NCBI GenBank assembly: GCA_902774325.1
Contig: CACYIC010000034.1
Coordinates: 1 to 39,198, forward strand
Reading direction: 5' to 3'
Source of the DNA: an uncultured Ruminococcus sp.
GTDB taxonomy: Bacteria; Bacillota; Clostridia; Oscillospirales; Acutalibacteraceae
DNA: 39,198 nucleotides
Positions 1-39,198 of the stretch are shown piece after piece. The notes under the pieces are model-generated. The model saw only the letters and a program-made list of their open reading frames with translations. It was not told where the DNA came from and ran no database searches. Position numbers and translations under genes: made by a program. Positions within the stretch are counted from its first letter, which is position 1. Each line of letters starts with the position of its first letter.

Positions 1-225
1 ATAGCCATGTTGAAGGTCGCCTGTTTCTATATTGTATTTACACCGCTTTCAACCTTACTGGGCAGCTTTCTGGCTGAAAACTGCGGGTGGAACGATTTTC
101 TCGTGACGGGACTGAATATGGCATTAAATTTGGTATCCGAGTATTTTTATGACCGATATTTTGTATATAGAAAGACTGTTGACACAAACAAAAAAGCGTC
201 GGATCAAGATAAAGAGCGTCTCTGA
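1..225 (+). CDS. GtrA-family membrane protein, 3' end only
   Basis: The reading frame is open from the first base of the window, so this is the C-terminal part of a longer gene; the first internal Met is at base 7. The roughly 72 visible residues contain two hydrophobic stretches followed by a short charged tail. The segment Y-F-Y-D-R-Y-F-V-Y-R-K is typical of the last helix and C-terminal end of GtrA/DPMS-type proteins (four-helix membrane proteins linked to polyprenyl-phosphate sugar flipping or cell-wall glycosylation). No domain before the last two helices can be seen. It is followed by an intergenic region carrying mobile-element remnants, so no operon partner downstream can be inferred. 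The family call rests on this one motif and the helix pattern. Confidence 0.7.
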   Translation: MAMLKVACFYIVFTPLSTLLGSFLAENCGWNDFLVTGLNMALNLVSEYFYDRYFVYRKTVDTNKKASDQDKERL

Positions 226-239
226 ATAACGGTGAATTA

Positions 240-431
240 TCAGAGGCGCCCTAAAGAATGATTTATGTTATTGAATTGTTCAGCAGATATTATATAGTAC
301 AATGCGACTGCCTGACGAATCTTCTCGGGCAGTTTTTCTATTGCGTATCTTATACTGTTTTTCAATATAAACCCGACATTCTTATCGGTCTGATTTCTAT
401 TGATAATTAGAATAAAAGGTACCGCACTCAA
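240..431 (-). pseudogene. possible fragment of a sigma-70 region 4 gene
   Basis: A 63-codon frame begins with TTG directly after an in-frame stop and has no convincing ribosome binding site. Its middle part, A-I-E-K-L-P-E-K-I-R-Q-A-V-A-L-Y-Y-I, resembles the start of region 4 of sigma factors (the usual pattern is LPEK.R.V..LYY). The helix-turn-helix that should follow is not recognisable. I read it as a decayed fragment at best; the match could be chance. It lies between a GtrA gene end and a group II intron end, a context of rearrangement. Confidence 0.25.
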
Positions 432-438
432 CTATTGA

Positions 439-514
439 ACCGCCGTGTACGGAACCGTACGCACGGTGGTGTAAGAGGTGGCTGCTCAATTAACGGGCAG
501 CCTCCTATTCGATT
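439..514 (+). mobile_element. group II intron 3' end (domains V and VI), remnant
   Basis: Bases 439-470 fold as a domain V hairpin: a 9-bp lower stem (ACCGCCGTG with CACGGTGGT), a 2-nt CG bulge on the 3' strand, a 4-bp upper stem and a GAAC tetraloop. A short linker (GTAAGAGG) follows, then a domain VI-like hairpin at 480-502 (GGCTGCTC / GGGCAGCC), and the stretch ends with CCTATTCGATT, a usual 3' boundary of bacterial group II introns. No intron-encoded reverse transcriptase and no domains I-IV are visible upstream, where a GtrA gene ends at 225. This is therefore a 5'-truncated remnant and not a mobile intron. It sits about a dozen bases beyond the stop codon of the small peptide gene on the other strand. 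Confidence 0.75.
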
Positions 515-525
515 CAGACAGGTGA

Positions 526-648
526 TCAGCTATTGGAAACCAACAGGGTTTCGTCGTCCTCATAGGTGAAATTGCTTGTAGCAATGACGTCCTCGGTTTG
601 AAATTTAATGATATCCAATTCGGTGCGTTCGTATTTTTCTTTATACAT
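526..648 (-). CDS. 40-residue peptide with central D-V-I-A-x-S motif
   Basis: The frame starts with ATG at 648 behind an AGAGGTG ribosome binding site and encodes 40 residues. The start is charged (M-Y-K-E-K-Y-E-R), the middle reads T-E-D-V-I-A-T-S, and the C-terminal half is acidic (Y-E-D-D-E-T). There is no signal peptide or membrane segment. Its first bases lie 13 nt after the stop codon of a stub of a large secreted-protein gene (662-718, same strand). A second peptide of the same layout at 18048-18176 follows another giant secreted-protein gene by 14 nt. I do not recognise a named family; function unknown. The shared motif, shared position and good ribosome binding sites argue that both are real genes. 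Confidence 0.6.
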   Translation of the reverse strand: MYKEKYERTELDIIKFQTEDVIATSNFTYEDDETLLVSNS

Positions 649-661
649 TTCGGCACCTCTG

Positions 662-718
662 TTAGTCAAAATATTCGTCAGCCGCCTGTGCGTACAGGTA
701 CAGCGTTTTGTATATGGT
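662..718 (-). pseudogene. 3' stub of a deleted secreted-protein gene
   Basis: Reading on from the stop codon of the HD-GYP gene in the same frame gives 18 codons and then TAA: T-I-Y-K-T-L-Y-L-Y-A-Q-A-A-D-E-Y-F-D. This closely matches the very end of the BspA-like protein at 10027-14226 (A-Q-T-L-Y-L-Y-S-Q-A-A-D-A-Y-F). The stub has no start codon or ribosome binding site and begins exactly at the HD-GYP stop, so it looks like what was left after a deletion joined the two genes. The peptide gene at 526-648 begins 13 nt downstream, indicating that it once followed a complete secreted-protein gene. Confidence 0.65.
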
Positions 719-1978
719 TCAGTTTATATTTTTTATGAATATTTCAACCAGCTTCGGGTCGAAATGCGTTCCCGATTCTTCCTCGATGATCTTCACGGCT
801 TCCTTCGGCGGGATCGCTTTTTTGTAGCAGCGTTCGCTTGTCAGAGCGTCGTAGACGTCCGCTATCGCCATGATCCGCGCGCAGAGCGGGATATTCTCAC
901 CCCGCAGCCCCTCTGGGTAACCGGTGCCGTCCCATCTTTCGTGATGATACGTCGCGATATCCGACGCGAATTTCAGATAACTCTCGTCGGTGACGCCAGA
1001 AAGGATCCTGTGAGTGATTGCGCCCCCGGAGCGCGCGTGCTCCTTGATCTGTTCAAATTCCTCCGGCGTCAGCTTGCCCGGCTTTTTGAGGATGGTATCG
1101 GAAACGACGATCTTTCCGACGTCGTGGATCGGCGCGAGAGTGTAGATGAGATTGACGAAGCTTTCGTTGATCTCTTCCGGGTACATTCTCTCCTTCATCG
1201 CTCCTTCGGCGATGAGCTTTACGTATTCCCTCGTTCTCGAAACGTGAAGCCCGGTGTCGGTGTCGCGGCTCTCGATGACGCTGGCAAGTCCCGAGATCAT
1301 TTGCTCCTGCATATCCGTGATCTTCTTCTGACTCGCGATATGCTTCTCGCGCGTCTCCTCCTGCACCAGATCGTTATAGTAGATGTAGCACAGACACGCC
1401 GCCATTCCAATGCTGATATACGCGGTATGGATATTCAGAAAAGTCACCGGCACGACGCCCGCGATCAGCGTCAAAACGATCATGATGATCGTCGATTGGT
1501 CGCGGTGTCTGAAATTTCGTCCTACGGCAAACATACTGACCATCAGATAGATCAGACTGAGGAAATAGAAGGCGGAATAAACGACGAAAAGGTCTCCCCT
1601 GTGATACCCCTCCGCGTCAAAGCGGAAGATCAAGCCGAACGGAGCGCAGACGATCTCGATGATCGCGTTCGGGATAAAGAACCAGATCGCGGTTTTCGAC
1701 TGCCTGTGCAGACCCAGCGCGCCCGAGAAAAAGACAGCCATACACGGGGCGACGGAAAACTGGAGCACGGTAAGTATCGTCAAAGGCAGGGCAAACGCCG
1801 GATCGTAGCTGCCGCAATGAACGGCATATTCCGAGCCTGAGCAGAACAGAACGGAAACGAACGTGACGATATACCATGTTTTCTGCTGCCTGTTGAAGCC
1901 CGAATACCTGAACACGTGAATGGTCATGGCGATCATCAGCAGTGCGATCAGAATAATAGAACTCAAATAAAAATCCAT
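719..1978 (-). CDS. 7TM membrane HD-GYP phosphodiesterase
   Basis: A 419-residue protein with about seven hydrophobic helices in residues 4-205 (similar in layout to the 7TM sensor module of some histidine kinases), a linker helix at about 206-225, and a C-terminal HD-GYP domain at about 226-415. Visible HD-GYP hallmarks are T-G-L-H-V-S-R, the metal-binding H285-D286 in H-D-V-G-K-I, H-H-E-R-W-D-G-T-G-Y-P-E-G-L with GYP at 353-355, and D-V-Y-D-A-L-T. The family hydrolyses cyclic di-GMP (some members act on related cyclic dinucleotides), so this is probably an integral membrane c-di-GMP phosphodiesterase. An AAAGG site precedes ATG 1978. It lies 23 nt behind the DUF2442 gene and probably shares its promoter. 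Its stop codon abuts the secreted-protein stub. Confidence 0.9.
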   Translation of the reverse strand: MDFYLSSIILIALLMIAMTIHVFRYSGFNRQQKTWYIVTFVSVLFCSGSEYAVHCGSYDPAFALPLTILTVLQFSVAPCMAVFFSGALGLHRQSKTAIWFFIPNAIIEIVCAPFGLIFRFDAEGYHRGDLFVVYSAFYFLSLIYLMVSMFAVGRNFRHRDQSTIIMIVLTLIAGVVPVTFLNIHTAYISIGMAACLCYIYYNDLVQEETREKHIASQKKITDMQEQMISGLASVIESRDTDTGLHVSRTREYVKLIAEGAMKERMYPEEINESFVNLIYTLAPIHDVGKIVVSDTILKKPGKLTPEEFEQIKEHARSGGAITHRILSGVTDESYLKFASDIATYHHERWDGTGYPEGLRGENIPLCARIMAIADVYDALTSERCYKKAIPPKEAVKIIEEESGTHFDPKLVEIFIKNIN

Positions 1979-2001
1979 AATATCAACCTTTCAGCGCCGC
2001 C

Positions 2002-2247
2002 TCAATCCATCATCATGGCGTCGAGCAGCTCGGAGCAGTAGACGGCGAAGGGGGTTATTCCGTCAAACCATACGACCTTGTCGCCCTCAGCCTTTGCCGA
2101 AGCAAAGACCGTTTCGTCGGCAAGACGGGAAAAACGAAGCGTTTTGACCCGACGCTTCATATTGACTACGGCTGTGCTGCCGTTTTGAAATACCAGCTCG
2201 AGCCGGTAATCGGGCAGCGGCTTTGCAATTTTTAAGAATCCGTCCAC
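2002..2247 (-). CDS. DUF2442 domain protein
   Basis: An 81-residue protein starting with GTG behind TTTTGGAGGTGCGCT. It follows the DUF2442 pattern: P-L-P-D-Y-R-L-E-L-V-F-Q-N-G near the start, then a central L-R-F-S-R-L-A-D-E-T-V-F-A and D-K-V-V-W-F-D-G-I-T-P-F near the end. DUF2442 proteins are small all-beta/alpha proteins of uncertain function; some members occur in toxin-antitoxin-like or NE0471-type contexts, but no partner of that kind is seen. It is the first gene of a two-gene unit with the HD-GYP gene. A TATAAT box lies about 40 bp upstream. Confidence 0.75.
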   Translation of the reverse strand: MDGFLKIAKPLPDYRLELVFQNGSTAVVNMKRRVKTLRFSRLADETVFASAKAEGDKVVWFDGITPFAVYCSELLDAMMMD

Positions 2248-2286
2248 AGCGCACCTCCAAAATACTCTTTCTCATTTTATAAGTAT

Positions 2287-2292
2287 ATTATA
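2287..2292 (-). promoter_or_regulatory. -10 box for the DUF2442 / HD-GYP unit
   Basis: On the minus strand the sequence reads GATGTATAATATAC, a perfect TATAAT about 40 bp before the GTG start at 2247. No good -35 hexamer is found 16-18 bp upstream; the region there is GC-rich. The promoter may therefore need an activator, or be weak. Confidence 0.5.
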
Positions 2293-2344
2293 CATCATCC
2301 GGACGCGCCGCGCATCACCCGAAAGTGTTATTTTTGATTTTTTG

Positions 2345-2384
2345 CAAAAAAATGACGGGCGAAAGACAAAATCCTCCGTCCGTC
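2345..2384 (-). terminator. rho-independent terminator of the LuxR regulator gene
   Basis: On the minus strand, GACGGACGGAGGA pairs with TCTTTCGCCCGTC (13 positions, one mismatch, two G-U pairs) around a TTTTG loop, directly followed by ATTTTTTTGC. It sits 14 nt after the stop codon at 2398. Confidence 0.75.
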
Positions 2385-2397
2385 TTATAAATTGCCG

Positions 2398-4857
2398 TCA
2401 GCGAAGCATATCTATCAGCTTGCTCCTGCGGTCTATATTCATTTTCTGGAACGCGATCTTCAGGTGGTGCTTGACGGTGTTCTCCGAGATAGACAGCGCC
2501 TCGGCGATCTCGGCGTTTCTCAGTCCCTTTGCCGCCAGCTCCGCGACCTCGCGCTCGCGCGCCGTCAGCTCCTCCGAAAGCTCCGGCTCTGCCTCGAGCA
2601 TGGCGAAGATGTGGCTCTCGTCCGCGCGGGTATAGCGGATGTCGAGCGCCTTGATCTCGCGAATGGTCTGCGCGTGCTTTGAAGCGATGTTCGGCATAAT
2701 GAACAGCACCGAAAAGTATTTGCGGAAGCACGCGAGGAAGGTGTAGTTTTTATCCTGTCCCGCAAGCGTCAGGGATCTATCGAGAAACTCCGCGGCTTTA
2801 ACGAGCCTGCCTATCGCCATATATCCGAGCGCCAACCCGCAGTACATAAAGTTCTTGGTCGAGGTCGAGATGAGGCGTTCGTCGAGCTGCAGCGCAGCCT
2901 CGACCGAGGCTATCGCCTGCTTGTATTCCTTTTTCAGCAGAAGATCGGTGATGCGGCAGGTTTTGATCATAAAGTTTGTGAAGGTGAGGTCGGCGAGCGA
3001 ATCAGCCTCGCCCTGCGTCCACAGGGCGCTGCGTCCCGTTTCCATCATCAGACCGAGCAGATATCCGCGCACCGTTTCGACCATATAGGTGCCGAGCGTC
3101 CTGTCGCGCAGGAACGAGTAGCCCTGCGCCTTGTTTTCAAGGTAGTCGATCGCCTTTTGAAGCCCGACCATATCCGAGCGGTATATGGCGTTGATGCCGA
3201 GCAGCAGCGCCGCGCCGTAGGTCGCCGTCGCGTTGCCCGATTGCTCCGACAAAAACGCCGCCTGATACGCCTGAATGTCCGAGTCCTCAAAGCGTCCCTG
3301 CACAGAATACGTCTCGCCCCTGTATATCTCAGCCGCGCCCGCGCCGTGACCGTTAGTCAGCCGGTTGTAGACCTTCATCGCCTCCGAGAACTTATCGGCG
3401 GTTTCAAGCATAGTTCCGGGCTTTGAGTAGAAAAGATACCACATGGAAGTGCAGCCGAAAAGGAAGGGCTCCTCTTTGATAAAGATCTTTGACGGCTCGC
3501 TCATCAGCTCTTCCGCCATGAGGTATTCGTTTTTCATTGCGTCGAGGTCGGGAAAGTGATCGAAAGCGTTTACAAGATGCCATTCTCCGAGGAGCTGAGG
3601 ATCGTTTATCTGCTCTAAAAGCGAGTAAACGCGCTTCATCTGCGCGTGAAATTCGTCAAAGGCGCAGCCCGCGTAAAGCGCGTAGCACAGCCGCAGAAGC
3701 GAACAGGGATATTTTATCTGCACATCGTCGGGACATTCGGAAAATATGCGGCGGGCAAGCTCTGTATAGCTTACGCCGTCAAATTCCTCGGTTATAAGGC
3801 AGACCAGCTCGCAGCCGAGGATCGCTTCGCAGTCTCCCGCGCGGAGATAACAGCTTACCGCCTCGCGGGTTTGTCCGTTTTTGCGGTAAAGCTTCGCCGA
3901 GGCTCGAAGTATTTCTCTTTGAAACGCCGCGTCGGTCTCGGAAAGGCGGCGGTGCAGAAAAGCGGTCAGAAGCTCATGGGGATAATAAGCTCTTTTTGTT
4001 TCACGGTATAGAATGAGCGGCGCGCGGCGCAAAAGCTGGATCAGCTCGTCGCGCGGATAAAGCTCTTCGGGAACGAGCGCGTTGAGCACGCTTTGGGAGA
4101 TCTGATTGAATAAGCACAGGCGAAGCAGAGTGCTGCGCTGTACGTCCGAAAGCTTCTGCCAATACGCGGCTGAAAGCAGCTCGTCGATGCTCTCCGAGCC
4201 GTTTTCCGAAATACCTTCCTTTAAGTTTTCGAGATACAGCGCGACCGCCGCCGTCCAGCCGTCGGTTTTGCGGTAGATCGCTCGGATCTCATCACGCGAG
4301 GCGGAAATGCCGAGCTGACGGGCATAGGCGCCTATATCGCTCTCCGACAGCAGCAGATCGCGGCTTCTGATATAGCAAACGCTGCCTCTGAGCGCGGTCA
4401 GCACGTCGCGCAGTCTGCCGAAATTCTGCGAGATAAACACGGTGCGCAGTCCCGCGGCGCCGCAGTTCGCCAACGCGCTCAATACCTGCGGCTGCCAGCT
4501 TTGCAGAGCAAACTGGAAATTATCGAAGATCAGCGTCAGCGGCTCGGACGGGTTCAGATTTGAAAGAATACGCGCCGCCTGCTCGGCGTTGCTTCGGTTA
4601 AGATACCCCAAATCCTCAAGATTGCGGGCGGCAGTTTCATCAACGGCGCCTATTTGCCGAATGAACCAGCGGAAGCTGTTGTCCGCCATGCCCTCAACCG
4701 CGGTGAACCAGCGCACCGAGGCGTCGCCCTCGCTGAAAAGACGGCGCACGGCAGTGGTCTTTCCGTAGCCCGCCGGAGCTTCCAAAACGGACAAAGCGCC
4801 GGTTTTGATTTTTTCCAGCTTTTCGGTCAGATTTTCGGAAAAGAATAGTTGTTCCAT
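2398..4857 (-). CDS. MalT-like LuxR-family transcriptional regulator (STAND ATPase)
   Basis: An 819-residue protein. Near the N-terminus a Walker A motif (A-P-A-G-Y-G-K-T-T, residues 27-35) opens a STAND/NB-ARC-like ATPase. A long helical middle part (about residues 330-740) looks like the TPR-type sensor region of MalT proteins. The last 56 residues are a LuxR/GerE helix-turn-helix (L-T-A-R-E-R-E-V-A-E-L, then N-T-V-K-H-H-L). Such proteins bind ATP and an inducer, oligomerise and activate promoters; the inducer here cannot be read. I chose ATG 4857, because an AGGTGGGGA site lies 8 nt before it; a longer frame from 4890 lacks a site and would overlap the promoter. Targets are unknown; the nearby secreted-protein genes are candidates only by proximity. 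Confidence 0.88.
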   Translation of the reverse strand: MEQLFFSENLTEKLEKIKTGALSVLEAPAGYGKTTAVRRLFSEGDASVRWFTAVEGMADNSFRWFIRQIGAVDETAARNLEDLGYLNRSNAEQAARILSNLNPSEPLTLIFDNFQFALQSWQPQVLSALANCGAAGLRTVFISQNFGRLRDVLTALRGSVCYIRSRDLLLSESDIGAYARQLGISASRDEIRAIYRKTDGWTAAVALYLENLKEGISENGSESIDELLSAAYWQKLSDVQRSTLLRLCLFNQISQSVLNALVPEELYPRDELIQLLRRAPLILYRETKRAYYPHELLTAFLHRRLSETDAAFQREILRASAKLYRKNGQTREAVSCYLRAGDCEAILGCELVCLITEEFDGVSYTELARRIFSECPDDVQIKYPCSLLRLCYALYAGCAFDEFHAQMKRVYSLLEQINDPQLLGEWHLVNAFDHFPDLDAMKNEYLMAEELMSEPSKIFIKEEPFLFGCTSMWYLFYSKPGTMLETADKFSEAMKVYNRLTNGHGAGAAEIYRGETYSVQGRFEDSDIQAYQAAFLSEQSGNATATYGAALLLGINAIYRSDMVGLQKAIDYLENKAQGYSFLRDRTLGTYMVETVRGYLLGLMMETGRSALWTQGEADSLADLTFTNFMIKTCRITDLLLKKEYKQAIASVEAALQLDERLISTSTKNFMYCGLALGYMAIGRLVKAAEFLDRSLTLAGQDKNYTFLACFRKYFSVLFIMPNIASKHAQTIREIKALDIRYTRADESHIFAMLEAEPELSEELTAREREVAELAAKGLRNAEIAEALSISENTVKHHLKIAFQKMNIDRRSKLIDMLR

Positions 4858-4880
4858 ACTTGATCCCCACCTATAACATG

Positions 4881-4909
4881 ATAATATCATAAAACAGGCA
4901 TATTTTCAA
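4881..4909 (-). promoter_or_regulatory. sigma-A promoter of the LuxR regulator gene
   Basis: On the minus strand, TTGAAA (4909-4904) and TATTAT (4886-4881) are separated by exactly 17 bp and lie about 25 bp before the ATG at 4857. Confidence 0.8.
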
Positions 4910-5205
4910 GCTCTCCCGTCGGATTTCCCTGCGGTCAGCCTTGCGGCATTCTTTGAGGCTCGCTGTGCGGTAGCCTTTTTTGATGATTCTTTCCCAAACA
5001 AAAACGCCCCAAGCTGAAACCACTCAGCCTGCGACGCTTCCGGCATTATAAGATATAGCTTTTTATCTGAGATCAGTATAACATCATACTTTTTTTACCG
5101 TCGGTAAATATGACAGCATTTAAAAACAAATTTAAAAAATTCCCGTGAACCGATCGCCCTCCCAAATCGTCTAATTAATGAAGAAAACAGAGAGGAGAGA
5201 TCGTA
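4910..5205. other. intergenic region without a recognised gene
   Basis: About 300 bp between the divergent regulator promoter and the truncated anti-sigma-like gene. It holds a plus-strand AGGCT...AGCCT hairpin followed by six T's (about 4961-4982), which could be an old terminator, and an AT-rich stretch at 5050-5150. I see no gene in it. Confidence 0.5.
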
Positions 5206-5454
5206 ATGACTGATCTTGATACAAAAAAACTGCAGCAGGCCTACCCGGAGGTTCCCGAAGGCTTCCATAACACCGTTACGGAAACCCTTGACAGCCTCGG
5301 CAATATAAAACTCGTTCAGAAAAGCAAAAACAACAAAAGAAAGATAATCGCATTTTGCGTTTCGGGGCATTTTCTCGCTTGGGAAACCTTGTTCCCGGCG
5401 ATCGATATGGTGACACCTGCGGGAGTTGAACCCGCGTTTCGGGATTTAGTATAA
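5206..5454 (+). pseudogene. truncated anti-sigma-factor-like gene running into a tRNA fragment
   Basis: The ATG at 5206 has a good GAGAGGAGAG site. The first ~50 residues (M-T-D-L-D-T-K-K-L-Q-Q-A-Y-P, then P-E-G-F-H-N-T-V-T-E-T-L, then a K-K/R-rich stretch before a short hydrophobic run) look like the N-terminus of the anti-sigma or DUF4179-type membrane proteins that Clostridia encode beside ECF sigma factors. The transmembrane segment and extracellular domain are missing. From about 5400 the frame reads through the antisense of a tRNA 3' half, giving the familiar artefact V-T-P-A-G-V-E-P. I take this as a gene cut by an integration or recombination event. No sigma-factor gene is adjacent. 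Confidence 0.5.
5408..5440 (-). pseudogene. 3' part of a tRNA gene (T arm, acceptor strand, CCA)
   Basis: On the minus strand the sequence contains a perfect T arm (GCGGG, loop TTCAACT, CCCGC), then the acceptor strand AGGTGTC, a discriminator A and an encoded CCA ending at 5408. The matching 5' acceptor strand (GACACCT), a D arm and an anticodon arm are not found within the next ~150 bases. It is therefore a 3' fragment. Integrases of mobile elements often use tRNA 3' ends as attachment sites, so a leftover attachment site is a reasonable reading. The parent tRNA cannot be named with certainty. Confidence 0.6.
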
Positions 5455-5580
5455 ATTCAGACAGCCTGAGATCATTCATAAGCCGCGTTTACAGCGATCG
5501 TTTTTTTCGGGAGCCTACACGACCGTCACGCCCGCGGTTGAGGTAGCGCCGTCGCTTCCCGCTCATTCGGGCGGCTCTCT

Positions 5581-5745
5581 TGTATGAAGAAAAGCACTGC
5601 GCTCCGAATAACGGTAATATTTTTGGGGAATTGAAAGAGGCAGCGCAAAGAAGAATTTTTGACCCGCCGTTGCAGGAGATCTGCGGTTCACTTCAACTTT
5701 AAAAAAGGCGGATAGAGCGCCTCCGGCGCACCTTTGGCGCACGCA
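5581..5745 (+). repeat. dispersed intergenic repeat R1, copy 1
   Basis: The stretch shares an ordered set of blocks with 30129-30290 and 30305-30426: GAGGCAGCG, then GACCCGCCG, then AAAAAAGGCGGATA and a GCGCCTCCGGCGC end. The first 45 bases also match copy 2 (CTCCGAATAACGGTAATA against TTCCGTATTAAGGCAATA). Read on the minus strand all three copies give similar peptides (G-T/A-L-S-A-F-F-K-V, then A-G-x-K-x-F-F), but these frames lack ribosome binding sites. I treat the element as a non-coding repeat. Copy 1 is the most diverged. Confidence 0.65.
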
Positions 5746-5785
5746 TGGATTCCTTTCGCTTATTCTTATTAATTTAAACAAAAAA

Positions 5786-5834
5786 TGACAAAAATTTTTG
5801 CGATCATCTTGAAAAAACTGTAAAAAAACTGTAT
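5786..5834 (+). promoter_or_regulatory. promoter and upstream element of the subtilase gene
   Basis: TTGAAA (at about 5806) and TATAAT (about 5829-5834) are separated by 17 bp. Directly upstream lies AATGACAAAAATTTTTGCG followed by ATCATC. The same upstream block and promoter spacing recur before the BspA-like gene at 9800-9853, which points to one regulator or one shared promoter cassette. The distance to the ATG at 5885 is about 50 bp and contains AGGAGG. Confidence 0.8.
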
Positions 5835-5884
5835 AATCATGACAAGCCTATCATCAAATCAATCATCGCTTAGGAGGCGAGCTT

Positions 5885-8800
5885 ATGAAAAAACGCATTA
5901 TTTCCGTAACCATCTGTATCTTGCTCCTTGTCGGGATGTTCCCGATGTCGGCGATCTCCGCCGAGGCTGTCGGGGATCCCGTCGAACTGACCGAGGGGAC
6001 CTACGCGCCGGGACAGGTCGTCGTTTTGTTCAAAAACAGCGCGATCGACACCGATACCGTTCCGAAGAAGGGCGAGCTCGCGTCGGTCGGCGCTAACCAC
6101 GGAGAGATGATGGACGCTTCATCCTCGGCGCTCGAGGCTTACTCCGCCGCGGACGAGGAGAGCGATATCCTTTCAAAAAGCTTAGGCGCGGACTTCGTGC
6201 TGGAGGACACGCTGGTGTTTGCCGACGCTTTAGATCATGAGGAGTATCTTCCCGCGCTGGGCGCGTCAGCCGAGTCTGCATCAAAGGACGAGCTCACCGT
6301 AGCGCTGGTTTCATCCGATAAGTACGATACGGCGACGATGATCGAGCTGCTCGGCAAAAACAAAAGTGTCGTGCAGGCTGAACCTAACTACTATGTCTAT
6401 CCGACGAGCCTTGACGATTATTCGCTCAACGATCCCTGCAACAGCTTTCTGTATAATCTGAACTCTCCCGCTGCTGTGAATACCGGCGGCGAGCAGGTGA
6501 ACGACCGCGGAGCTTCTGCGGAAGAAGCGCTGTCGGTCAACGCCTCCTCCGGCTGGAAAAAGCTCACCGGCGACGAGGACGAGGTCGTGGTCGCCGTCAT
6601 TGATACGGGCGTACTCGCGGAGCATGAGGACCTCAGGGATATGATGTGGACGAATCCCGGCAACATCGGTCTTAAGGGCGAACACGGCTATGACTTCTTC
6701 AACAACAGCGGCGATACGACCGACGATAACGGTCACGGTACCCACTGCGCCGGAACGATCGCGGCGCAGGCGAATAACCTCAAGGGCGTGGCGGGCGTCG
6801 CGTCGAAGGCAAATGTTAAGATCATGGCGCTCAAGCTGCTGGGCGGCGACGGAACAAGCGGGGAAGAAGTCTCGACTGTCTATCAGGCTATCGGATGCTT
6901 CAACTATATCCATAAGGCTGTTGCGGGCGGCGTCAATGTCGTCGCCGCCAACAATTCATGGGGGAGCGGAGGACAATCTACAATTTTTGACGAAGTGATC
7001 TCCGTTTTGTGCGACGACGGTGTGATCTGCTACGCCGCCGCGGGAAACTACTATGATGACAACGACCGCACACAGTTCAGTCCGTGTAATTCGGAGTGCG
7101 ACAATATCGTTGCTGTCGGAGCGGCGGATATCACGGGTCTGCCCACGGAATTCACAAATTACGGAAAAACCTCCGTTGACGTTTTCGGCCCCGGAATGAA
7201 TATCCTTTCCGCTGTTTCCGATGACAATTATTTTCCGATGATCTATGACGCGGAGCGGTTCAACGCGACCACCGCGTATTACGGCGAGTTCAATGCCGAA
7301 ACCGTCGTCGCGGACGGCACTGTCACGCCCTCTGTCGGCAGCAAAGCGAGCGGTGACGTCAGCGCTTTCGGCAGCCTGCAATTCGTGAAGCGGCGTACTC
7401 TGGATGACGATGACGACTATGAGATACCGGACGACGCGACGCTCGAGCTGTCTGTCGAGAGTGGCAGGCATTTTAACCCGGATAATCCGTACCGACTGAA
7501 AATCACCGTAAAAAACGCGCAGTACGGCGAGTCGTATTTTATATTCTTCCCTTACGAAAGGACTCGGGTGACCAACGGCGATGACAATACATGGGTCGCC
7601 ATTGACGCGGAATCGATCGCAAGCAGCGACGGCTCCTCCGCGGTCTTCTTCTCGGGAGAGATTTACCGGAAGGACGACGGAAACATGGCTGTCGCGGGAG
7701 AGGTTCCCTTAGCCGGAATCACCGAAAAAGCTTATGACCGGATGGAAATGCACGCTTCCTGCAAGGGCAGCGAGCTGTTCGGTACCGAGGATTTCGGTGA
7801 TAAGGAGACGAGCCTCGGTCTGTGCCTGGTGACTCAATACCAAGAAGGAGAAGCGCACGACGCTTCCGTCTATCTCGACTCTCTCGCGGTCTCAAGACCC
7901 GATTTCGTGCTCGAGCCCGGAACCTCTTATGACCTGATGTCCGGCACCTCTCAGGCGACGCCTGCCGTCTGCGGAGCGGGCACGCTGCTGGCGGCGCTCT
8001 ATCCCAGACAGGATGGCGAAGCCGGAGCCGATTATGTGAGGAGGATCCGCTCAAAGCTTTTCGCCTGCGTCCGTAAGACTGACGTCCTTGCCGATCTGTG
8101 CTCCACGGGCGGATATGTCGATCTGTCCCTGCTCGATTCAGCGGTCCCCTCTGTTTCGGACGCCCTGTGCGACATGGAGAACGAGAGCATCAAACTGATC
8201 GGTGAAAACCTGTTTGAAGGCAGCACCCTGACGTACAAGCGCTTGGCGGTCGACGGCGCGGGAGAAGAAGCGCTGCCTGACGATATGCCGGTCGAGTACG
8301 CTGCCGACGGGTCCGGGCTGATCATTCACAACGCGAAGCGTCTGTTCTCCACCTATACCGCTTTTACCGTGACGTCGCCAAACGGCATGAAGGGCACGGG
8401 AAAGTTCTTCCTCGTCAAGGGGCAAAACAGGCTTACTGTCATTGATTCCTACAGACAGGCGAATGATTGGGACAGAGTCGATGTTCCCTCTCTGCTGACG
8501 GACTCCGACGGCAAGAGCTTGTACGGCTATTACCCCAAAACCGGCGAGATATGCCGGTACGACGGCGAGCAGTTCGTCACCCTGCGCGATACCCGTTTAC
8601 GCGACGCGCTGAGAGATTATCTCATGGAAAACGGAACAGATACCTATTCCGTGTATAACGATAATTCCATCACCTTCTTTACTCCGGACTCACCGATCTG
8701 TGAAAACGGCGTCGTCTATATGGCGATGGTCGACTACGTTTTGGAGGAAGCGTCCGGGGGAGAGGAGGAAGAGCCCGTCTTCCGTAAGGACTGTTATCTG

Positions 8801-9721
8801 GCGTCCTTCGACCTCAACAGCGACGATCATCACTGGCAGTTTACCGGGATGACGATCCCGCCCGACGTGTTTTGGGAGGACGACGCGCTGAATATGACGC
8901 TGACCATGTTTAACGGCAAGCTCGTTTGTATCGGCGACAGCGTTCTGATCGGAGAAAACGACAGCAGCCTCCCGATGTACAGCTACGACCTTGAAACAAA
9001 GGAATGGACAAAGGAGCCCGATTTGCCGTACGTTGCCGATTACTTTGACTGCGTACAGCATAACGGCAGGCTCTATGCGATGTTCGGCTGCGATCCCGAT
9101 ACTTCCTTGTCAAACGAAGAGAGGATACTTCACGATGTATGGCGCTTTGACGGGGAGAAATGGGAAAAAGCAAATGATGATCTCCGCTATGTCGGAAGGG
9201 TCAACGACAATCAGGGCATCCTGCTCCATCCCGACGCGATCGCCGCGGTAAAGAACGGATTTGTTTTTGTCGGACCGTCAGTGGACGGCGGAGGAAATGT
9301 GTTCCTCTATCGCACCGATACCGACAGCGTAGAACCGCTTTATTACACCCCCTCCGATACTATCAGAGACGCAACGGAAAAACAGTCCTGTGTGGCGACA
9401 CGCGACGGCATCTATTATATTTGTAGGAACGACGGAGAAAATCATAACGGCTGGGATCTCTGCCTGCTTCCCGTCAGCGCCGGAGCTTACGAAAGCCCGT
9501 TTGAGGATCATATCCCCGGCGACGTGAACCTCGACGGCAGGGTGGACATCCGCGACGCGACAGCGATACAGAAGCACCTCGCGGGGCTTATCACCCTTGA
9601 GGGCGACGCACTCTCCGCCGCCGATACCGACGGCAGCGGCACGGTAGACATAAACGACGTGACCTACCTGCAAAAATATATCGCGAAATATGATGTAGCG
9701 CTGGGAAAGCAGCCCGCATAA
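5885..9721 (+). CDS. secreted subtilisin-like serine protease with C-terminal dockerin
   Basis: A 1278-residue protein behind TTAGGAGGCGAGCTT. Residues 1-26 are a signal peptide; about 30-185 looks like a propeptide of the fervidolysin type, ending E-P-N-Y-Y. The S8 catalytic residues are D240 (V-I-D-T-G-V), H284 (N-G-H-G-T-H-C-A-G), oxyanion N356 (A-N-N-S-W-G) and S689 (M-S-G-T-S-Q-A-T-P). Between the G-P-G-M-N-I-L-S-A strand and the serine motif there is an insertion of about 230 residues (about 445-677) that looks beta-rich. After the catalytic domain comes a region with kelch-like blades (about 1005-1110, e.g. Y-D-L-E-T-K-E-W). A type I-like dockerin follows at about 1215-1278, with two calcium loops (D-V-N-L-D-G-R-V-D and D-T-D-G-S-G-T-V-D). 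It should be exported and attached to a cohesin-bearing scaffold; no cohesin is in the window. Confidence 0.93.
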   Translation: MKKRIISVTICILLLVGMFPMSAISAEAVGDPVELTEGTYAPGQVVVLFKNSAIDTDTVPKKGELASVGANHGEMMDASSSALEAYSAADEESDILSKSLGADFVLEDTLVFADALDHEEYLPALGASAESASKDELTVALVSSDKYDTATMIELLGKNKSVVQAEPNYYVYPTSLDDYSLNDPCNSFLYNLNSPAAVNTGGEQVNDRGASAEEALSVNASSGWKKLTGDEDEVVVAVIDTGVLAEHEDLRDMMWTNPGNIGLKGEHGYDFFNNSGDTTDDNGHGTHCAGTIAAQANNLKGVAGVASKANVKIMALKLLGGDGTSGEEVSTVYQAIGCFNYIHKAVAGGVNVVAANNSWGSGGQSTIFDEVISVLCDDGVICYAAAGNYYDDNDRTQFSPCNSECDNIVAVGAADITGLPTEFTNYGKTSVDVFGPGMNILSAVSDDNYFPMIYDAERFNATTAYYGEFNAETVVADGTVTPSVGSKASGDVSAFGSLQFVKRRTLDDDDDYEIPDDATLELSVESGRHFNPDNPYRLKITVKNAQYGESYFIFFPYERTRVTNGDDNTWVAIDAESIASSDGSSAVFFSGEIYRKDDGNMAVAGEVPLAGITEKAYDRMEMHASCKGSELFGTEDFGDKETSLGLCLVTQYQEGEAHDASVYLDSLAVSRPDFVLEPGTSYDLMSGTSQATPAVCGAGTLLAALYPRQDGEAGADYVRRIRSKLFACVRKTDVLADLCSTGGYVDLSLLDSAVPSVSDALCDMENESIKLIGENLFEGSTLTYKRLAVDGAGEEALPDDMPVEYAADGSGLIIHNAKRLFSTYTAFTVTSPNGMKGTGKFFLVKGQNRLTVIDSYRQANDWDRVDVPSLLTDSDGKSLYGYYPKTGEICRYDGEQFVTLRDTRLRDALRDYLMENGTDTYSVYNDNSITFFTPDSPICENGVVYMAMVDYVLEEASGGEEEEPVFRKDCYLASFDLNSDDHHWQFTGMTIPPDVFWEDDALNMTLTMFNGKLVCIGDSVLIGENDSSLPMYSYDLETKEWTKEPDLPYVADYFDCVQHNGRLYAMFGCDPDTSLSNEERILHDVWRFDGEKWEKANDDLRYVGRVNDNQGILLHPDAIAAVKNGFVFVGPSVDGGGNVFLYRTDTDSVEPLYYTPSDTIRDATEKQSCVATRDGIYYICRNDGENHNGWDLCLLPVSAGAYESPFEDHIPGDVNLDGRVDIRDATAIQKHLAGLITLEGDALSAADTDGSGTVDINDVTYLQKYIAKYDVALGKQPA

Positions 9722-9732
9722 TCAATTCTTAA

Positions 9733-9787
9733 AACGGCGGAAGAAGAACGAAAATCCTCGTTTTTCTTCCGCCGTTCGGTTTTTTAA
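9733..9787 (+). terminator. terminator of the subtilase gene
   Basis: A 19-bp stem (AACGGCGGAAGAAGAACGA with its complement, one G-U pair) with a six-base loop, followed by CGGTTTTTT. The stem core GGCGGAAGAAGAACGA is repeated in the terminator behind the BspA-like gene. Confidence 0.9.
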
Positions 9788-9799
9788 GAAAAAAGAAAA

Positions 9800-9853
9800 A
9801 ATGACAAAGTTTTCCCCGATCATCTTGATAATTCCGCAAAATAGCAGTATAAT
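9800..9853 (+). promoter_or_regulatory. promoter and upstream element of the BspA-like gene
   Basis: TTGATA and TATAAT (about 9848-9853) are separated by 17 bp. The block just upstream, AAATGACAAAGTTTTCCCCG then ATCATC, matches the block before the subtilase promoter at most positions. The leader to the ATG at 10027 is about 165 nt long. Confidence 0.8.
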
Positions 9854-9892
9854 GACTGTGTATATATATTGACGGAAAGAGAGGGATAGGGT

Positions 9893-10030
9893 ATGCTCAT
9901 GTCAGCGGTCAGCGAGATAACTCTGTCTTTTTCACAAAAAATCTATATACTCAAATCTAAAGCGTACTCTGAGGGAAAGTCCATCCCGTGGGGTGCGCTT
10001 TTGTTGCTTCAAAAAGGAGGAAAAATATGA
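9893..10030 (+). CDS. possible 45-residue leader peptide
   Basis: An ATG at 9893 preceded by GAGAGGGATAGGG opens a 45-codon frame whose TGA stop overlaps the ATG of the BspA-like gene (ATGA, 10027-10030). The peptide starts M-L-M-S-A-V-S-E-I and ends A-L-L-L-L-Q-K-G-G-K-I; the AAGGAGG of the downstream gene lies inside it. The arrangement would allow translational coupling or attenuation of the downstream gene. The same RNA segment can form a hairpin (AAAGCGTAC pairing with GTGCGCTTT, about 9960-10002). I do not recognise the peptide, and chance is possible. Confidence 0.35.
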   Translation: MLMSAVSEITLSFSQKIYILKSKAYSEGKSIPWGALLLLQKGGKI

Positions 10031-13000
10031 ACAAACAAAACATACGACCGATACGGCGCGTTTTGGCGGCGATACTCAGCCTTGCGCTGCTGCTGACCTT
10101 CACGCCGCTGTCGGGGATGGTGACGCTAACGGCTGGCGCGCTTGATGATTCTGTCACCTACATCGACGCGGACGGCACTCTGCAGACCATTACCGAATAC
10201 AACACTGTCAAAAACTACGACGGCCAAATGCATAAAACGTGGAAAGCCGGAAATTACGTTGTGCGGGGCAATGTGACCATAAACGTTACTGGCAGAGCCG
10301 CTGTATTGCTTAGGGAAACAGTCAACCTTATTCTCTGTGACGGCGCACTTCTGACCGTTAATTCAACAAACAGCTGCGCTTTCACGGGCATAGGCGAGAA
10401 ACTCAATATCTTCGCGCAGAGTACGGGCAGCAGCAAAGGAAAACTGACAGCAACAGGCGATACAGGCGTCGAGTGTGAATCCCTGAATGTATATGGCGGA
10501 GAAGTCACATTTGAAGGTACGAGCTATGGTTTGCATTTGGATGGCAATAATGATTCTGAAGGTCTTACCGTGAACGGCGGAGACGTCAGGATTGTGAATA
10601 ATACTGACGATCAAACTGTGATCTATGCTGAATCCTCAATCGGTCATGTGACAGTAGACGGCGGTAAATTGACAGTATCAGGTTCGGGCGGCGGCAAGGC
10701 AATAGAATATATCGATTCGATAGCTTTTAACGACGGCACAGCCAACATAACGGGAAACATTACAGATTTCTCTACTCTTGCGCTGAACGGCGGAAATGTT
10801 ACGATCAAAGGCGGACTCGGAGGATTTGATGAAGATGCGTCTGATAATGAAGTAATACTCGACTATCAACGTCCGACAGATAAATACAAAATCACTAACC
10901 TGAACAAATTGAGTGATAAGAACGATTACACGGTAAAGGTTGCGGAAAACAAGGCAGTATCAGTGGACGGAACAACCTACTCAGGCACATTGACCGATGC
11001 GCAGAGGGCGGCGATAAGCGGCAAAGATATTACTCCCTTTTTCGGTAAAGTCACCGTAGCGGACGGCATAACAGGCGGCACAGTTACGGCGTCCAAGACA
11101 AATAATCTTATTTACGGCGATACCGTCACCCTGACCGTGACACCAAAGACGGGCTATACGGGCGGAACTGTTACGGTCAGGGACAGCAACAATAATGTCA
11201 TTGAAGTAAATAATAATCAGTTTAAAATGCCTGCGAGTGATGTTACCGTCAGCGCGACATTCACTCCCGACTCTGCTTACTTCTCACAGGACGGCGACAC
11301 CTATACGATACACGACGCTGCGGGCTGGGACGTTTTCTGCGATATGCTGGCTGAGAACGACAAGGGCATATTCACCGGCAAGACCGTGACGCTCGCTGAC
11401 GACATCACTGTCAGCCGAATGGCAGGCGGCAGTCATCACGACTTCACCGGCACGTTTGAAGGCAATTATAAGGTGCTGACTTTCAACTACGACGCTGAAG
11501 CTGAATACGCTGCGCCTTTCCGCTACGTCGAAACCGGCTGCGAGATCAAGAATCTCCATGTGAACGGCACCATCACAACCGATAACAAGTACGCCGCAGG
11601 AATCATCGCCCGACAGTACGGCACCGTCACCATCCGCAACTGCCGGAGCAGCGTCAACATTCAGAGCAGCGTCAAGGGCGACGGCACTCACGCCGGGCTT
11701 GTTGCCGTCAACAATAAAAGCGCTGACCTTACCATTGAGGGCTGCGTGTTCGACGGCAAGATCGTCAGCACCGGCACCGGCGATGACGCTACCACAAGCT
11801 GCGGAGGCTTCGTTGGCTGGAGGGATAAAAACGGCTCGCTCACCATCACCGACAGCCTCTATGCCCCGACAGCCGACGATAACGCCGTCGCAGACGGAGC
11901 CACCTTCGCCCGCAACGGCTCTGCGGGAGCGAACTGCTACTACACCGCTGCCCTCGGCACGGCGCAGGGCAAGCAGGCATACACCATCACCCCCGGCGCA
12001 GATGTAACGCTCGATCTTTCCGGTACTCCGACCGAATACAATGTGAGCGGTATCAATGTCTATTCAAGCGGTATCGAATATAACGGTAATCTCTACGCCG
12101 GCAGCGAAGATACGGTTGAGCTGTCGCTTAACTACACGGGCACTCCGGCGGCAGGCTACACTGTGAAAGGCTACACCGCAAGCGCGGGTACGCTCAGCGG
12201 CTCAACGCTGACGATGCCTGCGGAAGATGTTACCATCAATGCAAATTTTGATGTGGAATCCACCTTCGACGCAAGCACAGGCACACTCACCCTGAAAGGT
12301 ACCATACATAACAACAAAGGCATTGTCCTTCCTGACGGTGTAAACAAAGCTGCTGTCCTGCATATCAATGTTGACAGCAACGGTGCGACCTTGCCGCAGG
12401 ATTCGTCATATTTGTTTAGTTATTTCGATAATGTTACATCTATTGACCTTACAGGCGCAGATACAAGAAATGTAACAAATATGAGTTGCATGTTCTCCGA
12501 CTGCTACAACTTGACAGAGCTTGACCTGAGCAGCTTTGATACAGGAAATGTAACAAATATGAGTTGCATGTTCTCCCGCTGCTACAACTTGACAGAGCTT
12601 GACCTGAGCAGCTTTGATACAGGAAATGTAACAAATATGAATTGCATGTTCGAAAACTGCGAAAGCTTGACAGAGCTTGACCTGAGCAGCTTTGATACAA
12701 GCAGTGTAACAAATATGAATGGCATGTTCTCCGACTGCTACAACTTGACAGAGCTTGATCTGAGCAGCTTTGATACAAGTTGTGTAGAGGATATGAGCGG
12801 TATGTTCCTTGCTTGCGTGAATTTGACAGAGCTTGACCTGAGCAGCTTTGATACAAGCTTTGTAAACCATATGACGAATATGTTCTCCAGCTGCGAACAC
12901 TTGACAGAGCTTGATCTGAGCAGCTTTGATACAAGCCGTGTAAGTGATATGATCAGTATGTTCTTAGGCTGTTATTTGTTGAAAACCATTTATGTCAGCG

Positions 13001-14226
13001 AACAATGGAGTACGGAAAGTGTAATCGATTCAACTGATATGTTCCGAGACTGTTTTTGGCTGACAGGCGGCAACGGCACAGCTTATAACGGATCTAAAAC
13101 CGACAGGGAATATGCGTGTATCGACAAGGACGGACAGCCCGGCTACCTGACAGGCACTTATGCGGTGACGGTTCCCGCCGGTATCACCATTTCCCCCGTC
13201 AATGCGATCATTGACAGAGAGGGCTACATCATAGCGGACGCTTTTGTATTCCTCGACCTCGGCTATGACCTCATAGAGATCGACATAACGGATAACAACG
13301 ACGGCACTTATTCATTCACAATGCCTGAGAATAATGTTTCGATGGAAGTGGTAACCGCTTTCACCGACGGCATAGGCGCCGCGCTTGCAGGACATTCGAT
13401 CAGCTTGAAGGGCGATATCGCGGTCAACTTCTATATGGACCTTGACCCCGAGATCGCACAGAGCGAAACAGCCTATATGCAGTTCACGATCCCCAACGGC
13501 AGCACGACGGAGATAAAAACTATGCCGGTCAGGAAAGCGAGTGAGGAAGGCGGATATTACATCTTCAAATGCAGTGTAGCCGCGAAGGATATGAACTCAA
13601 TTATTAAAGCACAGATTTTTGACGGCAACGGAAATCCGGGTACGGAGTACACCTACTCTGTCAGGAGATACGCCGACTATCTGCTGGCGCATACCCGGAA
13701 TAACGCCGACTACGCAAAGGCAGCTCCGATCGTCAGGGCAATGCTCCATTACGGCGCGGCGGCTCAGGGATATTTCGGCAGCACATCTTCACCGGCAAAC
13801 ACAGATATCGAAAGCAACGGCTGGGAGAACGTGACCGCTCAGACGATCAACAAGCCCTACGACCGTACAACCGAGAGCCTCCCCGCGGGCGTGACCTTTG
13901 AGGGCGTGACGCTTTCGCTGAGATCGCAGACCACTCTCTCGCTCTATTTCAAGAGCGACCAACCGCTTGAGTTCTCCTGCGCGGGCATGACCGTCGAAAC
14001 GAAAGCCGTCGGAGAGTACTGCGTCGCGCGTATCCGCGACATCCCCGCAAGGCTGCTCAGCCATGACTTCACCCTCAGCCTCGGCGGCGATTATCAAGTG
14101 ACCTACAGCCCGCTGAACTACTGCTACAATGTGCTCAACGACAGCAGTCAGCCCGATTCGCTCAGGCACGTCGCCCAAACGCTGTACCTCTACTCACAGG
14201 CGGCTGACGCGTACTTTACCGAATAA
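10027..14226 (+). CDS. secreted BspA-like (DUF285) repeat protein
   Basis: A 1399-residue protein; ATG 10027 is chosen because AAGGAGG precedes it, and a longer frame from 9988 has no site. Residues 1-36 form a signal peptide. In order: a region rich in short beta-strand repeats like a right-handed helix (about 50-300), an InlB/Flg_new-like repeat (about 340-416), GLUG-like repeats (about 420-640), a second InlB-like repeat (about 655-742), and seven to eight 25-residue DUF285 leucine-rich units (about 800-1010, L-T-E-L-D-L-S-S-F-D-T). A C-terminal domain (about 1115-1399) ends L-Y-L-Y-S-Q-A-A-D-A-Y-F. There is no LPXTG signal and no dockerin, so the mode of attachment is unknown. Similar proteins are adhesins or surface binding proteins. 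The same C-terminal end recurs in the stub at 662-718. Confidence 0.9.
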   Translation: MNKQNIRPIRRVLAAILSLALLLTFTPLSGMVTLTAGALDDSVTYIDADGTLQTITEYNTVKNYDGQMHKTWKAGNYVVRGNVTINVTGRAAVLLRETVNLILCDGALLTVNSTNSCAFTGIGEKLNIFAQSTGSSKGKLTATGDTGVECESLNVYGGEVTFEGTSYGLHLDGNNDSEGLTVNGGDVRIVNNTDDQTVIYAESSIGHVTVDGGKLTVSGSGGGKAIEYIDSIAFNDGTANITGNITDFSTLALNGGNVTIKGGLGGFDEDASDNEVILDYQRPTDKYKITNLNKLSDKNDYTVKVAENKAVSVDGTTYSGTLTDAQRAAISGKDITPFFGKVTVADGITGGTVTASKTNNLIYGDTVTLTVTPKTGYTGGTVTVRDSNNNVIEVNNNQFKMPASDVTVSATFTPDSAYFSQDGDTYTIHDAAGWDVFCDMLAENDKGIFTGKTVTLADDITVSRMAGGSHHDFTGTFEGNYKVLTFNYDAEAEYAAPFRYVETGCEIKNLHVNGTITTDNKYAAGIIARQYGTVTIRNCRSSVNIQSSVKGDGTHAGLVAVNNKSADLTIEGCVFDGKIVSTGTGDDATTSCGGFVGWRDKNGSLTITDSLYAPTADDNAVADGATFARNGSAGANCYYTAALGTAQGKQAYTITPGADVTLDLSGTPTEYNVSGINVYSSGIEYNGNLYAGSEDTVELSLNYTGTPAAGYTVKGYTASAGTLSGSTLTMPAEDVTINANFDVESTFDASTGTLTLKGTIHNNKGIVLPDGVNKAAVLHINVDSNGATLPQDSSYLFSYFDNVTSIDLTGADTRNVTNMSCMFSDCYNLTELDLSSFDTGNVTNMSCMFSRCYNLTELDLSSFDTGNVTNMNCMFENCESLTELDLSSFDTSSVTNMNGMFSDCYNLTELDLSSFDTSCVEDMSGMFLACVNLTELDLSSFDTSFVNHMTNMFSSCEHLTELDLSSFDTSRVSDMISMFLGCYLLKTIYVSEQWSTESVIDSTDMFRDCFWLTGGNGTAYNGSKTDREYACIDKDGQPGYLTGTYAVTVPAGITISPVNAIIDREGYIIADAFVFLDLGYDLIEIDITDNNDGTYSFTMPENNVSMEVVTAFTDGIGAALAGHSISLKGDIAVNFYMDLDPEIAQSETAYMQFTIPNGSTTEIKTMPVRKASEEGGYYIFKCSVAAKDMNSIIKAQIFDGNGNPGTEYTYSVRRYADYLLAHTRNNADYAKAAPIVRAMLHYGAAAQGYFGSTSSPANTDIESNGWENVTAQTINKPYDRTTESLPAGVTFEGVTLSLRSQTTLSLYFKSDQPLEFSCAGMTVETKAVGEYCVARIRDIPARLLSHDFTLSLGGDYQVTYSPLNYCYNVLNDSSQPDSLRHVAQTLYLYSQAADAYFTE
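12430..13010 (+). repeat. 75-bp tandem coding repeats (DUF285 units)
   Basis: Seven consecutive units of 75 bp plus a diverged capping unit. Each encodes L-T-E-L-D-L-S-S-F-D-T-x-x-V-x-x-M-x-x-M and then F-x-x-C. The DNA core CTTGACCTGAGCAGCTTTGA is almost invariant, and variation is concentrated in the codons after F-D-T and around F-x-x-C. High DNA identity suggests recent expansion or gene conversion, and a region prone to copy-number change. Confidence 0.9.
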
Positions 14227-14282
14227 CGCAGGCGCGAAGCCCGGTCGGTTCCCGATCACTGACCGCGCATCCAAATCAATAA

Positions 14283-14325
14283 AGGCGGAAGAAGAACGAA
14301 ATCTCGTTTTTCTTCCGCCTATTTG
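14283..14325. terminator. bidirectional terminator between the BspA-like and antiporter genes
   Basis: A 17-bp stem (AGGCGGAAGAAGAACGA with TCGTTTTTCTTCCGCCT) and a short AATC loop between two convergent genes. T-rich runs lie inside and after the stem on both strands. The core is the same as in the terminator at 9733-9787. Confidence 0.75.
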
Positions 14326-14349
14326 CTTTGATTATAGTTATACAGCGAG

Positions 14350-15609
14350 TCAGCGTTTACCGGATAACGACCGACTGATCCGATTGTAAACCGGCTTCAT
14401 TGTCAAGCCCTGGATAACGGTGGTAAAGAACACGATGGCGTAGGTGCCTCCGAGTATGATATAGTAGACCTCCGCGGACAGCATTTCTTTTGCGCTCATG
14501 GCAAGCGCGACCGATAAGCCGCCGCGCAGTCCGCCCCATGTCAGCAGCTTGATGAAGCTTATTCTGTCATATCCGTCCGGTAATTTCCCCATGAACAGCG
14601 AGGAAAGCGTGAGGCTGCCGCTCCTCGCAATCAGATTCGCGGCTACGGCGATCACGGACAGCAGCAAAACGTGCTCCATCTGCAATATCCGTACAAACGT
14701 CAAGCCCAGCATTACATAAAGAACGGAATTGAAAAGCGAATCGAGCGTTTCCCAAAAGCTGTCAAAGGTCTGCGCGGCTTCCTGCTCCTCCTTTGAAAAG
14801 CGGGAGCGCAGCGCCGAGAACATCAGTCCGCAGACAACGGAAGCGATCGCGCCCGAAAACCCGAAGCTCTCGCAGATCGCGTAGGAGAGCGAGACCGTCA
14901 GCAGGCTGATAAAAATGCCGAGGTTTTTACTCCTGGTAAAGCGGAACAGCAGAAAGGTGAGCGCCGTTACCGCAGCGCCTGTTAAGACGGCTCCGAGGAG
15001 CTCTTTGAGCATGACGCCGATAAAGCCGCCCGAGGATGAAGCTGTCACCATGCCCGAGAAGCAGACGAACAGCGCTACTCCGACGCCGTCGTTGAAGAGG
15101 GATTCTCCCTCAATAAGAAAGGATATCCCCTTCGGCAAGCCGAATTTGCTGAGGATACCGGTCGCGGCGATCGGATCGGTAGGCGCGACGATGCTGCCGA
15201 AAAGCAGGCAAACAGGCAACGACAGACCGAGATTCAACAATTTGGCGGCTCCGAAGAACAGCAGTCCGTAGAAGCACGCGCCGAGCAGCGTACAGACAAG
15301 CGACAGCACGGTGACCTGCCGCGCGTGCTTTTTGAAGTCGGACAGCTTCATGTGGCAGGAGCTTGCGAACAGCATAAAGCACAGCACGCCTTCCATCAGG
15401 AAGTTTTCAATACTGATGAATTGCGCCTGCGCCAAAACCGTGCCGACGTCTGAGCTTCTAAAAACAGTGGCGGCGATAAGCATCAAGCCGCCGATCACAA
15501 CAGAAAACAGCATGAGCGAAATCTCATAGTTGAGCTTGGTGACCTTCTCGTTGAAGAAGCCCAACAAGCATACGAGAGCCATAATTACCGCGAACAGAAT
15601 AATATTCAT
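14350..15609 (-). CDS. CPA1-family Na+(or K+)/H+ antiporter
   Basis: A 419-residue polytopic membrane protein with about twelve hydrophobic segments. Family motifs are V-A-P-T-D-P-I-A-A-T (T144-D145-P146), F-L-I-E-G-E-S-L-F-N-D-G with the ion-binding N173-D174 pair, and G-G-L-R-G-G-L-S-V-A-L-A near the C-terminus. These define the NhaP/NHE type (electroneutral CPA1), which exchange Na+ or K+ for protons in pH and salt homeostasis. It has no C-terminal regulatory domain. The gene stands alone, convergent with the BspA-like gene. Ion specificity cannot be read from the sequence. Confidence 0.9.
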   Translation of the reverse strand: MNIILFAVIMALVCLLGFFNEKVTKLNYEISLMLFSVVIGGLMLIAATVFRSSDVGTVLAQAQFISIENFLMEGVLCFMLFASSCHMKLSDFKKHARQVTVLSLVCTLLGACFYGLLFFGAAKLLNLGLSLPVCLLFGSIVAPTDPIAATGILSKFGLPKGISFLIEGESLFNDGVGVALFVCFSGMVTASSSGGFIGVMLKELLGAVLTGAAVTALTFLLFRFTRSKNLGIFISLLTVSLSYAICESFGFSGAIASVVCGLMFSALRSRFSKEEQEAAQTFDSFWETLDSLFNSVLYVMLGLTFVRILQMEHVLLLSVIAVAANLIARSGSLTLSSLFMGKLPDGYDRISFIKLLTWGGLRGGLSVALAMSAKEMLSAEVYYIILGGTYAIVFFTTVIQGLTMKPVYNRISRSLSGKR

Positions 15610-15639
15610 CCGTCATCCCTGCCTTAAAAATAGTATCCG

Positions 15640-15705
15640 ACACTATTATAGCGCAAAAAAATGAAAAATAAAAGACCGTTCGTAAAAATAATCGACCGTT
15701 TGTCC
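15640..15705 (-). promoter_or_regulatory. antiporter promoter region with a tandem direct repeat
   Basis: On the minus strand a perfect TATAAT in GCGCTATAATAG (about 15642-15649) lies about 35 bp before the ATG at 15609, without a good -35. Just upstream there are two direct repeats about 20 bp apart; on the plus strand both contain the core GACCGTT-C/T-GT preceded by an A-rich run (15664-15703). The repeats are placed where an activator or repressor could bind. Confidence 0.5.
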
Positions 15706-15855
15706 CGGGCTTTGTAGAATCCTCCCGATACGGAAGCGTTGAAAGAGCACGATCAGCAACGCGCGATTCGCGGCGCGCGCCGTGACATTTACGATCCCGT
15801 CTGACAGCCCCAAAAAGCGATCGGCTCAAAAATGAAATTATTAGCTCGATTATCG

Positions 15856-15884
15856 TTGAAATACTTTATTCCGTCTGCTATAAT
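15856..15884 (+). promoter_or_regulatory. sigma-A promoter of the pyrophosphatase gene
   Basis: TTGAAA at 15856-15861 and TATAAT at 15879-15884 with a 17-bp spacer, about 70 bp before the ATG. The stretch 15706-15855 upstream shows no gene. Confidence 0.85.
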
Positions 15885-15955
15885 AAGAAAAAAGGCCCGC
15901 GACGCCGGCTTGAGCCTGCTTCTGCCGGCGCACGTTCCCCGCAAAGGAGATTGCC

Positions 15956-17596
15956 ATGAAACCTACAATAGTGATCGGACACAAAAATCCCGATACGGAT
16001 TCCATCTGCTCAGCCATCTGCTATGCCCGTTTAAAGACCATACTGACAGGCGAGGAGTATATTGCCTGCCGCGCCGGAGATATCAACAATGAAACCAAAT
16101 TCGTGCTGGAGCATTTTGAGGTAGACCCTCCGCGGCTCGTCGAGTCGCTTGAGCCTACCCTCGCGGACGTACAGTTCCGCGAGATCGACGGCATAGCGCC
16201 AAATATCTCTCTGCGCAGGGCGTGGGAGCACATGAGGGACAAGAACATCCAGACCCTTCCCGTGCTTACCAAGCGCGGCAAGATCAGGGGCTTGATAACG
16301 CTGGGCGACGAAGCGAGATTCTACCTTGAGGATCAGGATCCCCGCGCCTTATCCAAGGCGAACACCCCTTATATCAACATTGCGAATACTCTCTGGGGAG
16401 AGATAATCGTAGGAGATACCGGGGCGAAATTCACCCGGGGAAAGGTCGTCGTGGCGGCGTCCAAGTCAAATATGAACGACGACTATATTTCCGAGCACGA
16501 TATGGTGATAATCGGCGGAACAGCGGAGCTGCAAAAATACGCTATTGAGCACGGCGCTGGCAGCATCATAGTCTGCCTTGCGGCTAAGGTGCCTCCGGCG
16601 GTTCGCAAAATGGCAGAGGAATCCGGCTGCACCGTTATCGTCACCCCGATGGATATGTACTCCTGCGCAAAGCTCATCAATCAGGCTATGCCCGTGAGCC
16701 ATATCATGCGCAAGGACGGAATAATCTCCTTCGGTATCGACGAGTCTGTTTCGGACGTCAAGTCCGACGTTTCAAAGCGGCGTATCAGGTATTTCCCGAT
16801 ACTCGACGCCGACGAGAGATATCTCGGTCTTATGTCGCAGCGCAACCTGCTCAACGCCGAGCGCCGAAAGGTGATACTCGTTGACCATAACGAAAGGGGA
16901 CAGGCGATAGACGGGATCCGCTCGGCGGAGGTCGTTGAGATAATCGACCATCACCGCATAGACTCGGTCGAAACGATGAACCCGATATATTTCCGCAATC
17001 AGCCGCTCGGATGCACCGCCACCATCATATCCTTGATCTACGACGAGAACGGCGTCGAAATAGACTCCAACACAGCCGGTCTGTTGTGCTCGGCGATTTT
17101 GTCCGATACATTGATGTTCCGTTCGCCTACCTGCACGCCCACCGACGAGGCTATCGCCCGCCGTCTGGCAAAAACAGCGGGTATAAATATACAACGCTAC
17201 GCGATGTCGATGTTCAACGCGGGCTCCCTGCTTTCGGGCAAGTCTCCCGACGATATTTTCCATATCGACTGCAAGCCGTTCAAGGCGATGCAGACGGTGT
17301 TCAAGGTATCTCAGGTTACCAGCGTCAGCGCCCGGGAGCTCGAGCGGATAAAGGACGCCATGCTGCGGTATATGGAGGGCATACTGCCCGGCTCCGGCTG
17401 CGATATGCTGTTTATGATGCTGACGAATATCATCGAGGAGAGCACCGAGCTGCTGTTCGTCGGTCAGGGAGCTAAGGGGATAGTCACATCTGCTTTCCCT
17501 GCCGATTGCTCCGACAACAGCGTTAATCTTCCCGGGGTGGTCAGCCGCAAAAAGCAGATCATCGGCCCGATCATCAGGGCGATAGAAGATATGTAG
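15956..17596 (+). CDS. ppaC: manganese-dependent inorganic pyrophosphatase with CBS/DRTGG regulatory insert
   Basis: A 546-residue DHH-family protein behind AAAGGAG. Metal-binding motifs of family II pyrophosphatases are seen: G-H-K-N-P-D-T-D-S (residues 8-16), D310-H-N-E, and D331-H-H. The roughly 240 residues between the first and second motifs hold a CBS domain (e.g. L-P-V-L-T-K-R-G-K-I-R-G-L-I-T), a DRTGG-like domain (about 120-240) and a second CBS domain (F-P-I-L-D-A-D-E-R-Y-L-G-L-M). The length matches CBS-type pyrophosphatases of Clostridia (about 550 residues). It hydrolyses pyrophosphate in the cytoplasm; in this family adenine nucleotides bound by the CBS domains regulate activity. 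It is a single-gene unit with its own promoter and terminator. Confidence 0.93.
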   Translation: MKPTIVIGHKNPDTDSICSAICYARLKTILTGEEYIACRAGDINNETKFVLEHFEVDPPRLVESLEPTLADVQFREIDGIAPNISLRRAWEHMRDKNIQTLPVLTKRGKIRGLITLGDEARFYLEDQDPRALSKANTPYINIANTLWGEIIVGDTGAKFTRGKVVVAASKSNMNDDYISEHDMVIIGGTAELQKYAIEHGAGSIIVCLAAKVPPAVRKMAEESGCTVIVTPMDMYSCAKLINQAMPVSHIMRKDGIISFGIDESVSDVKSDVSKRRIRYFPILDADERYLGLMSQRNLLNAERRKVILVDHNERGQAIDGIRSAEVVEIIDHHRIDSVETMNPIYFRNQPLGCTATIISLIYDENGVEIDSNTAGLLCSAILSDTLMFRSPTCTPTDEAIARRLAKTAGINIQRYAMSMFNAGSLLSGKSPDDIFHIDCKPFKAMQTVFKVSQVTSVSARELERIKDAMLRYMEGILPGSGCDMLFMMLTNIIEESTELLFVGQGAKGIVTSAFPADCSDNSVNLPGVVSRKKQIIGPIIRAIEDM

Positions 17597-17642
17597 AACG
17601 TTTATCATAAAGCCTGAGCCGGCTTGCGTTCCCAACAACCCC

Positions 17643-17670
17643 GCCTCCCTCTCAGAGGGAGGCTCTTTTT
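17643..17670 (+). terminator. terminator of the pyrophosphatase gene
   Basis: A perfect 9-bp stem, GCCTCCCTC / GAGGGAGGC, with a TCA loop, followed by TCTTTTT. Confidence 0.9.
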
Positions 17671-17694
17671 CGCTGTCGGAAGCTTTTATACTAT

Positions 17695-17810
17695 CTTCTA
17701 ATAAAACACTTTAACATCTGTCGCGTTATATTTCGCATAGCTGCGATGTCGTCCTTGCAAGGCTGGCGCCATATTCGGGGACCCCGCAACGCCCTTTGGC
17801 GTTGTGGGGA
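17695..17810 (-). repeat. dispersed intergenic repeat R2, copy 1, with attached hairpin
   Basis: On the minus strand, 17754-17695 reads GGACGACATCGCAGCTATGC, then an ACGCGACAGATGTTAAAG block, and ends near AGTATAAA. This matches 38343-38418 on the plus strand (GGACGGCGCGGCTATGCGG, then ACGCGGCAGATATTAAAG). Upstream of the core lies a 12-bp hairpin at 17782-17809 (CCCCGCAACGCC / GGCGTTGTGGGG, one G-U pair). Both copies are intergenic. The matching frame gives Y-A-K-Y-N-A-T-D-V-K against Y-A-E-L-N-A-A-D-I-K, but no start site supports translation. Confidence 0.6.
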
Positions 17811-17985
17811 GAGGAGGAGCCGCAACGCGCGCACGACAACGGTCACGCTTGACCGAGCACAGCACGCGACGACGAGACGACAACGAAGTATTGCGGAAAA
17901 TAGACCGCAAAGATTGTCTATTTTTTATTTGAGTTTAGTATTAGCGCTCGCAATATGCCGCGCCGTTTTTTGACGGCAAGCGATG
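17811..17985. other. intergenic region, no gene seen
   Basis: This stretch continues the GC-rich flank of repeat R2 and then becomes AT-rich. It contains a short hairpin GCCGTTTTTTGACGGC at about 17962-17977. No coding frame with a ribosome binding site is visible. Confidence 0.5.
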
Positions 17986-18021
17986 CAAAAGCCCCCCTTC
18001 CCTTGCGGGAAAGAGGGGCTT
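17986..18021 (-). terminator. terminator of the giant-protein / small-peptide operon
   Basis: On the minus strand, AGCCCCTCTTTCCC and GGGAAGGGGGGCT pair around GCAA, followed by TTTTGC. It lies about 27 nt after the stop of the 42-residue peptide gene and has no other gene to serve. The T-run is short. Confidence 0.65.
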
Positions 18022-18047
18022 GACATATCGGGACTGAAGCCGGACGA

Positions 18048-18176
18048 TCAATCCCAGTCGTCGTCGGACGGCTTTTCGCCGACTCCCTCGCCGTGTGTTC
18101 CGCTGGCGGCGATAACGTCGCAGGGTTCAAGGGCGAGGATTTCCGAACGCGGTGAAATATATTCTGCTTTTTCCAT
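18048..18176 (-). CDS. 42-residue peptide with central D-V-I-A-x-S motif
   Basis: ATG 18176 has a strong AAGGAGG site 10 nt upstream and encodes 42 residues. The start is M-E-K-A-E-Y-I-S-P-R-S-E-I-L, the middle is C-D-V-I-A-A-S-G, and the tail is Gly/Asp-rich, ending D-D-D-W-D. It begins 14 nt after the stop codon of the giant secreted-type protein and precedes the operon terminator, so the two genes are surely co-transcribed. The peptide at 526-648 has the same size, motif position and placement. There is no signal peptide, and only one Cys. I do not recognise a named family. A modified or immature peptide, a chaperone-like partner or an assembly factor for the large protein are all only guesses. 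Confidence 0.7.
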   Translation of the reverse strand: MEKAEYISPRSEILALEPCDVIAASGTHGEGVGEKPSDDDWD

Positions 18177-18190
18177 TTATTCAGTCCTCC

Positions 18191-21100
18191 TTATTTAAGC
18201 TCGTCAAAGCTTCCGCTGATAACGTCGCTGTAAACGATCCTGACGCTTCCCTTGGAGTCCTCAAGGATAGCGTATGCTCTGGCGTATACGACGCCGTCCG
18301 TTCTGCTTCCGACGTCGATCGTGAAGCCGTCCGTGCCGTCGTCGGTGGTGGTGGTGATAACGGTATTCTTTACTTTTTCCATGAGCGTTTTGCCTTCGCT
18401 GTCGGCAAAGCGCAGAGCCGCGTCAGCCTTGCCGCCGCCGAAGGTCGAGGCGCTGGTTCCGTAGAGCACGCCGTGCGAGAGCATGGTGTAGGAGTCGAGC
18501 ACGTTTCTTTTGAATTCAAAACGTATGTTGTTTTGACCGTCATTGGCGTAAGCGTAAGCCGCCGTCACCTTTATCAGGTTATCCTGTACATCCTCGGTTT
18601 CCGTATATACGCAGGAGGTTCCCGTGAGCCCGCTTCCGCTGAGCTTCGCGATCCTCTTCTGGATAGCGGTCACGTCGTTGATGTCGATATCGTTGTCGCC
18701 GTCGGCGTCCGCCGCCATGAAGAGCTTGGAGTCGGGAACTATGATTTTCGCTGCGATCTTCTGGACGATGGTGGCGTCGATAATATTCACGAGTCCGTCA
18801 AAGTTAAGATCGCCGATAAGGATCCGGGTATCGTCAACGCTGTTTCTCCTGTAGGCAAAGGAGCAGGTGTTGTTGAAGTCGCGGCTGTCGGGAGCTTTTG
18901 AAACTACCCTTACCGAAACCAGACCGTCCACGTCCGCGCATGAGGCGTCAAGCGGAATATAAATGACAGCCGGCTTGCCGTTGTAAACGGTTGAGATCTC
19001 AACAGAGTTGAGGGTTTCTCCGGTGAGCCTGTTGTAGATCTCGACTGTCGCGGGAGAAGCGTAGAGATAGTTGTTGTAAACCGTTGCCTTGACAAAGCTC
19101 TGTCCGTCCCTGTCATACTGCTCGGCGCGGATGCCCATATCGACCTTCGCCAGCGTGAACGATGCCTCGGATGCGGTTTCGCCGTCGCTGACCGTTACCT
19201 TGAGGTCGCGGTTGAGCGCGGTATCGGGAGCGGTAAAGGGCACGGAATAGGTCTTGCTGCCGCCGCCCGTGATTGCGGACGCTTCGGCGGAATAGGCGCC
19301 GATCACGGAGCCGTCATATCCGGTCACGGTAAACTCGAGGTCGCCCGTGGGAGTGAAACCGTCGTTTTCGACCTTGACCAAAAGCCTTGCCTCTTCATTG
19401 GCGCGAACCTCGTTGAGATCGACGTCCGCGGAGCTGATAACAGGCTTCGCGCCCGCGCCGACAGTTACGGTCATCAGCGAGGATTCGGTTTCGAGAGTTT
19501 CGGAGTCCTTCATAACCGTATCGTAGTAAGTGAGCGAGAGCTTTCCGTTTACAAAGGCGGCGTCAAAGCTGTCGATGAAGTTCTCGGAGGAAACGACTCT
19601 GACGGGAGCGGTCCATTCGCCGCTTGCGCTGTTGAAGTATACGGCGCTGAGCGAGCCGGGGGTATCCTTGAACACAAGAGCCGTGTTTCCGTTTTCGTCC
19701 GAGGCCGCGCGGAATTCGCCCGCCGCCGAATTGCTGAGCCTGATTATCTCGGAGGTTTCGTCCGTGCTCGGGTCGTACTGCTTCATTGAGCCGTTTTCAT
19801 ACCAAACAAGAACGTCTTTTCCGTTCAGCTCGATCGCCTCGATATCGGTTTCAATGCCCTCGGCGAGTACGGCGGAGCCGCCCTGACCGATATCGCTGAC
19901 GATAAGCTGTCTGTCCTCGGGGGTGGTGAGGTCGTTGTCGCTGTCGGTCATGTAAGCGATCTTCCCGCTGCCGTTCGCGCCGATCAGGGTGAGGCTTGAC
20001 GGGGTCTTTACCTCGTCGGCGACCGCCTCGGGAGCCGTCCAGCCGTTAACGGTAAGGCTGCTGGTCATAACGGTGTTTCCGTCGTCGTTGAGGAAGGGGT
20101 TGTTTCCGGCGCTGTTGATCCATGCCGCCGTGAAAGCTCCGCCGATATTTTTGAGTACGGGATTTGCGTCGAAGCTGCTGTTGCTTGTGATCCTTGTGTT
20201 TTCGGTAAAGGCGTTGGTCTGAGGATCGTAAACCGCTCCGTAAACCTCTATGTTTTTGACCGAATCCTCCAAAGAGGCTTCGTCGGTGAGGCTTGCGGCG
20301 CTCTGAGTGTAAACTACCGCGATCCTGTCGCCGCAGGAGGCGAGCGAGTATGAAAGGTCGGCGTTGTGGTTATTGTCGAGCTTTGAGGGTGTCGACCAGC
20401 TCTCTGTCGCTGCGTCATAAACGCTGTAATAGAGCGCCAGCGCGTTTGCCGCGCAGTCCGCGTCGGGATCGATACCCTGATATACCATTATGATCCTGTC
20501 GCCCGCGCGCGCGATCTGAGGAGCCGTGCCCGCGTAGGCGTTCTCGAGAAGAACAGCCGGTGACGAGGAGGCTTTGACCGGGGCGTTCCAGACCGAGCCG
20601 TAATTGAGCATTCCGCTGTCGATCTCGTAGCCGTCGACGACATAGGAATCGCTGAGCGCGCTCATGATTCTCTTTTTGGTGTTCGCCTCGTGATTGTAGA
20701 CCTTGACCTCGGCAGTCAGGATCGGGTATTTCTTGGACCACCAGAAGAATTTAACGGAAAAACCGAATTCTCCCTTGAGAGTGATGTCGTCAAGATAACA
20801 TTCCTTTCCGAAAATATACGCTGTTTCGAGATTCATGCTATCGTAGAAGCTGAAATTCAGGCATGATATTCCGATTCCCAGGGACGCCTCCACCTCGAGG
20901 GAAGCGCCGACCTTAGCGTTGAACTCCCACGGGTCTTCCGGCTTTTCGCGTTCAAAGCCAAGCTCGCCCGAAACTCCGAGGGATATATTAACGTTAATTG
21001 TAAGCGGGATAACGCCGACTATAAAGTCTGATCCGGCGCTTAAAGAGCCTTCGACCTTCAAGAACGCCCTTGCTTTTACCATATCTCCGAGCGTACCGTC

Positions 21101-24100
21101 GTCGTTTACATGGAACGCGATAACGCCGCCGATGCCCACGGTGACTCTTTTGTCGATATCGTCGCTCGAATCGTCGATCTGATCCATAAATTTTGTGAGC
21201 TTTTTCTCAAAGACGTCGGCGTCCAGACACTCGTCAAAGTTGAAATCATCCGGATCAGCGGTATTGAAGTCGCGGAGATTGTAGTTGAGCATGAAGGATA
21301 TGGTCTGCTCGCTTCTGTCGTATTCGATATTCGAGTTGATTTTATCCGTGAAATCGAGAGAGAGGTTTATGCCGTTGAGCCAGGAAAGACCTTCGTCGTC
21401 GGAGCCGAGTTCGGCGCTCATGTTGTCCGGCAGCTTGACGTCGATATCGGTATCAAGCTCAAGCGCGATAATATTCAGGGCGATATTACGCTCTTTGCCT
21501 TCTTTTTCAATCACGCGGAGCGATATGGGCTTTCCGTTTTCAAAGCTGTTTGCCGGAATGACGCGGGTGTAGGTGTACCTGCTTGCGTCGTATGAGGACG
21601 TGCTTGCCGCAAGCACGCGCCCTCCCTGAACCACGTCAACGGATTTGATCTCGCCGTAAATTTTCGCCACGAACGTGGCTGACGCTTCGTCTTTGTTGGT
21701 TTGGATGGATGATGAATAGTTTATTACGTCCTTGCCGTCGAGGGTCACGCTCTCAACAGCAAATTCGCCCACGCGGTAAAGCTTGACTGTCTCTTTCTTG
21801 CCGTGGGCAACGCCCTCAAAGTCGGGGTCGGTGTAGCTGTAATAGCCGTCGGCGGTGACCCTGAGATAATCGCACTCGATAGTGTCGCGTTCATCCTCGG
21901 GAATAATTACTCTGCCCTTTTGCTTGGGGTCATCCGCTTTAAGCTTGACGTCTGACGAAAGCTCTACCTGCGCGCCATCGATCGCATCACCCGAGGAGTC
22001 GACGATCTCAAACACAAAGCTTCCCGATTCCTCGGGGAATTTTTCATAGAACTGCGGCAGAAAATAGCTTACGGGGTGAATCGTAACGGTGACCTCGGCG
22101 CCGCTCGCGTTCAGGTCGTCTACCATATATCCTACATATTTCTTGAATGCACCCTGTCCGGTGAAGTAACGGTAAACGAATTTCTCGCCCGGGTTGAGAG
22201 TGTCGCGCTGCTCATCCATCTCGGAAACATTTCCGTTTGCGTCAACAAATTCCTCCATGTAGGATTCTATCAGAGGCTTCCACTCAAATGCGTTGAGCGG
22301 GATCGGACCTTTATTTTTGACGACGGTATTGAAGAACAGCTTGCCGCGTTTGCTTGTTTCGCACGCCTCGATCTCGACCTCAATACCTGTTGAACCGTAG
22401 ACCACGATATCGTCATCAGCTATGAAGGTCGCGGACACGGGCTCGTTAAAGTAAGATATCAAGCCGAGGAAATCGGCTGATATCCTGTAGTTTCCGGGTT
22501 CATCGCCTCGGAGCACCCACTCGATGCTGCACTGCGACTGTCCTTTGATCTCGTCGATATATACGCTTGCCTTCGGCTCGGAGGAATTTGTCTTAACAAT
22601 GCTCAGTCCGTCGGGAACATTGAGCTTGACAGTATTGTTAAGCAGGCTGAAATCCTCGGAGGCGTGGTTGATGATGTGAAGCGACACATCAAAGAATTCC
22701 TTGAGGTAGCTGAACTCGACCGGAACGTCAACATAAACGATCGTAGGAGTGTTGTATCCGCTTCCCGAGCCCGAGCCTGAGCCTGAGCCGCCTGAGCCTC
22801 CCGAGCTTCCCGAGCCGCCCGAGCCTGAGCCGTCTATGACTGAGCCGGAACCGCCGAACACGTGGGGCGTGAGCTTTCTGCTGACGCCTGAGGACGACTT
22901 TACATAGATCGGCTCGCCGACAGTATCCTGACCGTTCCAGTAAATGACGGACTTGATCGGCACTCTTTCGTATTGCAGGGTGACGTCAAGACGGACGACA
23001 TTGCGGTTCTGGGCGGCGGTGATATCAATGCCCGCCGCGATGATCTCTTCGAAGGTCATGCGGTGGATCTCAAATTCACCGGTGACTATCGGTTCGTTGA
23101 TAAGAACTAAGCTGAGAGTGGTGTCGCTGCCGGTCACGGTTATGCTCTGCTTTACGGGCAAATGCTCGCTGTCCTTGTATGCGGCTATGACGTGGGTGCC
23201 GATGCTGAGCTCAAAGGTCGCGGCGCCTGCGGAATCGGCAAAGGCGTGGAGGGCGTTATCCTCACCGAGATCGACATAAATATCGGTTCCGGGCAACGCG
23301 GCGCCATTGTCGTCCTTAACGGTAACGGTCACGTTTCCGACCATCTCTCTGCCCGTTACGGTGATGTTCTTTTGGGTGCTGCCGACATTGCCGTCGTTGT
23401 CGGTAACGGTGAGTGTGACCGTGTACATGCCCGTTTCGGTATAGATATGTCTTGCCTTTCCGTTGGTGTTTTCGACAGGCTCGCTGCCGTCGCCGAAGTC
23501 AAAGCGGTAGGAAACAACGGTGCCGTCGTCGGAGGAATGGCTTCCGTCAAATATGTACTCGCTCTCACAGACGAGTATGCCCTGGCAGTCGAGGAGCGCG
23601 ATCGGGGCGATTGCGGTCGCACCGGTCTCACCGGTCGCACCCGCTACGCCGAGGATCTCGGTATCCGCGAACGAGGTGTTGCCCGCCGCGTCTTGAGCCT
23701 CGATCCTGTACTGCACGCTCTTATCCGCGGGAACAACGTCGTCGTCCGTATAGCTGTAATCCGTTTTGCCCGCCTGAGCCCTTACGGAATCGTAAAGAGT
23801 GAACGATGTGGCGGTATCGGTTTTTCTGTAAATATAGAAATGTGAAACGTCGTCGCTGTTGCAGCTCCACGCGGATGTGAAGTTGTTGTTTTCGTCGCCC
23901 GAAAGACTGACGTTCTCGACCTGCGGAGCCTCGGTGTCGATCGTATAAGTCACGAGCTTTTCTTCGGCTTCATTTCCGGCTGTATCGGAGGCGGTGATCC
24001 TGAGCGTCACCTGGGTGCCGTTGCCGAATTCATCCATCGGCAGCGCGCAGGAAAACGAACATCTGCTCGAATTGTTGCCGGTGATCTCCTTGAGAGTCTG

Positions 24101-27100
24101 ATAATCGGAGAAGAAAGCGTTCGTCTTGTACTCCGCCTTTATCGTCTTGACCTTGGCGTTATCGGTAGCGGCAACGGAAATGCTGTTGTTGCGGCTGCCG
24201 ATTTTTGTACCGTCCGACGGAGATACGGGCAGGATAACGGGCGGCTCGGTATCTTCGATCACCGTGCAGGAAACCGGAGCGGACTTTTCGCTGACATTGC
24301 CCGCCTTGTCGACGCTTTCCAGCCTGTAGTAATAGGTTCCGCCGAAATCAACGCCGGTATCATATATATTGACCGTAGTGACGTTGTTTTTGATAAGAGT
24401 GTATTCTCCGTCAGGGGAATCGCTTCTGTAAACTCTGTAATAGGCGAAGCTGCTGTCGTTCGTAACTGCGTTCCACGATACGCAGACGAAGCTTCCGCTT
24501 CCCTCCTTCGAGGAATCAGCTTTGATGCCCGTGGGCAGCGCCGGAGCGGTCCTGTCGACCTCGTACTCGTATGTCGTGGTTTCATCGTCGGGGGTGCGGT
24601 TGCCGTAGCGGTCCTCAACAATGCCTCTTACAAACAGCGGACCCTCCTCGTAACCGGTCAGATCAAGGCTATAATAGATGGTGTATGAAGGGCGTTCTTC
24701 ATTGGAGGGCATGATGGTCTTAACAGTGCTCCAGTCACGATTGTTTCCGGAAACCTGAATCTCCGTGAAGGCGATCCTGTAATCATCGGTCACAGTCATG
24801 CCGATGTAAATCGAATCCCTGTAATATCCCGGCGCGGGCGACATTGCCGTCACCTTGGGAGCTATGGTATCGGCAGTGGTGGTGACGGTCAGCTCATCGG
24901 ACTCGGTTCCCCTGTTGCTGTTGCTGTCATAAGCTGCCACCCGGTAGGTATAGGAGGTCTCGGGCGTGAGAGACATCAGGTTATAGCCGAGCTGGTGGCT
25001 GATGGTGCTGAGATATTTCCAGCTGCCGTCCTGCTGCTTGATCTCAAGCAGGAAGTAAGATACATCGTTATCCGAAACGTCGTCCCAGGCAAGAGTCGCG
25101 GTAGTTCCGCCGACAGCGGTCATCCTGAAATTATTCACCTTTTCGGGTCCGGTGTTGTCGCATAAATAGCGATACGCGGGCGACCATGAGCTGTTGCCCG
25201 AAGTGTCCGTGAGCTTCACCCATACGAAAACATAGCCGTCGGGCATAACGGTCGTGTCAATTCTTTGATTCTTCAGCAGCGCGCCGTTCTGCGACTCCAG
25301 CTTGATCCTGTCGTCAGCGGCAGTGTCGGAGTCAGTGGAGTAGAAAAGCTCGGCATTTTCAATCTGTACATTATCGGTAGCGCTTATACTGAAATACTCG
25401 ATCCCGCTGATCGCGGAATTTGAGGAAGGAGTCATACTCTTGAACACCGGCGGGGTAACGTCGGGAATGAGGGACGCGCTTACGATATCGTAGGTCTCGC
25501 TTTCCTGACCGTATTTATCAACGCCGACGACGTAGTAGCTGTATTCCTTGCCGAACTCAACAGCCGAGTCGGTATAAGTCCTGTTTGACCTGCCGTTGAT
25601 GCGGGCGTAAAGCGTAAAGGCGTTCTCGCCCTCAGCCTTGCGGTACAGTCTGTACTTTTCGGTGTCCGCTTCCTTGGAGATCTGCCATGCCAATGTGATA
25701 TTGGTTTCGGAAGGAGTAGCGACCACGTTGTCGATCTTTGCGGGCGCGTCGGCAGTGGTGTATGAGTATCCGCAGCGCTCGCGGGTGTGAGTGACGGTGT
25801 TAGCGGCGTCGCCCGCGGCTTCGTCCGTGAAGCTGTGTCCGAGAGCCTTGGGAAGAGGACGCTTTGCGACAACTGAGCTGAGCGCAAAGCCGTAGTCCGT
25901 GCCTTCACCGTCGGTAGTCATCTTTATCGTGAAGCTGTTGCCGTTTACGGTGCAGCTCTGCGAGGAAAGTTTTCCGGTAAATTTGCCGGCGAGCTCTCCT
26001 TCGCCGTCATAAACATATACAAAATCGTGATTGAGCTCAACAGAGCTTTCCTCGCTGAAGGTCAGCACAAGCTGTTGGGCGATGGGTATCTGAAGACTGC
26101 GGCTATATCTCTTGCCGTTCTCGTAGTTATGCGGAGATTCGGGCAGGCTGTCTTGTATCAGTCTTCCGTCGCGTAAAACGAAGGAATCGCCGCAATTGTC
26201 GCAGGTATAACTGTAGTACGCGTCCTCCGTACAGGTCGCGGGAACAAACTCCTCGCTGTAGGAATGCCTGCCGTAGGCAAGATATTCCGTTCGGGTCGCC
26301 GAGCAGGTCCTGCAGGTGTAGACTACACTTCCGCGCTCACAGCAGGTGGAAGGAGTGACCGTGCCCTCGTCCCAGTCGTGACCGAACGCCGGAACGACTT
26401 TCACGTTTTTAGCGCCGCAGCCGTTGTCACAGACAGCGGTCTTGGTTCCGCTGCTTGTGCAGGTCGCATTGCCGTCGTCAACATAATTCGTGAACGAGTG
26501 CCCCACGGCGGCAAGACTGTGGGTATCGGTGGCGCCGCAGCCGTTGTCGCAGACAGCGACCGCCGTGCCGCTGTCGGTACAGGTGGCTGTGTGACCCTCC
26601 TCGGGAACGTATTCGGTAAACGAATGTCCGGTAGCTCCGAACTTGCCGCTGATATATACAGCGTCGAACGAAAAGCCGTAGCCTGTAACGCTGCCGTCAG
26701 TTTTAAGCCTGATACGGCAGTAAAAGTCCTCTACCGTAACGGTGCGTCCGCCGATGCTGCCCGTAAGGGTCGCTGCGAGGTTATCCTTGGAATCATAGAA
26801 ATACAGCTTATCGTAGTTGTTTTCCAGATAACTCTCTTCCGACAGCTTAAAGGTCAGATGGTTTGTGCCGGGATGGCTGACGACCCAGCTCATATCGACA
26901 TTGTCGCCGTAGTTGTGGGGAGATTCGGGATATTCGGAACGGTCAAGGACCACGTCCTCACCCTCGTTATAAATCACATCGCCACAACTCGAGCACCTGT
27001 AGGTTCCCCTTCCGTTTTCGGTGCAGGTCGGCGCCACCGACTCAATGAGCTCATAATTATGACCTGCCGGCTCATATTCGTAGTGAGTTGTGATCTTCTC

Positions 27101-27286
27101 AAAAGCGAAGCCGTGAGGGCTGCCGGCATGTTTGCACCTTAAGCGCACATAAAAGCTGTCACCCGGGACCGTAAGCGTTTGATTACCGAAGCTTCCGGTA
27201 TACTTGGCGAGCTGTTCGTAGCTCTTATCGTAAATATAAAGCTCAGCGTACGGGCTACTTGCATAGCTGTCCTCGTCGAACACCAA
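18191..27286 (-). CDS. giant multidomain secreted-type protein with internal dockerin; 5' end uncertain
   Basis: The frame from TTG 27286 gives 3031 residues, but homology continues upstream to about 27361, so 27286 is not the true start. Modules by residue: a CUB-like domain (to 66), then two more at about 121-213 and 382-475, each ending G-x-x-Y-G-F; five Cys-rich modules (C-T-x-x-G...C-x-x-C-G) at about 85-118 and 226-375; at least four Fn3 domains alternating with Ig-like domains (about 515-1215); a PKD domain (about 1225-1320); a carboxypeptidase-regulatory-like domain; a Gly/Ser linker (about 1484-1510); long beta-rich regions; a propeller-like region (about 2220-2600); a dockerin (about 2825-2885, two D-x-N/D-x-D-G loops); and a C-terminal beta domain. 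No catalytic site is recognised. It probably binds glycans or proteins on a cellulosome-like scaffold. It lacks a visible signal peptide because the 5' end is lost or misjoined. Confidence 0.85.
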   Translation of the reverse strand: MVFDEDSYASSPYAELYIYDKSYEQLAKYTGSFGNQTLTVPGDSFYVRLRCKHAGSPHGFAFEKITTHYEYEPAGHNYELIESVAPTCTENGRGTYRCSSCGDVIYNEGEDVVLDRSEYPESPHNYGDNVDMSWVVSHPGTNHLTFKLSEESYLENNYDKLYFYDSKDNLAATLTGSIGGRTVTVEDFYCRIRLKTDGSVTGYGFSFDAVYISGKFGATGHSFTEYVPEEGHTATCTDSGTAVAVCDNGCGATDTHSLAAVGHSFTNYVDDGNATCTSSGTKTAVCDNGCGAKNVKVVPAFGHDWDEGTVTPSTCCERGSVVYTCRTCSATRTEYLAYGRHSYSEEFVPATCTEDAYYSYTCDNCGDSFVLRDGRLIQDSLPESPHNYENGKRYSRSLQIPIAQQLVLTFSEESSVELNHDFVYVYDGEGELAGKFTGKLSSQSCTVNGNSFTIKMTTDGEGTDYGFALSSVVAKRPLPKALGHSFTDEAAGDAANTVTHTRERCGYSYTTADAPAKIDNVVATPSETNITLAWQISKEADTEKYRLYRKAEGENAFTLYARINGRSNRTYTDSAVEFGKEYSYYVVGVDKYGQESETYDIVSASLIPDVTPPVFKSMTPSSNSAISGIEYFSISATDNVQIENAELFYSTDSDTAADDRIKLESQNGALLKNQRIDTTVMPDGYVFVWVKLTDTSGNSSWSPAYRYLCDNTGPEKVNNFRMTAVGGTTATLAWDDVSDNDVSYFLLEIKQQDGSWKYLSTISHQLGYNLMSLTPETSYTYRVAAYDSNSNRGTESDELTVTTTADTIAPKVTAMSPAPGYYRDSIYIGMTVTDDYRIAFTEIQVSGNNRDWSTVKTIMPSNEERPSYTIYYSLDLTGYEEGPLFVRGIVEDRYGNRTPDDETTTYEYEVDRTAPALPTGIKADSSKEGSGSFVCVSWNAVTNDSSFAYYRVYRSDSPDGEYTLIKNNVTTVNIYDTGVDFGGTYYYRLESVDKAGNVSEKSAPVSCTVIEDTEPPVILPVSPSDGTKIGSRNNSISVAATDNAKVKTIKAEYKTNAFFSDYQTLKEITGNNSSRCSFSCALPMDEFGNGTQVTLRITASDTAGNEAEEKLVTYTIDTEAPQVENVSLSGDENNNFTSAWSCNSDDVSHFYIYRKTDTATSFTLYDSVRAQAGKTDYSYTDDDVVPADKSVQYRIEAQDAAGNTSFADTEILGVAGATGETGATAIAPIALLDCQGILVCESEYIFDGSHSSDDGTVVSYRFDFGDGSEPVENTNGKARHIYTETGMYTVTLTVTDNDGNVGSTQKNITVTGREMVGNVTVTVKDDNGAALPGTDIYVDLGEDNALHAFADSAGAATFELSIGTHVIAAYKDSEHLPVKQSITVTGSDTTLSLVLINEPIVTGEFEIHRMTFEEIIAAGIDITAAQNRNVVRLDVTLQYERVPIKSVIYWNGQDTVGEPIYVKSSSGVSRKLTPHVFGGSGSVIDGSGSGGSGSSGGSGGSGSGSGSGSGYNTPTIVYVDVPVEFSYLKEFFDVSLHIINHASEDFSLLNNTVKLNVPDGLSIVKTNSSEPKASVYIDEIKGQSQCSIEWVLRGDEPGNYRISADFLGLISYFNEPVSATFIADDDIVVYGSTGIEVEIEACETSKRGKLFFNTVVKNKGPIPLNAFEWKPLIESYMEEFVDANGNVSEMDEQRDTLNPGEKFVYRYFTGQGAFKKYVGYMVDDLNASGAEVTVTIHPVSYFLPQFYEKFPEESGSFVFEIVDSSGDAIDGAQVELSSDVKLKADDPKQKGRVIIPEDERDTIECDYLRVTADGYYSYTDPDFEGVAHGKKETVKLYRVGEFAVESVTLDGKDVINYSSSIQTNKDEASATFVAKIYGEIKSVDVVQGGRVLAASTSSYDASRYTYTRVIPANSFENGKPISLRVIEKEGKERNIALNIIALELDTDIDVKLPDNMSAELGSDDEGLSWLNGINLSLDFTDKINSNIEYDRSEQTISFMLNYNLRDFNTADPDDFNFDECLDADVFEKKLTKFMDQIDDSSDDIDKRVTVGIGGVIAFHVNDDGTLGDMVKARAFLKVEGSLSAGSDFIVGVIPLTINVNISLGVSGELGFEREKPEDPWEFNAKVGASLEVEASLGIGISCLNFSFYDSMNLETAYIFGKECYLDDITLKGEFGFSVKFFWWSKKYPILTAEVKVYNHEANTKKRIMSALSDSYVVDGYEIDSGMLNYGSVWNAPVKASSSPAVLLENAYAGTAPQIARAGDRIIMVYQGIDPDADCAANALALYYSVYDAATESWSTPSKLDNNHNADLSYSLASCGDRIAVVYTQSAASLTDEASLEDSVKNIEVYGAVYDPQTNAFTENTRITSNSSFDANPVLKNIGGAFTAAWINSAGNNPFLNDDGNTVMTSSLTVNGWTAPEAVADEVKTPSSLTLIGANGSGKIAYMTDSDNDLTTPEDRQLIVSDIGQGGSAVLAEGIETDIEAIELNGKDVLVWYENGSMKQYDPSTDETSEIIRLSNSAAGEFRAASDENGNTALVFKDTPGSLSAVYFNSASGEWTAPVRVVSSENFIDSFDAAFVNGKLSLTYYDTVMKDSETLETESSLMTVTVGAGAKPVISSADVDLNEVRANEEARLLVKVENDGFTPTGDLEFTVTGYDGSVIGAYSAEASAITGGGSKTYSVPFTAPDTALNRDLKVTVSDGETASEASFTLAKVDMGIRAEQYDRDGQSFVKATVYNNYLYASPATVEIYNRLTGETLNSVEISTVYNGKPAVIYIPLDASCADVDGLVSVRVVSKAPDSRDFNNTCSFAYRRNSVDDTRILIGDLNFDGLVNIIDATIVQKIAAKIIVPDSKLFMAADADGDNDIDINDVTAIQKRIAKLSGSGLTGTSCVYTETEDVQDNLIKVTAAYAYANDGQNNIRFEFKRNVLDSYTMLSHGVLYGTSASTFGGGKADAALRFADSEGKTLMEKVKNTVITTTTDDGTDGFTIDVGSRTDGVVYARAYAILEDSKGSVRIVYSDVISGSFDELK
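22756..22840 (-). repeat. Gly/Ser-rich linker repeat within the giant gene
   Basis: The DNA is a run of six-base units (GGCTCA/GGCTCG variants on the coding strand) encoding alternating Gly and Ser over about 28 residues, with no other residue in the core. It separates the Fn3/PKD half from the second half of the protein and is likely a flexible hinge. Such a simple repeat is prone to slippage. Confidence 0.85.
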
Positions 27287-27355
27287 ATCAAAATGGTCGG
27301 CTCCCTCTTTGGTGTAGAACCAGGAAGGAAAAGAAGCTTGCCCGCAGTTCTCTCC

Positions 27356-27410
27356 CGAGTTTTTATTGAAAATCAGTATTAGTATGAGTCTCCTGCCGGG
27401 AGAGCGGCAA
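27356..27410 (-). promoter_or_regulatory. Fur-box-like sequence in an inverted repeat, upstream of the giant gene
   Basis: On the minus strand the sequence contains TAATACTGATTTTCA, which matches a 7-1-7 Fur box (TGATAAT-N-ATTATCA) at most positions. It lies in the loop of an inverted repeat whose arms are CTCTCCCG / CGGGAGAG with outer CTTGCC / GGCAAG. The end of the block overlaps the point where the giant gene's homology starts. Metal regulation of a dockerin protein would be unexpected, so the block may belong to a different gene joined here. Confidence 0.3.
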
Positions 27411-27417
27411 GAAACGC

Positions 27418-27472
27418 AAAAACCCTCCGAACAGGAGCGCCGTCATCGGGCGGAGTTTGTTCGGAGGGAGTT
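27418..27472. terminator. strong hairpin terminator between the TetR gene and the giant gene
   Basis: A 10-bp perfect outer stem, CCCTCCGAAC / GTTCGGAGGG, with a 26-base inner region that can itself pair. On the minus strand it is followed by TTTTTGCGTTT, a good terminator; on the plus strand by AGTTTTC, a weaker one. It would end transcription from the TetR side before the giant gene, so the giant gene needs its own promoter after this point or antitermination. Confidence 0.8.
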
Positions 27473-27634
27473 TTCTGTTATACTTATTTATACATTTATA
27501 TTATAATAGCTGTTTCGATACCGGTTTGATACCGGATAAAAGCTGCCGCGCCCTGCGGTCGGTGATCCGCGATTTGGCTCGCGGGCGAACGGCTTGTTCT
27601 GAAAAAGCCTGTGAAGCGGGTGGCGGGGATGGCT
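27473..27634. other. intergenic region with AT-rich promoter-like stretch
   Basis: Bases 27478-27510 are AT-rich and contain TATAAT-like boxes on both strands (TATAAT on the minus strand at 27505-27500), without good -35 hexamers. The rest, up to the TetR gene end, is GC-rich and shows no gene. Confidence 0.4.
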
Positions 27635-28237
27635 CTAGGTATTGAATACGAGCTTGTTTTCGGGGATGAAGGCGCTCAGACCGTTTGCCGCGAGGCGGTT
27701 GATGGTGAGAGCGATATCCTCGATATCTCCCTTGCAGTCGTTCCTGAACCAGTCGACATAGGTGGCGAGGATGCCCGAAACTATGAATGAGGCGAGGAAT
27801 TCGACCTCCGCCTGGGTGGTTTTTGCGGAGTCGACGACCTGGGTGATGGCGCGGCGGGTCTCCGCCTTGAAAAGCTCCTCGATCGAGCCCTTGAAGAATA
27901 GGTCGGGATTGTGCTTTGTGATGCGGCGCAGGATCCGCTTGTTGCCCTTTATCAGCTTTCCGACATGGCGCAGCGCGTCCGCGACGTCAAAATGAGTGCG
28001 GCGCTCCTTGGAGAATTCCCTGAGTACCTCCTCGGTCAGATCCTTTTCGATATCGGTGTATACCTCGTCGACCGTCTGGTAATGGCGGTAGAAGGTCTTG
28101 CGGTTTATCATCGCGCGCAGGCTCAGCTCGGTGACGGTGATATCCGCGATATTTTTCTTGGTCAGCAGCTCGATAAGAGCCAGCTTTATGCTTTGGCGGG
28201 TTTTGTATACCCGCAGATCGGTGGTTTCGATATTCAT
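27635..28237 (-). CDS. TetR-family transcriptional regulator
   Basis: ATG 28237 has an AAGGGTGA site and gives 200 residues; a longer frame from 28282 has no site. The N-terminal helix-turn-helix is typical: S-I-K-L-A-L-I-E-L-L, then I-A-D-I-T-V-T-E-L, then I-N-R-K-T-F-Y-R-H-Y. The rest is an all-helical ligand-binding domain of the type seen in small TetR proteins near DhaS. These are dimeric repressors; the ligand and targets are unknown. The gene is divergent from ilvB with about 155 bp between starts, so it may control itself or ilvB, but no palindromic operator is obvious. Confidence 0.85.
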   Translation of the reverse strand: MNIETTDLRVYKTRQSIKLALIELLTKKNIADITVTELSLRAMINRKTFYRHYQTVDEVYTDIEKDLTEEVLREFSKERRTHFDVADALRHVGKLIKGNKRILRRITKHNPDLFFKGSIEELFKAETRRAITQVVDSAKTTQAEVEFLASFIVSGILATYVDWFRNDCKGDIEDIALTINRLAANGLSAFIPENKLVFNT

Positions 28238-28331
28238 ATTATCACCCTTGCCAATTGTATCATTAATCCGCCGATTCGTCAAGGCGGGAAAAAGTAATAA
28301 AGATTGAAACGCCTAAAAGTTTGTATAATAG

Positions 28332-28360
28332 TTGACAATCTCGATTTAATGCGCTAAAAT
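28332..28360 (+). promoter_or_regulatory. sigma-A promoter of ilvB
   Basis: A perfect TTGACA at 28332-28337 and TAAAAT at 28355-28360 with a 17-bp spacer, about 34 bp before the ATG. The leader is too short for a T-box or a branched-chain leader peptide, so attenuation is unlikely here. Confidence 0.85.
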
Positions 28361-28393
28361 ATATGACAGACTTTTTAAAAGGGGTATTCAAGT

Positions 28394-30061
28394 ATGAAAC
28401 TTACAGGTGCCGAGATTATCTGTGAGTGTCTTTTGGAGCAGGGCGTGGACACTGTTTTCGGTTATCCGGGCGGCGCGGCGCTCAACACCTATGACGCTCT
28501 TTACAAGTACAGCGACAGGATCAGGCATATTCTGACGGCGCACGAGCAGGGCGCCTCACACGCCGCGGACGGTTATGCCCGCGCTACGGGCAAGACGGGA
28601 GTTGTGCTCACCACCTCGGGTCCGGGAGCGACGAATATCGTGACGGGCATCGCCACCGCCAATATCGACAGCATACCGATAGTGGCGATCACCGCGAACG
28701 TCAACCGCGACCAGCTTGGACGCGACAGCTTCCAGGAGGTCGACATCGTAAATATCACCAAGCCAATAACAAAGGCGAGCAGGCTCGTAGAGCGCGTCGA
28801 GGAGCTCGCGCCTACTATCCGCGAGGCGTTCCGCCTTGCCAATACGGGCAGGAAGGGTCCCGTTCTGATCGACGTTCCCAAGGACATCACCGCGATGACT
28901 ACGGAATTTGAGCGCGCGGAGCCCCGCAAGCCCATGATGATAAGCATAAAGAATCCCGACAGCATCCGCAGGGTACAGGAGCTTATCCGTCAGAGCGAGC
29001 GCCCGATGATATTCGCCGGAGGCGGCATCATCAGCGCAAACGCCTGCGAGGAGCTGAAAGCCTTTGCCGAGCTGATTGACGCGCCGGTTTGCTGCAGCCT
29101 CATGGGTTTGGGAGCCATCCCCGAGCGTCATCCTCTATGCGTGGGAAATATCGGTATGCACGGCGGCTACGAAACGGGCATGGTTACCGCTAACTGCGAC
29201 CTTATGCTCGCCTGCGGAGCGCGTTTTTCGGATCGCGTCGCCGGTGACAGAGATAAATTCGGCGAGCAGGCGAAGATCGTTCAGCTTGAGATCGACGAAA
29301 AGGAGATCAACAAGAACGTCCGCGTGGACGAATACGTTCTCGGAAACGTCAAGGACGCGCTCATAGCTCTTTCGGCGGGCATGGATCAGCAGTCCCACAC
29401 CGATTGGCTGGAGAAAATCGAAGTCTGGAAGCATGAGCTTGACGGAATTCACGAGCCGGATACCGAGTATCCCGAGCCCTTCCAGGTGCTCGGCGCTCTC
29501 AACGAGCTCAAAGCCGACGGCGATATAATCGCTACGGACGTCGGTCAGCATCAGATGTGGGTAGCTCAGTACAGCAAGATCGAGAGGTCTCGTACTCTGC
29601 TCACCTCGGGAGGTATGGGCACAATGGGCTTCGGCATGGGCGCGGCTATCGGCGCTCAGGTCGCCTTCCCCGACAAGAGAGTATTTTTGGTGACGGGCGA
29701 CGGCAGCTTCCACATGAACCTCAACGAGCTTGTCACCCTCAGCTCCTATCAGCTCCCGGTTGTGGTGCTCATCATGAACAACACCGTGCTCGGTATGGTG
29801 CGCCAGTGGCAGAAGCTCTTTTACGGCAGCCGCTTCTCTCAGACCGACCCCCACCGCCCGACGGACTTTGTCGCTCTGGCGAACGCCTTCGGAGTCGAGG
29901 GAATGAGGATAACAAAGGACGAGGAGATCGAGCCCGTGCTTAAGGCGGCTATCGCGCTCAACAAGCCGGTGGTCATCGACTGCCATATCAATCCCGACGT
30001 GAACGTTCTGCCCATGATCCCTCCGGGAAAAACGGTGAACGAGATCGTCACTAAAATGTAA
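28394..30061 (+). CDS. ilvB: acetolactate synthase large (catalytic) subunit
   Basis: A 555-residue ThDP-dependent enzyme behind AAAAGGGG. The catalytic glutamate is E51 in A-H-E-Q-G-A-S; the ThDP/Mg motif starts at G435-D436-G437-S-F and ends with I-M-N-N. The region after F-G-Y-P-G-G-A matches biosynthetic AHAS. It joins two pyruvates (or pyruvate and 2-oxobutyrate) in the first step of valine, leucine and isoleucine synthesis. AHAS catalytic subunits usually work with a small regulatory subunit (IlvN/IlvH); none is adjacent, and the gene has its own promoter and terminator. A catabolic acetolactate synthase (AlsS type) is the alternative, but the length and motif context favour IlvB. Confidence 0.9.
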   Translation: MKLTGAEIICECLLEQGVDTVFGYPGGAALNTYDALYKYSDRIRHILTAHEQGASHAADGYARATGKTGVVLTTSGPGATNIVTGIATANIDSIPIVAITANVNRDQLGRDSFQEVDIVNITKPITKASRLVERVEELAPTIREAFRLANTGRKGPVLIDVPKDITAMTTEFERAEPRKPMMISIKNPDSIRRVQELIRQSERPMIFAGGGIISANACEELKAFAELIDAPVCCSLMGLGAIPERHPLCVGNIGMHGGYETGMVTANCDLMLACGARFSDRVAGDRDKFGEQAKIVQLEIDEKEINKNVRVDEYVLGNVKDALIALSAGMDQQSHTDWLEKIEVWKHELDGIHEPDTEYPEPFQVLGALNELKADGDIIATDVGQHQMWVAQYSKIERSRTLLTSGGMGTMGFGMGAAIGAQVAFPDKRVFLVTGDGSFHMNLNELVTLSSYQLPVVVLIMNNTVLGMVRQWQKLFYGSRFSQTDPHRPTDFVALANAFGVEGMRITKDEEIEPVLKAAIALNKPVVIDCHINPDVNVLPMIPPGKTVNEIVTKM

Positions 30062-30096
30062 ACAGGTCTTTGGTTTCCGCTTGTCGGAAAATTTTG

Positions 30097-30128
30097 AGCG
30101 TCCGGTTGAAGAGCCGGACGCTTTCTTT
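30097..30128 (+). terminator. terminator of ilvB
   Basis: A perfect 9-bp stem, AGCGTCCGG / CCGGACGCT, with an eight-base loop, followed by TTCTTT. Confidence 0.85.
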
Positions 30129-30290
30129 GCATGACAGAAAAATTCGACGTTCCGTATTAAGGCAATACTTTTATATCGGCAGCTTTTCGGCAGCGAAAAA
30201 AACGACTTCCGACCCGCCGTTGATGATGGCTTGCGGTTTATCTTAACCTTGAAAAAGGCGGATAAAGTGCCTACCGGCGCAAAGCGCATT
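30129..30290 (+). repeat. dispersed intergenic repeat R1, copy 2
   Basis: It contains the blocks GGCAGCGAAAAAAACGACTT, GACCCGCCG, TTGATGATGG, and AAAAAGGCGGATAAAGTGCC shared with copy 3, and the upstream block TTCCGTATTAAGGCAATA shared in diverged form with copy 1. It starts right behind the ilvB terminator. No supported gene lies in it. Confidence 0.75.
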
Positions 30291-30304
30291 GATTTGTCTT
30301 TTTT

Positions 30305-30426
30305 GTGGGAGTTAAAAGAGGCAGCGAAAAAAACGACTTCCGACCCGCCGCTGATGATGGTCTATAATTTATCTCAACCTTAAAAAAGGCGGATAAAGTG
30401 CCCACCGGCACAGCGCCCACCGGCGC
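30305..30426 (+). repeat. dispersed intergenic repeat R1, copy 3
   Basis: Nearly identical to copy 2 over GGCAGCGAAAAAAACGACTT, GACCCGCCG, TGATGATGG and AAAAAGGCGGATAAAGTGCC, in the same orientation and only about 130 bp away. The two form an imperfect tandem between ilvB and the patatin gene. The ACCGGC block at the end is itself repeated. Confidence 0.8.
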
Positions 30427-30467
30427 TATTTGTGCAAATCCGCCAAATATGGTCGAGTATTTTTGGA

Positions 30468-30496
30468 TTGCGAAGAAGGTCGAAATATGGTAAAAT
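30468..30496 (+). promoter_or_regulatory. promoter of the patatin-like gene
   Basis: TTGCGA at 30468-30473 and TAAAAT at 30491-30496 with a 17-bp spacer, about 65 bp before the ATG. Confidence 0.65.
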
Positions 30497-30561
30497 GAGG
30501 CTGATACCGATACCTGCCTGGGATCGGCACGAGAATCAATCCTCCGAATCGAGATGATGTA

Positions 30562-31413
30562 ATGAAAATCGGACTTGTGCTTTCGGGCGGAATGGCAAAG
30601 GGCGCGTTTCAGATCGGTGCCCTCAGAGCGATAGCCGAGCATTTTCCGCCTGAGAAGATCGCCGCGATAAGCGCCTCGTCTGTCGGCGTGCTCAACGCCT
30701 ATTCCTTCGCGACCGAAAAGCTTGACGCGGCGGAAAGGATGTGGCGCAACCTGTGCAAAAAGGACAGCAGGAGCTTTGTGGGCAAGATACTGAGGGGAAA
30801 TTATCTCCAGCGGGCGATCTCCGACATCACCGACCCGTCGGACAGGATCGCGATGCCCTTTTATATCTCGCTTGTAAATATCCGCGAGCGCACCCTGGTG
30901 CATAAAAACATCTCGGGAGTTTTGCCCGGGTTCTATCCCGACTATCTGCGCGCGAGCGTCGCGATGCCGGTTTACAACCGCTCGGTCACTCTCGACGGGC
31001 ACAGCTACTACGACGGCGCGATGGTCGACAATATCCCGGTCTATCCGCTGCTCGAGAAGGAGCTGGATCTGATAATCTGCATATATTTTGACAACTGCAG
31101 CTACATCTTTGAAAATCTGTACTTCGACAGCAAGGTCCTGCGCGTGACCTATCCCACAAAGCAGTTTATTCTGGATTCGGTGAGGTTTGAGAACAAAAAT
31201 ATAGATATGATGATAAAGCTCGGCTATAAGCTCACCCGCGAGATCCTCGCGCCCGTCGTCGAGTGCGGCGACGACGCCGAGGCGGTCTGCGCGTACATCA
31301 AAAGGCTGAACGAAAAATCCGGCGTTCGGGAGATGCGCGTGACGGGCGATATGCTGGTGACGAATATAAACAAGGTCGTCAGCAAGCTGGCTAAGAACAA
31401 AATTGACAGCTAG
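30562..31413 (+). CDS. patatin-like phospholipase family protein
   Basis: A 283-residue cytoplasmic protein with the patatin fold. The oxyanion loop is L-V-L-S-G-G-M-A-K-G-A-F (residues 5-16). The nucleophile is probably S40 in S-A-S-S-V-G-V-L-N-A, and the catalytic Asp is D151 in Y-Y-D-G-A-M-V-D-N-I-P-V-Y-P. The usual nucleophile motif is G-x-S-x-G; here the first Gly is Ala38. Bacterial members are lipid acyl hydrolases, but many have unproven substrates. A small membrane protein gene follows by 11 nt, and the pair is probably one transcript. The ribosome binding site is weak. Confidence 0.85.
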   Translation: MKIGLVLSGGMAKGAFQIGALRAIAEHFPPEKIAAISASSVGVLNAYSFATEKLDAAERMWRNLCKKDSRSFVGKILRGNYLQRAISDITDPSDRIAMPFYISLVNIRERTLVHKNISGVLPGFYPDYLRASVAMPVYNRSVTLDGHSYYDGAMVDNIPVYPLLEKELDLIICIYFDNCSYIFENLYFDSKVLRVTYPTKQFILDSVRFENKNIDMMIKLGYKLTREILAPVVECGDDAEAVCAYIKRLNEKSGVREMRVTGDMLVTNINKVVSKLAKNKIDS

Positions 31414-31424
31414 GAGTTTTTGAG

Positions 31425-31640
31425 ATGGATAAAAGAACGCTTACAATCCTCGGAGCGGTCGCTTCCGCTCTTTCAACAATATTCGCGATCTGCGCCAGCA
31501 TAAGCTGGTGCGCCCTCGCGGTTATGAAAATAAAGGAGATCAGGGAGGACGAAAACTATCAGTCCGCCCTCAAGAACGTGCTCCTGCGCCTGAACGACGG
31601 CTTCAACAGGCGCTTCTGGAAGAAGGAGATCGAGGAATAG
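31425..31640 (+). CDS. small single-span membrane protein
   Basis: A 71-residue protein behind TAGGAG. Residues 7-34 form one hydrophobic helix (L-T-I-L-G-A-V-A-S-A-L-S, then A-I-C-A-S-I-S-W-C-A-L-A-V-M), followed by a charged, probably helical tail (K-I-K-E-I-R-E-D). No known family is recognised. It starts 11 nt after the patatin gene and is presumably co-expressed. It may anchor or regulate the patatin protein, but that is only inferred from position. Confidence 0.65.
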   Translation: MDKRTLTILGAVASALSTIFAICASISWCALAVMKIKEIREDENYQSALKNVLLRLNDGFNRRFWKKEIEE

Positions 31641-31666
31641 GGCTTTTGGGGTTTGCTTCCCCGGCG

Positions 31667-32122
31667 CTAGAACAGCGTTATCCCGAAAAGATGAAGGATC
31701 CATAGTATTGCGCCGTAGACCGTGGCGGCGAGGGTTCCGTAGACAATAACCGGACCCGCGATGACAAAAAGCTTTGCGCCCGTGCCCGTGATGAAGCCCT
31801 CGCTCTTGAATTCTATCGCGGAGCTGCTCATGGCGTTGGCGAAGCCCGTTATCGGCACCAGCGTGCCGGCTCCCGCGAATTTCGCGATCTTGTCATAAAC
31901 GCCCGTCGCGGTCAGCAGTACGCCCAGCAGTATGAGCGAGCAGGAAACAAGCGTTTTTGCCGCGTCCTTCTCCGCGCCCAAAAAAATAAACAGCTCGAGC
32001 AGCGCCTGTCCCAGAAGGCAGAAGGCGCCGCCCGCCAGGAAAGCCCTCACGCAGTTGAGGGCTGTTTTTGATTTCGGGGCGTTTTTGCCGACGATCCGGC
32101 TGTATTCCTGTTTTGTTACCAT
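31667..32122 (-). CDS. spoVAC: SpoVAC-family membrane protein
   Basis: ATG 32122 follows GAAGGGATGG and gives 151 residues; a GTG at 32140 lacks a site. The family signature is strong: K-F-A-G-A-G-T-L-V-P-I-T-G-F-A-N, then S-S-S-A-I-E-F-K-S-E-G, then G-T-G-A-K-L-F-V-I-A-G-P-V-I-V-Y-G. There are four to five membrane helices. SpoVAC is part of the channel that moves dipicolinic acid in spores and behaves as a mechanosensitive channel in Bacillus. Here it stands alone, convergent with the small membrane protein, without spoVAD or spoVAE next to it. It suggests a sporulating ancestor or organism. SpoVAE shares the fold and is the main alternative. Confidence 0.85.
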   Translation of the reverse strand: MVTKQEYSRIVGKNAPKSKTALNCVRAFLAGGAFCLLGQALLELFIFLGAEKDAAKTLVSCSLILLGVLLTATGVYDKIAKFAGAGTLVPITGFANAMSSSAIEFKSEGFITGTGAKLFVIAGPVIVYGTLAATVYGAILWILHLFGITLF

Positions 32123-32203
32123 AATAAACCATCCCTTCACGGCTTTTTCAAGTTTATTATGTCCTTGTTTTGCCCTGATATAAAAAATTCACGAAACTTT
32201 CAC

Positions 32204-32233
32204 TTTATTTTTTCGAGAGACTGTAGTATAATA
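32204..32233 (+). promoter_or_regulatory. promoter of the nifS-thiI gene cluster
   Basis: A perfect TATAAT in GTAGTATAATAG (about 32227-32232) with a weak -35 (TTTATT) 17 bp upstream, about 55 bp before the start codon. Confidence 0.6.
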
Positions 32234-32289
32234 GAAATCGAATATAGCCTGATTCGGTATCAGACGCGGCTCGACCGGGAGGGAAGGAC

Positions 32290-33417
32290 TTGGAGCATTA
32301 TCTTGACAACAGCGCGACCACCGCGGTTTCAAAGGCTGCGGCGGACAAGGCGTATCATATCATGCGCGAGTGCTTCGGCAACCCGTCCTCGCTCCACTCA
32401 AAGGGAATAGAGGCGGAGCATGAGCTGAAGGCGGCGCGCGCGGCGGTATCGCGCGCTCTGTGCGCCTCGCCCGAGGAGATATTTTTCACGAGCGGCGGCA
32501 CCGAGGCGAACAACCTCGCGCTCTTCGGCGCGGCTTACGCCAAAAGGCGCTCGGGAAACAAGCTTGTGATCTCGGCGGTCGAGCACAGCAGCGTGCTCGA
32601 GGCGGCAAGGCGACTCGGAGAAGAGGGCTTTTGCGTCGAGCTGATAGCTCCGCGAAGCAACGGAGCCGTAAGCCCCGAGGATATTTTCAATGCGGTCGAC
32701 GAAAAAACCGTTCTGGTTTCAATAATGACCGTCAACAATGAAACGGGCGCGATAATGCCTGTCGCCGATTGCTTTGAGGCGGCAAGGGAGAAAAATCCGC
32801 GCGTGATCTGCCATACCGACGCGGTGCAGGCGTTCGGCAAGCTCGATCTGAGGGTCAAAGCTCTCGGAGCCGACCTTCTAAGCGTGAGCGGGCACAAGGT
32901 CCACGCGCCTAAGGGCGTCGGCGCTCTCTTTGTTAAGAAGGGCGTGAGGCTTGTTCCCCGTCAGTACGGCGGCGAGCAGGAGAAAAAGCTCCGCCCGGGA
33001 ACGGAGGCTTTGCCGAGCATCGCGGCTCTGGGAGCCGCCTGCGCGGAGTTCGATACGGCGGGAAATATGAAGAGGATAGGGGAGCTCAACGCCTACGCAA
33101 GACAGGAGCTTCTGAAAATCGACGGCGTAGTTGTCAATTCGCCCGATAACGCTCTGCCTTACGTGCTGAATATTTCGGCGGGCAGGGTGCGCAGCGAGAC
33201 CATGCTGCACTTCCTCGGGGAGCGGGAGATCTACGTTTCCTCGGGCAGCGCCTGCGCCAAGGGAAAGCCCAGCCATGTTCTTTCGGCGCTCGGCCTAAAG
33301 GGGCAGAGGGCTGACAGCGCGCTTAGGATAAGCTTTTCAAAGCACAACAGCAGGGACGACGTCGACGCGCTCGCGGCGGCGATAGCCGAGGGGCTGAGGA
33401 CGCTCGCCCACAGATAG
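32290..33417 (+). CDS. cysteine desulfurase (NifS/IscS type) paired with ThiI
   Basis: A 375-residue PLP enzyme starting with TTG behind GGGAGGGAAGGAC. Motifs: Y-L-D-N-S-A-T-T at the N-terminus, S-G-G-T-E-A-N-N-L-A-L, H-T-D-A-V-Q-A-F-G-K, PLP lysine K203 in S-G-H-K-V-H-A-P-K-G, and active-site C322 in S-S-G-S-A-C-A-K-G. It takes sulfur from cysteine as a persulfide. thiI follows after 17 nt, so it most likely supplies sulfur for 4-thiouridine in tRNA, as NifZ does for ThiI in Bacillus subtilis. No iscU or other Fe-S assembly gene is adjacent. A general IscS role cannot be excluded. Confidence 0.9.
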   Translation: MEHYLDNSATTAVSKAAADKAYHIMRECFGNPSSLHSKGIEAEHELKAARAAVSRALCASPEEIFFTSGGTEANNLALFGAAYAKRRSGNKLVISAVEHSSVLEAARRLGEEGFCVELIAPRSNGAVSPEDIFNAVDEKTVLVSIMTVNNETGAIMPVADCFEAAREKNPRVICHTDAVQAFGKLDLRVKALGADLLSVSGHKVHAPKGVGALFVKKGVRLVPRQYGGEQEKKLRPGTEALPSIAALGAACAEFDTAGNMKRIGELNAYARQELLKIDGVVVNSPDNALPYVLNISAGRVRSETMLHFLGEREIYVSSGSACAKGKPSHVLSALGLKGQRADSALRISFSKHNSRDDVDALAAAIAEGLRTLAHR

Positions 33418-33434
33418 AGATACAGGAAGGTACT

Positions 33435-34616
33435 ATGAAGGAAATATTATTGCTAAAGGACGGCGAAATAGTTCTGAAGGGGCTCAACCGCCGCCAATTC
33501 GAGGACGCGCTGAAGAAAAATATCAGGCTCGTGCTCAGTCCTCTCGGAAGGTTTGAGATAACCTCCGCGCAGTCAACGATCAGCGTTAAGCCGCTCGACG
33601 AGGGCGTAGATCTCGATGAGGCTTGCGAGAGGGTCGGCAGGGTATTCGGCATCGTCGCCTATTCGCGGGCGGCGGTCTGCGAGGAAAAAACGCTGGAGTC
33701 GGTGCTTGAGACCGCGCCCGAATACCTCGCCAAAAAGCTCAGAGCCGCCAAGACCTTCAAGGTCGAGGCAAAGCGCAGCGACAAGCGCTTCCCCTATAAA
33801 TCACCGGATATATGCCGCGAGACAGGCGGCGCGATACTCTCGAGGTTCCCGCACCTCAGAGTCGACGTCCACGATCCGGACGTAACGGTTTACGTCGAGA
33901 TCCGCGACCGCGCGGCGTACATCCACGCGGACGCCGAGAGGGGCGCCGGCGGTATCCCCGTGGGCACGGGCGGCAAGGCGGTAGTGCTCATCAGCGGTGG
34001 GATAGACTCGCCCGTGGCGGCTTATATGATGGCTAAGCGCGGCTTGAAGCTCACCGCCGTCCACTTTGCGAGCCCGCCCTATACGAGCCAAAGAGCCGAG
34101 GAAAAGGTGGTAAAGCTCCTGCAGAGGGTCAGCCGCTACTCGGGAGCCATGAGAATGTACACCGTGCCCTTTACAAAAATACAGGAAAAGCTGCGCGACG
34201 ACTGTCCCGAGGAGCTGTTTACCATAATAATGCGCAGGCTGATGATGCAGATCTCCGAGCGCATAGCGAGGGACAACGACTGCTCGGCGCTCATTACCGG
34301 CGAAAGCCTCGGTCAGGTGGCGAGCCAGACCATCGGCGCGCTCAACTGCACCGACGAGGCGGCGGAAATGGTCGTTTTCCGCCCGCTTATCGGAATGGAC
34401 AAGCAGGAGATAATCGATATCTCCTATAAAATAGATACCTACGAGACCTCGATAGAGCCTTATGAGGACTGCTGCACGGTATTCACGCCTAAGCATCCCC
34501 GCACCAAGCCTCAGCTCAGGTTCGTGAAGCTCGCTCAGGAGCAGGCATGCTTTGAGCCGCTTATCGAGGAGGCGTTGCAGAACCTGAAAATAACTCAGAT
34601 AAGACCGGATTATTAA
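33435..34616 (+). CDS. thiI: tRNA 4-thiouridine synthetase ThiI (short form)
   Basis: A 393-residue protein with an N-terminal ferredoxin-like part, a THUMP domain (about 60-165) and a PP-loop ATP pyrophosphatase domain with S187-G-G-I-D-S-P-V-A. It adenylates U8 of tRNA and installs sulfur. It ends without the C-terminal rhodanese domain present in E. coli ThiI, matching the short Firmicutes form that receives sulfur directly from a dedicated cysteine desulfurase, here the upstream gene. The start is an ATG behind AGGAAGG. A thiamin role is less likely in the short form. Confidence 0.93.
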   Translation: MKEILLLKDGEIVLKGLNRRQFEDALKKNIRLVLSPLGRFEITSAQSTISVKPLDEGVDLDEACERVGRVFGIVAYSRAAVCEEKTLESVLETAPEYLAKKLRAAKTFKVEAKRSDKRFPYKSPDICRETGGAILSRFPHLRVDVHDPDVTVYVEIRDRAAYIHADAERGAGGIPVGTGGKAVVLISGGIDSPVAAYMMAKRGLKLTAVHFASPPYTSQRAEEKVVKLLQRVSRYSGAMRMYTVPFTKIQEKLRDDCPEELFTIIMRRLMMQISERIARDNDCSALITGESLGQVASQTIGALNCTDEAAEMVVFRPLIGMDKQEIIDISYKIDTYETSIEPYEDCCTVFTPKHPRTKPQLRFVKLAQEQACFEPLIEEALQNLKITQIRPDY

Positions 34617-34640
34617 GGCAATACCGGACGCCTGAATTAT

Positions 34641-34666
34641 GCGGTGTTGCCATGAGGCAGCACCGC
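34641..34666 (+). other. GC-rich hairpin between thiI and the sortase gene
   Basis: GCGGTGTTGCC and GGCAGCACCGC form an 11-bp stem with one G-U pair and an ATGA loop. There is no T-tract, so it is not a standard terminator; it may be an RNA-processing site or a repeat. The 14-base sequence TATTAAGGCAATAC just before it also occurs in repeat R1 copy 2 (about 30155-30168). Confidence 0.5.
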
Positions 34667-34730
34667 GCGACCCATGCCGTTTCCTGTCCGGAACCGGTTT
34701 TAACCACCGACTGTTCAAAGGATGATTTGA

Positions 34731-36710
34731 GTGTATATTGAAATACTTTCCGTGAGCAAAAAGAAGGAGACCGAGAATCTCAGCGAGCGCGCCGACGAGC
34801 TGCGCGAAAGCCTGGGAGAATACGGCTTCTCGCTCAATTCCGTAAAGAAAACGTTAATGCATCCCGCGCTGATAAAGGCTTCTCTCAACGAGCTGGCAGG
34901 CGGCGCGGAGAAGCCCGACGTGGTAATAATCGCCAACGCCCTGCGCAGTAAGGACTCAAGCAGCTTCCGGCGCTATTTTGTTGAGACCGTTGCCGCCGCG
35001 GAGCGCGCCGAGAACGAGCCCGCGCCCAAGGATTACTGGAAGAAGCGCAACAAGGCGTTTGCCGAGGCGAGGTCGAAGAAGGCGGGCGAGGAGGAGCTGG
35101 CGGCGCTCGAGGAGGAATTCACCCTCAAGCGCAAAAAGGCAAAGGTCTTTTCTCTGGGCGACTTCGGCAACGGCTACAAGGGCTATTGCTTCATCTACAA
35201 GGGGATGCGCGTCGCGGCTGTTCCCAAGGCGGAGCTGACAGGCGAGGATTTTGCCAGGATCGCCGCTCTCGCGGCAGTCCGCACGACCGAGGTTTACGAA
35301 AATTCCTCAAACGAGTTTCCGGACGGCTTCAGCATAAGGGACTATATCCCGCCCAAGACGGGCTTTGCAAATCAGTTCATTCCGCTCAGGGGCGACAGCA
35401 AAAAGGAGATCGGAAGAAAGTGCGTGATAATCGGCGCCTTTCTGATCTTCCTGTTCGCGCTGGGTCTGCTCTTTTACAATATGGTATTCCTCAGCATGCG
35501 AAACGCCAAGCTCAACGGCGATATCCAGACGATCGCCCACAGCATAGACGACGGCGACAGCAGCGACGACAAGCCCTCCGACAGCAAGAAGAAGGGCGAC
35601 GGCATCAACTGGGACAAGCTCAAGAAGATAAACAAGGAGATCGTCGGCTGGATCCAGATCAAGAACACCGTGATCGACTATCCCGTGCTCGAGCACAAGG
35701 GCGACAGCCTTTCGGGTCAGTACTACCTCAACCACAACTACCAGGGCGACTACGACAGCTACGGCACGATCTTTGTGGATTACCGCTGTCCCAAGGGAGT
35801 GGAGAGCAAGAACGTCGTAATGCACGGCCATCACATGAACGACGGCTCGATGTTCGGCAATCTCATGTACTACGGCGGCACCTCGGGCAACCTCGACTTC
35901 TACAAAAAATCCCCGACCATCAAATTTGACACCCCGCAGGCGGACGGCGTATATAAAATAATCTCGGTGTTCAAGACCAGCACGCTCTCCAGCCACGGCG
36001 AATTCTTCAACTATATGATCGGCGAGTTCCAGAACGAAAAGGATTTCATGAACTACGTCTACAACGTCCGTATCCGCTCGCTGATAAACTGCCCCGTGGA
36101 CGTCAACGAGGATGACGAGCTCATCACCCTCTCGACCTGCTCCTACGAATTCACAAACTTCCGCACGGTCGTTGTGGCGCGCAGGGTGAGGATAGGCGAG
36201 AGCAACAAGGTCGACGTCAAGAAGGCGACCCTCAATGACAACGCTGTATGGCCGGAGGTTTACTATTCGGCGCGCGGCGGCACCCGACCCGAGGTGACGG
36301 ATTTCTCGACCGCCTACGAGAAGGGCGAGATCAGCTGGTACGACGGAGATTACGACTTCAAGGATCAGAAGGTGACCTCCTCGACCGACGCGCCCGAGAC
36401 CACGGCTAAGGACAAGAAAAAGAGCTCCCAGGCGGCGACCCAGCCGCCCCAGCCCACAACGGAGCTGAGGATATTCCACACGGTCGAGTTCATCAACTAC
36501 GACGGCTCGTCGATTTCCAAGCAGCAGGTCGAGGACGGAATGCCCGCGACAGCTCCGCCCAATCCCGTCAAGCCCAGCGATCAGTATTATGATTACGAGT
36601 TCAAGGGCTGGCAGTATGAATTCAGCGTTATCCAGACCGATATGATAATCGCTCCGATATTCGAGCCGCACCTCAAGCCCGAGTATGTTCAGACCCAGGG
36701 GGGACAATAA
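34731..36710 (+). CDS. class B sortase with cytoplasmic MoaB/CinA-like N-terminal domain
   Basis: A 659-residue protein with a GTG start behind AAAGGATGA. Residues 1-190 lie before the membrane span and resemble a MoCF (MoaB/CinA N-terminal) domain: I-E-I-L-S-V at the start, L-R-E-S-L-G-E-Y-G-F, P-D-V-V-I-I-A-N-A-L at the GGLGPT position, then G-Y-C-F-I-Y-K-G-M-R-V-A-A-V-P at the LPG.P position. The ligand-binding glycines are replaced. One transmembrane helix follows at about 231-253. The sortase domain has H367 (M-H-G-H-H-M-N-D-G-S-M-F), C470 (L-S-T-C-S-Y-E) and R484. After a Thr/Pro/Gln linker, a C-terminal InlB/Flg_new-like module (about 580-650) closes the protein. Sortases join sorted proteins to the cell wall or pilins. 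No sorting signal is seen in the window's secreted proteins. Confidence 0.85.
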   Translation: MYIEILSVSKKKETENLSERADELRESLGEYGFSLNSVKKTLMHPALIKASLNELAGGAEKPDVVIIANALRSKDSSSFRRYFVETVAAAERAENEPAPKDYWKKRNKAFAEARSKKAGEEELAALEEEFTLKRKKAKVFSLGDFGNGYKGYCFIYKGMRVAAVPKAELTGEDFARIAALAAVRTTEVYENSSNEFPDGFSIRDYIPPKTGFANQFIPLRGDSKKEIGRKCVIIGAFLIFLFALGLLFYNMVFLSMRNAKLNGDIQTIAHSIDDGDSSDDKPSDSKKKGDGINWDKLKKINKEIVGWIQIKNTVIDYPVLEHKGDSLSGQYYLNHNYQGDYDSYGTIFVDYRCPKGVESKNVVMHGHHMNDGSMFGNLMYYGGTSGNLDFYKKSPTIKFDTPQADGVYKIISVFKTSTLSSHGEFFNYMIGEFQNEKDFMNYVYNVRIRSLINCPVDVNEDDELITLSTCSYEFTNFRTVVVARRVRIGESNKVDVKKATLNDNAVWPEVYYSARGGTRPEVTDFSTAYEKGEISWYDGDYDFKDQKVTSSTDAPETTAKDKKKSSQAATQPPQPTTELRIFHTVEFINYDGSSISKQQVEDGMPATAPPNPVKPSDQYYDYEFKGWQYEFSVIQTDMIIAPIFEPHLKPEYVQTQGGQ

Positions 36711-37123
36711 TGGATTGCAGGATCGTATTCTATTCGGCGCGCAAGACCTCTATGTGCGAGCGCGCGCTCAAAAAATATCTGGCTCCGCTGGGGATAATCC
36801 CCGGGGAAGCGCGGTTCGCGACAAGGGCGGACGCGCTGGGGCTTCTGATAACCGACGCCTTCGCCTCCGGCGATATGGCGGCGGTGATCGGCGGGCTGGA
36901 GTTCGGCGACGAACGCAGTATTGTGGACATCATGTCCTCGGCTCTCGGAAAAAGCAGGCTCGATCTCGTCCGCAGACTTGAAAACGCGGACGGCGACGAC
37001 GGCTATCTGATCCGCTCGGGCGATCAGCTCCTTTTGCTGCTTCCCGACGAGCCCGAGCAGATCGGCAAAATGACCGAGGGAGCGCTCGGCGAATACCTCA
37101 GGAGCCTGAGCGCCGGCAAGTGA
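36710..37123 (+). CDS. small MoaB/CinA-like (MoCF-fold) protein, cytoplasmic
   Basis: A 137-residue protein whose ATG overlaps the TAA of the sortase gene (TAATG), so translation is probably coupled. It has no signal peptide or membrane helix. The pattern A-A-V-I-G-G-L-E-F-G-D, followed by a helix and later G-Y-L-I-R-S-G-D-Q-L-L-L-L-L-P-D-E-P-E-Q-I, mirrors the GGLGPT..D and G-F...LPG.P.E parts of MoCF domains, in a shortened form. It thus appears related to the N-terminal domain of the sortase next to it. Whether it binds a ligand or pairs with that domain is unknown. The fold call is from motif spacing only. Confidence 0.6.
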   Translation: MDCRIVFYSARKTSMCERALKKYLAPLGIIPGEARFATRADALGLLITDAFASGDMAAVIGGLEFGDERSIVDIMSSALGKSRLDLVRRLENADGDDGYLIRSGDQLLLLLPDEPEQIGKMTEGALGEYLRSLSAGK

Positions 37124-37183
37124 GGACGGATCTGAAAACAAAGCAGGAGCGCCGGGCGCGGCGCGAAAAACAAGGAGAGAAAA

Positions 37184-38182
37184 ATGGCAGGAATAAAATA
37201 TATGCTCGCGCGAATCGTGCAGCTTGATTACAAAAGCATGTTTTCGGTGGCGAAGGACGTTTCAAAAAAGAGCGGCAGGAGCTTCATCGGGATCTGCGTC
37301 GATATGACCCGCTGCGGGCTCAAGTATCAGGCGGGCTACAACGATTACCGCGAGTTTGAGTTCTACAACCTCACCCCCGCTCAGCGCGAGACCTATCTCA
37401 CGCGCGGCAGGAACAACGATATAATCAGCCGCTACAACGACAAGGCTTATTTTGATTCCTTCAACGACAAAATCAAGTTCAACGGGATCTTTTCCGATTT
37501 TCTGGGCAGGGAGTGGATCGACCTGAACAGCGCCGACGAGAAGAGCTTTCACGATTTCATGGAGCGCAATCCCAAAATAATCGCGAAGCCGATCGACGGC
37601 GAGGGCGGCAAGGGCATAGACAAATACGACCTCGCGGACTACGCGGACAGCGGCGAGATCCTCAGGCTCGCGCGAGAGCGCGGACAGACGCTGGTCGAGG
37701 CGTTCGTGGTTCAGCACAGCGAGATGAACCGCCTCTATCCCGATTCAGTGAACACCATGAGGATGTTCACCTTCTGCAAGGACGGCAAGGGTCATTTTCT
37801 GCAGGCGATCCTCAAGATCGGCAACGGCGGAGTTATTGACAACTTCTCGAGCGGCGGGATGTACACCTTCGCGGACGAGAACGGAGTCGTGGACGTCCCC
37901 GCGATCGACAAGGCGGACGTGCTCCACTCAAAGCACCCCGTCACCGGCACGGATATAATAGGCTTCAGGATCCCGCTCTATGACGAGGCGGTAAAATTCG
38001 TCGAGCGCGCCGCGGAGGTCGTTCCGCAGGTCGCCTACGTCGGCTGGGACGTCGCGATAAGCGAAAACGGTCCCGTGCTGATCGAGGGCAACTGCTTCCC
38101 CGGAGTTTTCCAGAGAAGGGCGAGCCTCAGCCGCGACAAGACCGGCGTTATCCCCAAGTACAGGGAGTACATGGATATCTGA
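37184..38182 (+). CDS. ATP-grasp enzyme of the sugar-transfer-associated type
   Basis: A 332-residue protein behind AAGGAGAG. ATP-grasp features: K135 in I-I-A-K-P-I-D-G-E-G-G-K-G-I, a middle segment with E-A-F-V-V-Q-H, N-T-M-R-M-F-T-F, and the metal-binding end V-G-W-D-V-A-I and V-L-I-E-G-N (residues 298-303). This matches the ATP-grasp family often found in capsule or exopolysaccharide clusters (PF14397-like), enzymes that make an amide or similar bond using ATP; the substrate is unknown. It lies 60 nt behind the small MoCF-like gene and ends the run with a terminator. It might act on a cell-surface polymer related to the sortase. Confidence 0.8.
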   Translation: MAGIKYMLARIVQLDYKSMFSVAKDVSKKSGRSFIGICVDMTRCGLKYQAGYNDYREFEFYNLTPAQRETYLTRGRNNDIISRYNDKAYFDSFNDKIKFNGIFSDFLGREWIDLNSADEKSFHDFMERNPKIIAKPIDGEGGKGIDKYDLADYADSGEILRLARERGQTLVEAFVVQHSEMNRLYPDSVNTMRMFTFCKDGKGHFLQAILKIGNGGVIDNFSSGGMYTFADENGVVDVPAIDKADVLHSKHPVTGTDIIGFRIPLYDEAVKFVERAAEVVPQVAYVGWDVAISENGPVLIEGNCFPGVFQRRASLSRDKTGVIPKYREYMDI

Positions 38183-38196
38183 AAAAACTGCAAAAC

Positions 38197-38247
38197 AAAC
38201 CGGGAGGATGTGCCGGCGCTGCTCCGGCGCTGTCCGCCCGGTTTTTT
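38197..38247 (+). terminator. terminator after the ATP-grasp gene
   Basis: AAACCGGG pairs with CCCGGTTT, enclosing a second GC-rich hairpin (GCCGGCGC / GCGCCGGA-type pairing), followed by TTTTTTC. It starts 15 nt after the stop codon. Confidence 0.85.
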
Positions 38248-38314
38248 CTGCGATAGATTTCGTATCCCGCCGTTCGGTATTCGGTATGATCCCGTCATGT
38301 TCGGACGGGCGGCA

Positions 38315-38420
38315 ACGGGCGGCAATGAGCGCCCGCCGAAAAGGACGGCGCGGCTATGCGGAATTAAACGCGGCAGATATTAAAGAATATTATTTGAATA
38401 TTATTTGAAAACAGTATAAA
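38315..38420 (+). repeat. dispersed intergenic repeat R2, copy 2
   Basis: The core GGACGGCGCGGCTATGCGG, followed by ACGCGGCAGATATTAAAG and an A/T-rich end with AGTATAAA, matches copy 1 (17754-17695, opposite strand) at about four of five positions. The preceding GAGCGCCCGCC also aligns. It lies between the ATP-grasp terminator and the rpsL promoter. The rest of 38248-38454 shows no gene. Confidence 0.6.
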
Positions 38421-38454
38421 GCAAAAAAATCAAAAGTATGAGTTAAAAAAACTC

Positions 38455-38484
38455 TTGACAAATCGGCTTTTGTCGGGTTATAAT
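38455..38484 (+). promoter_or_regulatory. strong promoter of rpsL
   Basis: A perfect TTGACA (38455-38460) and TATAAT (38479-38484) with an 18-bp spacer. The leader to the ATG is about 100 nt and contains a TCGCCC / GGGCGA hairpin at about 38511-38535. Confidence 0.9.
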
Positions 38485-38588
38485 GAGTAATCGTGGAGTA
38501 TTCTGTGATTTCGCCCTTTTAAGGTACGGGGCGAGCGGGATACTTTGCGAGGTTTTCAATTCCTATATTTGAGGAAAGGAGGAAAATT

Positions 38589-39005
38589 ATGCCAACGTTT
38601 AACCAATTGGTACGCAAGGGAAGAGAGGTTACAGAGAAGAAGGCGAAGGCGCCTGCACTTCTGAAGGGCTGGAACTCCAAGAAAAGAGTTGCCATCAACC
38701 AGAACTCTCCGCAAAAAAGAGGTGTCTGCACTGCTGTAAAGACGGCTACCCCCAAGAAGCCTAACTCCGCGCTCAGAAAGATCGCCAGAGTAAGACTTTC
38801 CAACGGTATTGAAGTCAGTTCCTACATCCCCGGCGTCGGCCACAATCTTCAGGAGCACAGCGTTGTTCTGATCCGCGGCGGACGTGTTAAGGATCTCCCC
38901 GGTGTTCGTTACCATATCGTGCGCGGCACACTCGACGCGCAGGGTGTAAACGGTCGTATGCAGAGCCGTTCAAAGTACGGCGCGAAGCGTCCGAAGAAAA
39001 AGTAA
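38589..39005 (+). CDS. rpsL: 30S ribosomal protein S12
   Basis: A 138-residue protein behind AAAGGAGG. It has the S12 hallmarks: [41 protein letters not shown], and a basic C-terminus [10 protein letters not shown]. The insertion after A-P-A-L (about 14 residues before P-Q-K-R-G-V-C-T) is the usual Firmicutes form. The conserved lysines that change in streptomycin-resistant mutants are wild type. S12 sits at the decoding centre. It is the first gene of the str operon. Confidence 0.98.
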
Positions 39006-39178
39006 TAACACCCCGTTAAGGAATTGACAAAGCTCTCTTGACTTAAAAAATTTAAGTTCTGCTATGCGGCAGGAATTTTCTATATACATTTGTGTGATGG
39101 AGGTTCTTGTTGGCATACGGGAGTTTGTCGCTTTCGAGTACCTATGATATCTCAATTATTGTGAAGGAGGGAAGCAAA
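39006..39178 (+). other. rpsL-rpsG spacer
   Basis: 173 bp with a short hairpin ACTTAAA / TTTAAGT at about 39040-39057 and no gene. The spacer is rather long for this gene pair. A GAAGGAGGG site lies at its end. Confidence 0.5.
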
Positions 39179-39198
39179 GTGCCAAGAAGAGGTTCTAT
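39179..39198 (+). CDS. rpsG: 30S ribosomal protein S7, first codons only
   Basis: A GTG start follows GAAGGAGGGAAGCAAA and is followed by codons for P-R-R-G-S, which is how S7 begins. The order rpsL-rpsG is universal in the str operon. The rest lies outside the window. Confidence 0.9.

Follow-up and report, generated by a model that had tools for sequence, protein, structure and literature searches.

What might a 42-residue peptide do when its gene sits directly behind that of a giant, apparently exported protein? The question arises from a 39,198-nt stretch of DNA from an uncultured Ruminococcus sp. (contig CACYIC010000034.1; hereafter, the window), in which an initial annotation made from the letters alone had picked out two short peptides of similar layout and proposed that they stand for a family functionally tied to large exported proteins, with modified peptides, export or folding helpers, or signals as possible roles. 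Neither peptide matches a Pfam or NCBIfam family (a single unrelated hit reached E 0.065), and we found no description of this peptide family in the open-access literature. The features on which the analysis turns all lie on the minus strand:

18048..18176, minus: P0002, ORF of a 42-aa peptide including the stop codon, a putative divergent member of the family
18102..18176, minus: leader-like part of P0002, residues 1-25 (alignment; leader/tail contrast of the family)
18051..18101, minus: acidic tail of P0002, residues 26-42, putative core (translation; inference from the family)
18186..18191, minus: AGGAGG, ribosome-binding-like site (sequence)
17992..18017, minus: terminator-like hairpin, 30 nt past the P0002 stop
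18191..27286, minus: giant ORF, 3031 aa as called, with CUB, Fn3, PKD, and Dockerin_1 domains (domain search)
18650..18814, minus: Dockerin_1 domain of the giant ORF, residues 2825-2879 (domain search)
526..648, minus: P0003, ORF of a 40-aa peptide, strong family member
662..718, minus: apparent relic of the C-terminal tail of a secreted partner, 18 codons and stop
719..1978, minus: HD-GYP protein, 419 aa, now preceding the relic tail and P0003 (domain search)

Two peptide loci in the window

The ORF that the initial annotation had reported at 18048-18176 is present, but it belongs to the minus strand: read from 18176 to 18048 it encodes MEKAEYISPRSEILALEPCDVIAASGTHGEGVGEKPSDDDWD, whereas the plus-strand reading is interrupted by a stop codon. 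The AGGAGG motif falls 9 nt before the ATG and overlaps the stop codon of the giant ORF (27286 to 18191), which ends 14 nt before the peptide begins; the region behind the peptide holds one terminator-like hairpin against a mean of 0.9 in shuffled sequence, a number that is not significant. The leader-like part carries the family motif positions Y6, D20, and S25 (alignment A5), and the motif noted at residues 19-25 reads as described, CDVIAAS here and EDVIATS in the peptide at 526-648. Behind P0002 and its hairpin, a dispersed repeat (17740-17960) has 24 matches in the source genome, the window copy included, some of them at contig ends; an Rfam search of the window, this repeat included, returned no match.

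As called, the giant ORF opens with a TTG within a CUB-like stretch, and we found no better start or signal peptide ahead of it, the frame reading back to a stop. Its 5′ end therefore looks incomplete, and its 5′ part may have been lost or mis-assembled; its domains indicate a probably exported protein. Hairpin-like sequence lies ahead of its start (27286-27500, minus strand; by eye). Elsewhere in the window are a 1278-aa subtilase with a C-terminal dockerin (5885-9721, plus strand) and a sortase-domain protein (34731-36710, plus strand), which together with the giant ORF suggest a surface or cellulosome-like set.

The claim that each peptide follows a large exported protein at 13–14 nt stands for P0002 and has to be amended for P0003 (MYKEKYERTELDIIKFQTEDVIATSNFTYEDDETLLVSNS, read from 648 to 526), whose upstream neighbor is the HD-GYP ORF, ending 70 nt before it. 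In frame right after the HD-GYP stop, we found TIYKTLYLYAQAADEYFD followed by a stop codon, ending 13 nt before P0003, and this is a common C-terminal end of the family’s large secreted partners. Because this ending recurs on secreted partners, the locus looks as though it had lost its giant gene while keeping the last 18 codons and the peptide. The boundary between the HD-GYP gene and the relic (662-1978, minus strand) could represent either a gene replacement or an assembly junction at the end of the lost giant gene.

A peptide family with a preferred position

A profile of the source genome’s own peptides recovers its five source peptides and three weaker matches in that genome; the wider profile A4, with seven own-genome peptides in it, returns those seven at E 5e-11 or better and one more at 0.008. 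Profiles A1 and A4 contain own-genome peptides that they find, and the independent measure is a profile built without the source genome; against the profile from other genomes only, P0003 scores E 5.8e-21. Family matches occur in 79 of 100 genus genomes at E≤0.1 and in 66 at E≤1e-3 (source genome included), with up to 13 matches per genome. Across the order, a match at E≤0.01 was obtained in 36 of 147 genomes, spread over 29 of 86 genera. Across the phylum, 5 of 299 genomes gave a match, namely the source genome, one genome of the same order, and three weak hits. The family is real beyond chance, and P0003 is a member of it. One weak match in the source genome (E 0.008; G000:C33:19454-19531, seen in L012 and L088) overlaps, in another frame, the end of an exported gene that we named 5′-nucleotidase-like by eye, and is possibly a decayed family member.

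For the genomic setting, we fetched 80 stretches around the 150 matches listed, about 40 from the top of these matches and 40 hand-chosen further down, each with flanks of at most 7 kb upstream and 2 kb downstream. They contain 85 peptides, 81 of which have the at least 300 nt of upstream sequence needed to evaluate the gap; the leader and tail statistics below likewise use 81. Signal peptides were called by a simple home-made rule and ORFs mechanically, and many of the genomes are draft MAGs.

Close spacing behind a large gene is the usual arrangement: 62 of the 81 evaluable peptides lie −10 to 40 nt behind a same-strand ORF of at least 100 aa. That ORF has at least 300 aa in 58 of the 62 cases; a signal peptide is called in 34, the start falls outside the stretch in 21, and no signal peptide is called in 7. 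Among the 19 peptides outside this rule, at least four (L130, L134, L154, and L159) have the usual partner at 41–81 nt. In a control set of 277 other ORFs from these stretches, an upstream ORF lies close to 44; for 6 it is large and has a called signal peptide, and for another 3 it is large but of unknown start. The five partners in the source genome outside the window measure 1709 aa (gap 11 nt), 925 aa (18 nt), 1036 aa (11 nt), 455 aa (14 nt), and 815 aa (154 nt), and all five open with a signal-peptide-like stretch as judged by eye. Among order- and phylum-level peptides, which have short flanks, 18 of 31 lie −10 to 40 nt behind an ORF, with the partner’s start visible in few. Read-through or frameshift fusion of the peptide to the giant protein was rejected, since the spacing is not constant, running from −4 nt to more than 20 nt.

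Two loci had been too slender a ground for the rule that the initial annotation drew from them. The genome-wide scan that it had suggested, for the peptide pattern and its distance to the upstream gene, nevertheless recovers both the family and the close-gap rule across the genus, and shows that a peptide family tied by position to large exported proteins does exist.

A conserved leader and a variable tail

Mean pairwise identity is 0.57 over the leader, taken through the conserved Ser, and 0.24 over the tail. At the junction, Thr occupies position −2 in 71 of 81 peptides and Ser position −1 in 78; the tails are 9–41 residues long with a mean net charge of −3.3. A test of dN/dS, also suggested at the outset, gave 0.17 for the leader over 31 non-overlapping pairs, indicating purifying selection, and 0.33 for the tail, from few equal-length pairs only. 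The family has the short ORF, conserved leader, and variable core expected of RRE-dependent RiPP precursors, and because of the conserved leader, Thr-Ser junction, and variable tail, it looks like a family of RiPP-type precursors. Among the roles listed in the initial annotation, modified peptides fits best. A double-glycine leader of the kind used in C39 export was rejected by eye, because no more than 42 of 81 tails open with Gly after the conserved Ser.

Candidate enzymes near some of the peptides

A second expectation for an RRE-dependent precursor is that PqqD be encoded with it. Nearly every genus genome has PqqD (PF05402): it was found in 99 of 100, and over the cut-off in 98. The 80 peptide stretches contain 8 PqqD-like genes, all on the same strand as a peptide and 0.1–1.7 kb downstream of it, with none elsewhere in the stretches; a flank of at least 1.7 kb was available downstream for 76 of the 85 peptides and upstream for 73. 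Approached from the other side, 7 of the 150 PqqD hits listed lie within 5 kb of a listed peptide, against 1.11 expected (P 1.5e-4), and all 7 have a same-strand peptide upstream; four loci are common to these 7 hits and the 8 genes of the peptide stretches. A PqqD-like gene thus accompanies only about a tenth of the fetched stretches, that is, a minority of the family found outside the window, while PqqD is present in the source genome. At the 8 top-scoring PqqD loci, no family peptide was detected within 1.5 kb; therefore, PqqD also serves other settings.

Near some peptides, cassettes combine kinase-like, PqqD-like, signal-peptidase-like, NTP_transf_5, and ABC exporter genes, some with a radical-SAM gene. 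The P-loop kinase (profile A6, built partly from peptide-near kinases, for which reason the finding that 5 of 30 kinase loci carry a peptide was kept out of the evidence) occurs in 98 of 100 genus genomes; in NCBIfam one member matches ScmC at E 2e-4 and another matches no model, and we call it HprK-like, tentatively, from its P-loop motifs and that one weak match. Since almost all genus genomes have PqqD and the kinase, including those in which no peptide was detected, the joint presence or absence of enzymes and peptides is uninformative. The signal-peptidase-like protein (A7) has about 150 aa, matches signal peptidase I in the PDB at E 1.8e-4, and shows no obvious membrane segment by eye; its invariant Ser, His, and Asp are presumably catalytic, as in signal peptidases, and it is likely, as judged from its sequence, to be a leader protease.

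A match between enzyme and core chemistry concerns cysteine. Cys-bearing tails are rare (5 of 116 peptides), and a radical-SAM gene lies within 2.5 kb of 4 of these 5 but of none of the 111 peptides with Cys-free tails (Fisher 7e-7); the four loci counted here are also those from which the radical-SAM profile was made, although other radical-SAM genes in reach should have matched it as well. For the fifth Cys-tail peptide (L156), the same radical-SAM gene appears about 2.7 kb away in a longer stretch (L218). Cys-bearing members accordingly have an enzyme matched to their core, and no comparable match was seen for the Cys-free majority, both window peptides included. Several of the tests in this analysis draw on common training sequences or related loci.

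In the window itself, the kinase, PqqD, signal-peptidase-like, and radical-SAM profiles found no match; therefore, P0002 and P0003 would be orphans, relying on enzymes supplied in trans. In the source genome, HprK-like kinase, PqqD, and signal-peptidase-like genes adjoin one another on contig 3. We also observed, at PqqD loci of other genomes (L206-L212), a recurring cassette of an ORF with a dockerin-like end, HprK-like kinase, PqqD, and ABC exporter, in which no peptide of this family was detected and which may use another precursor.

Taken with the leader and tail build, our reading is that both window peptides are probably RiPP-like precursors, orphan copies behind giant surface genes (one of these a relic) that are served in trans. 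Residues 1-25 would form the leader, bound by a stand-alone PqqD-like protein and ending at the conserved Thr-Ser junction, and the short acidic tail would be the core. Candidate enzymes from cassettes elsewhere in the genus are the HprK-like kinase, the signal-peptidase-like leader protease, the nucleotidyltransferase, and the ABC exporter, with the radical-SAM maturase as the putative modifying enzyme of Cys tails; the window’s orphan peptides would depend on genes elsewhere in the genome. The steps that we infer are co-transcription with the giant gene, binding of the leader, modification and cleavage, export, and service in trans, together with a role of the product on the giant protein.

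Tails co-vary with secreted partners

The tail, too, is linked to secreted proteins. An ending of the form [ED][LMV]P[FILMV] is found on 31 of 85 peptides and on 15 of 90 small ORFs (<220 aa) with a called signal peptide at the fetched loci, against 1 of 135 longer signal-peptide ORFs and 1 of 524 ORFs without a called signal peptide; many of the small secreted ORFs with this tail have dockerin-like repeats or a lipoprotein-like start. Within a locus, the similarity of peptide and small-secreted tails is 16.1, against 13.1 when shuffled (sd 0.7; 0 of 2000), over 41 same-locus pairs that include several per locus and are not all independent. Another tail type, ..I[YF][RQ]P, was seen on small dockerin proteins (L263-L265, L164, and L134) that adjoin kinase/PqqD genes or peptides ending in ENAYG..F..WF.

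Tail similarity also tracks the similarity of the giant proteins’ C-termini (r 0.63; partial r 0.54 given the leader; 0 of 2000 permutations), although leader saturation may weaken the partial correlation; these tests used 65 and 58 peptides. The correlation extends to about 320 residues from the giant’s end and then falls. Shared descent accounts for part of this co-variation; the leader, which sits between the tail and the giant gene, tracks the giant less but is more constrained. Position together with tail/partner co-variation suggests that the tie between peptide and exported protein may be functional. One tentative extension is that the giant protein has in the modified tail a dedicated peptide part or ligand, which its C-terminal module of some 320 residues would recognize, with the like-tailed small Sec-secreted dockerin proteins and lipoproteins as a second carrier; possible as this is, we hold it with little confidence.

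Other explanations for the peptides

The same fixed place within 40 nt behind large, often secreted ORFs, the hairpin behind P0002, and the co-variation of the tail with the giant’s C-terminal module would also suit a cytosolic export or folding helper, made with the giant protein, keeping its chain secretion-competent, and acting unmodified. We regard such a helper as unlikely, since it would leave aside the PqqD-like genes shortly downstream in 8 of 80 stretches and the pairing of Cys tails with a radical-SAM maturase, and since a chaperone surface would not normally vary in length as these tails do.

Alternatively, the peptide might act without modification, as a signal or as a regulator of how surface proteins are expressed, after cleavage near Thr-Ser and export or sensing. 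This would account for the conserved N-terminal part, variable tail, and conserved junction, and some cassettes do include ABC exporter and signal-peptidase-like genes. The stretches read by eye have no recurring receptor or regulator beside the peptides, however, and the kinase-like, nucleotidyltransferase, and radical-SAM genes suggest chemistry, which makes this explanation quite improbable.

A narrower doubt applies to P0002. Against the profile built without the source genome it scores E 0.02, a marginal value that 1 of 20 shuffled windows exceeded, with an alignment that begins at the Met. No close relative was found in 161 genus genomes, the best matches being weak (E 0.03-0.08), and of four weak matches two are peptides of this type and two fall in unrelated frames. 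One of the former, the relative in another genome (L274), shares the Y-x-S-P and LxPxD[IV] pattern and has a DDW tail; its start codon is TTG, and it lies 65 nt past an ORF that begins outside the locus. P0002 is supported as a real gene by its ATG start, ribosome site, position, trailing hairpin, and this relative, and on such sequence features it is filed as a divergent member of the family. That 18048-18176 alone is a chance ORF or a decaying remnant of a real family, as the marginal score and the 5′-incomplete look of the giant ORF ahead might suggest, is likewise improbable, given the rightly placed ATG and AGGAGG, the 14-nt gap, the alignment from the Met, the hairpin, and the relative with the same motif and DDW-type tail.

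Comparison with known RiPP systems

The closest parallel to the precursor reading is with lasso peptides of the paeninodin/pseudomycoidin type, on some of which a kinase and a nucleotidyltransferase act, according to the part of PMC8498205 used here. The precursors there are likewise short, with Y-x-x-P/T near the start and Thr second last in the leader (by eye), and PqqD-like, HprK-like kinase, NTP_transf_5, and ABC exporter genes also occur near this family. In contrast, the present family has a signal-peptidase-like protein beside PqqD where lasso systems have B2, tails that seldom end in Ser or Thr (2 of 81), and precursors that sit behind giant genes. The B2 domain (Transglut_core3, PF13471) occurs in 10 of 100 genus genomes at E≤0.001, one of them over the cut-off, and not in the source genome; when the leaders of 7 rumen lasso precursors, as listed in the portion of PMC7533575 used here, were scored with the family profile, 16 to 113 of 200 shuffles scored as high. 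A plain lasso peptide label was therefore rejected, B2 being practically absent and lasso leaders not standing out with the family profile.

Cys-bearing members resemble radical-SAM/SPASM systems of the ranthipeptide and sactipeptide kind in adjoining a RiPP-maturase-like radical-SAM protein (best model TIGR04463, E 8e-35, below the model’s cut-off), and the family as a whole differs in the rarity of Cys in its tails, the window peptides’ tails having none. More broadly, RRE-identified clusters rank second in abundance in a rumen culture collection according to the passages of PMC13289728 drawn on here, and in those of PMC7470986 a PqqD-like protein serves to flag RiPP clusters, including ones of unknown class. 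For these clusters, the same passages of the two papers mention no tie of precursors to giant secreted proteins and no tail shared with small secreted proteins.

Implications

The present reading offers a testable function for two window peptides that match no Pfam or NCBIfam family, and a candidate signal-peptidase-type leader protease in the place that B2 holds in lasso systems. If it is true, genomes from one order of gut and rumen bacteria each encode several RiPP-like precursors, typically behind giant secreted proteins, and peptide natural products would be joined with surface and cellulosome proteins, two fields that have been studied apart. If, beyond this, the giant protein takes up the modified tail as a part or ligand, the RiPP pathway would serve cell-surface or cellulosome assembly rather than making a free antibiotic or signal.
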